DNA from: Cetobacterium somerae
GTDB taxonomy: Bacteria; Fusobacteriota; Fusobacteriia; Fusobacteriales; Fusobacteriaceae
Assembly: GCF_022430525.1 (NCBI RefSeq)
Contig: NZ_CP092520.1
Span: 372,001 to 436,000, forward strand
DNA length: 64,000 nucleotides
Reading direction: 5' to 3'
Shown here in pieces: positions 1 through 64,000 of this stretch. Within the stretch, counting starts at the first letter, position 1; each line of letters begins with the position of its first letter. The position numbers were made by a program, and so were the translations under genes. The notes beneath the pieces are model-generated. The model was not told where the DNA came from. It made no database searches and was given only the letters and a program-made list of their open reading frames with translations.

Positions 1-1282
1 CAACTTTTTCCGTTAATTCTAAATCTCCATAATCCATAGCATACTCCATTAAAGTCAATAATGCATTTGGCGAGCAAACATTTTGAATATTTCCACTTTT
101 AGCTAATTGCATAAATCTATCTCCTGTTCTTCCCATTCTATAGCATGCTGTACAATAACTTGGTATGCAATCTTGATCTAAAAGTTCTTTTAATACCTCT
201 AGAGGTGTTCTATGATCAGCCAGTTCAAATTGTGTCTGAGTTTTACCTTCTTCTCTGTCTGTATATCCTCCAACATCAGCAGAAGAACCTGCACTTATTT
301 GAGAAATTCCATATTTTATTAACTCTCTTCTTAACTCAGCAGTTTCTCTCGTTGAAAGAATCATTCCAGTAAATGGAACAGCTAATCTTATTATAGCCAC
401 AATATTTCTAAATGTATCATCATCTATTTGATGAGGATATTCATCTAAACTCATTCCTTCAGCTTTTTTTATTCTAGGTACAGATATTGTATGGAATCCT
501 ACTCCGTAATGCTTTTCTAAATATTCATTATGCATCATTAATGCTATAATTTCATATTTATAATCTGCTAATCCAAAAAGAACTCCTGCACCAACATCAT
601 CTATTCCACCTTCCATTGCTCTATTAAAAGCAGTTAAATGATATTCATAATCTCCTTTTAAAGATTTAGGATGAACTCTCTCATAGGTTGGCTTATGATA
701 TGTTTCTTGAAATAAAATATATGTCCCTATTTCAGCATCTTTTAATTTTTTATAATTTTCAACTGTTGTTGCTGCAATATTTACATTTATTCTTCTTATA
801 GAACCATTTTCAAATTTAGTTGTATAAACTGCGTCAATAGCTTCTAGCACATAATCAATAGGTACATTTACAGGATCTTCTCCTAATTCTAAAGCAAGTC
901 TTTTATGTCCCATTTTCTCTAATAATTTAACTTCATTTTGAATTTGTTCTCTAGTTAGTTTTTTTCTTGGGAATTTATTATCTCTTTTATATCCGCAGTA
1001 TGTACAATTATTTACACAATAATCACTTACATAAAGAGGTGCAAAAACAACTATTCTATTTCCATAAATTGATTTTTTCAACTCTCCTGCAATTTCATAA
1101 AGTCTTTTCTTTTGATTTTCATCTTTTATCTGTAAAAGAGATGCAACCTCTTTATGTGTTAATCCCTCTTTATTGCTAGCTTTATCTAATATTCTATCTA
1201 TCTCTTTGTAATCTGTTACTTTAGATTCTTCTAATAATTTTTCTATATACTCTTGATCAATAAAATTTATTTTCTTTTCCAT
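1..1282 (-). CDS. hydG: [FeFe]-hydrogenase H-cluster maturase HydG, 3' end outside window
   Basis: Radical-SAM tyrosine lyase that makes the CO and CN ligands of the [FeFe]-hydrogenase H-cluster. 427 codons are visible from ATG 1282 and the frame is still open at base 1, so the C-terminus is cut by the window. Seen: radical-SAM CX3CX2C at C89/C93/C96 and the second HydG cluster motif CX2CX22C at C377/C380/C403, followed by a conserved-looking GRTGD stretch. That second motif separates HydG from ThiH. It overlaps the end of hydE by 16 bases in the same direction, so the two are co-transcribed. Its likely client is the [FeFe] hydrogenase at 35.6-37.4 kb. Confidence 0.95.
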   Translation of the reverse strand, partial: MEKKINFIDQEYIEKLLEESKVTDYKEIDRILDKASNKEGLTHKEVASLLQIKDENQKKRLYEIAGELKKSIYGNRIVVFAPLYVSDYCVNNCTYCGYKRDNKFPRKKLTREQIQNEVKLLEKMGHKRLALELGEDPVNVPIDYVLEAIDAVYTTKFENGSIRRINVNIAATTVENYKKLKDAEIGTYILFQETYHKPTYERVHPKSLKGDYEYHLTAFNRAMEGGIDDVGAGVLFGLADYKYEIIALMMHNEYLEKHYGVGFHTISVPRIKKAEGMSLDEYPHQIDDDTFRNIVAIIRLAVPFTGMILSTRETAELRRELIKYGISQISAGSSADVGGYTDREEGKTQTQFELADHRTPLEVLKELLDQDCIPSYCTACYRMGRTGDRFMQLAKSGNIQNVCSPNALLTLMEYAMDYGDLELTEKV

Positions 1283-2313
1283 CTGACATTATCTCCTCTT
1301 GTTAGTATTGGCTGAAAACCAGCTTCTAAAATGCTATTTTCAATCTTTAGTTTCTCTTCTGCTGACTCTTTACCTAAAAAGACCTTTCCATTGTATAAAG
1401 CATATTTTTTTCTGCATTCCATTGGAGAAAGATTTGGCATAATTACATTAGCTCCTGCTTTAAATCCTTTCTCTCTTCCCTTAGGATCTATTGTTCCCAA
1501 AGCAGTTGTTGCTGGTAATAATACATCTGGTAAAAGAAGCCTTATTATTGCAAGTAAAGTAATTGTATCGTAAGCAGTTCCTCCATTTTCATTTTTTAAA
1601 GGAGTATCTTCATGGGGAATAAATGGTCCAATGCCTACCATATGCGGTTTAAGTTTTTTTAAAAAAATTAAATCTTTAGCATAGTCTATTAGTTTTAACC
1701 CTGGTAATCCTATTAAAAATCCACTTCCCACTTGATATCCAATTTCTTTAAGAGATTCTAAACATTTTTTTCTATTATCTAAAGACATATTTGGATGAAG
1801 CTCTTTATAAAGTTTCTCATTTACTGTTTCATGTCTCAATAAATATCTATCTGCTCCTGCTTCATATAATCTTTTAAAAGATTCTTCTCCTCTTTCTCCA
1901 AGAGAAAGAGTAATAGCTATGTCTGAGTATTTACCTTTTAAAGTTTTTATTATACTTTCTAAAAGCTCATCAGAAAAATAACTATCTTCTCCACCTTGAA
2001 AAACAAAGGTTCTATATCCTAATGAATAACCTCTATAACAACACTCTAAAATTTCTTCTTTAGATAATCTATATCTATTAGCTTTTTTATTAGAAGCTCT
2101 AATACCACAATAAAAACAATCACATTTGCATATATTAGAAATTTCTATTAATCCTCTAAAAAAAACAGTATTTCCATAATATTGTTTTCTTACTTCATAT
2201 GCTTTATCTATTAAATAATCTCTATCTTCTTCTGTTAGATTAGTAAGTAACACTTCTAACTCTTCCTGTGATAAATCATTTTCTATAGATAATTTATCTA
2301 TTAAATACCTCAT
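1267..2313 (-). CDS. hydE: [FeFe]-hydrogenase H-cluster maturase HydE
   Basis: Radical-SAM maturase that works with HydG and HydF on the dithiolate bridge of the hydrogenase active site. 348 residues, the usual length. The radical-SAM motif is C62-x3-C66-x2-C69 in the context ICKCDCFYCGIR, which is typical of HydE rather than BioB. Start ATG 2313 has GGAGGTG upstream. It is first in a hydE-hydG unit with its own promoter at 2344-2373. hydF is not in this window. Confidence 0.95.
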   Translation of the reverse strand: MRYLIDKLSIENDLSQEELEVLLTNLTEEDRDYLIDKAYEVRKQYYGNTVFFRGLIEISNICKCDCFYCGIRASNKKANRYRLSKEEILECCYRGYSLGYRTFVFQGGEDSYFSDELLESIIKTLKGKYSDIAITLSLGERGEESFKRLYEAGADRYLLRHETVNEKLYKELHPNMSLDNRKKCLESLKEIGYQVGSGFLIGLPGLKLIDYAKDLIFLKKLKPHMVGIGPFIPHEDTPLKNENGGTAYDTITLLAIIRLLLPDVLLPATTALGTIDPKGREKGFKAGANVIMPNLSPMECRKKYALYNGKVFLGKESAEEKLKIENSILEAGFQPILTRGDNVRWKRK

Positions 2314-2343
2314 CCTTCACCTCCAAAAGTATATAACATACCA

Positions 2344-2373
2344 ATTATATACCCTTTTTGTCCAGAAAGACAA
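2344..2373 (-). promoter_or_regulatory. Promoter and dyad in front of hydE
   Basis: Reading the minus strand: -35 TTGTCT (2373-2368), 18-base spacer, -10 TATAAT (2349-2344), about 30 bases before hydE. A short inverted repeat (GACAA / TTGTC, 2358-2373) overlaps the -35 and spacer and could be an operator. The promoter is good by consensus. Regulatory use of the dyad is inference. Confidence 0.6.
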
Positions 2374-2388
2374 GTTTATTTTTACTTT

Positions 2389-3369
2389 TTATAATAATGG
2401 AATATTTTTAGCTTTACACTCTTCTATTACTTCTTGTGGCCATAAAGAAGCCTGAACTTCACCAATATGTAGTTTATCTAAGAAAAACAGACATAATCTT
2501 GACTGCCCGATTCCGCCACCTATTGTGTACGGTAACTCGCCTGCTAAAAGTTTTTTATGAAACTCTAACTCTTTTCTTCTCTCTGCTCCTGCTATCTCTA
2601 ACTGTTTAGCTAACGATTCCTCTGATACACGAATTCCCATTGACGATAACTCCAAACCTATTTTTAATGGTTCATAATATACAATTATATCTCCATTTAA
2701 ATCCCAATCATCGTAATCTGGTGCTCTTCCATCATGTTTCTCTCCTGATTCTAAAACTTTTCCTATTTCACTTATAAATATTGCTCCATATCTTCTTGCA
2801 TGTTCATGTTCTCTCTCTTTTGGAGTTAATTCTGGATAAAGTTTTTCTAACTCTTGAGATGTTATAAATGTTATCTCTTCAGGTAATTTCTTTGAAAGTT
2901 GAGGGTAAATATTTCTAATATAACTTTCTGTATCTTTTAATGAACTATATATTTTTTTTACAGTTTCTTGTAAAGTTTCAGTTGTTCTATCATCCTTTTC
3001 TAAAACTTTTTCCCAGTCCCATTGATCTACATAATAAGAATGAATTGGACTTAAATCTTCATCTCTTCTGATTGCGTTCATATCTGTATAAAGACCTTTT
3101 CCAGAGTCAAAACCATATTTATGAAGAGCCATTCTTTTCCATTTTGCTAAAGAGTGAACTATTACTGCTTCTTGTTTACACTTTGTATCAAAAGCTACTG
3201 CTCTTTCGATACCATTTAAATCATCATTTAAACCACTTTCAGGTGTTACAAATAAAGGCGCTGAAACTCTTGTTAAATCAAGTTTTTTAGCTAAATCTCT
3301 TTCAAAGAAATCCTTTACTTCTTTAATTGCAATCTCTGTTTCCATGATATCTAACTTTGTCTTATACAT
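2389..3369 (-). CDS. asnA: Aspartate--ammonia ligase (asparagine synthetase A)
   Basis: Makes asparagine from aspartate, ammonia and ATP in the cytoplasm. 326 residues against about 330 for E. coli AsnA, with recognisable motifs along the length (for example [12 protein letters not shown] near the C-terminus). The start is ATG 3369, chosen for the GGAGGT just upstream. An in-frame ATG at 3420 is rejected because it lies in the loop of the upstream terminator hairpin. Expression appears controlled by the Asn-rich leader at 3511-3648 and the terminator at 3403-3441. Its own promoter (3692-3720) makes it monocistronic or nearly so. Confidence 0.97.
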
Positions 3370-3402
3370 AATACTACCTCCAATTTTTTTATAAAAATAA
3401 AA

Positions 3403-3441
3403 AACTCTTAACATCTCCATTAGCGGAAATAGTTAAGAGTT
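3403..3441 (-). terminator. Attenuator (intrinsic terminator) in the asnA leader
   Basis: On the minus strand a 10-bp perfect stem (AACTCTTAAC / GTTAAGAGTT) is extended by a 6-bp inner helix (ATTTCC / GGAGAT, one G-U) across a single bulged T, then followed by TTTTTTATTTTT. It lies between the leader-peptide stop (3511) and the asnA ribosome binding site (about 3375), so asnA can only be expressed by read-through. The segment GTTTAAAGT at about 3502-3494 could pair imperfectly with the 5' arm as an antiterminator. That pairing is inference. Confidence 0.88.
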
Positions 3442-3510
3442 CTAATTTAATATTATATAATACACCTACTTAAAGATGCACCTAAATAAATTTACTTTAA
3501 ACAAATAAAT

Positions 3511-3648
3511 CTACCTAATTAAATTTAAATTCTTTTTTATTTCGAGATAACGGAAATTATTCATCACAAATTTCAATAAATTATTATTGTTATTATTGTT
3601 ATTATTATTATTACAATTATAATTATTATTATTGAAATTTATAGACAT
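3511..3648 (-). CDS. Asparagine-rich leader peptide of asnA
   Basis: A 45-codon ORF from ATG 3648 to TAG 3513-3511, with GAGGAGGAAG as ribosome binding site. 21 of 45 residues are Asn, including a run of 11 (codons 13-23) and a run of 4 (codons 6-9), mostly AAT with some AAC. It sits between a strong promoter and the asnA terminator. By analogy with his, trp and ilv leader peptides, ribosome stalling at Asn codons when Asn-tRNA is scarce would favour antitermination. The coding signals are seen directly; the mechanism is inferred. Confidence 0.88.
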   Translation of the reverse strand: MSINFNNNNYNCNNNNNNNNNNNLLKFVMNNFRYLEIKKNLNLIR

Positions 3649-3691
3649 AACTTCCTCCTCTTTTTAAAAATTTATTTTTATTATTGGACTA

Positions 3692-3720
3692 ATAATAAAA
3701 CTTTTTTGTAAAATTGTCAA
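3692..3720 (-). promoter_or_regulatory. Promoter of the asnA leader
   Basis: Minus strand: perfect -35 TTGACA (3720-3715), 17-base spacer, -10 TATTAT (3697-3692). This predicts a transcript start near 3685, about 37 bases before the leader-peptide ATG. It begins immediately after the stop of the upstream HAD gene. Confidence 0.85.
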
Positions 3721-3727
3721 GTTTTTT

Positions 3728-4444
3728 TTATAAAATTTCTACATCTGCTGAAACTTTATAGATAACATCTTTTCTTTCTACAAATATTTCAGTTTTATTT
3801 TTTAAATTTTCTTCTGTTTTTATTTTTAATAATAACTCTCTTGATGGATTTATAGCTCTAGGATGCCCCACAAGATTAAGCATACTATAATCACCATTAG
3901 TATCTCCATATGCGTAACTTTCTGATAAATCAATATCATATTTTTCACAAAAATTATTTATTGCTATCATTTTATTTTTCGAATCCCACATTGGAGAAAT
4001 ATCTCCTGAAAGTTTTCCATCTTCAAAATGATATATTGATCCACAATAATCATCTGCTCCCCACTTTTTAGCCATTCTTGAAACTAAAAAATCTGGGCTT
4101 CCAGAAATAAAAATTACTTTATGTCCTTGTTCCTTATGCCATTTTATCATATCTCTTGTAAATTTATATACTCTATTTCCTTTTAATTCTAATACTTGAT
4201 CTGAAATAAAATCATTGTATTGAAGAGATAATCCTTTTATAGCATCAACATATGTTGTTGTTATTTCTTCTAGATATTTATCATAGTCTCCTACTCTTTC
4301 ATCCCATTTTTTAAAAGCATCCTTTACCTTTAATTCATATTCTCTAATATCAAGTAATTCGTACTTTATAAGTTTCTTAAAATGCTCTGTTAATAGTGAG
4401 TTTCTATAAATTGTTCCATCAATATCAAAAAATGCTGCTTTCAT
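3728..4444 (-). CDS. HAD-superfamily phosphatase, subfamily IB-like
   Basis: Cytoplasmic haloacid-dehalogenase-fold hydrolase of the phosphoserine-phosphatase-like subfamily, 238 residues. Motif I FDIDGT (residues 6-11) carries the nucleophile and acid/base Asp pair, motif II is FISGSP, and motif III/IV is YGDTNGDYSM. A helical cap lies between motifs I and II. It is about 30 bases downstream of the purine nucleoside phosphorylase gene in the same direction, so probably co-transcribed. The substrate cannot be read from the sequence. Confidence 0.85.
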   Translation of the reverse strand: MKAAFFDIDGTIYRNSLLTEHFKKLIKYELLDIREYELKVKDAFKKWDERVGDYDKYLEEITTTYVDAIKGLSLQYNDFISDQVLELKGNRVYKFTRDMIKWHKEQGHKVIFISGSPDFLVSRMAKKWGADDYCGSIYHFEDGKLSGDISPMWDSKNKMIAINNFCEKYDIDLSESYAYGDTNGDYSMLNLVGHPRAINPSRELLLKIKTEENLKNKTEIFVERKDVIYKVSADVEIL

Positions 4445-4470
4445 ACTTTATACCTCCTATGAGTTTATTA

Positions 4471-5283
4471 TTACAACTCTTTTACTGTTTCAGCAATCCA
4501 TTTACAGAATCTCTCTCCTGTTTGGTTTGCTATTTCTACAACTTCTTCATGTGAATGTGGTTTAGTAGCTATTCCTGTAGCCATATTAGTTATACAAGAG
4601 ATTCCTAATATTTTAATTCCTAAGTAGTTAGCCACTATTGACTCCGGAACTGTCGACATTCCAACTGCAGATGCTCCCATTGTCATCATCATTTTTACTT
4701 CCGCAGCTGTTTCATATGTTGGACCTGAAGATCCCAAGTATACTCCTTCTTCAAATTCAATATTAAGTTTATTAGCTACTTTTTTTGCTTTTTCAATTAA
4801 AGCTTTACTATATGTTTCAGACATATCTGGAAATCTCGGTCCAAATCTTTCATCATTTGACCCAATTAATGGATTTGTTCCAAAAAAGTTTATATGATCA
4901 TTAATTATCATTAACGTTCCTGGCTTAAAATCTCTATTTGCTCCACCAGCTGCATTACTTACAATCATTGTCTCTATTCCAAATTTTTTAAATACATATT
5001 GAGGATATGTAACCTCTTTCATATTATACCCTTCATAGTAGTGAAATCTTCCTTTCATTACTAAAACTTCTACATTATTTATTGTACCAAAAACTAATTC
5101 TCCTGCATGGCCTGCAACTGTTGAAATAGGAAAATTTGGTATATCTTTATAAGGTATTACAACCTTATTTTCAACATATTCTACTAATCCACCTAATCCA
5201 GATCCTAAAATTATAGCTATTTTAGGTCTATTTATAACTTTAGAATTTAAAAACTCTACAGTCTCCATTACTTTATTATACAT
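4471..5283 (-). CDS. punA: Purine nucleoside phosphorylase, trimeric family
   Basis: Phosphorolysis of inosine/guanosine and deoxy forms to base plus (deoxy)ribose-1-phosphate, purine salvage. 270 residues, typical for the trimeric family. Seen: phosphate-binding GSGLGG (27-32), the FPxSTVAGHAG segment, GRFHYYEGY (78-86) and the MSTVPE motif near the purine-binding site. ATG 5283 is preceded by GGGGAG. A terminator-like hairpin (5314-5335) separates it from the upstream fabK-like gene, so it may have its own promoter or be reached by read-through. Confidence 0.93.
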   Translation of the reverse strand: MYNKVMETVEFLNSKVINRPKIAIILGSGLGGLVEYVENKVVIPYKDIPNFPISTVAGHAGELVFGTINNVEVLVMKGRFHYYEGYNMKEVTYPQYVFKKFGIETMIVSNAAGGANRDFKPGTLMIINDHINFFGTNPLIGSNDERFGPRFPDMSETYSKALIEKAKKVANKLNIEFEEGVYLGSSGPTYETAAEVKMMMTMGASAVGMSTVPESIVANYLGIKILGISCITNMATGIATKPHSHEEVVEIANQTGERFCKWIAETVKEL

Positions 5284-5313
5284 AATATTTTCTCCCCTTA
5301 TTTTTTAGATAAA

Positions 5314-5335
5314 AAGGGTAGATCTCTCCACCCTT
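5314..5335. terminator. Terminator-like hairpin between fabK-like gene and punA
   Basis: Six-bp stem AAGGGT / ACCCTT with a 10-base loop. On the minus strand it is followed by TTTATC, a weak T-tract, and on the plus strand by TGTGTTTTTTT. It probably ends the fabK-like transcript. Confidence 0.55.
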
Positions 5336-5349
5336 GTGTTTTTTTACTA

Positions 5350-6306
5350 TTAGAAAACTATTTTTGAGAATGTTTCATCTAATCTTACTTTTTCTTCTTT
5401 TAGCTCTTTCATTAACTTGTCTACAATCTCTTGACAACTTAAAGCTTCTTTAACTAATCCAGCAACCTGTCCTGACATAACACTTCCATTCTCTATATCT
5501 CCATCTACAACTGCTAATCTTAATTTTCCTTTTCCTAAATCTTCAATCTCCTCTTTCGGAGCTCCCTTTACCTCTAATTCTAATATTGCTTTAGCAAATT
5601 TATTATTTAATACTCTTACAGGATGTCCTGTATAATTTCCTGTTGTAACTGTTGATCTATCTTTAGCCTTTAATACTAAATTTTTATAATTTTCATGAAC
5701 ATCACACTCATGAGCAACTATAAATATAGTTCCAACCTGAATAGCCTCTCCTCCTAAAGCTAAAGCTGCTAAAAATTGCTCTCCACTTGCAATTCCTCCT
5801 GCAACTATAACAGGAATTGAAACCTCTCTAGCTACTTGAGTTGCTAAAGACATAGTTGTAATTTCTCCAATATGTCCTCCTGCTTCTAATCCTTCTGCAA
5901 CTACCGCATCTGCACCTATTCTTTCCATTCTTTTTGCTAAAGCTACTGATGCTACTACTGGTATAACTTTTATTCCAGCTGCTTTTAATTTCTCCATATA
6001 TATTCCTGGATTTCCTGCACCTGTTGTTACAACTTTAACACCTTCTTCTATACAAACATCTATTTGCTCTGCAACACTTTCCATCATTAACATTAAGTTA
6101 ACTCCAAAAGGATTATCTGTAATAGATTTTGCCTTTTTAATCTCTTGTCTCAAAACTTCTGGCGGCATTCCTCCACCAGCAATTATACCTAATCCTCCAG
6201 CTTTAGACACATGTCCTGCTAAATTTCCATTTGATATCCACGCCATTGCTCCCTGGATAATTGGATATTTAATTCCTAATAATTCACAAATTCTATTTTT
6301 TTGCAT
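5350..6306 (-). CDS. FabK-like enoyl-ACP reductase II / nitronate monooxygenase family
   Basis: FMN-dependent TIM-barrel enzyme of the FabK/2-nitropropane dioxygenase family, 318 residues. N-terminal [20 protein letters not shown] and central [13 protein letters not shown] and AGGIASG segments match FabK, which catalyses the last step of fatty-acid elongation. Start ATG 6306 is preferred over the further upstream in-frame TTG because GGGAGG lies just ahead of it. It is 17 bases downstream of the PHP phosphatase gene. A related but distinct paralogue is at 61.2-62.1 kb, so which one is the physiological FabK is uncertain, though this one looks closer. Confidence 0.82.
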
Positions 6307-6323
6307 CTTCTTTCCTCCCAAAA

Positions 6324-7073
6324 TTAAGAGTTTACCTCTTTGGTTCTCAACTCTTGTCTCAGCTTTAAAAATTTATCAAAAGTTTCTCTCGAACTATTTA
6401 TTATTAACTCTTCTGGATAATCAACTTCTTCCAAAAGTTCAATTGCTCTTTGAAACTCTCCTATGTGACCTGAATAATGAGCATCTGTTCCTAAAGCTAT
6501 GTAGCATCTCTCTTTTTTAGCTAGTTCTAACATTTTTTTACAATTTTTCTTTGAACCAACTCTTGTAATTGTTCCTAAAGAGGTGTTATTAACTTCTAAC
6601 GCCACGTTATTTTCTTTAGCTGCCTTCACTATTTTTTCATAGTCTACTGGAAAAATTGGATTCCCCAGATGCACTATTATATCAGCTTTTTGCTTTTTTA
6701 TCAAACTCAATATAGCTTGTGTATTTTTCTCGATATCATCTATGTTTCCATATTCATCTACAACGTGGAATCCTGCTAAAACTAACTCCATATTTTCATA
6801 AATTTTTTGATTTATATCTAACTTTCCATTTTCATTTAAAATATTAGCCTCTACCCCTTTTATAACTCTTACCCCTTCTATTTCCTTTGGTAAAATAGCA
6901 ATATTAACAAGATGCCACCAATGTGGAGTATCTTGTAAAGCTGGTCCGTGATTAGTTATTGCTATAACTTCCATTCCTTTTTTTGAAGCTGCACCTATAT
7001 TTTCTTCTAATGTGCTAAATGCATGAGGATTCACATTTGTATGAATATGTAAATCAATCTTATAATTTTTCAT
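6324..7073 (-). CDS. PHP-domain phosphatase, YcdX-like
   Basis: Metal-dependent phosphatase/phosphoesterase of the polymerase-and-histidinol-phosphatase fold, 249 residues as in the YcdX family. Metal ligands visible: DLHIHT near residues 7-12, the NHGP segment, IVHLGNP, and [11 protein letters not shown] close to the C-terminus. It sits in a minus-strand run between the Gate-domain membrane protein and the FabK-like gene with short gaps, consistent with an operon. Substrate unknown. Confidence 0.85.
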
Positions 7074-7097
7074 AGTTGATCTCCTTTAATAATTAAA

Positions 7098-8258
7098 CTA
7101 CATAAAAACTGTATAAAGAATATTAGCTACTACTCCAGCAACTATTCCACCAATTGTATGACTAAATATAGCTTTTCCTGTTAACTTTCTATAACCTAAA
7201 CTATCCATCATTGCTACGTGAGTACTTAAATATCCACTCCATGTCATCCCCATAGCTGTAAATACTGCAATTTCTCTAGATGTTATTGCTCCATCATTGA
7301 TAAATCTAGGTACTAATCCTAATGCAGCTCCTACTGCTCCTAATGATGTTATTGGAAATGCCAAAGCTTTTGCACTTGTAAATCCAAAAAGTGGCTTTAA
7401 AATAAATTGTAGTTTTTCACCTATATAAGGTAATAATGCAATCCCTTGATAAGCTTCTCCTGTGTAACCTTGTGGACCTGGTCCATTAGTTAGTAATAAA
7501 ACTGTTGTACAAATTATCAAAACTCCTGGAATTATTTCCATTCCCATTTGTACTCCATTTTTTCCACCTTCTAATAAAGCTTCTAATAATCTTTCTAATA
7601 CATTTCCATCCCTTATATCTCTATATTCAAAGAAATCTGAATCTACAGACTCATCTTCTAAAGATTCTTTCTTTTCATTAAAAATCTTTTTTGTAAAATT
7701 AATCATTAGATTAACACTTACTATACTACCTATAAAAGCTCCTAAGTTTCCTAGAACAACTGGAAATACAAGATTTTCATTCATACTACCACTTTGAGCT
7801 ATCATAAATGTAGAAACTATAAATCCCATTCCAAAAGAAGTTCCTAAATTTGTTAAAGCTGGCAACTGATATTTCTTAAAATATTTAGTAAATCCTTTAT
7901 CTGCTGATAAACTTAAAATAGCTGGATTATCTGAAATATATGTAGTTAAAACTCCTAAAGCTGCAGCTCCAGGTAATCTATATAATGGTTTCATTAGTGG
8001 TGATAATAATTTATTTAATATTGCAATTACTCCAAATTCTGATAAAATTCCTGCAAATGCTCCTGCAATAACTGATACTCCCATTATAAAGAACACTGTA
8101 TTTAACAGTAAATCATGAGCCGTTTTTATAATTGTATTAATCATATTGATTCCACCCATTTTACTAGATGTTAAATAGATTAATGTCGAAAGTATTGCTA
8201 TACATACAACACCCTCTAAGCCCATAGCTTTTTTTCTTCTTGATTTTTTTGCATCCAT
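7098..8258 (-). CDS. Nucleoside-recognition (Gate) domain membrane protein, YjiH-like
   Basis: Polytopic inner-membrane protein, 386 residues with about nine to ten hydrophobic segments and a charged cytoplasmic loop near residues 190-220. Two Gate-like segments are visible (SDNPAILSLSADKG, then the C-terminal SGYLSTHVAMMDSLGYR). Family membership is by pattern only; the transported or sensed molecule is unknown. It is 24 bases upstream of the PHP phosphatase gene and faces away from the merR gene's upstream neighbour. Confidence 0.7.
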   Translation of the reverse strand: MDAKKSRRKKAMGLEGVVCIAILSTLIYLTSSKMGGINMINTIIKTAHDLLLNTVFFIMGVSVIAGAFAGILSEFGVIAILNKLLSPLMKPLYRLPGAAALGVLTTYISDNPAILSLSADKGFTKYFKKYQLPALTNLGTSFGMGFIVSTFMIAQSGSMNENLVFPVVLGNLGAFIGSIVSVNLMINFTKKIFNEKKESLEDESVDSDFFEYRDIRDGNVLERLLEALLEGGKNGVQMGMEIIPGVLIICTTVLLLTNGPGPQGYTGEAYQGIALLPYIGEKLQFILKPLFGFTSAKALAFPITSLGAVGAALGLVPRFINDGAITSREIAVFTAMGMTWSGYLSTHVAMMDSLGYRKLTGKAIFSHTIGGIVAGVVANILYTVFM

Positions 8259-8310
8259 GTTTTTTCTCCTCTTTACTTCCTTGCTACCTTATAGAATATC
8301 TTAATTTTTA

Positions 8311-9132
8311 CTATTTTTCAAATTTTTTTATAGGAATATATATATCTATTATCCCTCCAAAGCCATTTTCAAAGGGTACCACAACTTCATTTCCCACTTC
8401 AATAGAGTTTCCCTCAATTTCAAACTCATTATCTTTTATAAAACGATATAAATTTTCATAGGTCAACTTTATCATATCAAAAGTAGTTTTATGCTTTAAC
8501 ATAACACAAATTTTACTTTTTAAAACTTCTTCACCTGCTATTGATTGATTATCTGGAACTAAAATACCAATTTTACTTAGTGGCAATTCTGATCCTTCGT
8601 ACAAATCATATTTTTTTACTTCTGATATATAAATTATTTCTTCTATATTATTTTTATTTCCTAACCTTTGTAATTTATCATATGTTTCTGCTATTTCTTT
8701 TTGATCCAAAGGATCTTTTATTTTTATAAAATATACTTTCATTTCTTTTAAATTAGTTATTTCAACTTTCTCTTCTAAATTGCTTAACATCTCTTTTAAA
8801 CACACTATTTTTTCAGTTATCCTATTTTTACTTTTTCTTAACTCATCAATTTTTTTATCTATATCATAAATTTTCTCTTCTAAAAACTCTATATTTTTAG
8901 TTGGATTTTTTACTTTTATATAATTTTTTATCTCTTCTAAAGAAAATCCAGCTTCTTTTAACGTTATAATAAAAAATAAATCCCATATTTGAGAATTGGA
9001 ATAGTATCTATACCCATTAATTTCATCTATATATTCTGGAACTAATATATCTTTTTTATGATAAAAAATAAGAGTTTGCTTTGAAATATTCGCCAATTTT
9101 GCTAATTCAGAAATTTTATATCTATTTTTCAT
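8311..9132 (-). CDS. MerR-family regulator with GyrI-like ligand domain
   Basis: 273 residues: winged HTH at about 5-70 (KISELAKLANISKQTLIFYHK), coiled-coil dimerisation helix at about 90-130, then a GyrI-like small-molecule domain. This is the BmrR-type layout that senses amphipathic drugs. It is divergent from a MATE exporter with a MerR-type long-spacer promoter between them (9142-9173), so it is the likely activator or repressor of that exporter. A second copy of part of the operator lies in front of the nitroreductase gene at 12.47 kb. Confidence 0.9.
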   Translation of the reverse strand: MKNRYKISELAKLANISKQTLIFYHKKDILVPEYIDEINGYRYYSNSQIWDLFFIITLKEAGFSLEEIKNYIKVKNPTKNIEFLEEKIYDIDKKIDELRKSKNRITEKIVCLKEMLSNLEEKVEITNLKEMKVYFIKIKDPLDQKEIAETYDKLQRLGNKNNIEEIIYISEVKKYDLYEGSELPLSKIGILVPDNQSIAGEEVLKSKICVMLKHKTTFDMIKLTYENLYRFIKDNEFEIEGNSIEVGNEVVVPFENGFGGIIDIYIPIKKFEK

Positions 9133-9141
9133 ATTTTCTCC

Positions 9142-9173
9142 TTGACAATATAGTTAAGTATATAGTTTATAAT
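9142..9173 (+). promoter_or_regulatory. MerR-type promoter/operator of the MATE exporter
   Basis: -35 TTGACA (9142-9147), an over-long 20-base spacer, and -10 TATAAT (9168-9173). Over-long 19-20 base spacers are the hallmark of MerR-activated promoters. The spacer holds a direct repeat ATATAGTT (9148-9155 and 9160-9167). A 14-base piece of it (9148-9161) recurs at 12439-12452. Confidence 0.75.
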
Positions 9174-9230
9174 ACCATATATAACTGTTTATTTATATAA
9201 TATTATTTTAATTTCATAGAGGAGAGAAAA

Positions 9231-10547
9231 ATGTCACAAAATATCACTTTAGAAAATGGATGTGTCAAAAAATTATTCTTTAAGTTTGCTTTACCTAGTA
9301 TTTTAGGAATGTTAATTGTTTCGCTTCAAATTATGGTTGATGGTCTTTTTTTAAGTAAGGGCGTCGGAGCACAAGGACTAGCAGCTGTTAATCTGTCCAT
9401 GCCTCTTATTAATTTATTACTTAGTATTGCTCTTATGATTTGTATTGGTGGAGGAGTTATAGTTGGAATAGCTTCTGGAAATGGAAATGAAACCAGAGCC
9501 AAAGGACTTACAAGTTTAACTTTAGTTTTACTTTTAACCACGCTTCTTATAATATCTGTTCTTCTATTATCAAATTTTGAAACAGTTATAATGCTTTTAG
9601 GAGCTAATGATGAAACTTATGTTCTTGTAAAGAAATACTTAGCTATACTTATTCCAGGTTCTATATTCTTTAGTATGCCTATTTTTACTGAAACTTTTGT
9701 CAGAATAGCTGGTAAACCTAACCAAGTTTTTATTAGTGGTTCTGTTTGCTTTATTGCTAATGTTTTTCTAGATTATATATTTGTTTTAAAATTAGGTATG
9801 GGAATGGAAGGAGCTGCTATAGCATCATGTTTTGCAAATATGTTTGGAGCCTTAACTCTTTTTCATCATATGCGTTTCGGAAAAATAATATGTACATTAA
9901 AAGATATTAAAGAGATTTTTTACAATGGTAGTTCTGAAATGCTAACTGTTATTTCAAGTGCCATTACCATCTATATTTTCAATATTATTATAATGAAAAA
10001 TATTGGTGTCTTAGGTGTATCTGCACTAACTATTGTTTTTTATATTAATTCAATTGTCAACATATCTCTTTATGGTCTTTCTCAAGCTTTACAACCTATA
10101 ATTTCATATAATTTAGGCGCTAACAGAATTGATAAAATTAAAGATGTTCTCAAAGTTGCTTTAAAATCTGGAGCAGCAATTGGATTAACAACTTTCATTG
10201 GAATGCACCTATTTGGCGATAAAATAATCTATCTTTTTTCAAATGGAAATAAGGAACTAGCAGATTTAACTAACAAAGCCATATTTTTCTTTACATTTGC
10301 ATATTTATTATCATTTATTAATATAATATCTAGCAGTTTTCATACATCTATTGAAAAACCTTTTGAGTCAGCATTTATATCTTGTGGAAGATCAATTATA
10401 TTTGTATTAATTCCTCTTTTTATATTACCTGTATTCATAGGTGAGATTGGCATCTGGTTAGCTATTCCTATTGCTGAACTTATTTGTCTCGGTATTAGCA
10501 TTCCATTAATGAAAAAATCATTAAAAAAACTTCCTCTTTCTATTTAA
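9231..10547 (+). CDS. MATE-family multidrug exporter
   Basis: Na+ or H+-coupled inner-membrane exporter of cationic compounds, 438 residues with about 12 hydrophobic segments. N-terminal PSILGMLIVSLQIMVDGLFLSKGVG and YNLGANR segments are typical MATE. It is transcribed divergently from a MerR regulator with a long-spacer promoter, which implies drug-inducible expression. Its last codons form the left arm of a terminator shared with convergent comB (overlap of 8 bases). Confidence 0.92.
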   Translation: MSQNITLENGCVKKLFFKFALPSILGMLIVSLQIMVDGLFLSKGVGAQGLAAVNLSMPLINLLLSIALMICIGGGVIVGIASGNGNETRAKGLTSLTLVLLLTTLLIISVLLLSNFETVIMLLGANDETYVLVKKYLAILIPGSIFFSMPIFTETFVRIAGKPNQVFISGSVCFIANVFLDYIFVLKLGMGMEGAAIASCFANMFGALTLFHHMRFGKIICTLKDIKEIFYNGSSEMLTVISSAITIYIFNIIIMKNIGVLGVSALTIVFYINSIVNISLYGLSQALQPIISYNLGANRIDKIKDVLKVALKSGAAIGLTTFIGMHLFGDKIIYLFSNGNKELADLTNKAIFFFTFAYLLSFINIISSSFHTSIEKPFESAFISCGRSIIFVLIPLFILPVFIGEIGIWLAIPIAELICLGISIPLMKKSLKKLPLSI

Positions 10548-10558
10548 GAGGAAGTTTT
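10526..10558. terminator. Bidirectional terminator in the MATE/comB overlap
   Basis: 13-bp stem AAAACTTCCTCTT / AAGAGGAAGTTTT with a 7-base loop. It lies over the final codons of both convergent genes; the MATE stop codon TAA starts at the loop edge (10545-10547) and the comB stop is at 10540-10542. Confidence 0.9.
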
Positions 10559-11253
10559 ATTTTTCCATTTTCATATAATGGAGCAATATTAAAGATATCT
10601 ACCTTTATGCAATATTCTAAATCATCTTCATAACCGATAGATTTCAAATAACTATAGTGTTTACTTTCAGATAAAATTTCTTTTACACTTGAAGTTAGAT
10701 CTGCAATCTTTTTTAGTGCTAATCCTAAATCATTCATTTCTAATTTAATTTTTTCAGACATTTTCTTTATAATCATTCCAGCACATAAACTATCATCTAA
10801 TGAAAATTCATCATCTGTTCCTGCACAAAGAATAACAACATCCTTTTCACTTTCTAAAAGCTTTTCAGAAATAGCAGATATATTTAAATAGCAAGCTATA
10901 TATAAATTATCAGCGCTTAAAGCATTCTCTATAGCTCGTGTTCCATTACTTGTTGTCATGAAAATTTCTTTTTCTTGGATAGCTTCCTTAGTGAACTCTA
11001 GAGGAGAATTTCCAAATTTAAACCCTTCTATTTTAAGTCCTCTCCTCTCTCCTGCTAAAAATCCATCCTTTTTCGCCTTCCATTTCTCTTTCGCTTCATC
11101 TATCTCTTTAAAGGGATATATACAGCTAGCACCATTTTGTAAAGCCGTGACCATAACTGTTGTAGCTCTTAATACATCAATTACAACAACATTTTTTCCA
11201 TTAAACTCCTTTTTTAAGGCACATTTTGCTGATTCTAAAACCTCTACTCTCAT
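10540..11253 (-). CDS. comB: 2-phosphosulfolactate phosphatase family (ComB-like)
   Basis: Mg-dependent phosphatase family named for coenzyme M biosynthesis in methanogens and also common in bacteria that do not make coenzyme M. 237 residues. Seen: VVIDVLRATTVMVTAL, FLAGERRG, and TTSNGTRAI, all conserved ComB motifs. Start ATG 11253 follows AAGGAG. It overlaps the end of the convergent MATE gene. The true bacterial substrate is not known from sequence. Confidence 0.85.
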   Translation of the reverse strand: MRVEVLESAKCALKKEFNGKNVVVIDVLRATTVMVTALQNGASCIYPFKEIDEAKEKWKAKKDGFLAGERRGLKIEGFKFGNSPLEFTKEAIQEKEIFMTTSNGTRAIENALSADNLYIACYLNISAISEKLLESEKDVVILCAGTDDEFSLDDSLCAGMIIKKMSEKIKLEMNDLGLALKKIADLTSSVKEILSESKHYSYLKSIGYEDDLEYCIKVDIFNIAPLYENGKIKLPLK

Positions 11254-11357
11254 ATTTAATCATCTCCTTATTTTGTATTTTATAATATTTCTTTTGAAAT
11301 TTAAAGAATTATATGGTAATAATAGTAGCAATATAAAAATATATGCGGGGTGTTCTT

Positions 11358-12410
11358 ATGGGAAGAGATGGTTTCAAAATACAACTTATTCAAAAAAATA
11401 TAATTCATAATTATAATTATATTAAAAATTACACAAAAAAAGAAGTTATTGCAGTAGTTAAAGCGAATGCTTATGGCCATGGTTTAAAAGAGGTTGTTCC
11501 TATTTTAGTAAGTGGCGGGTGCAACTATTTTGCTGTTGCTAGAGAATCGGAAGCTCTTGAAATTCTTTCACTTAACATTCCTAATATTACTATTTTAATT
11601 TTTGAAACGGTTGAAGATTTTTCAATTTTAAAAAAATATAAAAATTTAGAAATGGTTATTAATAGCACTGACGAACTTTTAGAGCTAATTCAAGAAAAGA
11701 TCAACTTTTCTCAACTTCATTTAAAATTTGACTTTGGTTTTGCTCGAAATGGATTTATTCAAAATGATATTGATTCTATAAAAGATATTATAATAAAAAA
11801 TAATCTTCATTTTAAGGGGGCTATGACACATTTTTTTAGTTCTGATATTGATGAAACCATCGATATTCAAAATAAGTTTATTGAATCAATTAATTATATT
11901 GGAAATAATTATTTTGATATTATACATTCTCAAAATAGTGCTGCCACACTCTTAGGATTAGGAAATGGTTCTACACATGTTCGTTGTGGAATAAGTCTTC
12001 TAGGAATGCTAGATCCTGGAATTATAGATTACAATATTAAGCGTTCTTGGACTCTTTCTGGTCCTATATATAATATAAAGAATTTTTCAGATTTAGATTT
12101 TATTGGGTATGAACGTATAAAAAATATATTTATAAATAACTATTCAAAAGTTGGAAAAATAAAAATTGGTTATGGAGATGGATTTTCTAAAAGAAATACA
12201 AATATCTTGTGCCATATAAATAATAAAGAATACCCTATAGTTCACATTAGTATGGATACATCATTTGTTCTTATAGATGATTCTGTTAATTTAGGTGATT
12301 TTGTAGAAATTTATAAAGATTTCGATAAATGTAATGCTTTTTTAAAAATGGATCATTACGAATATACTACTCTTATAAACTCTAGAATTCCTAGATTTGT
12401 CGTTAAATAA
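11358..12410 (+). CDS. alr: Alanine racemase family protein
   Basis: PLP-dependent TIM-barrel racemase giving D-Ala for peptidoglycan. 350 residues from ATG 11358, preferred over ATG 11343 because GGGGTG precedes it. PLP lysine in VVKANAYGHG and the second catalytic-base region IGYGDGF are present. The usual RPGIxLYG segment reads RCGISLLG, so it is a somewhat divergent member and a Ser/Ala or other racemase activity is possible. It stands alone between divergent comB and the nitroreductase. Confidence 0.83.
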   Translation: MGRDGFKIQLIQKNIIHNYNYIKNYTKKEVIAVVKANAYGHGLKEVVPILVSGGCNYFAVARESEALEILSLNIPNITILIFETVEDFSILKKYKNLEMVINSTDELLELIQEKINFSQLHLKFDFGFARNGFIQNDIDSIKDIIIKNNLHFKGAMTHFFSSDIDETIDIQNKFIESINYIGNNYFDIIHSQNSAATLLGLGNGSTHVRCGISLLGMLDPGIIDYNIKRSWTLSGPIYNIKNFSDLDFIGYERIKNIFINNYSKVGKIKIGYGDGFSKRNTNILCHINNKEYPIVHISMDTSFVLIDDSVNLGDFVEIYKDFDKCNAFLKMDHYEYTTLINSRIPRFVVK

Positions 12411-12438
12411 TAAAAGATTTTCTCTTCAATCTCAGTAT

Positions 12439-12452
12439 ATATAGTTAAGTAT
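12439..12452 (+). promoter_or_regulatory. Possible MerR half-operator before the nitroreductase gene
   Basis: 14 bases (ATATAGTTAAGTAT) identical to 9148-9161 in the MerR/MATE promoter spacer, placed 20 bases before the nitroreductase start. A clear -35 was not found, so promoter geometry is uncertain. Inference: the nitroreductase may belong to the same MerR regulon. Confidence 0.4.
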
Positions 12453-12472
12453 CTTTGTGGAGGTGTATTAAT

Positions 12473-13084
12473 ATGAATTTTAAAGATGTTATTTCTAAAA
12501 GAAGAAGTGTTAATTTTTTTGATCCAAATAGAGAGCTTGACTTGAAACTTTTTGAAGATATTATAAATGAGGCTGTTCTTGCTCCATCAGCATTTAATCT
12601 TCAACCTTGGGAAATTATTGCTGTTCGTTCTACTGAAGCTAAAGAAAAACTTTTTACAGCTTGTAATCAACCTAAAATAAAAGAAGCTTCTATGACTTTA
12701 ATTTTAGTCGGAGATACTTTTGGATATGGTCGAGACAATCCTATGTGGAATATAAAAATTGATTTAGGATTAAAAGAGGAAAAAGTTGGACAGCTTATTA
12801 ATATGTGTGAAACTGTTTTATATCCTACAGAAGTTAAAAGAAACGCTATGGCTGTAAGAGATGTTTCTCTTTTAGCAATGTCAATTATGCTATGTGCAAA
12901 AGATCATGGTGTTGATACTCATCCAATGATTGGATTTAATGAAGATAAGGTAAAAGAACTTTTTAATATTGATGAAGATAAAACAGTAGTTATGCTTCTT
13001 TCAATAGGATATTTTGATGAAACTAAAACTTTAAATCCAAGAGAAAGAAGATTAAATTTCAATGAAATTTGTACAGTTGTATAA
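12473..13084 (+). CDS. Nitroreductase-family FMN oxidoreductase
   Basis: NAD(P)H-dependent FMN enzyme of the nitroreductase fold, 203 residues. N-terminal FMN-contact SKRRSVNFF and APSAFNLQPWEI segments and the C-terminal GYFDE region match the family. Start ATG 12473 is chosen for GGAGGTG seven bases upstream; a longer in-frame start at 12455 lacks one. The physiological substrate (quinone, nitroaromatic or flavin) cannot be read. Followed by a strong terminator. Confidence 0.9.
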   Translation: MNFKDVISKRRSVNFFDPNRELDLKLFEDIINEAVLAPSAFNLQPWEIIAVRSTEAKEKLFTACNQPKIKEASMTLILVGDTFGYGRDNPMWNIKIDLGLKEEKVGQLINMCETVLYPTEVKRNAMAVRDVSLLAMSIMLCAKDHGVDTHPMIGFNEDKVKELFNIDEDKTVVMLLSIGYFDETKTLNPRERRLNFNEICTVV

Positions 13085-13090
13085 AGTAAA

Positions 13091-13121
13091 AAACAAGCAA
13101 GTTTAAAATTCTTGCTTGTTT
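13091..13121. terminator. Bidirectional terminator, nitroreductase / malY-like
   Basis: 11-bp stem AAACAAGCAAG / CTTGCTTGTTT, 9-base loop, followed by T-runs on the plus strand and TTTTACTTT on the minus strand. It separates two convergent genes. Confidence 0.9.
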
Positions 13122-13130
13122 TTTTATTAA

Positions 13131-14315
13131 CTAATTTTTTAATGCTTTTTCTAGTCTTTTCAATGCTTCTTCTAAAATCGATTTGTGACATGCAAAATTT
13201 AGTCTTATAAATCCTTTTCCTTCATTTCCAAATATCTCTCCACCATCAATAACAATCTTAGCTTCTTTTTCTAATTTATTTTTTAATTCTTCCTCACCTA
13301 AATTTAACTCTCTAAAATCTATCCAAGCTAAATATGTTCCTTCTATTGGTAAACATTTTACTTTTGGTAGATTCTCTTCTAAATATTTTTTTAGAAATAA
13401 ATAGTTCTCTTCAAGATATTTCAATAAACTATTTAACCAATTCTCACCTGCTTTCGAATAACAACTTTTAACTCCAATTGCTCCAAAAATATTTGGTACC
13501 GGCTTAGCAGCCACTTTAAACATTTCATTTATAAATTTTTCTCTTAAATTATTATTAGGTATTATTATATTTGATGCTTTTAAACCTGCTAAATTAAATG
13601 TTTTACTTATTGATGTACAAACAACTAAATAGTCATAAATTTTCTTATTTAAAATTCCCATTGATGTAAATTTATTATTAAATAGTATTAAATCACTATG
13701 TATCTCATCTGAAACTACTATTTTTTTATATTTTAAACACAACTCTACAATATTATTTAATTCATTTTCATTCCAAACTCTTCCGACTGGATTATGAGGA
13801 TTGCATAAAATTAACATTTTATTTTTTGAGTCTTTCAATTTTTCTTCTAAATCTTTAAAATCTATTTCATATCTATCCTGAATCAATTTTAATGGATTAT
13901 TTACCACTTTTCTATTGTTTAACTCTACAGATCCTTTGAACGGTGGATATACTGGATTTTGAACTATTACTCCATCTCCAGGTTCAGTGAATGCTTGAAT
14001 TGCATAACATAAGGCAGGAACGACTCCACTTGTTGGAACTATCCAAGATTTTTCTATATCCCAATTATTCTTATTTTTCAACCAAAATATAACACTATTA
14101 TAGTAATCGTCACCAACTGTATTATAACCAAATACACCATGATTAACTCTTTCCAACAAAGCTTTTTCTACGAAATCTGGAGCTTTAAAATCCATATCTG
14201 CAACCCACATAGGAATACTATTCTCATCTACATAAGAAGCCATTTCAAGCATACCTTCTAAACTCCATTTTCTTGAATCTGAACCTTTTCTTTCAACATA
14301 ATTATTAAAGCTCAT
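13131..14315 (-). CDS. MalY/PatB-type aminotransferase, probable cystathionine beta-lyase
   Basis: Fold-type I PLP enzyme, 394 residues. PLP lysine K238 in SISKTFNLAGLK, substrate-Asp/Tyr regions CNPHNPVGR and SDEIHSDL, and N-terminal WVADMDF are the MalY/PatB signature. Members cleave cystathionine or cysteine conjugates by C-S lysis. Start ATG 14315 with GGGAGTGG upstream; a further upstream GTG in frame is less likely. Co-directional with the acetyltransferase 20 bases upstream. Confidence 0.9.
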   Translation of the reverse strand: MSFNNYVERKGSDSRKWSLEGMLEMASYVDENSIPMWVADMDFKAPDFVEKALLERVNHGVFGYNTVGDDYYNSVIFWLKNKNNWDIEKSWIVPTSGVVPALCYAIQAFTEPGDGVIVQNPVYPPFKGSVELNNRKVVNNPLKLIQDRYEIDFKDLEEKLKDSKNKMLILCNPHNPVGRVWNENELNNIVELCLKYKKIVVSDEIHSDLILFNNKFTSMGILNKKIYDYLVVCTSISKTFNLAGLKASNIIIPNNNLREKFINEMFKVAAKPVPNIFGAIGVKSCYSKAGENWLNSLLKYLEENYLFLKKYLEENLPKVKCLPIEGTYLAWIDFRELNLGEEELKNKLEKEAKIVIDGGEIFGNEGKGFIRLNFACHKSILEEALKRLEKALKN

Positions 14316-14334
14316 AATCTCCACTCCCTTTTAC

Positions 14335-14910
14335 CTAATTTATTCCAAATTCTTTAGGATATTCAACTGTACCTTTTACATTACTTAGAGCTCCTGGATA
14401 TAATTCAATTGCCATAAAGTTCTCATCTGGTACTTCTATAGGACATTTTATTCCCCATTTTGAAGCTGGTTCATAACCAAATTTTTTATAGTAATCTGCA
14501 TGACCTAAAACAACAATTCCTTTATATCCTAACTCTTTAGCTATTTTATGACCTTTTTCTACCAAGCTTTTACCAATACCCTTTTTTTGAAATCTTGGTA
14601 ATACTGCTAATGGAGCTAAAGTTAACAATGTATCATTTCCTACCTTAACTTTTGTAAAAAGAATATAACCTACTATCATACCTTTAAATTTTGCTGTCAA
14701 TGATAAATCTTTTATAAAAGCATCGCTTTTTAATAATTCCCTCACTAACTTATGTTCATTATGATCTGAAAATTTTTCTCTTATAAAAGCCTTTTGTACT
14801 ACCTCACAAACAAAATCTTCTTCTGTCATTTTTTTATATTTTTTTCTTTGAAAAATATAAACAACTAAACTTCCTAAAATAAAAAATATAATTCCTAATA
14901 TTACGTTCAT
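14335..14910 (-). CDS. Membrane-anchored GNAT acetyltransferase
   Basis: 191 residues: one N-terminal hydrophobic helix (about residues 2-20) followed by a basic stretch and a YhbS-like GNAT domain with acetyl-CoA loop RFQKKGIGKSLVEKG. The C-terminal HADYYKKFGYEPA motif is typical of YhbS. The membrane anchor is unusual for this family. The acetyl acceptor is unknown. Start ATG 14910 follows GGAGGGGG. Confidence 0.85.
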   Translation of the reverse strand: MNVILGIIFFILGSLVVYIFQRKKYKKMTEEDFVCEVVQKAFIREKFSDHNEHKLVRELLKSDAFIKDLSLTAKFKGMIVGYILFTKVKVGNDTLLTLAPLAVLPRFQKKGIGKSLVEKGHKIAKELGYKGIVVLGHADYYKKFGYEPASKWGIKCPIEVPDENFMAIELYPGALSNVKGTVEYPKEFGIN

Positions 14911-14985
14911 ATTCCCCCTCCTTAAATTTTATACTTATATATACAATAATAACAAATAGAAATCCTTTTTCCAAGTTGTTTTTAA

Positions 14986-15014
14986 TTTACATTTTTTTCT
15001 TTAGCTGCTATACT
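14986..15014 (+). promoter_or_regulatory. Promoter of nicotinamidase gene
   Basis: -35 TTTACA (14986-14991), 17-base spacer, -10 TATACT (15009-15014). The predicted start is about 20 bases before the TTG start codon. Confidence 0.65.
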
Positions 15015-15043
15015 GTGAAAAATGAATTTTTAGGAGGTTTATT

Positions 15044-15661
15044 TTGAAAGCTTTGATTGTTGTTGATGTTCAAAATGATTTTTGTGAAGGTGGGGCTTTA
15101 GCAGTTAAAGATGCTCATGAAATTATCCCTATTGTTAATAAAGTTATTGATTTTTTTAATAAAAATCAATATTTCGTTGTAGCTACAAAAGATTGGCACC
15201 CAGCTAATCATAAAAGTTTTGCAAAAAATTCTAATGGAACTATCGGAGAAATTGGTATTTTAAATAATCTCCCACAAGTTTGGTGGCCTGAACATTGTGT
15301 TGAAAATACTTATGGCTCTAACTTCCATCCAAATCTTAAAGAAATTAAACATATTATTTATAAAGGAACTAATTTTGAAATTGACTCTTATAGTGGTTTT
15401 TTTGATAATGGAAAATTAAAAAGCACTGAACTGTTATCTCTTTTAGAAAACAATCAAATTTCAGAAATTTTTGTTTTAGGCCTAGCTACAGACTACTGTG
15501 TTAAACATACAGTTTTAGATGCTCTTGATTTAGGTTTTAAAGTTAATGTTATAGAAGATGGTTGTAAAGGTGTTAATCTATCTTTTAACGATTCTAATAA
15601 TGCTCTCAAAGAGATGAAGGAAAAGGGTGCAAAAATAATAAAAAGTGACGATTTAAATTAA
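15044..15661 (+). CDS. pncA: Nicotinamidase / pyrazinamidase
   Basis: Hydrolyses nicotinamide to nicotinate for NAD salvage. 205 residues. Catalytic triad visible as D8, K107 and C152 (GLATDYCVKHT); metal ligands D50, H52 and H84. Start codon is TTG 15044, chosen because AGGAGG lies six bases upstream and the reading begins exactly at the family N-terminus. Ends in a terminator shared with the convergent sirohaem reductase gene. Confidence 0.95.
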   Translation: MKALIVVDVQNDFCEGGALAVKDAHEIIPIVNKVIDFFNKNQYFVVATKDWHPANHKSFAKNSNGTIGEIGILNNLPQVWWPEHCVENTYGSNFHPNLKEIKHIIYKGTNFEIDSYSGFFDNGKLKSTELLSLLENNQISEIFVLGLATDYCVKHTVLDALDLGFKVNVIEDGCKGVNLSFNDSNNALKEMKEKGAKIIKSDDLN

Positions 15662-15673
15662 TCGTCACTTTTT
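15640..15673. terminator. Bidirectional terminator, pncA / sirohaem reductase
   Basis: 13-bp stem AAAAAGTGACGAT / ATCGTCACTTTTT with an A/T-only loop containing the pncA stop codon. T-runs follow on both strands. Confidence 0.88.
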
Positions 15674-15676
15674 TAT

Positions 15677-17299
15677 TTAAAATTCTTCTAATCTTCTTTC
15701 ATACATATAATTACTAAAAGTAATATCATAAACTTGTAATATTTCTAAATAATCTCTAAACAAAGATTTTACCAAAATTGGTATTTCATCTATTGGTAAA
15801 ATTAAATTTGGTATTTCAAATGCTAATGATTGAATTGAATCAGTCAATATTCCTCCCATATAAACTTGCATACAATCAGTTAATTTATCATTTATTTTCT
15901 TTTTTAATCCAATAAATCCTAAAGGTGCTACCGGTACTCCTGCACATGAGCTTGGACATCCTGAAATTCTTATATTTTTAGCTTCTTTAAATATAATTTT
16001 TCTATACTGAGGAAACTCTTTTGCTAATTGATCTAATTCATCTCCTATTGCGTCTGCTATACTTTGAGAATCTTGGACTCCTATCATACATACTTTTGCA
16101 CCGACACATGCTCTAATTTGTCCTCTTATCGAAATAGTTTCTGTTACTATCTCTGGAATTGCTTCACTTAGATATTTGTATATATAAGGAATTGCTGATT
16201 TATGAACCAATGGAATAACTAGGTTTTGATTAATAGTAGCCCTTATAGTTGGAGTATTTATATCCTTCATTAATATATATAACTTTTCTATATCTTTTGC
16301 AGTTAAATCACCATTTTTTACATATAGCACAAGAGACACTACATCTTTAAATTTAGTTTCTTTAGTACAAATGTCCTTCCATAAATTAAATGTCTCTGAA
16401 TTCTCAATTTCATCAAATTGTTTTAACTCTCTTACTTTTTTTTCATAATCTATTTTAGGTATCTTTCCATTAACTATAGTTTCTTTTCCAAAGTAATCTA
16501 AATATAATTTTTTAAAACCTTCAAATCCCATTTTTTCAACTAAGAATCTCAGCCTTGCTTGCATTCTGTTTACTCTGTCTCCACGATCATAAAATAAATC
16601 TATTAAAGCTTTAACTGCTCTTAGTAAATCTGTCTCAGGTAAAAATTCTATTAAAACATGTCCAATTTTACTACCTCTTCCCATTCCACCACCGCAGTAA
16701 ACTTTAAAACCTTTTTCACCATTTATCTCTTTTGCAACAAATCCCATATCTTGAACAGCCATAACAAACTCATCGTCTAAAGAGTTTGAAAACCCTATTT
16801 TTAACTTTCTTCCAAAATCAAAAGCTTTATCCATAAAAAATACTTCATTTTCAACCATTCTTGCATATGGCATTACGTCAAATATATTTCTTTTATCAAC
16901 TCCTGTGTATGTAGAAACTAAGATACTTCTAAATGTGTTTCCACCTCCACCTCTAAAATACATCTCTTTTGAATTGCATTGCTCTATTGTGTCTTTCACT
17001 CTTTCAAATTCAACTTCATGAAGTTGATAATTCTGTCTTGTTGAAAGGTGTAAATATGGAATTTCTTCTTTTTCCATTATGCTAGCCAAAGATTTAAATT
17101 TTTCTATTGAAAGCTCTCCTCCAACAGCTTTTAGTCTCAACATCATTTTTTTACCCTTTTGCTCATAAATTCCAAATTTTGATCCTCTTTTTTTTAAATC
17201 TGCTGATTTCAAATTATTATTTGAATATTCTGTTATTCCCTCTTGAAGCTCTAAATATTCTTTTTCAATATCTTTTAATTTTTCTTCAATTCTTTCCAT
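15677..17299 (-). CDS. Sirohaem/4Fe-4S nitrite or sulfite reductase
   Basis: Cytoplasmic six-electron reductase with a coupled sirohaem and [4Fe-4S] centre. 540 residues, with the two-fold repeat of ferredoxin-like and sirohaem-binding halves. Cluster ligands are CX5C at C398/C404 and CX3C at C448/C452 (SGCPSSCAG). The N-terminal half has the substrate-side STRQNYQLH segment. Start ATG 17299 is supported by AGGT upstream and a family-like N-terminus; 16 codons of open frame precede it. Whether nitrite or sulfite is the substrate cannot be decided here. Confidence 0.88.
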   Translation of the reverse strand: MERIEEKLKDIEKEYLELQEGITEYSNNNLKSADLKKRGSKFGIYEQKGKKMMLRLKAVGGELSIEKFKSLASIMEKEEIPYLHLSTRQNYQLHEVEFERVKDTIEQCNSKEMYFRGGGGNTFRSILVSTYTGVDKRNIFDVMPYARMVENEVFFMDKAFDFGRKLKIGFSNSLDDEFVMAVQDMGFVAKEINGEKGFKVYCGGGMGRGSKIGHVLIEFLPETDLLRAVKALIDLFYDRGDRVNRMQARLRFLVEKMGFEGFKKLYLDYFGKETIVNGKIPKIDYEKKVRELKQFDEIENSETFNLWKDICTKETKFKDVVSLVLYVKNGDLTAKDIEKLYILMKDINTPTIRATINQNLVIPLVHKSAIPYIYKYLSEAIPEIVTETISIRGQIRACVGAKVCMIGVQDSQSIADAIGDELDQLAKEFPQYRKIIFKEAKNIRISGCPSSCAGVPVAPLGFIGLKKKINDKLTDCMQVYMGGILTDSIQSLAFEIPNLILPIDEIPILVKSLFRDYLEILQVYDITFSNYMYERRLEEF

Positions 17300-17402
17300 A
17301 ATAATACCTCTTTTCAAAAATTTATTAATATTATTTATCTTCAACATATCTTTATTTTTCCTTTTAATAAATTTTTAATTTATTTTTTATAAAAAATAAA
17401 GT

Positions 17403-17431
17403 TTGACTTTAAAGAAAAAGTGTTGTATATT
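17403..17431 (+). promoter_or_regulatory. Promoter of the D-threonine-aldolase-like gene
   Basis: -35 TTGACT (17403-17408), 17-base spacer, -10 TATATT (17426-17431). The start codon is 30 bases downstream, with GGAGG in between. Confidence 0.75.
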
Positions 17432-17460
17432 TTATTAGAATTTAAATTGGAGGTTTATAT

Positions 17461-18579
17461 ATGAACAAAAAAAATATATCATCATTAACTACACCAAGTT
17501 TTTTAGTTAATTTAGATGCATTAGAAAATAATATAAAAAAATATCAAAATTTAGCTGATGAAAATCTTGTAGAATTATTCCCTATGCTAAAAACTCATAA
17601 AAGTAGCGAAATTACTAAAATGCAAATTGAGGCTGGGGCTAAAGGTGTTTTAGTTGGAACTTTAGATGAGGCTGAATCTGTTGTAAAAAAAAGTGGAGTA
17701 ACTAAAGTTATGCTTGCCTATCCTGTTATTGGAGATAGTAACTTAGATAGAATAATTGCTCTTAGTGCACAATGTGAATTATTTGTTGCTTTTGACAATG
17801 AAATTCCTGCAATTGAACTTTCAAAAAAATTAGGTAAAAATACAATTAATTATCAAATTATAATAAATAGTGGTTTAAATAGATTTGGAGTGTCACCTGA
17901 AGAAAGTGTTAATTTATATAATTCATTACAAAAATATCCTAACCTTGTTTTCAAAGGTATTTCTACTCATACTGGTCAAGTATATGGTTTTTCAAAAAAT
18001 CATGTTAATGAAATCACAGAAAAAGAGATTAATGTAATGACTTTAGCTAAAAATCTTTTAGTTGAAAATGGTGCTATTGTTGAATTTGTTGCTACTGGAA
18101 CTACTCCAACTTTTGAAAATGCCATAAAATCTAAAGAAATAACAGTTTCTAGACCTGGAAACTATGTCTTCTTTGATGCTATTCAAATAGCTTTAGGTGC
18201 TGCAGAAGAAAACGATTGTGCTTTAACTGTTTTAGCAACTGTGGTTTCTCATCCATCTGAAGATTTATTTATTCTTGATTGTGGTAGTAAATGTTTAGGA
18301 CTTGATCAAGGAGCACACGGAAACTCTTTAACAAAAGGATTTGGAATTGTTAAAAATCATCCTGAACTTACTGTTATTGGATTATCTGAGGAAGTGGCAA
18401 AAGTAAAAAAAGAGGGCCCTTCGGCCCTAAAAATTGGTGATAAAATTGAAATTATCCCTAACCATTCATGTTCAGCAGCTAATATGACAAACTACTTAAT
18501 AGGTCATAGAGCCGGAACTATTGAAAAAATTATTGAGGTTGATATTAGAGGAAATTCTAGAAAAATTTCTCTTGACTAA
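17461..18579 (+). CDS. D-threonine aldolase / D-serine dehydratase-like PLP enzyme
   Basis: Fold-type III (alanine-racemase-like barrel) PLP enzyme, 372 residues. PLP lysine K44 in MLKTHKSSE, and a C-terminal metal site NHSCSAAN with H335 and C337, as in metal-activated D-threonine aldolase and DSD1-type D-serine dehydratase. This metal motif excludes true alanine racemase. Probable role in D-amino-acid or 3-hydroxy-amino-acid catabolism. It converges on pyrG with a 4-base overlap. Confidence 0.83.
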
Positions 18580-20180
18580 TTATTTTCTCTTTTATAAATA
18601 GCTTTTACAAACCCTAAAAATAGCGGGTGTGGTTTTCCTGGTCTACTTTTAAATTCTGGATGAAACTGACCCGCTATAAAAAATGGGTGTAACTCTTTAG
18701 GTAACTCTACAATTTCTGCTAAAGTTCCATCTGGAGACGTTCCAGATATTTTTAGACCATTTTTTTGAATTATCTCTTTATAAATATTATTAAATTCATA
18801 TCTATGTCTATGTCTTTCATATATAAGCTCCTCTTGATATAACTCATAAGCTAAACTATCTTTTTCCAATTTACATGGATAAAGTCCTAATCTCATTGTT
18901 CCACCTAAATTTTTAATATTTTTTTGATCTAATAAAATATCTATAACTGGAAACTCTGTATTTTTATCAAATTCTGTAGAGTTAGCTGTTTCCATACCTA
19001 AAACATTTCTAGAAAATTCAATTACTGCACTTTGCATCCCTAAACAAATACCTAAAAATGGAATTCTATTTTCTCTTGCAAATTTTATTGCATCAATTTT
19101 GCCTTGAACTCCTCTATCTCCAAATCCACCAGGAATTAATATTCCATTAAACTGTTCTAAAGTCTTTGTATCTAGCTCTTCTGCTTGAATATAATGAATT
19201 TCAGCTTTTAATCCAAGTTCGTATGCTGCATGCTCTATAGACTCATTTATACTTATATATGCATCCTTTAATTCAATATATTTTCCTACAACGGCCAACT
19301 TAATCCTATCAGTTGGATGTTTAATTTTTCTTACAATTTCTTTCCAAGTCTTTAAAGTTGGTTTTTTATTTTCAATTCCTAATTTTTTACATGCAACGTT
19401 AGCTAATCCGTTCTCTTCCATTATAAGCGGCACTTCATAAATTGTCTTAGCATCTGGAGCTTCTATCACAGCATCCTCATCAATATCACAAAACATTGAT
19501 AATTTTCTTTTTATATCTAAACTTACAGGATGTTCTGTTCTACAAACTAAAATATCAGGCCTTATCCCTAAACTCATTAGTTCTTTTACTGAATGCTGAG
19601 ATGGCTTTGTTTTTAATTCTCCAGCAGCCTTTAAATATGGCAAAAGTGTCACATGAATATATAAAACATTATCTCTTCCTACATCATATTTAAACTGTCT
19701 TATAGCCTCTAAAAAAGGTGTAGATTCAATATCTCCAACTGTACCACCAATCTCTGTTATAACTATATCCGAATTATTTTCTTTTCCAACTAACTCTATT
19801 TTAGCTTTTATTTCATTTGTTATATGTGGAATTACTTGAACAGTCTTCCCTAAATATTGACCTTTTCTTTCTTTATTTATTACAGATTCGTATACTTTAC
19901 CAGTTGTTATATTATTATATTTTGTTAAATTTTCATCTAAAAATCTTTCATAATGACCTAAGTCCAAATCTGTCTCAGCTCCATCATTAGTTACAAATAC
20001 TTCTCCATACTCATAAGGATTCATTGTTCCTGGATCTATATTTATATATGGATCAAATTTTTGAATAGTTACACTATATCCTCTTTCTTTTAATAATCTT
20101 CCTAATGACGCTGCTGTAATCCCTTTTCCTAAAGATGATACAACTCCTCCTGTTACAAATACATACTTAGTTTTTTTCAT
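18576..20180 (-). CDS. pyrG: CTP synthase
   Basis: Makes CTP from UTP, ATP and glutamine. 534 residues, full length. N-terminal synthetase domain has [15 protein letters not shown]-terminal class I amidotransferase has the GICLGMQ nucleophile Cys and the QFHPEF His-Glu pair. Start ATG 20180 with GGAGG upstream. A strong terminator (20211-20241) lies only about 30 bases before the start codon, suggesting control by termination/read-through. Confidence 0.97.
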
Positions 20181-20210
20181 AAATATCCTCCATTTGTTTT
20201 ATAAAAATCG

Positions 20211-20241
20211 AAAAAAAAAAGGCGAAAAAAAAAATTTCGCC
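20211..20241 (-). terminator. Intrinsic terminator in the pyrG leader
   Basis: Minus strand: stem GGCGAAA / TTTCGCC around a loop of seven T, then ten T in a row (20220-20211). It ends about 30 bases before the pyrG ATG, leaving little room for a separate promoter. Either it is an attenuator for pyrG, or it ends the lgt-lipoprotein transcript and pyrG starts just after it from the weak TATAAA near 20205. Confidence 0.8.
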
Positions 20242-20249
20242 TTAACTTA

Positions 20250-20285
20250 ATCCAATTTTTTATAGGAAACTTATTTTCCTTGGAT
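20250..20285 (-). other. Leader hairpin upstream of the pyrG terminator
   Basis: Minus strand: two-part hairpin with outer ATCCAA / TTGGAT and inner GGAAA / TTTCC helices, 9 bases before the terminator stem. It may be part of a pyrG control element. A TTGACA at 20334-20329 inside the end of the lipoprotein gene, with a poor -10 (TAAAAA), could start this leader. Confidence 0.45.
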
Positions 20286-20314
20286 ATTTTTTATTTTGAT
20301 ATTATTTTTTACCA

Positions 20315-20725
20315 TTATTTTAACTTTTTGTCAACTTTTTTATTTTCCTTATATTGTAAAGTAGACCCATCTTTTAAATTAAAAATTAATATGTCATCTT
20401 CAACTTTAAATGTTTGAACTGTATCTAACTTCTCTAAATATTCAGATTCCATCTTCATAACTTTATCTGAACCTGCCATTAAAGTTGATCCTAATTTTTC
20501 TAACTTGATTTTATTTCCTTTTTTCTCATATCTTCCAAAATAATTATTTAATCCAGAGAATCCATAAAAATTATGTTCGTCAAACCCTATTAGTACATTT
20601 GGAATAGAATTCTCTTGAATTAAAATATACTCTTTCCCTACTAATCTTTTATTTTTTGTTGTCAAGCTTGAACACCCTCCAAATAAAACTGAAATCATTA
20701 ATAGTATTCCTAAGATTTTTTTCAT
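20315..20725 (-). CDS. META-domain lipoprotein (HslJ-like)
   Basis: 136 residues with a signal peptide and lipobox LFGGC, lipidated Cys at C18. The mature part resembles META/HslJ domains (GLNNYFGRYEKKGNKIKL followed by STLMAG). Domain function is unknown; some members are linked to stress or antibiotic tolerance. It starts exactly at the end of lgt (one-base overlap), whose product would lipidate it. Confidence 0.8.
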   Translation of the reverse strand: MKKILGILLMISVLFGGCSSLTTKNKRLVGKEYILIQENSIPNVLIGFDEHNFYGFSGLNNYFGRYEKKGNKIKLEKLGSTLMAGSDKVMKMESEYLEKLDTVQTFKVEDDILIFNLKDGSTLQYKENKKVDKKLK

Positions 20726-21597
20726 TATTTATCACTCCCTGATTTTTTATTAATAACTATTATAATTATTGCTGCTATCAACAACATTATAAAACTTACA
20801 ACATGCGGGGCTCTAAACCCATACAGCATTAAATCTTCTGCTCTAAAGAAACTCACAATTATACGATTAATACTATATATTATTATATATGTCCACCAGA
20901 TTGTTCCCGTAGCATAATTTTTTTTCCTCATAAAAAAATATAAAAAGAAAAAACCTATAAAATTAAGTGTTGCTTCATAAAGCATTGCTGGATGAAGAGG
21001 CAAATTAGGAAATTCTGATCCTGCTGGTGATGATGTTGGAAATACTAATCCCCAAGGAACTAACTCTTTATATTGAGCTTTTTCAGTTAAACTCATTAAA
21101 TTATAACTACTATACCATTGATAAAAACTTGGTTTTAAATTAAATATTACTTTCAATGGAGTAAATGTTGGAACACCATGTACTTCTCCATTAGCTAAAT
21201 TTCCAAACCTACCTATCCCTTGCCCTAAAAGTAACAATGGTGCAACCATATCTCCTAATAAAAATGGATTCAACTTTTTCCTATGAGCATAGATTAAAGT
21301 TCCTATAAATCCACCAATTATACCACCATGTATAGCCATTCCACCTTTCCATACAGCTATTATATCCTGAGGATGAGAAAAGTAATAAGTATAATTGAAC
21401 AAGACATAATACAATCTTCCTCCTAAAAGTCCTGACAGCATTGCAACAAAAGCATAATCTTCAATAATATTTTTTGATATTCCTTTTTTATCAGCTTCTT
21501 TTTTTAATAATTCTATTCCTATAAAAAACGCTATTGCGTAACATAATCCATAATAACTTAATTTAAAACTTCCTATTTGTAAAAATATTGGATTCAT
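20725..21597 (-). CDS. lgt: Prolipoprotein diacylglyceryl transferase
   Basis: Inner-membrane enzyme that attaches diacylglycerol to the lipobox Cys. 290 residues, seven hydrophobic segments. Signature HGGIIGG and GRFGNLANGEVHG motifs are present. ATG 21597. First gene of an lgt-lipoprotein pair. Confidence 0.95.
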   Translation of the reverse strand: MNPIFLQIGSFKLSYYGLCYAIAFFIGIELLKKEADKKGISKNIIEDYAFVAMLSGLLGGRLYYVLFNYTYYFSHPQDIIAVWKGGMAIHGGIIGGFIGTLIYAHRKKLNPFLLGDMVAPLLLLGQGIGRFGNLANGEVHGVPTFTPLKVIFNLKPSFYQWYSSYNLMSLTEKAQYKELVPWGLVFPTSSPAGSEFPNLPLHPAMLYEATLNFIGFFFLYFFMRKKNYATGTIWWTYIIIYSINRIIVSFFRAEDLMLYGFRAPHVVSFIMLLIAAIIIIVINKKSGSDK

Positions 21598-21783
21598 ATA
21601 AAATCTCCCTATTTGTAATTTTTATATATCTAGCTTTGATTTGATTATATCACCACTTCTAATTTTCGTAAAACTTTTTTTAATTTTTTCTACATTATTT
21701 AATAAATCAATGTCCTTTTTATATTTTTTTTGTATAGTTTTTGTTAACCTATATTTAATTATTGTTTATTTTTACAATTATAG

Positions 21784-21812
21784 TTGAATTTTTAACGATT
21801 TTAGATTAAAAT
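21784..21812 (+). promoter_or_regulatory. Promoter of flavodiiron protein gene
   Basis: -35 TTGAAT (21784-21789), 17-base spacer, -10 TAAAAT (21807-21812), about 40 bases before the start codon. The rest of the 255-base divergent gap to lgt is A/T-rich with no further feature recognised. Confidence 0.7.
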
Positions 21813-21852
21813 ATAAGCAGTTAATATAGACTAAAATATCAAGGAGGAAAAT

Positions 21853-23064
21853 ATGCATTATCATGCGCCTATTACAGAAAAAGTTTTCTGGATTGGAACT
21901 AACGATAGAAAAACTGAAAGATTTGAAAATTATTTGCCATTACCGCAAGGTGTTGCCTATAACTCATATTTAATAAACGATGAAAAGACTTGTATCATTG
22001 ATACAGTTGACTTCTCAACAGCTGGATTATTTATTGAAAAAATCAATGGAATTTTAAAAGGAAAAGCTCTAGACTTTATTATAGTTAATCATATGGAACC
22101 TGATCACTCTGGCTCTTTAGGAGAAGTTATGGCTCATTTCCCTGAGGCAAAACTTATCGGTAACGTAATAACACTAAAAATGATTAAAGCTTTTATACCT
22201 GATTTTGATGAAGCTAAATTTATTTGTATCAAAGAAGGAGATCAATTAAGTTTAGGACATCACACTTTAACTTTTGCTATGGTTCCTATGGTTCACTGGC
22301 CTGAATCAATGGTTACATACGATATGACTGATAAAATTTTATTCTCGAATGATGCTTTTGGAAGTTTTGGAACTTTAGACGGAGGAATTTTTGATGATGA
22401 AATCAATTTCTCTTTCTATGAAGATGAAATGAGAAGATACTATTCTAATATCGTTGGAAAATACGGACCTCAAGTTTTAAATGCTATTAATAAATTAGGT
22501 GGACTTGAAATAAAATATATCTGTCCTTCTCACGGAATTTTATGGAGAAAAGATATATCTGTAGTTATTAATCACTTTGCTAATTGGGCAAGTTTTACTC
22601 CTGAAGAAGAAGGCGTTGTTATCGTTTACGGTACACTATATGGAACAACTGCAAAAATGGCAAATGTTATTGCTAGAGAACTTGCTTGGAATGGAATTAA
22701 AAATATAAAAATATATGATGCTTCAAAAACTGATCACTCTTATATTATTAGCGATATTTGGAAATACAAAGGGCTTATTATTGGATCTGCAGCTCATAAC
22801 AATGATGTTTATCCTGTTTTACAAGGACTTTTACATAAATTAAAAAATTACGGTTTAAAAAATAGATATCTTGGAATTTTTGGAAACATGTTATGGAGTG
22901 GTGGTGGAGTAAGAGGAATACAAGCTTTTGCTGATGCACTTCCTGGTTTAGAAGTTATTGCTGATGCTGTTGAAGCTAAAGGTGAACCAACTCCAGAAGA
23001 TCAAAGAAAATTAGAAAATATTGCTAAAGCTATGGCTGAAAAGCTAAAAAGTGAAAGACAATAG
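21853..23064 (+). CDS. Flavodiiron protein (FprA-type O2/NO reductase)
   Basis: Soluble O2- or NO-scavenging enzyme of anaerobes. 403 residues: N-terminal metallo-beta-lactamase-fold diiron domain with HxExDH at H80-E82-D84-H85, then a flavodoxin domain from about residue 255 (VYGTLYGTTAKMANVI) binding FMN. No rubredoxin tail, so an external rubredoxin or reductase must feed it. Start ATG 21853 after AAGGAGG. Confidence 0.95.
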   Translation: MHYHAPITEKVFWIGTNDRKTERFENYLPLPQGVAYNSYLINDEKTCIIDTVDFSTAGLFIEKINGILKGKALDFIIVNHMEPDHSGSLGEVMAHFPEAKLIGNVITLKMIKAFIPDFDEAKFICIKEGDQLSLGHHTLTFAMVPMVHWPESMVTYDMTDKILFSNDAFGSFGTLDGGIFDDEINFSFYEDEMRRYYSNIVGKYGPQVLNAINKLGGLEIKYICPSHGILWRKDISVVINHFANWASFTPEEEGVVIVYGTLYGTTAKMANVIARELAWNGIKNIKIYDASKTDHSYIISDIWKYKGLIIGSAAHNNDVYPVLQGLLHKLKNYGLKNRYLGIFGNMLWSGGGVRGIQAFADALPGLEVIADAVEAKGEPTPEDQRKLENIAKAMAEKLKSERQ

Positions 23065-23080
23065 TGTCTAAAACTTTAAG

Positions 23081-23106
23081 GAGAGCATAATTTGCTCTCT
23101 TTTTTT
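23081..23106 (+). terminator. Terminator after the flavodiiron gene
   Basis: Stem GAGAGCA / TGCTCTC (23081-23099) then seven T. The yhdT start codon is only 18 bases past the T-run, so there is no room for a promoter between them. yhdT-panF must be reached by read-through or from a promoter inside the flavodiiron gene. Confidence 0.85.
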
Positions 23107-23123
23107 ACGTTAAGGAGGTTTTT

Positions 23124-23357
23124 ATGAAAAATAATATTAAACAAATCAATAAAGAAGCAATTATTACTTGTTTACTATATCTTTTTTACTTTTGTTGGTG
23201 GTACTATTTTGCATATATTTATAAATCAGATACCAATGAATTTATTTTAGGACTACCTAGTTGGTTTTTTTATTCTTGTGTTTTAGGATTAGTTGTTATA
23301 AATATATTAGTTTTTGTAGCTGTTAAATGCTTTTTTAAAGATATCAATTTAGATTAG
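23124..23357 (+). CDS. yhdT: YhdT-family small membrane protein
   Basis: 77 residues with two hydrophobic helices (about 14-32 and 44-68) and a Trp/Tyr-rich FCWWYYFAYIY segment typical of the YhdT (DUF997) family. That family is nearly always encoded just before panF, as here (8-base gap). Its role in pantothenate uptake is suggested only by this linkage. AAGGAGG precedes the ATG. Confidence 0.85.
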   Translation: MKNNIKQINKEAIITCLLYLFYFCWWYYFAYIYKSDTNEFILGLPSWFFYSCVLGLVVINILVFVAVKCFFKDINLD

Positions 23358-23365
23358 GAGGATTA

Positions 23366-24814
23366 ATGCTTATACTTTTACCAATTATTTTATATCTTTT
23401 TTTAATGTTAGGTGTAGCTTGGAAAGTTAATAAAATTAAAAATAATAACAACGTTGATTTTATGGAAGAATACTTTATTGGAAGCAGAAATATGGGTGGA
23501 TTTGTTCTTGCTATGACAATTATTGCTACTTATATTGGTGCTAGTTCATTTATAGGGGGACCTGGAGTTGCTTATAAATTGGGACTTGGTTGGGTTTTAC
23601 TTGCATGTATTCAAACACCTACTGCTTTTTTAACCTTAGGAATTTTAGGAAAGCGTTTAGCTATAATATCACGTAAAATTGGTGGCCTTACTATCACTGA
23701 TTTACTTAGAGCAAGGTATAAAAACGATATTGTTGTTATTCTAGGATCTGTTATTATGTTAGTTTTCTTTATTGGAACTGTTGTTGCAAACTTTGTTGGT
23801 GGAGCAAGACTTTTTGAAAGTGTTACTGGTCTTCCTTATATTGTTGGATTAGTTATTTTTTCCTTTGTCATAATTACTTATACAACTATTGGTGGATTTA
23901 GAGCTGTTGCTTTAACAGATGCTATTCAAGGTGGGGTTATGTTAATTGCTTCAGGTATTTTATTTTTCACTCTTTTAAAAAATGGTGGTGGAATGGAAAA
24001 TATTATGAGAACAATTGAACAAACAAATCCTGCTCTTTTGACACCAGATTCTGGTGGAGCAATTGCTAAACCTTTTATTCTTTCTTTCTGGATGCTCGTA
24101 GGAGTCGCTATTCTTGGTCTTCCTGCTACATCTGTTAGATGTATGGGATTTAAAGATAGTAAATCAATGCACAATGCTATGATTATTGGAACATCTGTTG
24201 TTGGAATTTTAATGCTTGTTATGCATTTAATTGGAGTTATGGGAGTTGCTATTCTTCCTGGAATAACTATTGGTGATAAAATAATTCCAACCTTAGCAAT
24301 TTCAAAATTACATCCTATTTTAGCTGGTGTATTTATAGGTGGGCCTCTTGCTGCTATTATGTCTACCGTTGATTCATTTTTAATTTTATCATCTGCAACT
24401 ATTGTCAAAGATTTATATATTAACTATATTAATCCAAATCCTGGAGATAAAAAAATTAAAAAGCTTTCACTATTTACTTCATTATTTATAGGAGTAATTG
24501 TTTTCCTTTTATCTCTTGATCCACCTGAACTTTTAGTTTGGATAAATCTTTTTGCTCTAGCAGGTCAAGAAGCGGCATTTTTCTGTCCTATTATTATGGG
24601 ATTATATTGGAAGAGAGCTAACGCTCTTGGTGCTATATCTTCTATGATTTTTGGTGTAGCTTCATACATATATTTTTCTGTTTTTAAAATTAGCTTTTCT
24701 GGTCTTCATCAAATTGTTCCAGTTATTGCTATGAGTTTATTAGTCTTCATTTTAGGTTCTTTCTTAGGTGAAAAACCTGATGAGGAAACTATTGATACCT
24801 TCTTCAATCTTTAA
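23366..24814 (+). CDS. panF: Sodium/pantothenate symporter
   Basis: Na+-coupled importer of the SSS family, 482 residues with about 13 hydrophobic segments. SSS features: GSRNMGGFVLAMTIIATYIGASSF near residues 37-60 and GGFRAVALTDAIQGG. The YhdT partner upstream supports pantothenate specificity over other SSS solutes. Ends at a strong bidirectional terminator. Confidence 0.9.
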   Translation: MLILLPIILYLFLMLGVAWKVNKIKNNNNVDFMEEYFIGSRNMGGFVLAMTIIATYIGASSFIGGPGVAYKLGLGWVLLACIQTPTAFLTLGILGKRLAIISRKIGGLTITDLLRARYKNDIVVILGSVIMLVFFIGTVVANFVGGARLFESVTGLPYIVGLVIFSFVIITYTTIGGFRAVALTDAIQGGVMLIASGILFFTLLKNGGGMENIMRTIEQTNPALLTPDSGGAIAKPFILSFWMLVGVAILGLPATSVRCMGFKDSKSMHNAMIIGTSVVGILMLVMHLIGVMGVAILPGITIGDKIIPTLAISKLHPILAGVFIGGPLAAIMSTVDSFLILSSATIVKDLYINYINPNPGDKKIKKLSLFTSLFIGVIVFLLSLDPPELLVWINLFALAGQEAAFFCPIIMGLYWKRANALGAISSMIFGVASYIYFSVFKISFSGLHQIVPVIAMSLLVFILGSFLGEKPDEETIDTFFNL

Positions 24815-24818
24815 ATAT

Positions 24819-24847
24819 AAAATGCTCGAGATTATCTCGAGCATTTT
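24819..24847. terminator. Bidirectional terminator, panF / moeA-PBP
   Basis: 13-bp perfect stem AAAATGCTCGAGA / TCTCGAGCATTTT with the loop TTA, which on the minus strand is the stop codon of the MoeA-PBP gene. That gene's last codons therefore build one stem arm. Confidence 0.92.
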
Positions 24848-26730
24848 ATTTCTATAACTTCACCTGGTTTATTTAAACTATATCCATCTAAACTCTCTAT
24901 TTTTCTCTTTATAAAATCAGATTTTAAAAATTTAATAAATTCTTTAATTTTTTCACTATTTTTTATCTCTGGATTTATTAAAAAATCATACTCCTCTTTA
25001 GCCAAGGGAATAAAATCTAAATCTGCTATTTTAGCAGCTTCCATTATTCCTAATCCAACATCAGCTGTTTCATTTTTTATAGCCATTGCTACATCTAAAT
25101 GAGTTGCAACTTCATAATCATAGCCTTTCAAATTTCTATAATCTAAGCTTTCATCTCTCAACCAATAGTCTAAAAGTATTCTCGTTCCTGATCCTCTTTG
25201 TCTATTTACAAATTTAACATTTTTTTCTAATATATCTTTGATTTCTTTTAAATTTAAAGGGTTTCCTTTTTGGACTATTAACCCCTGGATTCTTTCTACA
25301 CCTTTTACCAACATCATATCCTCATCGGGAAAATATTTTTTTATAAAAGAAACATTATATTCTCCATTTTCTTCATCTAACATATGAATAGGTGCAATAT
25401 CTGTATTTCTCTGTTTTATTGCTAATATCCCTCCGAAACTTCCCACATGAGTAGAGCATAACTTTATAGAATCTCCAATTAAGTCCATAATAATATCATG
25501 ACTTCCTATTGATACTAAATTATTATCTATCTCTTTTAATGGTTTTAATAACCTTACCTTTACTCTCTCTCCTAAACCAATCCCTTCAACTGATTTAGAT
25601 ATTTCCAAAATTCCATCCGCTTTTGATAAACTCGTTGTAATACCTGCTCCTCTAGCTAAAGGCATTACTATATATTCATCTTTGCTTTTATGTAAAGTTA
25701 CTCTCACAAGCTCTTTATGTTTTAAAGACGATGCTATATTTTTTCCTAATTTTCCCTCTATAAAATTTTCAACATTAAAAATATTAGTCATCTTTTCTAA
25801 AAGTGGTTTCATAAATATATCCATCGCTAAATATGCTGAAACTGGATAGCCTGGTATTCCTATAACTGGTTTTCCATTTATTTTTCCTAATATTGTTGGT
25901 TTTCCAGGTTTAATTGCTACCCCATGAATAACAACCTCTCCTATCTCTTCAATCACACTTTTTGTATAATCTTTACTACCTGCTGAAGACCCCGCATTTA
26001 CAACTAAAACATCATATTTTTTAGAAAGTTCATTTAATGTTTTTTTCATTTCATTATAATTATCTTTTAACTTTTCTTGAATATGAGGTATCGCACCCCA
26101 CTCTTTTATTTGAGCTGAAAATATATATGAATTACAATCGATTACCGATTTCTCCTTAAATTCCTCTTTAAATATGTCTATAACTTCATCTCCTGTTGGA
26201 ATAATAGCTACTATTGGTTTTTTATAAACCTCTATCTCCTTTATTCCTCCAGTTATAAGTGCTCCTAAATCTTGAGGTAAAATTTTATGATTCGACTTTA
26301 TTAACATTTCTCCTACTACAATATCTTCACCTATTGGCCTTATGTGTTGCCACGGCTTTGCATTCTTTATAATTTTAAAGTTTCCATCCTCTAATTCAAT
26401 TAACTCTTCAATCATAACAACACAATCCCCTAAAGATAAATCCAGTGGATTTCCTGTATTTACATATTTAAAATCATTTTCATTTAAGTACACAGGGGTT
26501 ACTTCCGTCGCTTCTTTTATTTTTTCTGAAAAAAGAAAAATTCCATCCATTGCGCTTGCTGCATATGTAGGAGAACAATAATTAGCATAAACTGCTTTAT
26601 AAGTAACTCTTCCTACTGAATCTAAAACTGATATTTTTTCACTTTTAAAATCAAAAGATATTTCTGAAAAATATTTTTCTAAAGCTAATTCTACATCAAT
26701 ATTATCTATATAAATATTTCTTTTAGACAT
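24832..26730 (-). CDS. MoeA-like protein fused to a molybdate-binding (PBP-like) domain
   Basis: 632 residues: an N-terminal molybdopterin molybdotransferase domain (about 1-400; STGD-like IPTGDEVID, NAGSSAGSKDY, KPGKPT and GIPGYPVSAYLA) joined to a PBP-like domain of the COG1910 type (about 410-632; LVKGVERIQGLIVQKGNPLN, RQRGSGTRILLDYWL, NETADVGLGI). The second domain probably binds oxyanion or cofactor. It overlaps the upstream moeA by 8 bases and is last in the tup-AOR operon. Confidence 0.9.
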   Translation of the reverse strand: MSKRNIYIDNIDVELALEKYFSEISFDFKSEKISVLDSVGRVTYKAVYANYCSPTYAASAMDGIFLFSEKIKEATEVTPVYLNENDFKYVNTGNPLDLSLGDCVVMIEELIELEDGNFKIIKNAKPWQHIRPIGEDIVVGEMLIKSNHKILPQDLGALITGGIKEIEVYKKPIVAIIPTGDEVIDIFKEEFKEKSVIDCNSYIFSAQIKEWGAIPHIQEKLKDNYNEMKKTLNELSKKYDVLVVNAGSSAGSKDYTKSVIEEIGEVVIHGVAIKPGKPTILGKINGKPVIGIPGYPVSAYLAMDIFMKPLLEKMTNIFNVENFIEGKLGKNIASSLKHKELVRVTLHKSKDEYIVMPLARGAGITTSLSKADGILEISKSVEGIGLGERVKVRLLKPLKEIDNNLVSIGSHDIIMDLIGDSIKLCSTHVGSFGGILAIKQRNTDIAPIHMLDEENGEYNVSFIKKYFPDEDMMLVKGVERIQGLIVQKGNPLNLKEIKDILEKNVKFVNRQRGSGTRILLDYWLRDESLDYRNLKGYDYEVATHLDVAMAIKNETADVGLGIMEAAKIADLDFIPLAKEEYDFLINPEIKNSEKIKEFIKFLKSDFIKRKIESLDGYSLNKPGEVIEIKCSR

Positions 26731-27928
26731 TTAATACAACCTCCACTAACTCTCCTTTATAAAGCCCTTCTTTATGTTCTGGTATAACTATATAACCATC
26801 TCCATCTAAAATTGGTCTTATCATAGAAGACTTACTAACAACTGGATAAACTTGTACTTTTTGATCCTCTGTCTTTAACTTAACATTTATGAAGCATGTT
26901 TTTCCAGGGTCACCATAAATATTTTCTTTTAACTTCCCATATATTTTCACTCTTTTTTTATTTAAAAATATTGGTTCAACCAGAGCTTTAAAAACATTTA
27001 CTCCTGATTGAGGGTGTCCTGGCATTCCAAAGATAAATTTATTTTTATATTTTGCTATTATTGTGGGCTTTCCAGGTTTTAAAGATATTCCATGAACAAA
27101 TATATTACCACCTATATCTTCTATCGCTTTTTCTGTAAAATCTCTCACTCCTACAGAACTTCCACCAGAGATTAATACAACATGAGCTGTTTCCAAAGCT
27201 TCCTTTAATGTTGATGATAGTATGCTTAAATTATCTTTTACTAAAAATGTGTTGGTAACCTCTCCTAATCCCTCCTCTATTAGAGCTCTAAAAATATTTG
27301 TATTTATATCATAAACCTCACCTATTTTTAATTCTTTTCCTAACTCTACAATTTCATCTCCTGTAGAAATAATTGCAAATTTTATTTTCTCGTAAACTTT
27401 AACTTTAGAGATTCCAATAGAAGATAAAACACCTATATGACTTGATGTTATTCTTTCGTCTGATTTAACTAAGCAATCATCTTTTTTTATCTCAGATCCC
27501 TTTACAATTATATTTGAAAGTTGTGCGACACCTTTATTAACTAATATCTCTTCACCTAAAGCTTCACAATCCTCTATCATAACCATAGCGTCTGCTCCAA
27601 CAGGAAGCATACCTCCAGTTGGAATATACATACACTGGCCTAACTCTATCTTACTAATATTTTCCTCTCCCATTTTCGCATCTCCTATATTTTTTAAAGG
27701 GATTGGAGAAAATTCACTAGCTCCATAAATGTCTTTAGCTTTTACAGCATAACCATCTACTGTAGACCTATTAAATGATGGTAAATCTATATTTGATACT
27801 ATATTTTCTGCTATAATTTTATTTAAAGAGTTCTTTAATAAGACCTCTTCTATTTTTAATTCTTTATCTAATTTTGATACTATACTATCTATAGCTTCTT
27901 TTAAACTCACTGTTTTAAAAAATCTCAT
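26723..27928 (-). CDS. moeA: Molybdopterin molybdotransferase MoeA
   Basis: Inserts molybdate (or tungstate) into adenylylated molybdopterin. 401 residues, standard domain order. Motifs: NRSTVDGYAV near the N-terminus, ISTGDEIV, SGGSSVGVRDFTE, SLKPGKPT and GMPGHPQSG. Its start overlaps the tatC stop by one base (TAATG), with AGGAGG upstream. Paired with the MoeA-PBP fusion, one may handle Mo and the other W, as suggested for paired MoeA proteins in tungsten users; that split is inference. Confidence 0.93.
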   Translation of the reverse strand: MRFFKTVSLKEAIDSIVSKLDKELKIEEVLLKNSLNKIIAENIVSNIDLPSFNRSTVDGYAVKAKDIYGASEFSPIPLKNIGDAKMGEENISKIELGQCMYIPTGGMLPVGADAMVMIEDCEALGEEILVNKGVAQLSNIIVKGSEIKKDDCLVKSDERITSSHIGVLSSIGISKVKVYEKIKFAIISTGDEIVELGKELKIGEVYDINTNIFRALIEEGLGEVTNTFLVKDNLSILSSTLKEALETAHVVLISGGSSVGVRDFTEKAIEDIGGNIFVHGISLKPGKPTIIAKYKNKFIFGMPGHPQSGVNVFKALVEPIFLNKKRVKIYGKLKENIYGDPGKTCFINVKLKTEDQKVQVYPVVSKSSMIRPILDGDGYIVIPEHKEGLYKGELVEVVLNV

Positions 27929-28650
27929 TATTCCTCCTGATATTTATTTATTAACCAACAAATACCTATACTTAACTGTAATAATAATATCATTGGAAGT
28001 GCTAACATAATTTGAGATATTATGTCTGGTGGTGTCATTACTGCTGCTACTATAAATATTATTAATATCATAATTGGTTGTTTTTTCTTTAATGTTGTTG
28101 CTTTTATAAGCTTTAATTTTGCTAATAAAGCTGCTAAAACAGGCATTTCAAATACAACTCCAAAAGTAAAAATAATACTTAATACGAAATCTAAATATGA
28201 CCCTATCGAAATCATTTGAGCAATCTCATCTCTTTGGAATTTTTGAAAAAACTCTAACATTGTTGGTAATACCATCTTATAAGCAAAGTAGCTTCCAGTT
28301 ATAAAAAATAATAATCCTCCTATAAAAGACCCAACTATATATAATCTTTCATTTCTATAAAGACCTGGTGATATAAAGGTCCATATCTGTAAAATTGTTA
28401 TCGGTAATGCTAAAATTATTCCTCCTATTAAAGATATTTTGAGATAAGCTAAAAATAACTCTGGAGGAGTTAAATAAACCAACTTCATACTTTTATTCAT
28501 TTTCAAAAATATTTCAATTAATATATTTGAATATTCATAACAAATAAACGTTGTAATTAAATTAGCAACAACGATATATAACATCCTTTTTCTCAACTCT
28601 GCTAAATGTCCTAGCATTGTTAAATTTTTATTTTTCACTATTTCCCTCAT
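27928..28650 (-). CDS. tatC: Sec-independent translocase TatC
   Basis: Twin-arginine translocase receptor/core, 240 residues, six transmembrane segments. N-terminal MLGHLAELRKRMLY with the conserved HLxELRxR, and conserved PELFLAYLK and FxxxYxxP-like regions. The start is uncertain: ATG 28650 overlaps tatA by 23 bases, but GTG 28638 has a better-placed GAGGG. Encoded between tatA and moeA within an operon that also encodes a twin-arginine ferredoxin. Confidence 0.93.
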   Translation of the reverse strand: MREIVKNKNLTMLGHLAELRKRMLYIVVANLITTFICYEYSNILIEIFLKMNKSMKLVYLTPPELFLAYLKISLIGGIILALPITILQIWTFISPGLYRNERLYIVGSFIGGLLFFITGSYFAYKMVLPTMLEFFQKFQRDEIAQMISIGSYLDFVLSIIFTFGVVFEMPVLAALLAKLKLIKATTLKKKQPIMILIIFIVAAVMTPPDIISQIMLALPMILLLQLSIGICWLINKYQEE

Positions 28651-28828
28651 TCTTTGATTGCGTATTATTTGGATCTATATCCTTACTAATATCATTAGCG
28701 TGCCCTTTAAACTCTTTTATAGCTTTTCCCAAACTTTTTCCAATTTCTGGTAACTTTGATGGTCCAAAAACTACTAACGCTATACATAATATTAATATCA
28801 ATTCAAACGGTCCTAATCTTCCAAACAT
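28628..28828 (-). CDS. tatA: Sec-independent translocase TatA
   Basis: 66 residues: short N-terminal membrane helix (about 8-21), the FGPSKLPEIGKSLGKAIKEFK hinge and amphipathic helix, then a polar tail. No separate tatB is nearby, so this looks like a minimal TatA-TatC system. 15 bases after fdhD. Confidence 0.95.
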   Translation of the reverse strand: MFGRLGPFELILILCIALVVFGPSKLPEIGKSLGKAIKEFKGHANDISKDIDPNNTQSKNEGNSEK

Positions 28829-28843
28829 ATTTTATCTCTCCCC

Positions 28844-29563
28844 TTATTTTATTCTATTTTCAAAAGTGTAAATTATTGGATCATTTTTTCCAACCCTTCC
28901 AATTAAACAAACTCCCAATTTTTCCGCTAATTCTATTGCTAAACTACTTGGAATACTAATTGTAGCTACAACAGGTATTTTAGTTGCTACGGCTTTAAGT
29001 ACCATATCCAAAGATAATCTTCCTGTAGTTGTTATAACCGAATTTTTTAAATCAAATTCTTTATTTAAAGCTGCTCCAATGACTTTATCAACAGCATTAT
29101 GTCTTCCTATATCCTCTCTTATAACAACTTCACCATTTGTATTTCCAATTGATGCACAATGCATTCCACCACTATTTTTATACATTATTGCACCCTCTAA
29201 CATCTCTCTTGCAATATTTTTTATTCTTTCTAAAGATATTTGATGAGGATATTCTATTTTTTCTTTTTGCATAACTTTTTCATCAAAAAGTGCTCCACTT
29301 CCACATCCACTTAAAACTACCTTTGGAATAGTAAATAAATCATCTTTTACTTCTCCTAAAGTATACGTAGCAATAAGTCTAGCATCTTTGCAAGCTGCAA
29401 TACTTTCTAAATCATTTTTACTCTTTACTATTCCTCTTGTGTAAAGGTGACCTAAAGCTAAATCCTCTAAATCATATGGTGAACACATAAACGTTACCAA
29501 TTTCTCTCTATTTATTCTAAGCTCTACGGGTGCTTCTTCACATACATTGCTTTTTCTTAACAT
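28844..29563 (-). CDS. fdhD: Formate dehydrogenase accessory sulfurtransferase FdhD
   Basis: Delivers sulfur to the bis-pterin molybdenum/tungsten cofactor of formate dehydrogenases and relatives. 239 residues. Motifs EEAPVELRIN at the N-terminus, SPYDLEDLALGHLYTRGI, and SGCGSGALF with the active-site Cys C87; the second Cys of the E. coli CXXC is Gly here, as in many orthologues. It could serve both the AOR in this operon and the formate dehydrogenase at 37-40 kb. Confidence 0.93.
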   Translation of the reverse strand: MLRKSNVCEEAPVELRINREKLVTFMCSPYDLEDLALGHLYTRGIVKSKNDLESIAACKDARLIATYTLGEVKDDLFTIPKVVLSGCGSGALFDEKVMQKEKIEYPHQISLERIKNIAREMLEGAIMYKNSGGMHCASIGNTNGEVVIREDIGRHNAVDKVIGAALNKEFDLKNSVITTTGRLSLDMVLKAVATKIPVVATISIPSSLAIELAEKLGVCLIGRVGKNDPIIYTFENRIK

Positions 29564-29574
29564 ATTACTCCTCT

Positions 29575-30099
29575 TTATGGATTTTCAAATTGACCTACTT
29601 CTACCCATTCACATAATCCTTTTGCATGGCCTAATACCATGTATATATCTGAAAATAGGTATCTAGCTCCATTTGAAGCTTCCACACTTTTTATATCTGT
29701 ATATTCTTTAGTTGTTAATATTTTTTCTAGTAAATAGTCAATATCTTTTCTATTAAAAGGATTTAATTTAAAGGTTTCTAAAGAAGTTGGTCTTGGATAT
29801 AACTTAGATTCCATTCTAACCAACTCTACTATTGTTTCTTCAATATTTTTTTCCTTTAAATTATACAATACATCTCTATATGTATTACTAATATAGTCTT
29901 TTGAATAAAAATATACTTCGACTTTTCCTCTAATCATATCAATATCTTTTGTTTTTTCATCTATTTTTAGTTCATCTATTATTTTTTCAATTTTAGAAGC
30001 CTTTAATTTTAAAGGCTTCTCTTCTAATTCTTTTCCACTAATTAATCTCCCCAATTTTGAGGCTTCTCTTATAATTTCAACTAGAATCTCTTTATTCAT
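29575..30099 (-). CDS. Unknown protein encoded after the AOR (ydhW position)
   Basis: 174 residues, soluble, mixed charged with helical N-terminal half; no signal peptide, no metal-binding Cys pattern. The C-terminus holds GARYLFSDIYMVLGHAKGLCEW. I do not recognise the family. It lies between the YdhV-like AOR and fdhD with gaps of about 10-20 bases, the position occupied by ydhW in the E. coli ydhY-V-W order. An assembly or chaperone role for the AOR is a guess from context only. Confidence 0.7.
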   Translation of the reverse strand: MNKEILVEIIREASKLGRLISGKELEEKPLKLKASKIEKIIDELKIDEKTKDIDMIRGKVEVYFYSKDYISNTYRDVLYNLKEKNIEETIVELVRMESKLYPRPTSLETFKLNPFNRKDIDYLLEKILTTKEYTDIKSVEASNGARYLFSDIYMVLGHAKGLCEWVEVGQFENP

Positions 30100-30116
30100 A
30101 TTTTTTCCTTTTAATA

Positions 30117-32225
30117 CTATGCTGGTAATAAATTCAATCTTTCAAGCTCTACTGCAACATCAGCCATACCTAATCTATTTAAAGTTTCTTTTGTAGGAGC
30201 TCCTGTTTTTTCATCCCATCCCATCTCTTTATAGAACATTGTCAGTGCAACTTGCATATCCTCTCTATCCATCTTATCTGTTCCAGGAGTAAATGCTTTA
30301 ATATCTGGATCTTTATCGAATACCCAATCAGTCATTCCATCATGTTCTTCTCTCATATTAATCGTATTCATATTTTTTACTGTTAATGCTCTATGTAAAG
30401 TAAATACTCTTTCTGCAGCTAAATCTAAACTTTCTTCTGTATAATTTTCTCCAGTTACCACAGTCATAAACTTAGATTCTAAAGCTAAATCTCCTCTATA
30501 ATTTCTTGATTTATGTGGAGAAACTGTCATTGGCCACATCCAATTACAAAGAGTTAAAGAATCATGTAAACAATTTTTTACAATAGCCCATTTAGCTAAC
30601 TTAGCTTTATATTCATTCATTGGGCTATAATTTAATGGTGGGTCTATTCCATCAGGTGAACCTACAATTTCTGCTACAACCTCTTTTTGAATCTCTATTG
30701 GTAAACCGCTTCCAACTAAATTTACTAAGGTGTGACTCTGAGCATCTCTGTTGAACATACAGCTTATTAATGACCCTACTTGACCATTTGTTTCATTAGA
30801 ATGATGTTTTGGAAATCCTAATCTTGACCATAATCCATATTTAGGGTTATTCCAATAATCATCTCCAAAGTCCCATCTTTTAGCAACCCAATATGCTCCG
30901 TCTCCGAGATGACTCAATTCTCCCTCCTTATAAGCTATTCTTCTATAAAAATCAATTAAGAATGCCGGATCTTTTTCTTCTAATAAATTCCAGGGAATAG
31001 AGTTATACTCATCTTCTGGTAAGACCTTTTTAAAAATTCCACTTTCATATCCATGTTTTAAATCTGTTCCAATAAGACCATAGTTACACCATACTCCATA
31101 GTCATCAGCTAATGATGCTCCAATAACTGCAGCAAACATTTTTCCGTCACCTTTCTCTTCTATATCTTTATTTCCTTTAAACATCACTCTTTGAGGTGAA
31201 AAGTAACCCATACAAGTATTTGCTACATAAGGTGATAGTCCATAATCTTGTAATTTAGGTACCTTTAATTGGCTCATACATCTAATTGGGCATGATTGAC
31301 ATCCTCCCATTCTTACTGTATATTTTTCTGCTGAAGGACCTAAATCAAATGTAGCTTTCATTGTTCTATAGCCCACTTTATTTACATCGCCTGCTGCTGC
31401 AATTCCAGTTTCTATCGGTCCACCCTCTGCTGCACCCCAAGTTAAACCTTCTCTAGCTGTCCATCTGCTACCTTTATGATGAAACTCAGACCACGGTTGT
31501 GGAGTACTTGGTACAACATGTTGATTATTTGCTCCAATTAAATCTTTCATCATATAATTATTTAACTTTAGTAATTCTCTACCTTTTCCAGCAATATTAA
31601 CAGCATTAGTCCCTTTTACTCCAATAGCCTTTAACATCTTTGATCCTAATACACCGCCATGTCCTCCTGCTGAATGACTTAATCCGTTCATAATTACAGA
31701 AAGATTTACCATATTTTCTCCTGCTTGACCTATTGCTGCTATTGAAGCCTCTTTTCCCATTATTGCTCCTAATTGAGCTGTTGTATCTTTTATCCCTTTA
31801 CCCCATACATTTGTTGCACTTTCTAAAGAAACTTTGTCATTATCTATTTTTAACCAAACTGGTCTATTTGATTTTCCTTCAATAATTATAGCATCATATC
31901 CTGCATATTTTAATTGAGCTGCAAAATTTCCTCCCATATGTGAATCTCCTACAGCATTGTAAGGATTTGATGGAAATAATGATGTTATATTTGTTCTAGA
32001 ACTTGAAGGTGCTCCTGACCCTGTTAATGGTCCTACTGCAAATACTATTTTATTAGCTTCATCAAAAGCTTTTGTTCCTGCTGGTACTTCATCAAATATA
32101 ACTTTATATCCTATTCCCATTCCACCAATAAAATCTTTATACTTAGACGTAGGTTCTTTTGTTATTATTCCTGTTGTTAAATTTACCCTTAAAATATTTC
32201 CTGCCCATCCATATGATTTACTCAT
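30117..32225 (-). CDS. Aldehyde:ferredoxin oxidoreductase-family enzyme, YdhV-like
   Basis: Tungsten or molybdenum bis-pterin oxidoreductase, 702 residues, longer than classical AORs (about 605) and equal to E. coli YdhV (about 700). [4Fe-4S] ligands C309/C312/C316 (GGCQSCPIRC), with a distal Cys in the LTLCNWMW segment. N-terminal YGWAGNILRVNLTTG is typical. No signal peptide of its own. E. coli YdhV was reported to carry a bis-Mo-pterin cofactor; the tupABC genes upstream make tungsten equally likely here. The Tat-signal ferredoxin next door suggests export as a complex. Confidence 0.9.
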   Translation of the reverse strand: MSKSYGWAGNILRVNLTTGIITKEPTSKYKDFIGGMGIGYKVIFDEVPAGTKAFDEANKIVFAVGPLTGSGAPSSSRTNITSLFPSNPYNAVGDSHMGGNFAAQLKYAGYDAIIIEGKSNRPVWLKIDNDKVSLESATNVWGKGIKDTTAQLGAIMGKEASIAAIGQAGENMVNLSVIMNGLSHSAGGHGGVLGSKMLKAIGVKGTNAVNIAGKGRELLKLNNYMMKDLIGANNQHVVPSTPQPWSEFHHKGSRWTAREGLTWGAAEGGPIETGIAAAGDVNKVGYRTMKATFDLGPSAEKYTVRMGGCQSCPIRCMSQLKVPKLQDYGLSPYVANTCMGYFSPQRVMFKGNKDIEEKGDGKMFAAVIGASLADDYGVWCNYGLIGTDLKHGYESGIFKKVLPEDEYNSIPWNLLEEKDPAFLIDFYRRIAYKEGELSHLGDGAYWVAKRWDFGDDYWNNPKYGLWSRLGFPKHHSNETNGQVGSLISCMFNRDAQSHTLVNLVGSGLPIEIQKEVVAEIVGSPDGIDPPLNYSPMNEYKAKLAKWAIVKNCLHDSLTLCNWMWPMTVSPHKSRNYRGDLALESKFMTVVTGENYTEESLDLAAERVFTLHRALTVKNMNTINMREEHDGMTDWVFDKDPDIKAFTPGTDKMDREDMQVALTMFYKEMGWDEKTGAPTKETLNRLGMADVAVELERLNLLPA

Positions 32226-32245
32226 CTTTTATTTATCCCCCTCAA

Positions 32246-32893
32246 TTATCTCTTACTAAAAAAATGTGCTTTGCTAATATCTTCCCACTTAATAACTTTT
32301 AAAGCATCTGTAGGGCATCCTCTAACGCATGACCCACAAGTTGTACATTTTGTCGCATATCCATTTTCTGTATCTATTGTAGGCAAATTCCATGGACATG
32401 CTTCTGTACAAACTCCACATCCCACACATTTATCTTTTAAAACTACTCTTGCTCCTGTTCTTGCATCAGCTGCTATAGCTCCGTTGGGACAAGCATTAGC
32501 ACAAAACGGTTCTCTACACTGCTTACATGTTACTGGAGACATCTTTAAATTCCCCATTTGCCCATCTTCATACTGGTAATTTATTTTAGGGCCTGTTGTT
32601 CCAAAGTTATAATTTTCTCCAACTTTAATTCGAGATAAAAATGGTTGAACTTTTCCATCATTTTGCAATGTACATGTTATTTCACAACGCTGACACCCTG
32701 TACATTTTGATCTATCCACTACTAATAATCCTTCTGGTAAAGCTATTGCCGCCATTGCTTCTTCACCAAAACCAAACATTGACAAGATTGAAGAGGTTAC
32801 TGCAAATCCAGCAACTCCTTTTCCAGTTAATTTTAAAAATTCTCTTCTTGTAGTTTCTTTATCAAAAACCTTATTAATTAAACCTTTAGACAT
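32246..32893 (-). CDS. Tat-exported four-cluster ferredoxin, YdhY/YdhX-like
   Basis: 215 residues. A twin-arginine motif T15-R-R-E-F-L-K21 leads a hydrophobic stretch ending around AMAA (46-49), a classical Tat signal. Four cysteine groups follow, starting with C64/C67/C70/C74 (CTGCQRCEITC), giving four predicted [4Fe-4S] clusters. Electron-transfer partner of the AOR encoded 20 bases downstream. The start overlaps the tupC stop by one base. Confidence 0.92.
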   Translation of the reverse strand: MSKGLINKVFDKETTRREFLKLTGKGVAGFAVTSSILSMFGFGEEAMAAIALPEGLLVVDRSKCTGCQRCEITCTLQNDGKVQPFLSRIKVGENYNFGTTGPKINYQYEDGQMGNLKMSPVTCKQCREPFCANACPNGAIAADARTGARVVLKDKCVGCGVCTEACPWNLPTIDTENGYATKCTTCGSCVRGCPTDALKVIKWEDISKAHFFSKR

Positions 32894-33498
32894 TACGTCC
32901 CCCTTTGTATTATTTTTCCTTCATCTACTTCGTAAATATAATTACTTATTCTTACTGCTTGTTCGTAATCATGTGTTACTATAATTATTAAACACCCCAT
33001 ATCCCTTAATTCACTCAATATTCTTTCTACTACATATGTGCTTTTTTTATCCATACTTGCCGTAGGCTCATCTAAAAGTAATATTTTTTTATTATAAAGA
33101 ATTGTTCTAATAAATTGAATTTTTGCTTTTTCTCCACCAGACAAATTATCTACTGATGATTCTTTCAATTTTTCTATCTGAAACTCTTTTAAAAAAATAG
33201 TTACTTTATCTAATTCTATTTTCAAATTTCTCAACTTAAATGGTTCAGTTATGTTATAAATAACATTTCCTTTAAAAAATAGTGGTTCTTGTGTAGATAA
33301 AATTACATTATCTCTATCATATCTTAAATTTCCTTCATCATAAGATAAAATACCACCTAATATTTTTAAAAGAGTACTTTTTCCAGCACCATTTCTTCCC
33401 AATATTGAATAAATTTTTCCTTTAGAAAAATTTAAATTTGTTATCTCTAGAATTAGTCTATCTTTATAATATTTTTTTAAATTTTTTATCTCTATCAA
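32893..33498 (-). CDS. tupC: Tungstate ABC transporter ATP-binding protein
   Basis: 201 residues, a minimal ABC ATPase: Walker A GRNGAGKST, signature LSGGEK, Walker B ILLLDEPTAS, and switch His in VTHD. Starts directly after tupB. Shorter than most import ATPases, with no regulatory C-terminal domain. Assigned to the Tup system by position. Confidence 0.92.
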   Translation of the reverse strand: MIEIKNLKKYYKDRLILEITNLNFSKGKIYSILGRNGAGKSTLLKILGGILSYDEGNLRYDRDNVILSTQEPLFFKGNVIYNITEPFKLRNLKIELDKVTIFLKEFQIEKLKESSVDNLSGGEKAKIQFIRTILYNKKILLLDEPTASMDKKSTYVVERILSELRDMGCLIIIVTHDYEQAVRISNYIYEVDEGKIIQRGT

Positions 33499-34128
33499 TT
33501 ATTTCACCCATTTTATTAAGAAATTCAATAGAAAAGAAATACTAAACAAAATTAATGCTATCACTAAAGAAGTACTATAGTTTCCCATAGATGTTGATAA
33601 AGCTATATATGTCGTCATTACCCTAGTATAACCTTTAATATTTCCTCCAACTAGCATAACTGATCCTACTTCAGAAATTCCTCTGGCAAAAGCTACTAAA
33701 AATATTCCTAAAAACCTAGTTTTTAACTCTCTAAAAAAAACTCTATTTAATTTATTTGACGGTATATGTAAAATTTTACAAGTTGTTAAAATTCTACTAC
33801 CATCATCTTCTAAAAGCTCTGAACATAATGTTATAACAAGTGGCAATAACAATAAAAATTGTGCTATTATTATTGCTGTTGGTGTAAACAGCAGATTTAA
33901 AGGTCCCAAAATCCCTCTTCTTGAAAGCATTAGAAGTACTACTAATCCAAATATTATTGTTGGAACTCCTGTTAAAGCTCTAAAAAACTCCAATATTTTT
34001 TTAAAAATTTTATCTTTTCTAAAAAATAATCCAAGGCTTATAAAAAATCCAACTATTGAACTTAAAATGCTTGCAACTCCTGTCACAAATAAAGATAGTA
34101 AAACAATCTCTATTATCTCTTTATTCAC
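33499..34128 (-). CDS. tupB: Tungstate ABC transporter permease
   Basis: 209 residues with five to six membrane segments and the permease EAA-like loop around RELKTRFLGIFLVAFARGISEVG. Sits one base after tupA and adjacent to tupC. TupB assignment follows from the TupA-type binding protein. Confidence 0.92.
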   Translation of the reverse strand: MNKEIIEIVLLSLFVTGVASILSSIVGFFISLGLFFRKDKIFKKILEFFRALTGVPTIIFGLVVLLMLSRRGILGPLNLLFTPTAIIIAQFLLLLPLVITLCSELLEDDGSRILTTCKILHIPSNKLNRVFFRELKTRFLGIFLVAFARGISEVGSVMLVGGNIKGYTRVMTTYIALSTSMGNYSTSLVIALILFSISFLLNFLIKWVK

Positions 34129-34129
34129 A

Positions 34130-34915
34130 TTAATTACCTACAAAAAATAATGGTGTACCAAATTCATTTTTTCCATAATTTTTCATTATCTCTTCTGCTT
34201 CTTTTGACTGCATGAACTCTATGAATATTTTAATATCATCTTTTTTTGACTCTTGAACATTTGATAATTCTAAAATTGAATATATGTTTTTTAAAGGTTC
34301 TTTTTCATCTAAAGGTACTTCTTGTAATTTAAAATTATCTTTTACTTTTAAAAATGTTCCACTATCAGATAATGTAAATCCTTGTAGTTCAGAAGTTAAA
34401 TTTAAAGTTTTAGCCATTCCTAAACCAGCTTCTTTATAATTTTTAAAATTCTTATCAATTTTTGCTTCTTTCCACATAGCTAACTCTTTAGAATGTGTCC
34501 CTGATTTATCACCTCTTGATATAAATATTAAATTTTCTTTTGCTATCTTACTTAATAATTTATTTAAGTTTTTAGGATAATTTGTTAAATCTTTCTCATT
34601 ATCAGTCACAACTACAAAATAATTGTGCATCAACGGATGTCTTTTTACTCCATACCCATCCTTTATGAATTTTTCTTCTCTTCCAGGATCATGAGTAAAT
34701 AAAATATCTACATCTCCTCTTTTTCCAAGTTCTAAAGCTTCCCCTGTCCCTTTAGCAATCCATTTTAATTCAATCCCTTTTTCATTTTTTAATGTTTTTG
34801 AAATCTCAGTTAGAAAACCTGTATCATCTAAAGATGTTGTCGTTCCCATTAGAATTTCTCCTGCATAAATGTTTGTACATATTAATAAACTCGTTAAAAA
34901 TACGGACTTTTTCAT
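34130..34915 (-). CDS. tupA: Tungstate-binding periplasmic protein
   Basis: 261 residues. Cleavable signal peptide of about 18 residues (MKKSVFLTSLLICTNIYAG) with no lipobox, so a free periplasmic protein, in line with a diderm cell. Mature N-terminus GTTTSLDDTGFL and GTGEALELGKRGDVDILFTH are TupA signatures for WO4 binding. First gene of a ten-gene operon; GGAGGG precedes ATG 34915 and a promoter lies at 34935-34963. Confidence 0.93.
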   Translation of the reverse strand: MKKSVFLTSLLICTNIYAGEILMGTTTSLDDTGFLTEISKTLKNEKGIELKWIAKGTGEALELGKRGDVDILFTHDPGREEKFIKDGYGVKRHPLMHNYFVVVTDNEKDLTNYPKNLNKLLSKIAKENLIFISRGDKSGTHSKELAMWKEAKIDKNFKNYKEAGLGMAKTLNLTSELQGFTLSDSGTFLKVKDNFKLQEVPLDEKEPLKNIYSILELSNVQESKKDDIKIFIEFMQSKEAEEIMKNYGKNEFGTPLFFVGN

Positions 34916-34934
34916 TTTGAATCCCTCCTCATAA

Positions 34935-34963
34935 AATATGAATAATTATACTATTATACTAGT
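34935..34963 (-). promoter_or_regulatory. Promoter of the tup-AOR-tat-moeA operon
   Basis: Minus strand: -35 TTGTAA (34963-34958), 17-base spacer, perfect -10 TATAAT (34940-34935). The spacer contains a repeated AGTATAAT unit that could bind a regulator. No riboswitch-like structure was recognised in this short leader. Confidence 0.72.
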
Positions 34964-35035
34964 TTTTTTACAACTTTTTTATTCTTTTTGTATTATTTTA
35001 ATTTTTTTTATACTAAAATAGAATAAAATTAAAAT

Positions 35036-35058
35036 AGGATAAATTTAGAATTTATCCT
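35036..35058 (-). terminator. Terminator after mobA
   Basis: 10-bp stem AGGATAAATT / AATTTATCCT with a 3-base loop, followed on the minus strand by ATTTTAATTTT. It ends the formate dehydrogenase-hydrogenase-mobA operon. Confidence 0.75.
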
Positions 35059-35641
35059 ACATTTTTTTTATTATTTCTAAATCTTCAAAAGTATTAATAT
35101 TAAAAAAACCTTTAGAAATCTCTTCTGAATTTTTTAATTTATCAATATTTATCCAATTTACATTTAATTTCTGAAAAATTTTAGCTATTTTAAATTCTTT
35201 TCTTTTAATAGAATCAGTAATCTCACTCAAACTATTTTTTTTATATAGTGCACAAAGAGGTTCTTTATAAAAATTATGAATAGGTATTGATATATCATAA
35301 TTACCTTTTATTTTTCCTAAATACTCTATAAATTCTTTTTTTATAAATGGAGTGTCACAAGATAAAATTAAACATTCATCGTTCAAAGCATTTTTTAATC
35401 CTGTAAAAATTCCACCTAATGGTCCTATATTTTTTATGTCATCTTCTATCACTTTCACATTGTATTTTAAATACTTTTCTGGAGAATTTGATATAATTAT
35501 GATTTCTGAAAAATTTTCAAGTTTTTCTATTATAATTTCAAAAAATGGCTTTCCCTTAAATTCTAAAAAACTTTTATCAACATAATTTAATCTACTTCCT
35601 TTTCCACCGGCTAATAAAATTACACTTTTTTTATATTTCAT
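35057..35641 (-). CDS. mobA: Molybdenum cofactor guanylyltransferase
   Basis: Adds GMP to Mo- or W-molybdopterin to form the dinucleotide cofactor used by formate dehydrogenase. 194 residues; nucleotidyltransferase LLAGGKGSRL at the N-terminus and ILSCDTPF metal site. It overlaps hydA by 4 bases (ATGA), so it is translated with the enzyme operon it serves. Confidence 0.9.
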   Translation of the reverse strand: MKYKKSVILLAGGKGSRLNYVDKSFLEFKGKPFFEIIIEKLENFSEIIIISNSPEKYLKYNVKVIEDDIKNIGPLGGIFTGLKNALNDECLILSCDTPFIKKEFIEYLGKIKGNYDISIPIHNFYKEPLCALYKKNSLSEITDSIKRKEFKIAKIFQKLNVNWINIDKLKNSEEISKGFFNINTFEDLEIIKKM

Positions 35642-37359
35642 ACTTTTATTTTATTCGAATATGTGGTATGCAGAATATGATGGCTTTTATGACCACAAGG
35701 TTCTTTTAAATAATTTTTATAAAGATTAATTACCTCTATATTTTCATGAGACTTTCTAAGCGTTGAATTAGAATCAAAGGAATACATCCCTTTCATTCTA
35801 GCTTTCCTAACTTCTAAATTATCTGGAATTGGTGCTCCACCACCACTTATACAACCTCCATAACATGCCATTACTTCAATAAAATCAAATGAAATCTCTT
35901 TTCTCTCTATGGCATCTAAAATTCTTTTAGCTGATCCAATACCATTTATTACGGCTACTTTAATTTTTCTTTCTCCTAAAATTATTTCTGCAGATTTTAC
36001 ATTTTCAAATCCTCTTAGATCTTTAAATTCTATAATTTCTAATTGACCATCAGTTAAAATATGACTTACCGTTCTTAGTGCTGCTTCCATGACACCACCA
36101 GAAGATCCAAAAATTCTTCCTGCACTTGATCCTAATCCCATAAATGAATCGTAAGTTAAATCATCTGGCAAAGAATTAAAATCTATATTATTCATTTTTA
36201 TTAATTTAGCAAACTCTCTTGTTGTTATAACTAAGTCTACATCTTTAATTCCATTTTCTTGCATTTCTACTCTTTCACTTTCACCCTTTTTAGCAGTACA
36301 AGGCATAATTGAAACAACATAAATATCTTCTTTAGGAATATTCAATTTATTTGAATAATAAGATTTTACTAATGCTCCAAACATTTGCTGAGGAGACTTA
36401 CAACTTGATAAATTTTTTATAAAATTTGGGTATGATTGTTCCACATAATTAACCCATCCTGGGCAACAAGAAGTAAACATTGGCAGCTCTCCTTTACCTT
36501 TTATTAATCTCTCGATTAACTCTGTTCCCTCTTCCATTATTGTTACATCTGCTGAAAAATCTGTACTAAAAACTTTATCAAACCCTAATTTTTTCAAAGC
36601 TCCAACCATTTTCGAGGTTGCATCCACCCCAGGATTAATAAAAAATTCTTCTCCTATTGTATGTTTTATCGCTGGTGCCATCTGAACAACTATATGCTTT
36701 TCTGAATTTTTTAAAAGTCTATTTAATTCTGTTACACTATTTTTTTCTGTTAAAGCTCCTACTGGACAAATTTTTACACATTGTCCACAAGAAACACACT
36801 CAGTATCTCCTAATAGCTTTCTATCTCTTATTATAATTTCTTTAGTCCCATTAGTTTCTATAACTTCATAAATTCCTAATCCTTGAACTTCTCTGCAAAT
36901 AGCGACACATTTTTCACATAAAATGCATTTATTCATATTTCTAGTTATCCCTGATGAACTATTATCTATTTCATATTTCTTTAAATCTAATAAATTTCTA
37001 TTTACTATATTATATTCAAAAGATATATTTTGTAATTCACAATCTCCTTTTGATTTCTCGCAAGTTAAACAATCATTTGGATGATTTTTCATAATCTCTT
37101 TTAATATTTCTTCTCTTTTTTTAGTTATTTCGGCAGTCTTCGTCTTTATAACCATATTTTTTTCTGGATATGTTTCACAAGATTTTAAAAGTTCTCCATT
37201 GCATTCAACAATACAAATTCCACAAACTTTTTGTGATCCTAAATCTTCATGATGGCAAAGAGTGGGTATATTTATACCCATCTCTTTACATTTTTCTAAA
37301 AGTGTTTGTGTAGACTTTATATTTGTTAAAACTCCATCAATTTCTATTTGAAAATTCAT
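35638..37359 (-). CDS. [FeFe] hydrogenase, formate-dehydrogenase-linked type
   Basis: 573 residues: NuoG-like [2Fe-2S] and His/Cys cluster region (1-125, Cys at 35/46/49/61), two [4Fe-4S] clusters (about 145-200), then the H-cluster domain. H-cluster motifs: L1 TSCCPGW (296-302), L2 MPCTAKK (352-358), L3 MACYGGCISGGG (497-508), where the usual ACPGGC has Tyr for Pro. Catalyses H2 oxidation/evolution. Encoded 10 bases after the formate dehydrogenase, so probably one complex. Confidence 0.93.
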   Translation of the reverse strand: MNFQIEIDGVLTNIKSTQTLLEKCKEMGINIPTLCHHEDLGSQKVCGICIVECNGELLKSCETYPEKNMVIKTKTAEITKKREEILKEIMKNHPNDCLTCEKSKGDCELQNISFEYNIVNRNLLDLKKYEIDNSSSGITRNMNKCILCEKCVAICREVQGLGIYEVIETNGTKEIIIRDRKLLGDTECVSCGQCVKICPVGALTEKNSVTELNRLLKNSEKHIVVQMAPAIKHTIGEEFFINPGVDATSKMVGALKKLGFDKVFSTDFSADVTIMEEGTELIERLIKGKGELPMFTSCCPGWVNYVEQSYPNFIKNLSSCKSPQQMFGALVKSYYSNKLNIPKEDIYVVSIMPCTAKKGESERVEMQENGIKDVDLVITTREFAKLIKMNNIDFNSLPDDLTYDSFMGLGSSAGRIFGSSGGVMEAALRTVSHILTDGQLEIIEFKDLRGFENVKSAEIILGERKIKVAVINGIGSAKRILDAIERKEISFDFIEVMACYGGCISGGGAPIPDNLEVRKARMKGMYSFDSNSTLRKSHENIEVINLYKNYLKEPCGHKSHHILHTTYSNKIKV

Positions 37360-37369
37360 AACTCCTCCA

Positions 37370-40030
37370 CTAAATTAACTTCTCTATTCTTACTGCTGTT
37401 ACTTTTAATTCTGGAATTCCACATTTTTCATCTATACGATCTGCTCCAGTTAATACGTTACAAGCTCCTTCTGCAAAATGAAAAGGCATAAAGAATAGTT
37501 CTTCTAATATTCCCTCATTAGGAGATACTCTCGTTAAAATTTCTCCTCTTCTAGATATAACCTTTATTATTTCTCCGCTTGTTATATTTAGCTTTCTCAT
37601 TGTTTGTGGATGTATCTCTATATATGAATCTGGAGATTTTTCGTTTAATCCATCTACTTTTCCAGTCATTGTCCTTGTATGGTAGTGATATAAATTTCTA
37701 CCATTTGTTAATAAATACGGGTACTGACTACATTGATTCTCTCCTAAAAGTTCTTGTTCTGAAGGAATAAACAATCCCTTTCCTCTCATTGGAGCATTCA
37801 TGTGCAATATCGATGTTCCTTTTTTATTTTCTCCTATAGGCCAAGGTACTCCTATTTTGTCAATTATTTTATAATTTAGTCCTTTATATTGAGGAGTTAC
37901 TTTTGCTATCTCATTTGTTATCTCTTCTGCAGATTTATAAACTTTTTCATATCCTAAAACATTCATTATATTATTTATAATTTTCCAATCAGGTTCTACA
38001 CCTTCCCTATCTACAACTTTTCTAACTCTTTGTATCCTTCTTTCAGTATTAGTAAATGTTCCATCTTTTTCAGCAAAAGATAGTGCTGGTAATACAACAT
38101 CTGCTAATTGAGCTGTTTCAGTCATAAATATATCTTGAACAATTAAAAAATCCAAAGACTCTAAAGCATGTTTTATATGATTTATATCCGGATCTGAAAC
38201 CATTGGATTTTCTCCCATTATATATAAACATTTTAATTGATGATGCGAAGCTCTATGCATCATCTCTGGAATAGTATATCCAATTTTATCATTTAATTTA
38301 ACTCCCCATTCTTTTTCAAATTTAGTTTTTACTTCTGGGTTATAAACTTTTTGATATCCTGGATATGAATCTGGAAGGCCTCCCATGTCACAAGAACCTT
38401 GGACATTATTTTGACCTCTTAAAGGATTGATTCCACCAAATTTAATCCCTATATTTCCACATAATAAAGCTAAATTAGATAGGCTCATTACTCCATTAGT
38501 CCCTGCTTTATGTTGAGTTATTCCCATAGCATAAAAAATTGATGCTACATCACTTGAATAAATTCTCGCAGCTTTCTCTATTAACTCTTTAGGTACTCCA
38601 CATATATTACTTACATATTCTGGTGTATATTTTTCTACTAATTTTACTAATTCATCGAAATTTTCTGTATTTTTCTTTACATATTCCTTATTATACAAAT
38701 TCTCTTTTATTATTATATGAATCATTCCATTAACAAGAGCAATATTTGTTCCTAAATTTAATTGCAGAAATACATCTGCGTCATCAGCTAAATCGATCAT
38801 TCTTGGATCGGCAACAATCACTTTTGCGCCATTTAATTTAGCTGTTTTTATTTTAGATCCTATAACAGGGTGATTCTCTCTAGGATTTGACCCTATTATA
38901 AAGATAACTTTTGAGTCTACAACTTCTTCTATACTATTAGTCATAGCTCCACTTCCCAACGTAGTTGCTAACCCGGCAACCGTTGAACTGTGTCAAAGAC
39001 GAGCGCAATGGTCAACATTATTTGTTCCAATTACTGCTCTAAAAAGCTTTTGAAAAATATAATTATCCTCATTTGTGCATCTTGCTGAAGTTAGTCCTCC
39101 AAAAGAATCTGAACCATATTTCTCTTTAATTTCCATTATATTTTTTTGAATAAGATTGTAAGCTTCTTCCCACGATGATGCTTCTAGTTTACCATTTTTT
39201 CTTATATATGGTGTATTTATCCTATCTGGATGATTTACAAACTTATAACCAAATTTACCTTTTACACATAGTAGTCCATCATTAGGAGCTACATTTGCTG
39301 GTTTTGCTTCAACTATCTTATTATCTTTAACTAAAAAATCAATTTGACATCCTACACCACAATATGAACAAGTAGTTCTAACACTTTTAGTTTCCCATGA
39401 TCTATATTGTTCTTTTTCCTTTGGTAATAAAGCTCCTACAGGACATACACTCACACAATTTCCACAAGACATACATTTAGTATTATTAACTTTCTCTTCT
39501 TTTATAGGACCTGCATATTTCCTTCCATTTTCTTCCTTAATTTCTAATATATTACTTCCTTGTAAATTTTTACAAATTTCCACACATTTTCCACATGCTA
39601 TGCATTTATTAGGATTTATTACATAAAATGGATTGGAATTATCTATTAATAAACTTTCCTTAAAATCATTCTTATTTTGATGAACTTCATATTCATAACA
39701 ATAATCTTGTAATTTACATTCCCCTGATTTTTTGCATCCTAAACAATCTAAAGCATGTTCTTTAATTATATTCTCCAATATCTCTTTTCGTTTTTTAAGC
39801 ACTAATTCACTATGAGTTTTTATTGTAGAATTATCTTTTAGCATAGTTTTACAAGCTTTCTCTAACTTGCCATCTACTTCTACAACACATATTCCACATT
39901 CTTGTTCATTTTTTTTTATTCTTTCATCATGACATAATGTTGGAATTGTTATACCCAAATCACTTAAAAAGTCTAAAAGAGTTTTGTTTTTTATAAAATT
40001 ATACTCTTTTTTATTGACCTTTATACTCAA
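37370..40030 (-). CDS. fdhA: Selenocysteine-containing formate dehydrogenase catalytic subunit
   Basis: Oxidises formate (or reduces CO2) at a Mo/W bis-pterin site. One 886-residue protein read through an in-frame TGA at 38995-38993, which encodes Sec346 in the classic VDHCARL-Sec-HSSTVAGL context. A SECIS-like hairpin lies at 38985-38957. N-terminus: NuoG-like [2Fe-2S]/[4Fe-4S] region (1-210); catalytic domain with C221/C224/C228 cluster; C-terminal dinucleotide-binding domain. Start TTG 40030 follows GGAGG. Standard gene callers would split it at the TGA. Confidence 0.95.
38957..38985 (-). promoter_or_regulatory. SECIS-like hairpin for selenocysteine insertion
   Basis: Minus strand, starting 8 bases after the TGA: lower helix CAACG / CGTTG and upper helix GTTGC / GCAAC around loop CGGGTTA, with TA bulged on the 3' side. 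Position, coding location and a G/T-containing apical loop match bacterial fdhF SECIS elements. No selA/B/C is in the window. Confidence 0.85.
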
Positions 40031-40287
40031 TTTTTTCCTCCTTAAAAATATTACTAACCTTAATGAGTATAAAGTTTTTTCTTTTTATAAAAAATATCTT
40101 TTAGTCACTTTTTTTATAGTAAAAAATAATACTATTTTTTTCACAAATTACTTTTTTACAATTTTCGTACATATAAATAAAATATTTTTTTAAAAAAAGT
40201 ACTTTTTTTCACTTTTTTTTAGAGAAAAAGATTGTTTTTAAAAAAAATATAATATATTATAATAAATAAAATTTAGGAAGTGATTTT
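40031..40287. promoter_or_regulatory. Divergent control region, formate dehydrogenase / AraC-type regulator
   Basis: 257 bases, extremely A/T-rich. On the minus strand a -10 TATACT (40071-40066) lacks a good -35, as at activator-dependent promoters. An inverted repeat ATAGTA / TACTAT (40116-40135) and repeated CACTTTTTTT or GTACTTTTTTT tracts are candidate sites for the divergently encoded AraC-type regulator. On the plus strand TTGTTT (40232-40237), 17 bases, TATTAT (40255-40260) is the likely regulator promoter. Confidence 0.55.
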
Positions 40288-41532
40288 ATGAATCAAAATA
40301 TTATTTACAAATTAGAGGATTTAATAAAAAATAATAATAAAACTCTTTTTTATGAATATTTAAAAATTCTTAATCTATATAAATTTTTTATCGAAAGTGT
40401 TCAAGAATTTGTTTTAGAAGATCAATTAGAAATAATTACATTTTTTCATGAAAAAGCTTTAAATAAAAATTTTAATATTTATGATATTTTAAATAAAAAA
40501 GAATCTTCAATTTTTATAACTAATAAAACAAAAGAAAAAAACTTTAAGCTAGCTTTAGAATATTATCAAAATAGAACCCTTTATTCTTTAGATTCATGTC
40601 AAAGTATAGATGCAATCAAGAAAACCAATAAATATACGTATTCTGTTATTGATTTTTTAGTTAAAAATACTTCTTTAATATCTAATGTTTATGATTTTAA
40701 TAAAGAGATGTTCCAAGAAAAATTAGAATATTTTTCTTCTGATAAAGAATTTTATGAAATATACTCTGATAAATATTGTGATATTATTTTAATTAAAAAA
40801 AATTTTTTTCAAGAATTTAATCCTTCTTTATTTTCTAGTTTTGGTTTAACTTTAAGATTTTGCGAATTAGGACAAATAGGTTTTAAAAAAGATACTATAA
40901 TATTAAATGAAAATGAAGCCCTTGTAACAAATGGAATATCTTTAGGTCAATATAAAGTATTAACAAACGAAATTAACTATCTTACTATACACATAAAAGA
41001 TAAATTTCTTAAAGATTTTAATATAAAAGATATTAATTATTCTATGAAAAAACTACCTTGGAAAATTGAAAAAAAATCTTCCTTACTTTTTGAAACTTTA
41101 AATACTTTAAAAAATAATAAAATTCTCATTTTAAATTTTCTAACAAAAATAATGCTTGAGCTTTTAAATGAAAAAAATAGCTTAGATTTTAAAGTACTTT
41201 CTGAAAATAATATTATAAAAATAACTAAATTCATTGATAATAATCTTGATAATCCTAGTTTGTCAATAAACTACTTACAAAATATATTTGGTTTTAATAA
41301 AAATATTTTAATTCAACTTTTCAAAAAAAATTACAATATTTGTCCATCTAAGTATATTATAAATAAAAAGCTTGAATATGCCTCTACTCTTCTTATAGAA
41401 ACTGAATTATCTGTAACAGAAATTGCATCTAAATTAAATTTTTCAAATTCTAGTAAATTTTCCTTAAATTTTAAAGGTAAATTTTTATATACGCCTTTAC
41501 AATTTAGAAAAAAATATAAAGAACTTAAGTAA
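40288..41532 (+). CDS. AraC-family transcriptional regulator
   Basis: 414 residues. C-terminal double helix-turn-helix (about 310-414) with LSVTEIASKLNFSNSSKFSLNFKGKFLYTPLQFRKKY, typical AraC. The 300-residue N-terminal part is unlike known sensor domains that I can recognise and has no membrane segment. Divergent from the formate dehydrogenase/hydrogenase/mobA operon, so probably its regulator; inducer unknown. Confidence 0.83.
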   Translation: MNQNIIYKLEDLIKNNNKTLFYEYLKILNLYKFFIESVQEFVLEDQLEIITFFHEKALNKNFNIYDILNKKESSIFITNKTKEKNFKLALEYYQNRTLYSLDSCQSIDAIKKTNKYTYSVIDFLVKNTSLISNVYDFNKEMFQEKLEYFSSDKEFYEIYSDKYCDIILIKKNFFQEFNPSLFSSFGLTLRFCELGQIGFKKDTIILNENEALVTNGISLGQYKVLTNEINYLTIHIKDKFLKDFNIKDINYSMKKLPWKIEKKSSLLFETLNTLKNNKILILNFLTKIMLELLNEKNSLDFKVLSENNIIKITKFIDNNLDNPSLSINYLQNIFGFNKNILIQLFKKNYNICPSKYIINKKLEYASTLLIETELSVTEIASKLNFSNSSKFSLNFKGKFLYTPLQFRKKYKELK

Positions 41533-41546
41533 GATTATTATTTATT

Positions 41547-41575
41547 TTGATATTTTTCCTTTTTTTATATATAAT
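41547..41575 (+). promoter_or_regulatory. Promoter of glutaminase gene
   Basis: -35 TTGATA (41547-41552), 17-base spacer, perfect -10 TATAAT (41570-41575). The start codon is 35 bases downstream. Confidence 0.75.
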
Positions 41576-41610
41576 CATAAGTAAGAATTACATAATTATG
41601 GAGGATGCTT

Positions 41611-42528
41611 ATGAAAAGTTTTTTAGAAGGTGTTATTAATAGAAACAAATATATGTGTGAACTCGGAAAAGTAGCTGATTATATTCCTGGTTTATCTACG
41701 GCTGATAAAAATCACCTAGGTATATGTATAATAGATACATCTGAAGAAAGTGTTATAGCAGGAGATGCTGATGTTAAATTTACTCTTCAAAGTATTTCAA
41801 AACCTTTAACTCTAATGTTAGCTCTACTTGATAGAGGAGAAAAATATGTTTTTTCTAAAGTAGGAATGGAACCTAGTGGTGATGCTTTTAATTCCATTCG
41901 AAAATTAGAAACTGGCAGAATGAGAAAGCCATTTAATCCCATGATTAATGCTGGTGCTATTGAAGTATGTTCTATGATAAAAGGAAAAGATAGTAATGAA
42001 AAATTTGATAGAGTTCTAAATTTTATTAAACTAATATCTGAAAATAATGATTTAAAAGTTAATGAAGAAATTTATAGAGGTGAAAAAGAAACTGGAAATA
42101 AAAATCGTTCTATGGCTTATTTTTTAAAAGGTGAAGGACTTATTGCTGGAGATGTTGAAGATGTTTTAGACATTTATTTTAAGCAGTGTTCTATTGAAGT
42201 TACTGCTATTGATTTAGCTAAAATTGGATTGTTTTTAGCTAGAGGAGGCATTCTAAAAAATGGAGATCGAATAGTTAGTGAACACATTGCTACTATTGCT
42301 AAAACACTTATGACAACTTGTGGAATGTACGATGGTTCTGGAGAATTCGCAATAAAAGTTGGTGTTCCTTCAAAATCTGGTGTGGGTGGAGGAATTTTAT
42401 CTGTTGTTCCTGGAAAAATGGGAATTGGAGTTTTTGGTCCATCTTTAGATCTTAAAGGTAATTCTATCGGTGGAATTGCTGTTCTTGAAGAAATCGCAGA
42501 AAATTTTAAATTTAGTATTTTTAATTAA
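41611..42528 (+). CDS. glsA: Glutaminase A
   Basis: Hydrolyses glutamine to glutamate and ammonia. 305 residues, serine-beta-lactamase-like fold with S61-x-x-K64 (SISK). Other motifs: KNHLGICI near the N-terminus, NPMINAGAIE, and SGVGGGILSVVPGKMGIGVFGPSLD. Start ATG 41611 chosen over ATG 41605 because GGAGG abuts the latter. May supply ammonia or glutamate carbon in this amino-acid-fermenting lineage. Confidence 0.95.
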   Translation: MKSFLEGVINRNKYMCELGKVADYIPGLSTADKNHLGICIIDTSEESVIAGDADVKFTLQSISKPLTLMLALLDRGEKYVFSKVGMEPSGDAFNSIRKLETGRMRKPFNPMINAGAIEVCSMIKGKDSNEKFDRVLNFIKLISENNDLKVNEEIYRGEKETGNKNRSMAYFLKGEGLIAGDVEDVLDIYFKQCSIEVTAIDLAKIGLFLARGGILKNGDRIVSEHIATIAKTLMTTCGMYDGSGEFAIKVGVPSKSGVGGGILSVVPGKMGIGVFGPSLDLKGNSIGGIAVLEEIAENFKFSIFN

Positions 42529-42539
42529 AAGGAGTTATT

Positions 42540-43502
42540 ATGTTTAAATATTTTGATCATAAAGTTATAAAAACAGCTCTAGCTTCTTTTTTATCTTATT
42601 ATCTTGCTGATTATTTTGGCATAAAATATGGCCTTACTGCGAGTATTATCGCTATTATTTCCATTCAAGCAACTAAAAGTGATAGTATAAAAATTACAAT
42701 CGAGCGGTTTTTTGCAGTTATCTTAGGAATGTCTCTTTTTATATTATTATCATCATTTTTAGGATACCATTATATCACCTTAGGAATTTTTATTCTTCTT
42801 TTTATGCCATTATGCATCAAATTTAGAATTGTTCAAGGTTTTTTAGTTACTACTGTATTAGCCACACATATTCTAAGTGAAAAATCAATCTCTTTAGATT
42901 TTTTACTTAATGAATTTTATGTTTTAATTTTAGGACTATCTGTTGGAAATATTTTAAATCTTTATATGCCAACTAATTCTAAAACAATCGATTTAATTAA
43001 AATGAAAGTCGATTTAATTTTAAAGCAAATTCTTTCTGATATTTCTGAAAGTTTAAAATGTAGTTGTGTATCTGTAAATGAAGATAAAAATTTTAAATCT
43101 TTAAAAGCTACTATAGAAGAAGGACGTAAATTTTCTTTATTAGACTATGATAATTCCTTATTTGATAAATGTAATGAAAATTTAAACTTTTTCTCTATGA
43201 GAAGAAGACAATATAGAATTTTAACTAGAATGAGAACATGCTTTAAAAGATTATACATTACTCATGAATATAGTCTAATTATTGCTGATTTCATTAGTAA
43301 AGTTTCAGAAAATGTTGAAGTTGATAAAAAAACTACTCCATTAATTAAAGAGCATAAAGAATTAAAAGAATTATTTTCAAACTTTCCTCTTCCTAAAACC
43401 AGAGCAGAATTTGAAAATAGAGCCACTTTATTTCAACTTTTACAAGAAATGGAAGAATTTCTTAATGCTAAAATTGAATTTAAAAAAGATTATGATAATT
43501 AA
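42540..43502 (+). CDS. FUSC/aromatic-acid-exporter-like membrane protein
   Basis: 320 residues: six hydrophobic segments in the first 150 residues (TALASFLSYYLADYFGIKYGLTASIIAIISIQ), then a charged cytoplasmic helical region of about 170 residues. This is the DUF939-type YqjA-like layout. Transport substrate unknown. It follows glsA by 11 bases and precedes moaA by about 28, likely one transcript. Confidence 0.75.
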   Translation: MFKYFDHKVIKTALASFLSYYLADYFGIKYGLTASIIAIISIQATKSDSIKITIERFFAVILGMSLFILLSSFLGYHYITLGIFILLFMPLCIKFRIVQGFLVTTVLATHILSEKSISLDFLLNEFYVLILGLSVGNILNLYMPTNSKTIDLIKMKVDLILKQILSDISESLKCSCVSVNEDKNFKSLKATIEEGRKFSLLDYDNSLFDKCNENLNFFSMRRRQYRILTRMRTCFKRLYITHEYSLIIADFISKVSENVEVDKKTTPLIKEHKELKELFSNFPLPKTRAEFENRATLFQLLQEMEEFLNAKIEFKKDYDN

Positions 43503-43530
43503 TCTTTAAACCTATTATAAAGGAGTGCCC

Positions 43531-44511
43531 ATGTTAGATAAAAATAAAAGACAAATAAATTACTTAAGATTGTCTATAACAGATCATTGTAACTTAAGAT
43601 GTCAGTATTGTCTTCCTGAAAAAGATACAAACTTTTATAATAATTGTGATCTATTAAGTAGTAAGGAGATAGAAAAAATTGTTAGAGCTTTTTCTTTAAT
43701 TGGTATAAAAAAAATTAGAATAACAGGTGGCGAACCTTTAGTTAGAAAAGATTTTAATGAAATTTTGGAAAAAATAAATCATATTAAAGGAATTGAAAAA
43801 ATCGCTATCACTACAAATGGATTTCAACTTTTGGAAAATTTAGATTTATTTAAAAAAAATGGATTAAATAGAATTAATATAAGTTTAGATAGTTTAAATG
43901 CTAAAAAATATAATGAAATTACTCGTGGCGGTGATTTTGATAAAATTTTTAAAACTATTAAAGAAGCAACTTTAAAAAATTTTGAAAAAATACGTTTAAA
44001 TGTTGTTATCATGGAAGGTATCAATGATAATGAAATTTTAGACTTTGTCAATTTAACTAAATATTTAGATATTGGTGTACGTTTTATTGAAATAATGCCA
44101 ATTGGAGAAGGTAAAAAATTTACTTCTGTTAAGAATTCAGACATTTTAAATCTTATAAAAAAACATTATTTATTAGAAAAAAATTCGAATCTCTCTACTG
44201 ACGGACCTGCTTCTTATTATAAAGTTTCTGGATTTATAGGAGAGGTTGGTTTCATTAGTCCTCTTTCAAATAGATTCTGTGATAGTTGTAATCGAGTTAG
44301 AGTAACTTCTAACGGATTTTTAAAACTATGCTTACATTATAATAAAGGAATTGATTTAATGCCATATTTAAAAGATGAGACTTCTGTAGAAACTTTAGCG
44401 ATGATTATTGAGAAAGCTATCTACGATAAAAAACCAAAAGAACATCACATGAATAATAGTGAGAATATCAACGATATAGAATCAAAGGGTATGAACAAAA
44501 TAGGAGGATAA
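43531..44511 (+). CDS. moaA: GTP 3',8-cyclase MoaA
   Basis: First step of molybdenum cofactor synthesis (radical-SAM cyclisation of GTP). 326 residues. SAM cluster C20-x3-C24-x2-C27; C-terminal substrate cluster FCDSCNRVRVTSNGFLKLC; C-terminal Gly-Gly tail that activates MoaA. Start ATG 43531 with AGGAG upstream; the GTG six bases earlier is less likely. moaC, moaE and mogA are not in this window. Confidence 0.95.
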   Translation: MLDKNKRQINYLRLSITDHCNLRCQYCLPEKDTNFYNNCDLLSSKEIEKIVRAFSLIGIKKIRITGGEPLVRKDFNEILEKINHIKGIEKIAITTNGFQLLENLDLFKKNGLNRINISLDSLNAKKYNEITRGGDFDKIFKTIKEATLKNFEKIRLNVVIMEGINDNEILDFVNLTKYLDIGVRFIEIMPIGEGKKFTSVKNSDILNLIKKHYLLEKNSNLSTDGPASYYKVSGFIGEVGFISPLSNRFCDSCNRVRVTSNGFLKLCLHYNKGIDLMPYLKDETSVETLAMIIEKAIYDKKPKEHHMNNSENINDIESKGMNKIGG

Positions 44512-44512
44512 C

Positions 44513-45553
44513 ATGGGAAAAGTTATAGCAATTTGTATAAGTGAAAATAAGGGGACTGAAAAAGTTGTTGTTGAAAGTGGAGTTTTGATTGAAAACTTTG
44601 GATTAGAAAAAGATGCTCATGGAGGAAATTGGCATAGACAAATTAGTTTATTAGAACTTGAAAAGATTGATGATTTCAATAATAAGGGGGGAAATGTTGA
44701 TTTTGGAGCTTTTGGAGAAAATCTAATAATTCAAGGTATAGACTTAAAAAATCTTGCCGTTGGTAGCATACTACAAATTGGTACATCTCTTCTTGAAATA
44801 ACTCAAAAAGGAAAACAATGTCATCATCACTGTAAAATATACCACAGAGTTGGAGATTGTATAATGCCTCGTGAAGGTGTTTTTGCAAAAGTATTAAAAG
44901 GAGGAATTATTTTTCCAAATAATGAAATTAAAATAATCAAATCTCCTATAACATTAGAAGCTTGCGTTGGTTCATATTCTGAAGCTATTACTGCCATAAG
45001 TAAAGGAGCTAATAGAGTTGAGCTTTGCGAAAATCTATTTGAAGGTGGAACAACTCCATCTTATGGAACTATTAAAAAAATTAGAGAACTTGCTATTCCT
45101 GCTTTTGTAATGATTAGACCTAGAGGTGGAGATTTCTGCTATTCTCAAGCTGAAATTGAAATTATGAAAGAGGATATTAAGGTTTGTAAAGAGCTTGGTG
45201 TACTTGGAGTTGTTTTTGGCGTTTTAACAAAAGATAATAAAATTGATTATCCTCTTTTAAAAGAGCTTGTTGAACTTTCAAAGCCAATGAGCATAACTTT
45301 CCATAAAGCTATTGACGAAATCGAAAATCCAGAAAATGAAATATTGAAACTAGCAGAAATTGGAATAGATCGAATTTTAACCTCTGGTAAAAAAGCTACT
45401 GCCTTTGAAGGAGCTGAACTTTTAAATAAATTTATTAAAATTGCTCAAGATAAAATAAAAATTATCGTATGTGGTGGAGTAACATCTGATAATTTTGAAG
45501 AAATTAATAAATTAATTCCTAGTACAGAATATCACGGTAAAAAAATAGTTTAG
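44513..45553 (+). CDS. MOSC domain fused to CutC-family domain
   Basis: 346 residues in two parts. 1-140 is a MOSC domain with the conserved Cys C103 (GKQCHHHC) and CIMPREGVFAKV, a sulfur/Moco-associated fold. 146-346 is a complete CutC-like TIM barrel (LEACVGSYSEAITAISKGANRVELCE, EGGTTPSYG, VMIRPRGGDF, ending STEYHGKKIV). CutC was named for copper homeostasis but its function is unsettled. The single uninterrupted frame starts two bases after the moaA stop, tying it to Moco synthesis. Confidence 0.88.
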   Translation: MGKVIAICISENKGTEKVVVESGVLIENFGLEKDAHGGNWHRQISLLELEKIDDFNNKGGNVDFGAFGENLIIQGIDLKNLAVGSILQIGTSLLEITQKGKQCHHHCKIYHRVGDCIMPREGVFAKVLKGGIIFPNNEIKIIKSPITLEACVGSYSEAITAISKGANRVELCENLFEGGTTPSYGTIKKIRELAIPAFVMIRPRGGDFCYSQAEIEIMKEDIKVCKELGVLGVVFGVLTKDNKIDYPLLKELVELSKPMSITFHKAIDEIENPENEILKLAEIGIDRILTSGKKATAFEGAELLNKFIKIAQDKIKIIVCGGVTSDNFEEINKLIPSTEYHGKKIV

Positions 45554-45559
45554 AATATA

Positions 45560-45591
45560 AAAATGACGGAATTTGTACTTTCCGTCATTTT
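45560..45591 (+). terminator. Terminator after MOSC-CutC gene
   Basis: 12-bp stem AAAATGACGGAA / TTCCGTCATTTT, 8-base loop, then TTTATTATATTTTTC. Confidence 0.88.
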
Positions 45592-45689
45592 TTATTATAT
45601 TTTTCTTGATTTTTATTCACTTTTATTCTAAACTATTAAAGTTGTATATTAGTATTATTACATACATGAATTATGGGAGGGTTATATTT

Positions 45690-47387
45690 ATGAAATTTTT
45701 TAACAAAAAGTATATAAGTCTTTTTACTTCTTTACTTTTAATGACAACTTTAGCTCAAGGAAAAGAATTTATTTCTTCTGCCAAAGGATATAATGGTGAT
45801 ATTAAAGTAAAAGTTGATATTGTAAATAATGAGATTAAAAATATCAGCATTTTGGAAGAAAAAGAAAGTGATTTTACAAAAGATGGTATGAATTCTATCA
45901 TCACTGATATTATTGAAACTCAATCTGTTAAAGTAGATAATGTTGCAGGTGCTACTTCTACTAGTGTTGGATTAAAAAGAGCTGTAGATAGAGCTATTAA
46001 AGAATCTAAAGCAAAATTAACTCCAAAAGAAAAAAAGGTTATAGTTTATAACGATGTGACAACAGATGTTGTTATTATTGGTGGAGGTGGAGCAGGTCTT
46101 TCTGCTGCTATTGCTGCTAAAGATAAGGGCTCAAATGTTATATTAGTTGAGAAAGCAGCTATTCTTGGAGGAAATACTAATTATGCCACGGGTGGACTTA
46201 ATGCTGCTGAAACTTCTATCCAAAAAAATAAAGGTATTAAAGATTCTGTTGAAATTTTTATAGATGATACTATGAAAGGTGGAAAAAATACAAATAATAA
46301 AACTTTAGTTGAAAAAATGGCTAATTCTTCTGCTGAAATTGTAGACTGGCTAATAGAAAAAGGCGCTGATTTAACTGATCTTGGAAGAATGGGTGGACAA
46401 AGTGTAGATAGAACACATAGACCTACTGGGGGAGCTCCTGTTGGACCAAATATGATTGCAGCTCTTTCTAAAACTGCAAAAGAATCAGGAGTTGATATTA
46501 AATTATCAACTTTTGCTGAATCTATCATTTATGATGGTGAAGCCGTTAAAGGAATTGTTGTTAAAGCTCCAAATGGACAAAAATATAATATAAATTCTAA
46601 AGCAGTTGTTATTGCAACTGGTGGTTTTGGAGCTAACTCAGATTTAATTGTTGAAAATGTTGCTTCTTTAAAAGGATTTGGAACTACTAATCACAAAGGT
46701 GCTACTGGTGATGGAATAATTATGACTAAGCCTCTTAACGTTGATTTAGTTGATATGGAACAAATTCAAACACACCCAACAGTTATTCCTACTAATAGTG
46801 TTATGATTACTGAAGCTGTTAGAGGTAATGGAGCTATTCTTGTTAATAGAGATGGTAAAAGATTTATTAATGAGTTAGATACTAGAGATGTTGTTTCTAA
46901 AGCAGAACTTAATCAAAAAGGTGGAAGTGCATACCTTATGTTTGATGAAAATGTTAAAAAGAGTTTAAAAGCTATAGATAGTTATGATAAAAAAGGATAT
47001 TTGACTAAAGGGAATACAATTGAAGAACTCGCTAAAAATTTAAATATCCCTTCTAACGAGTTAGAGAAAACTTTCTCAAAGTATAACGAAAGTGTTAAAG
47101 CTGGTGTTGATTCTGAATTTAATAGACAAAGTTTACCAACTTTATTATCACAAGGTCCTTTTTATAGTGTAGAAGTTGCTCCTGCTGTTCATCACACTAT
47201 GGGGGGAATCAAAATAAATGAAAATGCTGAGGTTTTATCTAATGGAAAGCCTATAAAAGGTCTTTATGCTGCTGGTGAAGTTACTGGTGGAATACACGGT
47301 TCTAATAGATTAGGTGGAAATGCCGTTGTTGATATAACTGTTTTTGGTAAAATCGCTGGAGAAAATGCAAGCTATTTTTCTAAATAA
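45690..47387 (+). CDS. Secreted FMN/FAD fumarate-reductase-family flavoprotein
   Basis: 565 residues: signal peptide (about 1-24), FMN-binding domain (about 28-105) with flavinylation motif around D83-G87-A88-T89-S90-T91-S92, then an FAD domain with GGGGAGLSAA (131-140). Substrate-site motifs TEAVRGNGAILVNRDGKRF and VHHTMGG match soluble fumarate/urocanate reductases. No haem motif. It likely reduces an external enoate using electrons through covalent FMN. ATG 45690 follows GGGAGG; the longer upstream frame is rejected. Confidence 0.88.
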   Translation: MKFFNKKYISLFTSLLLMTTLAQGKEFISSAKGYNGDIKVKVDIVNNEIKNISILEEKESDFTKDGMNSIITDIIETQSVKVDNVAGATSTSVGLKRAVDRAIKESKAKLTPKEKKVIVYNDVTTDVVIIGGGGAGLSAAIAAKDKGSNVILVEKAAILGGNTNYATGGLNAAETSIQKNKGIKDSVEIFIDDTMKGGKNTNNKTLVEKMANSSAEIVDWLIEKGADLTDLGRMGGQSVDRTHRPTGGAPVGPNMIAALSKTAKESGVDIKLSTFAESIIYDGEAVKGIVVKAPNGQKYNINSKAVVIATGGFGANSDLIVENVASLKGFGTTNHKGATGDGIIMTKPLNVDLVDMEQIQTHPTVIPTNSVMITEAVRGNGAILVNRDGKRFINELDTRDVVSKAELNQKGGSAYLMFDENVKKSLKAIDSYDKKGYLTKGNTIEELAKNLNIPSNELEKTFSKYNESVKAGVDSEFNRQSLPTLLSQGPFYSVEVAPAVHHTMGGIKINENAEVLSNGKPIKGLYAAGEVTGGIHGSNRLGGNAVVDITVFGKIAGENASYFSK

Positions 47388-47415
47388 TTGTTTATTTTAA
47401 AAACTATAAGTTTGT

Positions 47416-47448
47416 AAAACGCATTTAATGATTTATTAAATGCGTTTT
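47416..47448 (+). terminator. Terminator after the flavoprotein gene
   Basis: 14-bp stem AAAACGCATTTAAT / ATTAAATGCGTTTT, 5-base loop, then TTATTTG. Confidence 0.88.
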
Positions 47449-47473
47449 TTATTTGTTTTTTTTGATTTTTGTA

Positions 47474-47502
47474 TTGCTTTATAGAACAAATTATGATAAA
47501 AT
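47474..47502 (+). promoter_or_regulatory. Promoter of abgT-like gene
   Basis: -35 TTGCTT (47474-47479), 17-base spacer, -10 TAAAAT (47497-47502). The leader of about 110 bases contains an A/T-only hairpin (about 47550-47575) with no recognised function. Confidence 0.65.
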
Positions 47503-47620
47503 CAGTTGAGACTATACCACATCAATAGACTCGATATATTTCATAAATGGAAATTGTGAAAAAATATTTTCAATTTTTGCACTTATTCCATAAATTCACT
47601 TTATTATTAGGGAGGAAAAA

Positions 47621-49231
47621 ATGTCTACAAAATCTGCAACAAAAAAAATGAGCTTTTTTGAGAGATTCTTAAACTTTGTTGAAGTTACAGGAAATAAGTT
47701 ACCTCACCCAGTTGCCATGTTCTTTGGTTTCTTTGTGATAACTATTATATTTTCTATGATACTTTCTTACACTGGTGTTTCTGTAAACTATAAAGAAATC
47801 TCAAGAACTACCGGACAAGTTATTGAAAAAACAACTTATGTTCAAAATCTTTTAACTAGAAGCGGTATTAGAGGAATTTTCGGTTCAACAGTTAAAAACT
47901 TTACAGGGCATGCGGCATTAGGGTCAATTGTTGTTGCTATGCTTGGAGTTGGTTTAGCTGAGGGAACTGGATTACTAAATTCTATAATTAAAAAAATTGT
48001 TATTTCAACTCCTAAACAACTAGTTTCAGCTATTGTTGTTTTTGCTGGAGTTATGTCAAATATTGCATCAGATGCTGGGTACGTTGTTTTAATTCCCCTT
48101 GGAGCAGTAATTTTCTTATCTTTTGGAAGACATCCACTTGCTGGTATTGCAGCTGCTTTCGCTGGAGTTTCTGGTGGATTCTCTGCTAACCTTTTAATCG
48201 GTACTACTGATCCATTACTTGGTGGAATTACAACATCTGCAGCACAAATTGTTTTACCTGGATATTCTGTTACTCCAACTGCAAACTTCTTCTTTATGTT
48301 TGCTTCTACTTTCTTTATAACAGCTGTTGGAGCTTGGATAACAGATAAAGTTGTTGAACCTAGATTAGGAGACTATAATGGTCCTAAAGTTGATATTAAC
48401 TTAAACGATCAAATTAGTCCTGAAGAGAAAAAAGGATTAAGAGCTGCTGGATTAGCTACAATCGGATTTATTATTTTAGTTTTACTTATGGTTATTCCTG
48501 AAAATGCTATTTTTAGATTAACTCCTGAAGAAATTACAAAGTTTATAGCTGAAAATAATAGAGAACCTGGAACTATGGAAATTTTAAAACCTTTCTTTAG
48601 TGATTCTATTGTTTACATTCTTATGTTGGCATTCTTTATTCCTGGACTTGCTTATGGTGTTGCGGCAAAAACTGTAAAATCACACAAAGATGTTATCAAG
48701 TCAATGACTAAAGCAATGGCTTCTTGTGGACAAGTTTTAGTTATTATCTTTGTTTCTGCTCAATTCGTATATGTTTTCTCTAAATCAAATATAGGAATTG
48801 TTATTGCTGTTAAATTAGCTGATGTTTTAAAAGATCTTGGAATATCTGGAATTTGGGCAGCTGTAGGATTAATATTCTTAACTGCATTTGTTAACTTATT
48901 TATTGGTGGAGCTTCTTCTAAGTGGTTAATGCTTTCTCCTGTTTTCATACCTATGTTCGTTGAATTGGGATTAACTCCTGAGTATACTCAATTAGCATAT
49001 AGAATTGGAGATTCGACTACTAATATAATTTCTCCTCTAATGTCGTATTTCCCTATCATAGTTGGATTTGCATCTAAATATGAGGAAAAAGAAGGATCTA
49101 TGGGAATTGGAACTATCATTGCAATGATGCTTCCATATTCATTAGTTTTCTTAATTGGATGGTCAATTATGTTTATTGCATGGACTTACTTAGGATTACC
49201 TATTGGACCTGGAGTTAGCATGTTTATGTAA
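47621..49231 (+). CDS. AbgT-family transporter
   Basis: Inner-membrane carrier, 536 residues, about 11-13 hydrophobic segments. AbgT hallmarks: N-terminal VEVTGNKLPHPVAMF, SIVVAMLGVGLAEGTGLL, ASDAGYVVLIPL, and RIGDSTTNIISPLMSYFPIIVGF. Characterised members import p-aminobenzoyl-glutamate or export sulfonamides. An amidohydrolase partner is not adjacent, though an M20 enzyme lies 10 kb away. Confidence 0.9.
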   Translation: MSTKSATKKMSFFERFLNFVEVTGNKLPHPVAMFFGFFVITIIFSMILSYTGVSVNYKEISRTTGQVIEKTTYVQNLLTRSGIRGIFGSTVKNFTGHAALGSIVVAMLGVGLAEGTGLLNSIIKKIVISTPKQLVSAIVVFAGVMSNIASDAGYVVLIPLGAVIFLSFGRHPLAGIAAAFAGVSGGFSANLLIGTTDPLLGGITTSAAQIVLPGYSVTPTANFFFMFASTFFITAVGAWITDKVVEPRLGDYNGPKVDINLNDQISPEEKKGLRAAGLATIGFIILVLLMVIPENAIFRLTPEEITKFIAENNREPGTMEILKPFFSDSIVYILMLAFFIPGLAYGVAAKTVKSHKDVIKSMTKAMASCGQVLVIIFVSAQFVYVFSKSNIGIVIAVKLADVLKDLGISGIWAAVGLIFLTAFVNLFIGGASSKWLMLSPVFIPMFVELGLTPEYTQLAYRIGDSTTNIISPLMSYFPIIVGFASKYEEKEGSMGIGTIIAMMLPYSLVFLIGWSIMFIAWTYLGLPIGPGVSMFM

Positions 49232-49238
49232 AAAAAAT

Positions 49239-49270
49239 AAAAGGATGAAGAAAAAATTCTTCATCCTTTT
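49239..49270. terminator. Bidirectional terminator, abgT-like / MBL-fold gene
   Basis: 14-bp stem AAAAGGATGAAGAA / TTCTTCATCCTTTT with an AAAA loop and A/T-runs on both flanks. The convergent gene stops at the next base. Confidence 0.9.
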
Positions 49271-49993
49271 TTATATATCTTTTTCTTCTCCAACTTCAAT
49301 TAAATCTATATATTTTTTCATTTCTTTTCTAGAACTTTCACCTTTTGAAAAGATAGTTATCACTTCAGTAGGATTCAATGTTCTTATAAAGCTGTTCAGC
49401 ATAACTAAATCCATACTTTTTTCTCCACCGAAATAGCTATTTTTTATATGTCCTATATTTGCAATCATAATATCTATAGGATAATATATCAATGTTTTTA
49501 TTATATTCTCTTGATAAATTGTTTCTCCTGTTACATAAATTCTTTTTACTTTACCAAGTTTATCTATTATAGTTACAAGATACCCATTCGCTTTTCCTAA
49601 TATTGGATTTGATAAAAACCCTCCTCCTTTATATGTTGGAATGACCTCAATTACTATTTTATAACCTTTTATCTCTAGGTCTATTTTTTTAAACCAATCT
49701 ACGAAATAGATATTTGCATTTTTTTTATCTCGTAAATATTTTCCACACTCTTTCCTTGAAATAATCTTAGCTTCATCTTCTATAACCTTAACTCCCTCTT
49801 CGTCAAAAGAATCAGGATTACACTCTGTAATTAACCAAAGCTTTATATTTTTAAAAGAATCATCCATAGGAGAGACTAATTTAACATCACTATTTTTTTT
49901 TAAAATAAATGATGGATTACAACCGATTTTAAATTTTTTGTCAACTTCTAAAAACCAACAAGTTTTACCTAAAAATTTAAATTTAAACTCCAT
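49271..49993 (-). CDS. Metallo-beta-lactamase-fold protein lacking the metal motif
   Basis: 240 residues resembling UlaG/NAPE-PLD-type MBL proteins by its layout: TCWFLEVDKKFKIGCNP at the N-terminus, WFKKIDLEIKGYKIVIEVIPTYKGGGF in the middle, and YLVTIIDKLGKVKRIYVTGETIY. The HxHxDH site is replaced by ITECNPDSFDEEG, the next His by Tyr/Lys, and GDT reads GET. It is therefore probably not a zinc hydrolase. Function unknown; assignment rests on pattern alone. Confidence 0.55.
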   Translation of the reverse strand: MEFKFKFLGKTCWFLEVDKKFKIGCNPSFILKKNSDVKLVSPMDDSFKNIKLWLITECNPDSFDEEGVKVIEDEAKIISRKECGKYLRDKKNANIYFVDWFKKIDLEIKGYKIVIEVIPTYKGGGFLSNPILGKANGYLVTIIDKLGKVKRIYVTGETIYQENIIKTLIYYPIDIMIANIGHIKNSYFGGEKSMDLVMLNSFIRTLNPTEVITIFSKGESSRKEMKKYIDLIEVGEEKDI

Positions 49994-50064
49994 AATACTC
50001 TCATCCTCCCAAAATTTACTTATGTATTTTTTCTAAAAATATATAAGTATTCCTTTTAAATAAA

Positions 50065-50093
50065 AAAAAAGATACCCTTAAGATATCTTTTTT
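50065..50093 (-). terminator. Terminator after the small lipoprotein gene
   Basis: 10-bp stem AAAAAAGATA / TATCTTTTTT; on the minus strand the T-run continues TTTATTT. Confidence 0.75.
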
Positions 50094-50304
50094 ATTTTTC
50101 TGTTTTTATAACTCCATTTATATATTCTACTTTTATAACTTTATCAGTAAAAGGTACTTCTTGAGTAATAAAACCTGTAAATAACTTATCTTTATAATAT
50201 AATTTAGTTCCTTTTAATTCTAAGTTTTCATCTCCAAATTTAACTTCTTTTTTCATACATCCAACTAGCGATAGTATCGCTATAAATAATACTAATTTTT
50301 TCAT
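50092..50304 (-). CDS. Small lipoprotein, MORN-like
   Basis: 70 residues: signal peptide and lipobox LVGC (Cys at residue 16), then a short beta-rich part with YYKDKLFTGFI that resembles one MORN-like repeat. Too short to assign. A stand-alone gene with its own terminator. GTTAG-type spacing before ATG 50304 gives only a weak ribosome binding site. Confidence 0.75.
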   Translation of the reverse strand: MKKLVLFIAILSLVGCMKKEVKFGDENLELKGTKLYYKDKLFTGFITQEVPFTDKVIKVEYINGVIKTEK

Positions 50305-50458
50305 TATCTAACTCCTAACTATTTTTTAATTTTATTATAACATATTCTTTATTTAAATATTATTGAATTTTATATTTAATTAAAAAGGATTTTATTTTTT
50401 TAATAGTATTTTAATGTATCATAATTATTTTAACTAAATAGATTTTAAAGGTGGTGTT

Positions 50459-51169
50459 ATGAGTACTGATTTCGCAATATTAGCATTTTTTAGCTTAATG
50501 TTAACCTATCTTTTAATTTGTGAGATATTTACTATTTTATTTAGACTTACTGGACTTACAGAAGAAACTGCACGTTTTCAAGTTATTTCTATGCTAACAA
50601 CTTGTGGTTTTACAACTGTTGAAAGTGAGCTTATTACATCTTCTAGAAAACGAAGAAAATTGGCTTTTGTAACAATACTTTTTGGTTATATATTTTCTGT
50701 TACAATTGTTTCCATGGTTATAAATTTTTTTATGAGACTAACTGATGGAAATATTTTTCATTTAATTGTTAAAGTTCTTATCGCAATAATTGCACTTATT
50801 ATTATCTGGTACTCTCTTTTAAAAGTTAATTTTGTAAAAAATAATTTCGATCGCTTTATAAGTAAAATTGGTATTAAAGCAATGTTTAAAAATCAGCATA
50901 ATCCGATAATGATTCTTGGAGTTTTTAAAACCGAAGTTATTGCTGAAGTTACAATAACTAATCTTCCTGAGGAGTTATCTCAAGTTCAATTAAAAAATTC
51001 TAATATTCGTTTAAACTACACTCTTCAAATTTTAACTATTATAAAAAATGATGATGTCTCTGTTGGTGTAACTGGTGAAAGTATTTTAGAAAATGGTGAT
51101 AAAGTCATTATCTTTGGAACTTTAAAAAATATAAAAAAACTTTTTGTAAAAGAAAAAGATTTTTTATAA
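50459..51169 (+). CDS. Membrane protein with C-terminal TrkA-C domain
   Basis: 236 residues: three hydrophobic segments (about 5-28, 68-90, 98-120), then a TrkA-C (RCK-C) domain at about 160-230 (GVFKTEVIAEVTI ... ESILENGDKVIIFG). Such domains sense nucleotides or ions in potassium transport systems. No RCK-N or pore domain is present, so it is not a complete channel. GGTGG-type site before the ATG. Confidence 0.78.
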   Translation: MSTDFAILAFFSLMLTYLLICEIFTILFRLTGLTEETARFQVISMLTTCGFTTVESELITSSRKRRKLAFVTILFGYIFSVTIVSMVINFFMRLTDGNIFHLIVKVLIAIIALIIIWYSLLKVNFVKNNFDRFISKIGIKAMFKNQHNPIMILGVFKTEVIAEVTITNLPEELSQVQLKNSNIRLNYTLQILTIIKNDDVSVGVTGESILENGDKVIIFGTLKNIKKLFVKEKDFL

Positions 51170-51176
51170 ATTGCTA

Positions 51177-51205
51177 TTGATGTTTTCTTATTTATGAGGT
51201 ATGTT
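51177..51205 (+). promoter_or_regulatory. Promoter of HAD phosphatase gene, shared module
   Basis: -35 TTGATG (51177-51182), 17-base spacer, -10 TATGTT (51200-51205). 16 bases (CTTATTTATGAGGTAT, 51187-51202) are identical to the promoter of the AOR gene at 53008-53023, in the same register. Confidence 0.65.
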
Positions 51206-51241
51206 TATAATAACCCTAAATTATTTTTTAAAGGAGGCATT

Positions 51242-51835
51242 ATGAAAAATATAGTATTTGATATTGGTAATGTTCTGCTAGATTTTCATCCACAAGAATT
51301 TTTAAAAGGATTAGGATTTGAAAAAAATATTGAAGATAGGTTATACAAATTAATTTTTTTAAGCGACGAATGGAAAGAGTTAGATCGTGGTTCTATCGAC
51401 TATGAAATTGCTGAAAAGATTTTTAAGACAAAAGCTCCTGATTTAAAAAAAGAGATATCTATTGTTCTTGATAAGTGGCACGAAATGCTTATTCCTATTG
51501 AAGCAAATGTTAATCTCTTAAAATCATTAAAAGATTATGGATATAATATTTATTATCTTTCTAACTTTCAAAAAGATGTTTATGAGAAAATGTATAATAA
51601 GCATGATTTTTTAAGAATTGGGAATGGTGGCGTTATTTCATATCAAGTTAATACTTTAAAACCTGATCATTTTATATATGCAATTCTTCTTTCAAAATAT
51701 AATTTAGATCCTAGTGAAACACTATTTATAGATGATAATTTCGATAATATTGAAGAAGCTAAAAAAATAGGTTTTCATAGTGTATTATTTACAAATTGTG
51801 ATGAACTTAAAAATTCGATTAAACCACTACTTTAA
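51242..51835 (+). CDS. HAD-superfamily phosphatase, subfamily IA (YihX-like)
   Basis: 197 residues. Motif I FDIGNVLLDF, motif II YLSNF, motif III LKPD with lysine, motif IV FIDDNFDNIEEA. The IA-variant-3 pattern (YihX/epoxide-hydrolase-N-terminal type) suggests a sugar-phosphate phosphatase. Start ATG 51242 has GGAGG; the 16-codon upstream extension runs through the promoter and is rejected. Confidence 0.88.
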   Translation: MKNIVFDIGNVLLDFHPQEFLKGLGFEKNIEDRLYKLIFLSDEWKELDRGSIDYEIAEKIFKTKAPDLKKEISIVLDKWHEMLIPIEANVNLLKSLKDYGYNIYYLSNFQKDVYEKMYNKHDFLRIGNGGVISYQVNTLKPDHFIYAILLSKYNLDPSETLFIDDNFDNIEEAKKIGFHSVLFTNCDELKNSIKPLL

Positions 51836-51850
51836 TTTTAAAATATAATA

Positions 51851-51881
51851 AAAAGAACTCTAATTTTTTAAGAGTTCTTTT
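51851..51881. terminator. Bidirectional terminator, HAD / AbrB-type gene
   Basis: 11-bp stem AAAAGAACTCT / AGAGTTCTTTT, 9-base loop, T-runs on both strands. Confidence 0.9.
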
Positions 51882-52919
51882 TTATTTTATTATTTTTACA
51901 ATAATTTGAATTAATATAGGATAAAAACTTACAATTGATACCAATCTCATTAATTGGATAATCGCAACTTTTGGAGTATCCGCTCCCATTTCACTTGCAA
52001 TAATAGAAATATCTGATACTCCTCCTGGTGCTGCTGAAAAAAGAGACGTTGCTATATTAAAGTTACTTGATTTATAAACTATTAAGCCAATAATAATATT
52101 CATAAATAAAAATCCTATAATAACAATAACAACCAAATGTAACAACTGTCCCATTTCTAAAACATCTTTTAAAGATACTTTAGTTCCTATCAAAGCTCCT
52201 CCAAACATCTGAATTAATTGTCTCAAAGGAATTGGCATAACTCCTCTATTCAAAAAAATATTAAATATTCCAACTCCAATCATAGAAAAACTCAAGGCTC
52301 CTGCTGGTACTTTTGATAAATACCCTATATATCCTATTACAATTCCAACAACTATTGTTAAAATTATATTCTCTAAACTATTTTTCTTATCAGATTTACT
52401 TTTTTCATAAGTTTTTACTACTTCAGCCTCTCCTTTTTTTCTTATTATTTTCTTTAAAAAAATAGGGATAACTCCTATTACAGATATTAATCTAATTAGT
52501 TGAAACATTACAACTTTAGCTGAATCAGCATTTAACTCATGAGCAATAAGTGTCATATCCATCATACCACCGGGAGCAGTTGAAAATAATGCTGTTGCTA
52601 AATCCAATGATGAATTCTTGTAAAGTATATACCCTAAAATAAAATTCATTAATGCCATACAACTAACTATTAGTATTGCTGGCTTTAATACCTCTCTTAA
52701 TCCTAAAATATCCTTCTTTTCTATTCTTGCACCAATAAATGCTCCTGTAGCTATTTGTGTCAATATCTTATATTCTTGTGGCATTATAGCCTTACCTGAA
52801 AATAAATTAAAAATCGAAACCAAAACCATAGATCCAATCATAGCTCCTGCTGGTATTTTTAATTTTAAACCAATTTTCCCTCCAACTATAGCTACAATTA
52901 TAGTTATTAAAAACTCCAT
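51882..52919 (-). CDS. AbrB-family (PF05145-type) membrane transporter
   Basis: 345 residues, about 10-12 hydrophobic segments in two homologous halves: TAPGGMMDMTLIAHELNAD with a following QLIRL, and SAAPGGVSDISIIASEMGAD with QLMRL. This internal duplication is the family hallmark (formerly called putative ammonia monooxygenase). Substrate unknown. Start ATG 52919 chosen for spacing from GGAGGGG; ATG 52922 and TTG 52931 are alternatives. Confidence 0.85.
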   Translation of the reverse strand: MEFLITIIVAIVGGKIGLKLKIPAGAMIGSMVLVSIFNLFSGKAIMPQEYKILTQIATGAFIGARIEKKDILGLREVLKPAILIVSCMALMNFILGYILYKNSSLDLATALFSTAPGGMMDMTLIAHELNADSAKVVMFQLIRLISVIGVIPIFLKKIIRKKGEAEVVKTYEKSKSDKKNSLENIILTIVVGIVIGYIGYLSKVPAGALSFSMIGVGIFNIFLNRGVMPIPLRQLIQMFGGALIGTKVSLKDVLEMGQLLHLVVIVIIGFLFMNIIIGLIVYKSSNFNIATSLFSAAPGGVSDISIIASEMGADTPKVAIIQLMRLVSIVSFYPILIQIIVKIIK

Positions 52920-52997
52920 CATCCCCTCCAAATAATATCGTTGAATTTATCTTATCATATTTCTTGAAAAAGATATATTTTTTCTTAACTTATTCTA

Positions 52998-53026
52998 TTG
53001 ATAATAACTTATTTATGAGGTATACT
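52998..53026 (+). promoter_or_regulatory. Promoter of AOR gene, shared module
   Basis: -35 TTGATA (52998-53003), 17-base spacer, -10 TATACT (53021-53026). Shares CTATTGAT plus a 16-base block with the promoter at 51177-51205 in identical alignment. Confidence 0.75.
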
Positions 53027-53080
53027 CGCAATAATAGGTTTTTATAGTCATTAATATAATTTATATGGAGGTATGTATTT

Positions 53081-54886
53081 ATGAAAACATCATATAATGA
53101 AAAATTATTAAGAATCAATTTAACAACCAATGAAATAAAAGTAGAGCCTTTAAATTTAGAAATTGCTAAAAAATTTATTGGTGCAAGAGGACTAGGGAGT
53201 AAAATTCTTTTAGACGAAATCGATCCTAGTGTTGATCCTTTATCGAGCGAAAATAAATTAGTTATTATGACTGGACCTGTTACTGGAGCATCTGTTCCAA
53301 CAGGTGGCAGATATGTTGTTGTTACAAAATCTCCTCTTACTGGTATGATTGCTTGCTCTAACTCCGGTGGTGAATGGGGGGCTAAATTAAAATATTCAGG
53401 TTTTGATGGCATTATCATAGAAGGTAAAAGTAATACTCCTAAATATTTATATATTAATGATGACAAAGTCGAAATTTTAAATGCACATCATGTTTGGGGA
53501 AAAACTAGTACTGAAACTGATATTTTTTTAAAAGAGAAATATCCTCAAGCTTCTGTTTTGAATATTGGTCCTGGCGGTGAAAATCTCTCTCTAATGGCTG
53601 CTATTATAAATGACACTGATCGAGCTGCTGGTAGATCTGGAGTAGGAGCTGTTATGGGATCTAAAAATTTAAAAGCAATTGTTGTTAATTCCTCAAAAAA
53701 TTCAATCCCTGTTAATAATCCAGATGCTCTAAGAAAAGAATTAGTTATAGCAATGAAAAAAATAAAAGAAGATGGTGTAACTGGTACTGGTCTACCTACT
53801 TATGGAACTGCTGTTCTTGTAAATATTATAAATGAAACTGGAAGTTTTCCTACAAACAATTGGCAAGGATCATATTCTCAAAATGCAGAAAATATAAGTG
53901 GAGAAACTCTTACTGAGAAATATTTAAAAAGAACATATAACTGTCACCGATGTCCAATAGGTTGTGGACGAGTTGTAGAACGAGAAGGAAAAGAAATTGG
54001 TGGTCCTGAATATGAAACTTTATGGGCATATGGTGGAAATTGTGGAGTCTACGATATACCTACAATTAATGAAGCTAATTTTTGGTGTAATGAACTTGGA
54101 TTAGATGCAATCTCTGTACCTTGTACTATTGCAGCTGGAATGGAACTATACGAAAAAGGCCTTATTTCTGACAATGATTGCGAAGGTATTCCTTTAAAGT
54201 TTGGAAGTAAAATTGCTGTAGTTGAGTGGACAAAGAGAATTGGATTTGGAGAAACCTCTCTTGGCAAATTAATGGCTTTAGGTTCACAAAGATTATGTGA
54301 ACATTATGGTCACCCTGAAATATCAATGTCTGTTAAAAAACAAGAACTTCCTGCCTACGATGCTCGTGGAATACAAGGCATTGGTTTAAATTATGCTACT
54401 AGTAATCGTGGAGGATGTCACGTTAGAGGCTATATGATATCTCCAGAAATTCTAGCTCATCCTGAGTTACTAGATCGGACTGTTACAGATAATAAAGCCT
54501 CTTGGACTAAAATATTCCAGGATTTAACTGCTGTTATCGATTCTATGGGAATATGTCTGTTTACTTCTTTTGCTCTTAATGCAGAGGATTATACTAATTT
54601 CTTAAATGCTGCTACTGGTACGGAGCACACTGTAACATCACTTTTAGATACTGGTGAACGAATTTATAATCTAGAAAGAGTTTTCAATAAAAGGGCCGGA
54701 ATGAAACCTGAAGATGACCAACTTCCTAAACGTCTTTTAAAAGAAGCTATTGTAAATGGTCCTTCCAAAGGACTTAAAAGTAAACTTGACATAATGCTTC
54801 CTGAATATTACAAAGCTCGTGGATGGGAAAATGCCTTCCCTACAAAAGAAACTCTACAAAAACTAGGATTAGAAGATTTATGTTAG
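53081..54886 (+). CDS. Aldehyde:ferredoxin oxidoreductase (tungsten type)
   Basis: Oxidises aldehydes to acids with ferredoxin, or the reverse. 601 residues, standard AOR size. Cluster ligands C288/C291/C295 (CHRCPIGC) match the Pyrococcus furiosus AOR positions and C492 follows in DSMGICLF. GGPEYET (308-314) and GGCHVRG (H447) correspond to active-site Glu and His. Cytoplasmic, no signal. Translationally coupled to a MoaD-like gene (7-base overlap). Distinct from the longer YdhV-type AOR at 30-32 kb. Confidence 0.95.
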   Translation: MKTSYNEKLLRINLTTNEIKVEPLNLEIAKKFIGARGLGSKILLDEIDPSVDPLSSENKLVIMTGPVTGASVPTGGRYVVVTKSPLTGMIACSNSGGEWGAKLKYSGFDGIIIEGKSNTPKYLYINDDKVEILNAHHVWGKTSTETDIFLKEKYPQASVLNIGPGGENLSLMAAIINDTDRAAGRSGVGAVMGSKNLKAIVVNSSKNSIPVNNPDALRKELVIAMKKIKEDGVTGTGLPTYGTAVLVNIINETGSFPTNNWQGSYSQNAENISGETLTEKYLKRTYNCHRCPIGCGRVVEREGKEIGGPEYETLWAYGGNCGVYDIPTINEANFWCNELGLDAISVPCTIAAGMELYEKGLISDNDCEGIPLKFGSKIAVVEWTKRIGFGETSLGKLMALGSQRLCEHYGHPEISMSVKKQELPAYDARGIQGIGLNYATSNRGGCHVRGYMISPEILAHPELLDRTVTDNKASWTKIFQDLTAVIDSMGICLFTSFALNAEDYTNFLNAATGTEHTVTSLLDTGERIYNLERVFNKRAGMKPEDDQLPKRLLKEAIVNGPSKGLKSKLDIMLPEYYKARGWENAFPTKETLQKLGLEDLC

Positions 54887-55101
54887 AGATTCGCTTTTTT
54901 GCTACTCTTAGAAATAATAGAGGAAATATTGTAAAAATACCGTTTTATCAAGATATTACAGGAGTTCAACTTCTTAAAATCTTTAACATTTCACAAGATC
55001 AAGTATCTATATTTTTAGTTAATGGCTTTCATCGCTCTTTAGATACAAAACTTTGTAATGACGATGTTATTTCAATTTTTCCACCTGTTGGTGGTGGCTA
55101 A
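54880..55101 (+). CDS. MoaD/ThiS-family sulfur carrier protein
   Basis: 73 residues from ATG 54880, beta-grasp fold pattern with a C-terminal ...PPVGGG tail for thiocarboxylation. The start is inside the AOR end, so the long frame beginning at 54823 is rejected. Followed by an E1-like adenylyltransferase with overlapping stop/start, the usual MoaD-MoeB pairing. Probably supplies dithiolene sulfur for the AOR's tungstopterin. Confidence 0.9.
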   Translation: MLEIRFFATLRNNRGNIVKIPFYQDITGVQLLKIFNISQDQVSIFLVNGFHRSLDTKLCNDDVISIFPPVGGG

Positions 55102-55796
55102 TGGAAAAAAGATATATCAAAAATTTTGACTCATTAAGTGAATTTGAACAAGAAATTATAAAACAAAAAAACATTTTAGTTATTGGCCTTGGTGGTCTTG
55201 GTGGATTTGTTTTAGACTCTTTAGCTCGGCTAGGAGTAAAGAAAATTAAACTCATCGATTTTGATAATTTTGATATTACTAATTTAAATCGCCAACTTTT
55301 ATCGACGGAAAAAAATATTGGTTTCTCTAAAGTTTTAGAGGGAAAAAAATATATTAACTCAATTAATTCTTTGATTAATGTAGAAATTTTTAATTATAAA
55401 TTTGAAGAATGTTGCTTTAAAACTATTTTTAAAGACATAGATATCGTTTTCGATTGCTGTGATAATATAATTACTAAGTTCAATATTGAAGAACAATGTC
55501 AAATTTTCAACATACCCCTTATTTATGGAGCCGTTGCAGGATATTTTGGACAAGTTAGTTGTATTTTACCTAATTCTCCTTTATTACAACAAATTTATCC
55601 AAAAAAAAATATTGAAGGAGTGGAAAGTAAAACAGGTAATCTTTGTTTTGTAGTATCAATTGTAGCATCTTTACAAATAAATCTTTTTCTTAAATTAATT
55701 TTAAAAAAAATAATAAAAACTAATGGTTTTTATTATATAGATATAAATATTTTTGAAATTCAATGGATTTCTTTTGAAATTAAAAAGGAAAAATGA
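55101..55796 (+). CDS. ThiF/MoeB/HesA-type adenylyltransferase
   Basis: E1-like enzyme that adenylates the C-terminus of its MoaD/ThiS partner. 231 residues. ATP site GLGGLGGFV (about residues 30-38), IDFDNFDITNLNRQ with the catalytic Arg, and DCCDN. No zinc CXXC pairs and no rhodanese domain, so it belongs to the shorter HesA/MoeB group. Starts on the last base of the moaD-like stop (TAATG). Confidence 0.9.
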   Translation: MEKRYIKNFDSLSEFEQEIIKQKNILVIGLGGLGGFVLDSLARLGVKKIKLIDFDNFDITNLNRQLLSTEKNIGFSKVLEGKKYINSINSLINVEIFNYKFEECCFKTIFKDIDIVFDCCDNIITKFNIEEQCQIFNIPLIYGAVAGYFGQVSCILPNSPLLQQIYPKKNIEGVESKTGNLCFVVSIVASLQINLFLKLILKKIIKTNGFYYIDINIFEIQWISFEIKKEK

Positions 55797-55845
55797 ACTA
55801 TTTTCAATAAATTAATTATAGATATCAATATATTTGGAGGTTTTT

Positions 55846-56598
55846 ATGAAAAAAGCACTTGTTATTTTTAAAAGTGGAGATGATCTTAATTTAATAATTG
55901 AAAGTTGTCTTTCATTAAAAAAAGAATTTGGTTTTGAGATAACTCCTGTTTATGCATTAAATGTAAATCCTTTTATTAACAATTCTGAGGACTCAGCAAA
56001 TCTTCTTGAAGATTTTTCTGAGCTTCAAGATGATTTTTTAGATAAAACAAAAGAAAAATTAATTGAACACAAATTAAATGCTCACCTACTTACAATCGTT
56101 CAAGTTACTACAGAAAACTTAAAAAATCTTTTAAGATTAAATGATCTTCTTGTTTATCAAGAAGGATTATTTTTAGGAGATCTCTTTTTAGAAATTTTAA
56201 AAACTATCTATAGACCAATTATAGTTTTAAGAGGTAAGCCTTTAAGTTTTGAAAATATTGGTATTGTATCTGATGATGGAATAAAAGTTAATAAAAGTGT
56301 TTATAACTTCCTTACTTTATTTTCAAATACAGATATTGAAAAACTTGATGTTTTTACATGGAACTATAAGAAAAATGAGCATACTCTACTTGAACTTATT
56401 CACGATAAAGGAGTACTTCCAAATCTAAGAGGTTTTTCTTCACCTTTAGATGATATTGAGGATTTTTATTTTGAACTTAATAAAACCTCTCTTTTAATCA
56501 TGGGAAATCTTAGTCATTCTTTTTTCTTTGAAAAAGTAACTAATCGTATGGGTTTAAACATTTTAGAGCATGTTAATACTCCAATTTTTATAGCTTAA
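55846..56598 (+). CDS. UspA-like universal stress family protein
   Basis: 250 residues, apparently two Usp-like alpha/beta halves (KKALVIFKSGDDLNLIIES...; ENIGIVSDDGIKVNKSVYNFL...) and a C-terminal NILEHVNTPIFIA. The nucleotide-binding GX2GX9G(S/T) motif is degenerate (MGNLSHSFFF). A stand-alone gene after the AOR cluster. Start ATG 55846 with GGAGG, shorter by four codons than the longest frame. Function unknown. Confidence 0.65.
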   Translation: MKKALVIFKSGDDLNLIIESCLSLKKEFGFEITPVYALNVNPFINNSEDSANLLEDFSELQDDFLDKTKEKLIEHKLNAHLLTIVQVTTENLKNLLRLNDLLVYQEGLFLGDLFLEILKTIYRPIIVLRGKPLSFENIGIVSDDGIKVNKSVYNFLTLFSNTDIEKLDVFTWNYKKNEHTLLELIHDKGVLPNLRGFSSPLDDIEDFYFELNKTSLLIMGNLSHSFFFEKVTNRMGLNILEHVNTPIFIA

Positions 56599-56608
56599 AA
56601 GGAATTTA

Positions 56609-56632
56609 AAAAGAGACTTATCAGTCTCTTTT
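56609..56632 (+). terminator. Terminator after UspA-like gene
   Basis: 10-bp stem AAAAGAGACT / AGTCTCTTTT, 4-base loop, T-run. Confidence 0.88.
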
Positions 56633-56681
56633 TTTTATGTTATAATCTACCTCAGCGTAAAAATTTTAAAAGGAGTTAATA

Positions 56682-58013
56682 ATGAAATTTCGTTCAATTG
56701 ATTTAGAGAAGGATTCTATAAGTAGGTTATTTTTTAATTTTTCTTTTCCTGCTGTTATGGGAATGTTAATATCGGCTTTCTATGTTATTGTTGATGGCAT
56801 TTTTATTGGTAGAGGAATTGGTGGAGATGGTTTAGCTGCTATAAACTTAGCTTATCCCATTATTACACTGACTATAGCTTTAAGTTTGATGTTTGGAACT
56901 GGTGGTGCAACAGTTATTTCTATAAAGCAAGGAGAAGGAAATTTAAAAGAAGTTAACCGATACTTTTCACATATGATTATTTTAAATGTTATATCATATA
57001 TTCTTATTTGTTCATTAACTCTTATTTTTCAAGATAAAATAATTTTCTTGCTTGGAAGCAGTGAGAAACTTTTCTATTTAACCAAAGCTTATTTAATTCC
57101 TGGAGTTATTTTTAGTATATTTTTTATGCTTTCTATATCCTTAAATGCAGTTGTTAGAAACAATAATAGCCCAAATTTTGCTATGGCCTCTATGGGAATA
57201 GGTGCAATCGTCAACATTTTACTAGATGCTTTATTCATAATTAAGTTTAAGTGGGGAATGTATGGTGCTGCTTATGCTACTGGAATTGCTCAAATGGCAT
57301 CTGCATTATTTTTACTCTCATATTTCTTTAGGAAAGACTGTAATATAAAATTTATAAAAGAAACTTTAAATTTACAAATTATAAAAAGAATCTGTTCAAA
57401 TGGCTTTTCATCTTTTATTTTAGAGTTTGCTGTCGCTGTTATTACAATTTTATTCAACTCTACTTTAATGATTTTAACTGGCGAGATTGGAGTTGCTGCT
57501 TTTAGTATAATTGCATATATTTTCTATGTTTTTAGAATGATTTTTAATGGTTTAGCTCAAGGAATTCAACCCATCATTAGTTATAATTTTGGTGCTAAAC
57601 ATCGAGATCGAATTAAAGCAACTTTAATTTTAGGACATAAAATTTCTTTAATCGTTGCTTTATCAATTCTCTCTTTTGTTTATTTTGAAAGAGATTTTAT
57701 TATAGAATTTTTTAATGGCGATATAGAATTAATTAAACTTGCTTCTAGAGGTCTTTTAATCTATTCCTCAGCTGTTATTTTTTTAGGAGCAAACTTTATA
57801 AATATATCTTATCTTCAATCTATGGAAAAATCTACTTTTGCTAATATTTTATCTTTTGGAAGAAGTTTTGTGTTTATTATTATTGGTATATTTACTTTAC
57901 CTGATTTTATAGGAATTGATGGTGTTTGGCTTTCTTTACCTTTTGCAGATTTCATGACATTCATAACAGGTGCTGCAGTAACATTGAAAAGGAAAAATAG
58001 AAAAATCTTATAA
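56682..58013 (+). CDS. MATE-family efflux transporter (second copy)
   Basis: 443 residues, about 12 hydrophobic segments. SFPAVMGMLISAFYVIVDGIFIGRGIG and ISYNFGAKHRDR are MATE motifs. Related to the exporter at 9.2 kb but without an adjacent regulator. AAAAGGAG precedes the ATG. Substrate unknown. Confidence 0.9.
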   Translation: MKFRSIDLEKDSISRLFFNFSFPAVMGMLISAFYVIVDGIFIGRGIGGDGLAAINLAYPIITLTIALSLMFGTGGATVISIKQGEGNLKEVNRYFSHMIILNVISYILICSLTLIFQDKIIFLLGSSEKLFYLTKAYLIPGVIFSIFFMLSISLNAVVRNNNSPNFAMASMGIGAIVNILLDALFIIKFKWGMYGAAYATGIAQMASALFLLSYFFRKDCNIKFIKETLNLQIIKRICSNGFSSFILEFAVAVITILFNSTLMILTGEIGVAAFSIIAYIFYVFRMIFNGLAQGIQPIISYNFGAKHRDRIKATLILGHKISLIVALSILSFVYFERDFIIEFFNGDIELIKLASRGLLIYSSAVIFLGANFINISYLQSMEKSTFANILSFGRSFVFIIIGIFTLPDFIGIDGVWLSLPFADFMTFITGAAVTLKRKNRKIL

Positions 58014-58095
58014 TTTTTTTTAGCTAGAAAAAGAAATTAACTTTTATTTAGTATATATTTAGCATAATACTTTTATAATAAAAGGAGGGAAACCT

Positions 58096-58335
58096 ATGCT
58101 GCACTTTGTACACGACTTTGAATTCTTAGGACTAGCGAAGAAAAATTTTACTGATGATTATGGAAACGAGATGAGTCAACTATACTATATATATAAATGT
58201 AAAAAATGCCACAAAATTAGAATCAAAGAGTTTATGGTGTCTAAATCTGATGAATCTGATGGAATTCCTACAGTTTTAGGTTTATATCGTAATGCTCTTG
58301 ATTGTGATGTAATTAAGGCTATTGAAATCTCTTAA
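58096..58335 (+). CDS. Small unknown protein with a CXXC pair
   Basis: 79 residues, soluble. YKCKKCHKIRIKE (about 34-46) has one CXXC that could be half of a metal site or redox pair; one further Cys lies near residue 70. Strong GGAGGG ribosome binding site supports it as real. It sits 27 bases before mscL, perhaps co-transcribed. I do not recognise the family. Confidence 0.72.
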   Translation: MLHFVHDFEFLGLAKKNFTDDYGNEMSQLYYIYKCKKCHKIRIKEFMVSKSDESDGIPTVLGLYRNALDCDVIKAIEIS

Positions 58336-58362
58336 TCTTGCTGTAATTAAGGAGGCTATTAA

Positions 58363-58755
58363 ATGTTTTTAAAAGAATTTAAAGAGTTTGCCATAAAAGG
58401 AAACGCTATAGATTTAGCTGTTGGTGTTATTATTGGTGGTGCTTTTGGAAAAATTGTTAGTTCTATTGTAAATGATATTTTAATGCCTATTATTGGTATA
58501 TTTTTAGGTGGAGTTAATTTTAGCAATTTGAAGTATGTTATTAAACCTGCTGAAGGAACTGTGCCTGAGGCAGCTATACGATATGGTAATTTTATCCAAT
58601 CTGTTGTTGATTTTACTATAATTGCATTTTGTATTTTTTTGATGGTTAAAGGTATTAATCATCTTCGTAAAAAAGAGGAGGCACCTCCTGCTCCTGGTCC
58701 TAGTAAAGAGGAGATTCTATTAACAGAAATCAGAGACCTTTTAGCTAAAAAATAA
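58363..58755 (+). CDS. mscL: Large-conductance mechanosensitive channel
   Basis: 130 residues, pentameric membrane channel opened by hypo-osmotic stress. N-terminal [27 protein letters not shown] gate helix, second helix at about 73-95, C-terminal helix with [18 protein letters not shown] precedes the ATG. Confidence 0.96.
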
Positions 58756-58768
58756 CTTTAAACAAAAG

Positions 58769-58800
58769 AAAAGGATTGTCATACTTAGGACAATCCTTTT
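58769..58800. terminator. Bidirectional terminator, mscL / M20 gene
   Basis: 12-bp stem AAAAGGATTGTC / GACAATCCTTTT with an 8-base loop and T-runs outward. Confidence 0.9.
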
Positions 58801-58803
58801 TTA

Positions 58804-59979
58804 TTATTTTCTATTATCAAATTCTAACTTTATTTCATCTAATATTTTTTCACTTTTTAATATTTTTATTCCTGTTAAAACAAGAGCTAATACAGCTTCT
58901 TCCATACCTTTATAAGCTCCATCTTCAATTGTACACTGTGCTAATTCTCTACTATGACTAATTACATCCTTATATAAAGGTAAATATGGATGAATTGTGG
59001 CACACACATGACTTACATCTCCTGCATCAGTAGATCCACTATCCTCCGAATCTTTCATTTCAGTTATTCCGATATCTTTTAAACTTTCCTCATAAAGATT
59101 CATTAAGGTTTTGTTTGTTATTAAGTCTAAAAAACTTGTTTCATAGTTCTCTATTTCTAATTTAGTTCCTGAAGAAATTGCAGCACCTTTAGCGCAATTT
59201 AATACTTTTTCTAAAAGTGTATCCAATTCATTTTTATTTCTTGATCTTACATAAAAATTAGCTACAGCTAAATCTGGGATTATATTAGCCGCTTCTCCAC
59301 CTTTTGTTATAATTCCATGTACTCTATCAGTTGGTAGTATTTGTTGTCTTAATGCATTTATTGTATTAAATAGCGTAATTACACCATCTAAGGCATTTAT
59401 TCCTAAGTGAGGAGATCCAGCTGCATGAGAAGTTTTCCCCTTAAATGTAAATTGTAAAGCTTCCATAGCCTGACTCGAACTACTTCTCAAGTGTAAATTT
59501 CCACTTGTAGGATGAACTATCATCGCAACATCAATATTATTAAATGCTCCCGATTTTACCATAGCCACCTTTGCTCCATCTGTTTCTTCCGCTGGCGTTC
59601 CAATAACTAATACTTCTCCACCATATATATTTACAAACTCTCTTAAAAGTATTCCAGCAGCACTACTAGTTACACCTAAAATATTATGACCACATCCATG
59701 ACCGATTTCTGGAAGCGCATCATATTCAGCTAAATAAGCTATTCTTGGTCCAGGTTTTTCTCCTACATAATTTGCTAAAAAGGCTGTTTCAATTCCACAA
59801 TAACCTTTCTCTATAAAAAATCCATACTTACTTAAAATTTCACAATGTTTATCTCTTGCTTTAAACTCTTTTAAACCTAATTCTGGATTTTCAAAAAGAT
59901 AGCTATTTAACTCTTTTAATTCTTCAAAAATTTCCATATATCTTTCTTTTAATTCTAATATAATTTTTTCCAAATTCAT
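58804..59979 (-). CDS. M20-family amidohydrolase / peptidase
   Basis: Zinc-dependent amidase of the M20D type (AbgB/AmhX-like), 391 residues. Metal/catalytic residues in GHGCGHN (about 93-99), PAEETDGAK, and the late His in SHVCATIHPYLPLY; lid domain in between. Typical substrates are N-acyl amino acids or aminobenzoyl-glutamate. It is 5 bases after an EutH-type permease gene, so they probably act on one imported compound. Confidence 0.88.
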   Translation of the reverse strand: MNLEKIILELKERYMEIFEELKELNSYLFENPELGLKEFKARDKHCEILSKYGFFIEKGYCGIETAFLANYVGEKPGPRIAYLAEYDALPEIGHGCGHNILGVTSSAAGILLREFVNIYGGEVLVIGTPAEETDGAKVAMVKSGAFNNIDVAMIVHPTSGNLHLRSSSSQAMEALQFTFKGKTSHAAGSPHLGINALDGVITLFNTINALRQQILPTDRVHGIITKGGEAANIIPDLAVANFYVRSRNKNELDTLLEKVLNCAKGAAISSGTKLEIENYETSFLDLITNKTLMNLYEESLKDIGITEMKDSEDSGSTDAGDVSHVCATIHPYLPLYKDVISHSRELAQCTIEDGAYKGMEEAVLALVLTGIKILKSEKILDEIKLEFDNRK

Positions 59980-59984
59980 CCCTC

Positions 59985-61097
59985 CTAGTTTATTTTGAAA
60001 TTTTTATTTAATATAAAGCTTTTATTTTTTTCTTTTTTATTAATAAACATAGTTTTAGCCAGATAAATTGCACTAAATCCAGCTACTAATTTGGCTACAA
60101 TGAAAGGTAATATATTATCCGGAGAAACTCCTGCCACAAATCCCAATTGTCCTCCAAAAACATATGAACCTGCTACTGCAAATGCGCTATTTATTATTTT
60201 GCTATTATTATCCATTTTATTAAAAATTCCAAACATCGGTATACTGCTCACTAAAGATGCCATAAAACCAGCGGTCCCACTCTCATCTATTCCTAATAAA
60301 GATCCCATTTTTTTTAAAGTTTCTTTAAAATATTTCTCTATAAAATATAAAAATGGGTAAGCTCCGCTTAAAGTTAAAGCTACTCTTGTAACTATTTTCA
60401 TACTTTCATCTATGGGATTTAATCCTTGAATTATTGAATATCCAAACATAGTTTCTATAATAGTTAAAACTAATCCTAAAGTTATTATTATTGTCATTCC
60501 TTTACCAAATTTATCAAATATTTTACAAGTTTTTTCTGGAAAAAACCATAATCCTGCACAAATAATTCCTGAAAAAACTACTACTGGAATTAGATTATGA
60601 ATTATTAAAATCATATCAAGTCCCATAATTATTCCTGCTACAAAGCAACCTAAAGGAATTGTAGCTACACCACTTAATATTCCTTTAGAAAAATTCTCTT
60701 TTGACAAATCATCAATAATTCCAAAAGCTACAGGCATTGTAAAAATTACTACTGTTCCTAGCATTGAACCTAATATTATTCCTGAAAAATCAATTAATTC
60801 TTTATTTATTGCTAAATCTTTTGCTAAAAAATATCCTCCCATGTCTGTTGCTAAAATTGAGTTTATATATATCGAGGGATCTATCCCAGTTAAAAAGTAA
60901 AGTTTTTCAACAAATGGTTTTGAAAATTTTGAAATTAATGGACTTATCGATAAAATTCCTAACATAGCAAGTATCAAAGGACCTGCTACACATATTCCTT
61001 CTTGAAATCTTTTTCCATACCCCAATTTATTTCCAAAACATCTATCTAAGGCTCCTAAAACCGCAAAAAAAGTTAGAATAAAAAATATAACTTTCAA
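59985..61097 (-). CDS. EutH-family permease
   Basis: Polytopic membrane protein of the ethanolamine-permease (EutH) family, 370 residues, about 11 hydrophobic segments. Seen: N-terminal GALDRCFGNKLGYGKRFQEG, DPSIYINSILATDMGGY, and DESGTAGFMASLVSSIPMF. Start TTG 61097 is chosen because AGGAGG lies 7 bases upstream and the protein then begins at the family N-terminus. No eut genes surround it; the M20 hydrolase partner suggests a different or conjugated substrate. Confidence 0.83.
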   Translation of the reverse strand: MKVIFFILTFFAVLGALDRCFGNKLGYGKRFQEGICVAGPLILAMLGILSISPLISKFSKPFVEKLYFLTGIDPSIYINSILATDMGGYFLAKDLAINKELIDFSGIILGSMLGTVVIFTMPVAFGIIDDLSKENFSKGILSGVATIPLGCFVAGIIMGLDMILIIHNLIPVVVFSGIICAGLWFFPEKTCKIFDKFGKGMTIIITLGLVLTIIETMFGYSIIQGLNPIDESMKIVTRVALTLSGAYPFLYFIEKYFKETLKKMGSLLGIDESGTAGFMASLVSSIPMFGIFNKMDNNSKIINSAFAVAGSYVFGGQLGFVAGVSPDNILPFIVAKLVAGFSAIYLAKTMFINKKEKNKSFILNKNFKIN

Positions 61098-61151
61098 CTT
61101 TAATCCTCCTAATTCTATTTTTATCAATTGATTATATCATGAATATAAAAA

Positions 61152-61177
61152 AAATCTAGTACTAACGTACTAGATTT
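61152..61177 (-). terminator. Terminator after the nitronate-monooxygenase-like gene
   Basis: 11-bp stem AAATCTAGTAC / GTACTAGATTT with a 4-base loop; on the minus strand followed by TTTTTATATTC. It separates this gene from eutH. Confidence 0.85.
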
Positions 61178-61192
61178 CTATTTATTTTTATA

Positions 61193-62128
61193 TTATTTTA
61201 CAACTTTACTTCTAAATAAATCAAACACTTCTTTCACTGATAAAATCTCGTTAATTTTCCACGCATCTTTTCCTGCAAAGAAAATTCCTTCTAATGAATC
61301 TCCTTCATGACCTTTTATTAAACTATCTTTTACACAAAATTTTCTACTACATTTTTTTAAACAACTTGTACACTTTTTAGGAGTTAACTTTTCTTCATTA
61401 ATAACTCTTTTTACATATGGTGATATTATAGCATTTGCTGGAAGACCTGCAGAACTCATAATTTGAACTACATCTCCCTCTTTTGAATTAACATACATCT
61501 CTTTAAACTCTTGACTTACTTCACACTCTTCAGTTGCTATAAATCTACTTCCCATTTGAATTCCATCTGCACCTAAAGCCATCATTCTTTCTGCATCTTC
61601 TGGTGTTATAACTCCTCCTGCACCAAAAACAGGTATTGAAACTCCTTTTACAATCTCTTCTACTATATCCCAAGAATCTTTATCTGTTCCCAGGTGTCCA
61701 CCAGCATTTCCACCTTCTACAACGATGGCATCTGCACCTAACTTTTCAGCTATTTTAGCCAATTTTAAACTTGAAACTATCGGTACAATTTTAACTCCTG
61801 TTCCTTTTACAGTTTCAAAAATATCTCTTGAAAATCCTGCTCCACAAATTATCATATCAACTTTCTCTTCTATTGATACTTTTACAGCTTCTGCAAAATT
61901 TGATGCAGCTACCATTATATTTACTCCAAGTGCTCCACCTTTTTCTATAATCATCTCTTTTGCTTTTCTTATCTCTGCTCTAAATTCTTCTGCTGGAATA
62001 GCTGTTCCTGATATAACACCAACTCCACCTTGATTTGCTACAGCTGAAGCTAATCTAGACATTGATGCTCTTATTCCCATTCCTCCTTGAATAATTGGTA
62101 CCTCTATATTTAAATCTCCTATTTTCAC
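61193..62128 (-). CDS. Nitronate monooxygenase / FabK-family FMN enzyme
   Basis: 311 residues, FMN TIM barrel: VPIIQGGMGIRASMS at the N-terminus, VVEGGNAGGHLGTD, VFGAGGVITPEDAERMMALGADGIQMGSRF. The C-terminal part adds a Cys-rich KKCTSCLKKCSRKFCVKD stretch that could hold an Fe-S cluster; classical FabK lacks it. Start codon is GTG 62128 after GGAGGTG. Tandem palindromes at 62150-62178 probably control it. Substrate unknown. Confidence 0.83.
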   Translation of the reverse strand: MKIGDLNIEVPIIQGGMGIRASMSRLASAVANQGGVGVISGTAIPAEEFRAEIRKAKEMIIEKGGALGVNIMVAASNFAEAVKVSIEEKVDMIICGAGFSRDIFETVKGTGVKIVPIVSSLKLAKIAEKLGADAIVVEGGNAGGHLGTDKDSWDIVEEIVKGVSIPVFGAGGVITPEDAERMMALGADGIQMGSRFIATEECEVSQEFKEMYVNSKEGDVVQIMSSAGLPANAIISPYVKRVINEEKLTPKKCTSCLKKCSRKFCVKDSLIKGHEGDSLEGIFFAGKDAWKINEILSVKEVFDLFRSKVVK

Positions 62129-62149
62129 TTAAATTCACCTCCAAGTATA

Positions 62150-62178
62150 ATAACACTTGTTATAATAACATATGTTAT
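62150..62178. promoter_or_regulatory. Tandem palindromic operators ATAACA-nn-TGTTAT
   Basis: Two 14-base dyads, ATAACACTTGTTAT (62150-62163) and ATAACATATGTTAT (62165-62178), centres 15 bp apart. They lie just upstream of the nitronate-monooxygenase-like gene. I do not recognise the cognate regulator. Confidence 0.65.
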
Positions 62179-62214
62179 CAAAAAATGGAAACTTTTTTTA
62201 TTTAAATTTCACCC

Positions 62215-62243
62215 TTGACTTTAAACAATATATGGAGTATATT
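62215..62243 (+). promoter_or_regulatory. Promoter of the cobalamin riboswitch RNA
   Basis: -35 TTGACT (62215-62220), 17-base spacer, -10 TATATT (62238-62243). The predicted start is near 62250, just before the riboswitch. Confidence 0.8.
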
Positions 62244-62254
62244 CATATTAATGT

Positions 62255-62435
62255 TAAATAATATAACATGACACTTAGATAAGGAAATGAGGTTTGATTC
62301 CTCTACGGCCCCGCCACTGTAATTTGGACGAAAGTATTTTATACCACTGGATTTATTTCTGGGAAGGTTTACGAGTAGAATGAAAAGAGTCAGGATATTT
62401 ATCTTTAGTGGATTATCTTCGAGGGAGGAACTAAA
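62255..62435 (+). ncRNA. Cobalamin (B12) riboswitch
   Basis: Conserved core seen: GCCACTGTA (62313-62321) preceded by GGCCCC, a CTGGGAAGGT segment (62360-62369), and the B12 box AGTCAGGATAT (62388-62398). A GAGGGAGGA ribosome-binding-site-like segment follows the aptamer and could kiss the CCTC of an internal loop, as in translation-controlling cobalamin riboswitches. Behind it is only a 9-codon ORF. Confidence 0.9.
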
Positions 62436-62436
62436 T

Positions 62437-62610
62437 ATGATGAAATTCTTACATTTTTTTCCTTAAGTCTATATAAATATCTTTAATGATACCAATTTTT
62501 TTGACTATAAGGAAAACAAACTAAAAAACTTTTATAAAAACAAACAAACTTTTAAACAAACTTTTAAAAGCTCTCTAATCTAGAAATGTTGTCTAGAATA
62601 GAGAGCTTTT
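62437..62610 (+). other. Gene-less region after the riboswitch, ending in a strong terminator
   Basis: GGGAGG is followed by ATGATG opening a 9-residue ORF (MMKFLHFFP, stop near 62466), which looks like the beginning of a signal peptide. No ORF of use follows; a one-base frame shift at its T-run does not open a longer one. Two CAAACTTTTAAA repeats (about 62536-62560) precede the terminator. Either a decayed gene or a riboswitch-controlled short RNA. Confidence 0.6.
62566..62610. terminator. Bidirectional terminator, riboswitch RNA / M18 gene
   Basis: Long stem AAAAGCTCTCTA / TAGAGAGCTTTT extended by TCTAGA / TCTAGA across an A-A mismatch, 7-base loop. It ends the riboswitch transcript from the left and the M18 peptidase transcript from the right. 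Confidence 0.9.
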
Positions 62611-62617
62611 CTATTTC

Positions 62618-64000
62618 TTAAATCATTTTTTCAAAAAATACTTTATACGTTCTATATGTTTCATATATATCTAATTTTGACGATACTTCAAATGGTGAGT
62701 GCATTGCTAAAAGTGCTGGTCCCACATCTATCGTTTTTATTCCTACTTCAGCTAAAAACATAGCAACAGTTCCTCCTCCACCTTCATCAACTCTACCTAA
62801 TTCACCAATTTGCCAAGTAATTCCATGAGTATTTAATAGGTTTCTTATACTCCATACATACTCTGCATCTGCATCATTTGTTCCGCTCTTACCTCTAGCT
62901 CCTGTAAATTTAGTTACAACAATACCATAATTTAATTTTGCTGCATTTTGAGGTTCATGAACTCCTTTAAATATAGGATCCATTGCTGCATTTACATCTG
63001 ATGATAATGCATTTGAATTCCAAAGAGTTTTTCTTAAATCTAAATCATTATATGTCCCTTGAATTTTGTTGATTAAATCACTTGTAAAATATTCTAAATA
63101 ATTAGATTGTAATCCCGTTGATCCATGGGAACCTGTTTCTTCTTTATCTGCTAAAAAACAAACAGCTGTTTTTACTGGAACTTCATTTAAATCTAATATT
63201 GCTCTCAATGAAGTATAACCACAAACTCTATCATCTTGACCATAGGCTCCAATCAGAGATCTATCCAACCCTATGTCTTTAGCTTTAAAAGCTGGAACTA
63301 ATTGAAATTCTGCTGATATAAAATCCTCTTCTATCATATTATATGTTCTGTTTAACTCTTCTAAAATTTGATATTTTATTAATTCTTTAATTTCGCTATT
63401 TTTAACTTCAGTTGGTATAGATCCAACTATTATTTGTAATTCTTCACCTTTTATAACTTCAGAAGTTTGTCTATCTCCTTGATATTTCGCTGCTAAATGT
63501 GGTAATAAATCTGGTATTGTAAATACAGGATCATCCTCTTTTTCTCCTATTATAATATCTCTTCTTTCTCCATTACCTAAAATAACAACACCATGTAAAG
63601 ACAAAGGTATTGATGCCCATTGATATTTTTTTATTCCACCATAATAATGCGTTTTCATATACGCTAGTTCTAGCTCCTCATATAGTGGATTTTGCTTTAA
63701 ATCTATTCTTGGAGAATCAATATGAGAAACTACATAATTTATTCCTTTTTTTATATCTTCTTTTCCCACCACTACTAAAACCAAATTTTTCTCTCTGTTT
63801 ACATAATAAACTTTATCCCCTACTTCTAATCTTTCCTTTGAATTAGCACATACAAACCCATTTTTTTTAGCTAATTCTAAACCAAATCTTACATATTCTC
63901 TTTCTGTTTTTCCTAAATCTAAAGAAGTTTTATATTCTTGACAAAAATCAAATATTTTTTCCCTCTCCAAATCCTTATTTTTCCACCCATTCTCTTTTTT
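62618..64000 (-). CDS. M18-family aminopeptidase, 5' end outside window
   Basis: Zinc metallo-aminopeptidase, at least 460 codons visible. Metal and catalytic segments: NYVVSHIDSPRID, CFLADKEETGSHGSTG, and the late TIDVGPALLAMHSPFE. An in-frame TTG at 63970 could start it, but the frame stays open to the window edge and encodes ENGWKNKD, matching the WKN-type N-terminus of M18 enzymes. The real start is therefore probably beyond base 64000. Usually cytosolic, acting on acidic or hydrophobic N-terminal residues. Confidence 0.92.
   Translation of the reverse strand, partial: KKENGWKNKDLEREKIFDFCQEYKTSLDLGKTEREYVRFGLELAKKNGFVCANSKERLEVGDKVYYVNREKNLVLVVVGKEDIKKGINYVVSHIDSPRIDLKQNPLYEELELAYMKTHYYGGIKKYQWASIPLSLHGVVILGNGERRDIIIGEKEDDPVFTIPDLLPHLAAKYQGDRQTSEVIKGEELQIIVGSIPTEVKNSEIKELIKYQILEELNRTYNMIEEDFISAEFQLVPAFKAKDIGLDRSLIGAYGQDDRVCGYTSLRAILDLNEVPVKTAVCFLADKEETGSHGSTGLQSNYLEYFTSDLINKIQGTYNDLDLRKTLWNSNALSSDVNAAMDPIFKGVHEPQNAAKLNYGIVVTKFTGARGKSGTNDADAEYVWSIRNLLNTHGITWQIGELGRVDEGGGGTVAMFLAEVGIKTIDVGPALLAMHSPFEVSSKLDIYETYRTYKVFFEKMI

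What the first reader, a model, noticed from the sequence alone, without database searches (positions are those of the whole stretch)
3390..3720. Asparagine-rich leader peptide and attenuator controlling asnA
Between a consensus promoter (TTGACA-17-TATTAT) and asnA lies a 45-codon ORF with a strong ribosome binding site and 21 Asn codons (11 consecutive), then an intrinsic terminator directly before the asnA start. All parts of ribosome-mediated attenuation are present. Leader-peptide attenuation is classic for His, Trp, Leu/Ile/Val, Thr and Phe operons in Proteobacteria. An Asn-specific version in a likely fusobacterium, where Firmicutes would use a T-box, is unusual. A possible antiterminator (GTTTAAAGT, about 3502-3494, against the terminator 5' arm) would be covered by a ribosome at the leader stop and free when one stalls on Asn codons.
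Basis: partly seen in the sequence, partly recalled or inferred. Interest (0 to 1): 0.86.

Follow-up and report, generated by a model that had tools for sequence, protein, structure and literature searches.

The report
Asparagine-run leader switch before asnA
In Cetobacterium and several related fusobacteria the asparagine-synthesis gene asnA is preceded by a tiny gene full of asparagine codons and a transcription stop signal, arranged so that a ribosome short of asparagine should let the gene be switched on; this type of switch is well known for other amino acids, but I found no report of one for asparagine.

Summary
On the minus strand, upstream of asnA (2389-3369), lie a near-consensus promoter, a 45-codon ORF with a strong ribosome-binding site and 21 Asn codons (11 in a row), and an intrinsic terminator. 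Six Asn codons in a row occur at only one place in the whole 2.97 Mb genome: this leader. Asn-run leaders precede 36 of 80 asnA copies in the phylum, in seven Fusobacteriaceae genera and one outgroup family. Departures from AAT inside the run are almost all synonymous AAC. Two different RNA architectures occur. In both, modelling predicts an antiterminator that captures the terminator's 5' arm while the ribosome sits on the Asn run and loses it once the ribosome reaches the stop codon (28 of 31 leaders, none reversed). There is no T-box here, although 13 of 20 sampled non-fusobacterial asnA loci have one, and some fusobacteria use T-boxes for asnS and asnB. Best reading: ribosome-mediated transcription attenuation with asparagine specificity, a new variant of a known kind. 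No experiment has been done. Pairing support is good for the terminators and moderate for the antiterminators.

The parts
3692..3720 (-). promoter-like site TTGACA-17-TATTAT
   Evidence: 11 of 12 consensus letters; the -35 TTGAC(A/T) is visible in several relatives
3654..3659 (-). Shine-Dalgarno AGGAGG of the leader ORF
   Evidence: nearly invariant in 10 relatives of the genus
3511..3648 (-). leader ORF, 45 codons, 21 Asn
   Evidence: conserved in all ten genus members with full upstream sequence; departures from AAT in the run are 33 AAC against 6 at codon positions 1 and 2
3580..3612 (-). run of 11 Asn codons (sensor)
   Evidence: only (AAY)6 site in the genome
3552..3655 (-). P1: hairpin that closes the Asn run and pairs part of the leader's own ribosome-binding site (GGAAGTTAT with ATAATTTCC)
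   Evidence: 95% of cells paired against 39-53% when slid, but little covariation
3518..3543 (-). antiterminator 5' strand GAAATAAAAAAGAATTTAAATTTAAT, inside the leader ORF just before its stop
   Evidence: 90% of cells paired against 26-53% when slid, 3 pairs with double changes
3426..3451 (-). antiterminator 3' strand, overlapping the terminator 5' arm
3459..3482 (-). small hairpin inside the antiterminator loop
3403..3442 (-). intrinsic terminator hairpin (T tract 3404-3399)
   Evidence: -19.0 kcal/mol; 95% paired, 4 pairs with double changes, covariation above all 500 shuffles
2389..3369 (-). asnA, aspartate-ammonia ligase, the regulated gene
   Evidence: PF03590 356 bits, TIGR00669 333 bits over cut-off

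Best explanation
Ribosome-mediated transcription attenuation specific for asparagine. RNA polymerase starts at the promoter at 3720-3692 and a ribosome starts the leader ORF (inferred). If Asn-tRNA is scarce the ribosome stalls on the Asn run; the downstream 3' end of the ORF (3543-3518) stays free and pairs with the terminator's 5' arm (3451-3426), so the terminator cannot form and asnA is transcribed. If Asn-tRNA is plentiful the ribosome runs to the stop codon at 3511, covers that strand, the terminator (3442-3403) forms and transcription stops before asnA. Shown from sequence: all parts, their conservation, and predicted switching with ribosome position. Inferred: stalling, termination and the response to asparagine. 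In Fusobacterium and other genera the same sensor drives a different, multi-segment RNA switch with the same outcome.
For: Complete anatomy. (AAY)6 at one place in the genome. Asn-run leaders before 36 of 80 asnA copies in the phylum. Inside the Asn blocks of 31 leaders there are 245 AAT and 33 AAC, no AAA or AAG; single-step departures from AAT fall 33 at position 3 and 6 at positions 1 or 2. A terminator follows in all 31 modelled leaders. Type A: antiterminator 90% paired against 26-53% slid, 3 pairs with double changes; terminator covariation above all 500 shuffles. Type B (Fusobacterium g4/g5): terminator 98% paired, 4 pairs with double changes; segment 3 with terminator 93% against 19-45% slid. 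Ribosome model: median probability that the terminator 5' arm is captured is 0.58 with the ribosome on the first Asn, 0.60 on the last, 0.18 at the stop; 28 of 31 fall by more than 0.1, none rises by that much. Mean swing 0.45 against 0.09 in spacer shuffles (type A) and 0.23 against 0.03 (type B). In nine leaders profiled, capture persists to about the last Asn codon and is lost between there and the stop. AsnRS (asnS) is encoded, so charged tRNA-Asn can report asparagine. No T-box or other Rfam family here.
Against: No expression data. Single-sequence shuffle tests are weak (often 5-20% of shuffles reach the observed value), and the sequences are related. Covariation in the antiterminators is modest (in type B no better than column shuffles) and some pairs fail in L060, L068 and L080. 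Type B g14 captures weakly (0.15-0.2 in four of five), and L034, L036 and L037 show no swing. The ribosome edge (10 nt past the A-site codon) is an assumption. Without any ribosome the model also predicts antitermination, unlike trp.
Confidence: 0.88

Rival explanations
1. The Asn run is only an ATT-type microsatellite in an AT-rich intergenic region and the ORF is accidental; the terminator is unrelated.
For: AAT-rich repeats without a leader context do occur elsewhere in the phylum.
Against: It is the only such run in this genome. Interruptions are mostly synonymous AAC rather than random. The run has a conserved start codon and ribosome-binding site and recurs at the same gene in genera whose surrounding RNA is otherwise unrelated.
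Confidence: 0.03
2. A ligand-binding riboswitch or protein-binding RNA (for example sensing free asparagine) controls the terminator; the ORF is incidental.
For: The leader RNA is strongly structured (z -7.3), with a conserved long P1 hairpin.
Against: The RNA architecture is not conserved between genera while the Asn codon run is. No Rfam family reaches its cut-off. The switching strand in type A, and segment 1 in type B, lie inside the ORF next to its stop.
Confidence: 0.05
3. The leader encodes a small functional protein expressed with asnA, and the terminator merely sets its dose.
For: It has a good ribosome-binding site, and leaders within the genus share INFNNN and LLKF stretches.
Against: Length varies from 30 to 49 codons, the C terminus changes by frameshift (L001 against L057), and the shared flanks are also complementary RNA strands (P1). 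Other genera have wholly different peptides around the Asn run.
Confidence: 0.03

Closest known systems
Ribosome-mediated attenuators of his, trp, leu, ilv, thr and phe operons (Proteobacteria)
   Same: Short ORF with a run of codons for the product amino acid, then mutually exclusive antiterminator and terminator, then the biosynthetic gene (comparison from general knowledge).
   Different: Asparagine as the sensed amino acid, in Fusobacteriota. In type A the terminating ribosome directly masks the antiterminator strand. With no ribosome the predicted state is antitermination, the opposite of trp. No Rfam leader family matches.
His-codon leaders of hisS/hisZ in bacilli (PMC2965389) and the uORFC-8-2 Cys leader of cysS in Rhodobacterales (PMC8632094)
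   Same: Leader-peptide control found by comparison, with new amino acids or new phyla.
   Different: Those sense His and Cys and control tRNA synthetases. The main text of neither paper mentions an asparagine leader.
T-box leader (RF00230) with an Asn specifier
   Same: Senses uncharged tRNA-Asn and controls a terminator; it precedes asnA in 13 of 20 sampled non-fusobacterial loci and asnS or asnB in some fusobacteria.
   Different: Direct tRNA binding, no ORF; no match in this genome at the threshold used.

Membership tests
ribosome-mediated transcription attenuator | short translated-looking ORF with ribosome-binding site between promoter and gene | tested here: met
ribosome-mediated transcription attenuator | enrichment in codons for the amino acid made by the downstream gene | tested here: met
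   21 of 45 codons Asn before asnA; only (AAY)6 site in the genome; conserved
ribosome-mediated transcription attenuator | intrinsic terminator between ORF and gene | tested here: met
ribosome-mediated transcription attenuator | alternative antiterminator whose formation depends on ribosome position | tested here: met
   predicted in 28 of 31 leaders, shuffle control, pair counts; prediction only, not measured
ribosome-mediated transcription attenuator | readthrough rises when the amino acid is limiting | not testable with these tools
   needs experiment
T-box leader RF00230 | T-box covariance-model match upstream of the gene | tested here: not met
   no match in the window, at E 5 in 3360-3740, or in the own genome
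Known Rfam amino-acid leaders and riboswitches | score over the gathering cut-off | tested here: not met

The most novel reading that the evidence does not exclude
Asparagine-specific leader-peptide attenuation is a main way Fusobacteriaceae control asnA. The same Asn-codon sensor has been coupled, independently or by complete rewiring, to at least two non-homologous RNA switches. In some genera (g13, g14) one genome senses the same tRNA in two ways, by T-box on asnS and by translating ribosome on asnA.
Probability: 0.65. Interest if true: 0.7.

Novelty: new variant of a known kind. Interest (0 to 1): 0.62.

Why it matters
It would add asparagine to the amino acids sensed by ribosome-mediated attenuation and extend the mechanism to Fusobacteriota. 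It would also give a natural comparison in which one sensor (an Asn-codon run) is kept while the RNA switch is replaced, and in which T-box and leader peptide share one regulatory task within a phylum and even within a genome. Fusobacterium itself carries type B, so the system is open to test in a group of medical interest.

Tried and rejected
Other Asn-leader targets: the 20 other poly-AAY regions fetched are mostly microsatellites, parts of long proteins or lack a start codon; apart from L181, which is G018's own displaced asnA leader, none looks like a convincing leader. A His-run leader in the own genome: none of the CAY4 sites examined is leader-like. Asn leader before asnS in the own genome: none seen. 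A prior report: nine literature searches in the open library gave none for asparagine or for Fusobacteria. Lopatovskaya et al. 2010, the most likely place for an earlier prediction, was seen only as a citation and was not read.

Full report
WHAT IS THERE. On the minus strand, a promoter-like TTGACA-17-TATTAT (3720-3692) is followed by AGGAGG (3659-3654), a 45-codon ORF (3648-3511), an intrinsic terminator (3442-3403) and asnA (ATG at 3369; PF03590 356 bits, TIGR00669 333 bits). The upstream neighbour is a HAD-family hydrolase (ending at 3728) and the downstream one is hydE. The promoter lies between the hydrolase gene and the leader, so asnA appears to have its own. The ORF has 21 Asn codons, 11 of them consecutive (3612-3580). 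The genome is Cetobacterium-like: contigs named Cetobacterium have the same lengths as contigs of genomes in the same genus (19,401 bases for G011 C30, 104,315 for G013 C7).

CHANCE. The pattern (AAY)6 occurs at one place in the whole 2.97 Mb genome, and that place is this leader. Across 31 leaders the Asn blocks hold 245 AAT and 33 AAC. Single-step departures from AAT are 33 at the third position, all AAC, and 6 at the first two; AAA and AAG never occur. A decaying microsatellite would not be expected to behave so. The AAC share (12%) is close to that in eight neighbouring genes (12 of 121).

CONSERVATION. asnA was found in 78 of 98 genomes of the phylum. I screened the upstream DNA of all 80 copies. 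An Asn-run leader is present before 36: all Cetobacterium g1 copies (one is cut by a contig end), one of two in g2, six of twelve in Fusobacterium g4, all nine copies in g5, one of three in g11, g13, all six in g14 (one truncated), and one outgroup family (g29). It is absent in g3, g6 and the f4 family (Leptotrichiaceae). In the 70 or so loci fetched from outside the phylum none has such a leader, and 13 of 20 of them examined have a T-box about 100 nt before asnA.

ARCHITECTURE A (Cetobacterium; g11 has the same topology). A long hairpin, P1, closes the Asn run and pairs the leader's ribosome-binding site with ATAATTTCC downstream of the run (95% of cells paired). The antiterminator pairs the 3' end of the ORF (3543-3518) with 3451-3426, which includes the terminator's 5' arm. 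A closely similar bracket pattern appears by free folding in L001, L059, L060, L062, L066, L068, L069 and L080, and 90% of cells pair against 26-53% when slid, with three pairs changed on both sides. The leader stop lies in or within about 15 nt of that strand in all clear cases, even where a one-base deletion changes the frame (L057), so a terminating ribosome overlaps it, in L068 only in part. In g11 (L044) the sequences are unrelated but the ORF 3' end again pairs with the terminator 5' arm. In g2 (L063) the partner is less clear.

ARCHITECTURE B (Fusobacterium g4 and g5; similar in g13 and g14). The ORF is short and ends ...NNNNN-MSGFxL or NNNNN-MRGF. Segment 1 (GGGATTTG or a variant) lies between the last Asn codon and the stop. 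It pairs with segment 2 (CAAATCC); segment 2 pairs with segment 3 (GGTACAAATC with GATTTGTACC); segment 3 pairs with the terminator's 5' arm and loop (TACCCGA with TCGGGTA). A ribosome on the Asn run leaves 1 free, so 1:2 and 3:terminator form (on). A ribosome at the stop covers 1, so 2:3 and the terminator form (off). The terminator has four pairs changed on both sides; 3:terminator has 93% of cells paired against 19-45% slid, but its covariation score is no better than column shuffles.

RIBOSOME MODEL. I folded the RNA downstream of a ribosome placed on each codon, up to the end of the terminator loop, and measured how much of the 5' arm is captured upstream. Medians are 0.58 (first Asn), 0.60 (last Asn) and 0.18 (stop); 28 of 31 leaders drop by more than 0.1 from first Asn to stop, none rises by that much. 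With the spacer shuffled the mean swing falls from 0.45 to 0.09 (type A) and from 0.23 to 0.03 (type B). In nine leaders profiled codon by codon, capture persists to about the last Asn codon and is lost between there and the stop. Single-leader shuffle tests are weak and related leaders are not independent; most of g14 captures weakly, and L034, L036 and L037 show no swing. Without a ribosome the model gives antitermination (median 0.55).

T-BOXES IN THE PHYLUM. The own genome has none at the threshold used. In g8 genomes, which lack asnA, tandem T-boxes precede an asnB-like gene and another precedes asnS. In g13 and g14 a T-box precedes asnS while asnA has the leader switch. I read the specifier as AAC from the printed alignments (GAAGAACACC).

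CONCLUSION. It works like the classical amino-acid attenuators and meets every defining feature that sequence can test; the asparagine response itself is untested. I found no earlier report of an asparagine leader, but the library is partial and one likely source (Lopatovskaya et al. 2010) could not be read.

Noticed in passing
L189 (G043) 196-712, 794-2374 and 2420-2651: In asnA-less g8 genomes two T-boxes in tandem precede an asnB-like glutamine-dependent asparagine synthetase and another precedes asnS; specifier read as AAC.
   Followed up: partly
L187 (G054) 156-329 and L188 (G053) 708-884: T-box upstream of asnS in genera whose asnA carries the Asn leader: two different sensors of tRNA-Asn in one genome.
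   Followed up: partly
L065 (G056), last 80 bases before asnA: Leader is cut right after the Asn run and the downstream segments and terminator are missing, as if deleted; a natural bypass or an assembly error.
   Followed up: no
L181 (G018) and L026: Leader and terminator are intact but lie about 900 bases from asnA, with a partly withheld stretch in between, possibly an insertion.
   Followed up: no
L190 (G034) 1392-1663 minus strand: T-box with a UGG-like specifier before a TrpE-like gene.
   Followed up: no
L058/L050 (G034) and L061/L064 (G031): Two asnA copies in one genome, each with its own Asn leader and terminator.
   Followed up: no
window 62238-62417 +: Cobalamin riboswitch (RF00174, 67.8 bits).
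   Followed up: no
L167 (G054), AAT run near contig position 787027: Run of 8 AAT codons 24 bases before the ATG of a gene that looks like a periplasmic amino-acid-binding protein; no start codon in frame, so probably a microsatellite.
   Followed up: partly

Follow-up and report, generated by a model that had tools for sequence, protein, structure and literature searches.

MOSC domain proteins such as YiiM, YcbX, and mARC act on N-hydroxylated compounds, and in YiiM and mARC the molybdenum cofactor (Moco) is ligated by a conserved cysteine. CutC, a widespread protein without an agreed biochemical role, occurs in organisms as different as minimal cells and humans. A passage of PMC1779556 places MOSC proteins at late steps of molybdenum/tungsten (Mo/W) cofactor formation, and according to a part of PMC4993169 the minimal cell Syn3.0 retains a CutC minus one cysteine. 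A literature search found no paper joining a MOSC domain and CutC. Cetobacterium is a fish-gut bacterium. The window analyzed here, which is the whole 64,000-nucleotide stretch of a Cetobacterium somerae genome, encodes both domains in one protein (MOSC–CutC) next to moaA, and this protein is a new combination of known families rather than a new kind of system. The features of the locus are as follows:

24832–40030, reverse strand: divergent Mo/W island, from profile matches; same order annotated in C. somerae plasmid p1
37370–40030, reverse strand: formate dehydrogenase with a NuoG-like N-terminus, two open reading frames split at an in-frame TGA
42540–43502, forward strand: ArAE-family aromatic acid exporter, at the same position in 13 of 13 mapped Cetobacterium loci and further off in genome G002
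43525–44511, forward strand: moaA (GTP 3',8-cyclase), TIGR02666, 351.9 bits against a cut-off of 284.05
44513–45553, forward strand: MOSC–CutC fusion gene, an open frame with both Pfam families above cut-off
44513–44941, forward strand: MOSC half, codons 1–143, with Pfam and NCBIfam matches and Cys103 in the motif GKQCHHHCKIYHRVGDCIMPREG
44942–44950, forward strand: linker of three codons (144–146) between the MOSC and CutC halves
44951–45544, forward strand: complete CutC TIM barrel, codons 147–344, covering PF03932 positions 2–200 of 202
45573–47387, forward strand: FMN/FAD flavocytochrome c-type reductase downstream of the fusion, true start probably further in
47621–49231, forward strand: AbgT-family transporter (PF03806), near MOSC also in genomes G002 and G003

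The fusion gene is a single open frame on the forward strand that runs from ATG to TAG through 346 codons (346 aa) without an internal stop. In Pfam, the CutC family (PF03932) matched residues 147–344 over its full length with 216.8 bits (curated cut-off 23.3), and the MOSC family (PF03473) matched residues 36–111 with 44.5 bits (curated cut-off 22.7). The NCBIfam match stretches the MOSC half to residues 2–143 through the MOSC part of the MoaC/MOSC model; at 170.5 bits, this match to the MOSC part only lies below the whole-protein cut-off of 457, and the protein is not a member of the MoaC/MOSC equivalog NF011069. The earlier note had described one continuous frame with a MOSC domain and a complete CutC, which the absence of stops and both Pfam matches bear out, and had set it two bases behind moaA, where the spacer is in fact one base (position 44512). 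The source genome contains one CutC and one MOSC in total. No in-frame ATG, GTG, or TTG occurs from codon 131 to codon 162 in the eight of nine distinct fusion genes examined, so that a full CutC could hardly be made alone, barring a rare start such as the annotated ATA. MOSC–CutC is probably an obligate two-domain protein. Five cysteines (Cys103, 107, 116, 151, and 172) are common to all nine fused proteins.

A survey of MOSC–CutC fusions and their neighbors, which the earlier note had proposed as a check, found that the fusion is genuine and shared by most Cetobacterium genomes rather than confined to a single strain. The 98 Fusobacteriota genomes surveyed include 12 from the genus, and 9 of these have an uninterrupted fusion frame of 347–350 codons. 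G008 is the tenth; it reads as fused until a run of N interrupts its scaffold. All 10 genus genomes with moaA thereby carry the fusion, G008 being readable only to the assembly gap, and the gene order is moaA–MOSC–CutC in every one; G008 was rejected as a broken fusion because its two frames flank the run of N. The remaining two, G012 and G014, are without MOSC, CutC, and moaA over cut-off. In the complete C. somerae plasmid p1 (NZ_CP143320.1), all 346 codons are open and 49 of 1041 bases differ from the window. In the public gene table, p1 has an entry for the CutC half (L134 20436–21041, starting at the ATA of codon 146) but none for the MOSC half, an example of annotation loss. A scan of genome contigs with exact short peptides, which finds close relatives only, returned Cetobacterium as the relatives with both domains. 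No match was fused among 391 Clostridia genomes, of which 98 had a match of any kind, among 387 genomes from the phylum of G105, of which 61 did, or among plasmid records besides p1 (69 records matched, of which one covered at least 80%).

Two further candidates were rejected as fusions. In L156 (G273), which might have been a decayed fusion, the 1–252 match overruns an ordinary MOSC gene and no CutC motif follows beyond it, and the 366-aa CutC frame of G312 owes its length to open sequence ahead of an ordinary CutC start. A different CutC fusion occurs in G082 (L107 6284–7702), where a 472-aa frame has an alpha/beta-hydrolase-like C-terminal half (Pfam LIDHydrolase, below cut-off), and G083, which bears the same genus code, has a 485-aa CutC frame (C2:5554–6117).

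The surroundings of the fusion are those of Mo/W metabolism. For moaA, the ATG at 43531 is a likelier start than 43525 and yields the 326 aa of the C. somerae p1 annotation. Genes for a glutaminase and an AraC regulator also lie upstream of moaA. The divergent island encodes a MoeA-PBP fusion, MoeA, TatC, FdhD, a 174-aa open reading frame, an aldehyde:ferredoxin oxidoreductase (AFOR), and a ferredoxin-like protein, together with an ABC transporter with a PBP_like_2 binding protein, which is probably of the tungstate type, MobA, [FeFe]-hydrogenase, and formate dehydrogenase. The TGA within the latter is probably read as selenocysteine, since the C. somerae p1 annotation has a single 2661-base fdhF there. 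The 174-aa frame (29575–30099, reverse strand), between FdhD and AFOR, has no Pfam match and is a “hypothetical protein” in C. somerae p1. Downstream of the fusion, C. somerae p1 also encodes a second AFOR with MoaD/ThiS and ThiF proteins (L134 28570–31285). A search of 26–50 kb of the window against Rfam gave no match. The moaA–fusion island lies on a 664-kb plasmid record (NZ_CP143320.1, 664,419 bases) in C. somerae, and the contig G000:C2 has 704,842 bases; the Moco genes may thus ride on a second replicon in this genus.

The MOSC half follows moaA closely. Across the 98 Fusobacteriota, 45 genomes have both MOSC and moaA, 2 MOSC only, 2 moaA only, and 49 neither (p = 7e-23, with two fragmented moaA genes taken as present). 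Outside the genus, MOSC lies within 150 bp of moaA in 15 of the 35 genomes that have both, and within 8 kb in 29. Cys103, invariant in all nine fusions, aligns with the YiiM cysteine in 5yhh, 1o65, and 5yhi, which we take to be the Moco ligand. Judged by its phylogenetic profile, the MOSC half is a Moco gene, and we read it as a predicted Moco/tungsten-cofactor accessory domain in its normal place, namely the usual short MOSC of the fusobacterial moa operon. Around the cysteine motif, the fused MOSCs carry the replacements I99K, E102Q, and S105H: at 44804–44836 (codons 98–108) fused proteins have K99, Q102, and H105 (GKQCHHHC), whereas 17 unfused ones have I99, E102, and S or T105 (GKECH). It is possible that this change reflects a new metal site or plain drift. 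With a looser threshold, eight replacements of the fused lineage fall in MOSC and one in CutC, whereas a matched comparison in the same 15 genomes (CutC rows of 190 aa or less dropped, leaving 13) gave 4 of 53 positions for MOSC and 1 of 71 for CutC, which is not significant (p = 0.16).

The CutC half is otherwise ordinary. The 9 fused CutCs retain all 44 positions that are near-invariant among 34 unfused ones, and the fusion keeps the CutC family residues E149, R168, E170, R202, Y210, H264, D268, and H341 (fusion numbering); this comparison, like the CutC tree used for the AU test, left out 21 divergent CutC rows of 64. The mean dN/dS over 28 pairs from 8 genomes (the nine distinct fusion genes minus that of G005) is 0.10 for MOSC, 0.15 for CutC, and 0.14 for moaA. 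Both halves are under purifying selection, and the fusion is kept by selection. An AlphaFold model of the CutC half matched human CutC (3iwp) with Z 30.6 and rmsd 1.7 over 201 residues, and the nearest non-CutC folds were hexulose-6-phosphate synthase (Z 18.0), DERA-type aldolases (about 16–17, best 17.2), and MfnB (17.1). The nearness of these phosphosugar-enzyme folds in the model would fit a sugar-type reaction, as a shared fold that by itself shows no function. The MOSC half was poorly modelled (pLDDT < 50 at residues 9–43), and no domain orientation is therefore claimed. As the ordinary residues are kept and this is the only CutC of the cell, the CutC half most likely still does what CutC does elsewhere.

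Outside the genus, the distribution of CutC does not follow that of moaA. The association among all 98 Fusobacteriota (36 genomes with CutC and moaA, 27 with CutC only, 11 with moaA only, and 24 with neither, p = 0.02) is not seen in the 86 genomes outside the genus (26, 27, 11, and 22, respectively, p = 0.18), where CutC does not track moaA. No full moaA is present in 27 of the 63 CutC-bearing Fusobacteriota, and among 16 other Fusobacteriaceae genomes without a full moaA, CutC is kept in 7 and absent in 9. Moco biosynthesis as the general role of CutC is not supported. The earlier note had proposed a role in Mo/W cofactor handling; the Moco/tungsten setting (moaA and the island) and the MOSC half, which tracks moaA, agree with this, but the proposal does not carry over to CutC in general.

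What CutC does follow is glycosylasparaginase (PF01112). CutC is present in 26 of 27 Fusobacteriota with PF01112 and 37 of 71 without (p = 1.5e-5; p = 1.9e-4 without the genus of the window), and in the 391 Clostridia in 6 of 7 genomes with PF01112 over cut-off and 28 of 384 without (p = 1.8e-6); the genomes are related, so these Fisher tests overstate independence. In these counts, G027, with a weak second piece, was taken as one genome, G137 fell below cut-off and was not counted, and G276, a weak match in the Clostridia search, was not counted as CutC. Of 79 standalone-CutC loci, 11 (from 10 genomes) have a glycosylasparaginase gene on the same strand at most 5 kb away. Because the genomes are related and three of the loci (L135, L166, and L167) were fetched for a glycosylasparaginase already known nearby, the adjacency numbers show direction rather than rate; the 79 loci also include three known duplicate pairs (L005/L109, L007/L117, and L012/L172). 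Loci in which CutC has this neighbor, in most cases together with a PTS, come from Fusobacteriota, Clostridia, and a Hymenobacter and include L006, L012, L013, L014, L087, L118, L119, L135, L166, and L167. CutC forms one run with PTS IIA/IIB and an Asparaginase_2 protein, which we interpret as glycosylasparaginase, in three Clostridia loci (L012, L013, and L014) and four Fusobacterium-type loci (L006, L087, L118, and L119), with a PTS IIC gene in all except L013; the PTS is of the lactose/cellobiose type. A Hymenobacter plasmid record has a four-base overlap between the two genes, which carry the annotations N(4)-(beta-N-acetylglucosaminyl)-L-asparaginase and CutC. E. coli and Caulobacter have matches to both families.

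By comparison, a Moco gene lies within 5 kb in 4 of the 79 loci when searched with a reference set without MoaC, MoaE, MoaD, and Mog: MOSC in G002, the only standalone-CutC locus with MOSC in that range, MoeA in L012 and L172 (one genome), and an opposite-strand MoeA-PBP in L168. The fused copy itself does not adjoin a glycosylasparaginase gene, as that of the source genome is on another contig (G000:C1:300419) and the fusion is on C2, and four of the ten fusion genomes (G004, G006, G008, and G010) have no glycosylasparaginase match. Of the other plasmid-record loci, which were not preselected, two are annotated and neither has glycosylasparaginase adjoining CutC; three records carry no annotation. 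The CutC neighbors in g5, a ClC channel and RecJ, fit no pathway. A literature search found no paper on CutC together with glycosylasparaginase; a part of PMC5700972, which is suggestive only, names CutC and an asparaginase among predicted VirK partners near N-glycan genes. Glycosylasparagine catabolism, with which CutC is linked by both co-occurrence and adjacency, is a testable lead for its general role. The evidence suggests that the usual work of CutC lies away from the cofactor and probably concerns sugars. The record of L006 (CALXQJ010000002.1) is titled “uncultured Spirochaetes bacterium”, and the CutC of its CutC–PTS–glycosylasparaginase run nests in the Fusobacterium-type CutCs; it is probably a mislabelled bin or a transfer.

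An unfused counterpart is present in a neighboring genus. In G002, MOSC and CutC are separate genes, in which the stop codon TAA of MOSC is followed with zero gap by the in-frame ATG of cutC (ATATAAATG), and the locus has ArAE, the FAD protein, and AbgT in common with that of Cetobacterium. The moaA gene of G002 is on another contig. G003, a second genome of the G002 genus, has only MOSC at the corresponding position, and most other Fusobacteriaceae have MOSC by moaA and CutC elsewhere. The fused CutCs form one clade (support 100/98 and 99/95 in two trees), and G002 groups with G016 in the CutC trees; forcing G002 with the fused clade was not rejected (AU p = 0.235), and the G002 pair and the Cetobacterium fusion may or may not share one origin. 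The MOSC tree, from which L071 and L015 were dropped (missed by the motif search), was weakly resolved.

The reading that we favor, with moderate confidence, is that in MOSC–CutC an accessory domain for the Moco/tungsten cofactor is tethered to an otherwise ordinary CutC enzyme, the only one in the cell. We infer the roles of the two halves as follows. The MOSC half probably holds the Moco/tungsten cofactor, or its sulfur, at Cys103, and its cargo may be destined for enzymes with genes in the vicinity, namely formate dehydrogenase and aldehyde:ferredoxin oxidoreductases. The CutC half most likely runs the usual CutC reaction independently of Moco; gene context and fold point to a small-molecule, sugar-type reaction that may be linked to the breakdown of glycosylasparagine (GlcNAc-Asn). 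As the probable origin of the fusion, cutC came to stand immediately after MOSC, whose stop codon was then lost; this would have placed CutC under the expression of the moa operon, and the tether would serve co-expression rather than a shared reaction.

Ranking second is a functional coupling of the halves, which we consider possible but rather unlikely, whereby MOSC would pass the cofactor on to the CutC barrel, which would handle an intermediate or by-product of the Moco/tungsten cofactor. The constant order moaA–MOSC–CutC and the Mo/W island next door are consistent with such a coupling, as is the lack of CutC in the moaA-less G012 and G014, which would be expected if CutC served Moco (n = 2). 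The abutting pair in G002 adds a second genus in which, with moaA elsewhere, the MOSC–CutC pairing does not depend on moaA, and the fused-lineage changes near the MOSC cysteine motif could mean a changed function. However, CutC does not track moaA outside the genus, MOSC lies within 5 kb in just one of the 79 standalone-CutC loci, the Clostridia and the phylum of G105 yielded no fusion, and the near-invariant CutC residues are unchanged in the fused copies.

It is unlikely that the halves were joined by neutral hitch-hiking, in which loss of a stop codon between adjacent genes left each half working and the joining was not adaptive. The in-frame, zero-gap pair in G002, the single clade of fused CutCs, and the ordinary dN/dS in both halves would all agree with this origin, but the genes are fused in 10 of 10 genus genomes with moaA and re-splitting was never seen among them; nor would this origin account for the position of cutC after MOSC in both genera, provided that the two arose separately (AU p = 0.235, undecided).

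A composite enzyme, in which the cofactor at Cys103 of MOSC would face the mouth of the CutC barrel, the barrel would act on a Moco/tungsten-cofactor intermediate or damage product, and the CHHHC motif and Cys320 would build a new metal site, strikes us as improbable; if true, it would be the first biochemical assignment of CutC.

A role in copper handling is very doubtful. Here, the CutC half would hold Cu(I) and protect or exchange the copper able to occupy the molybdopterin dithiolene. Cys151 and Cys172 are kept in all nine fusions, at positions that presumably equal Cys31 and Cys52 of human CUTC, the human Cu(I) ligands, and the fused proteins have added Cys320 in CutC and CHHHC in MOSC. 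For the copper–dithiolene chemistry raised in the earlier note, the presence of cysteines is the sole point in favor. On the other hand, only 51 of 64 CutC rows show both cysteines (two of the 13 rows without both are truncated), and L012–L014, which have glycosylasparaginase alongside, have neither. Guo et al. (in 2014) reportedly found that the small RNA MicL explains the copper phenotype of E. coli cutC. The promoter of MicL lies in the E. coli cutC region, as stated in a part of PMC8216713, so that cutC-deletion phenotypes are confounded in E. coli. No copper gene was seen among the neighbors looked up. Finally, a sequencing or assembly artefact or single-strain oddity is rejected with near certainty, as the frame is open in nine genus genomes and, over its 346 codons, in the complete C. 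somerae plasmid, and nothing beyond the gap in the G008 scaffold speaks for it.

The fusion offers a clean system for work on a cell's single CutC, either joined to a Moco accessory domain or separated from it. We argue that reading the role of CutC from this one fusion, in the Rosetta-stone manner, would be misleading, given the differing co-occurrence of its halves. Across two phyla, CutC is partnered by glycosylasparaginase, which also adjoins it in the Hymenobacter record and is often accompanied by a lactose/cellobiose-type PTS; this yields the testable hypothesis that CutC handles a product of GlcNAc-Asn cleavage.

Among known systems, the MOSC half agrees with the short MOSC of fusobacterial moa operons in length, motif, and place behind moaA, with 63–65% identity to the G002 and G003 copies, but the fusion ends in a CutC barrel and has lineage-specific replacements near Cys103. 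The MoaC/MOSC fusion (NF011069, PRK14499) is likewise a MOSC fusion in Moco biosynthesis, and of the MOSC models the MOSC part of this one scored best; its partner, however, is MoaC, a pathway enzyme placed before MOSC, whereas here CutC stands after it. YiiM, YcbX, and mARC share the conserved cysteine that, in YiiM, aligns with Cys103, although they are longer proteins and their sequence similarity to the MOSC half is weak (E 2e-4). The CutC half resembles the CutC family, including human CUTC (3iwp) and Shigella CutC (1twd/1x7i), in fold, in about 40–42% identity over 200 residues, and in the full conserved residue set. The matched solved members are CutC alone, whereas the CutC of the fusion is the C-terminal half of a MOSC protein within a moa operon.
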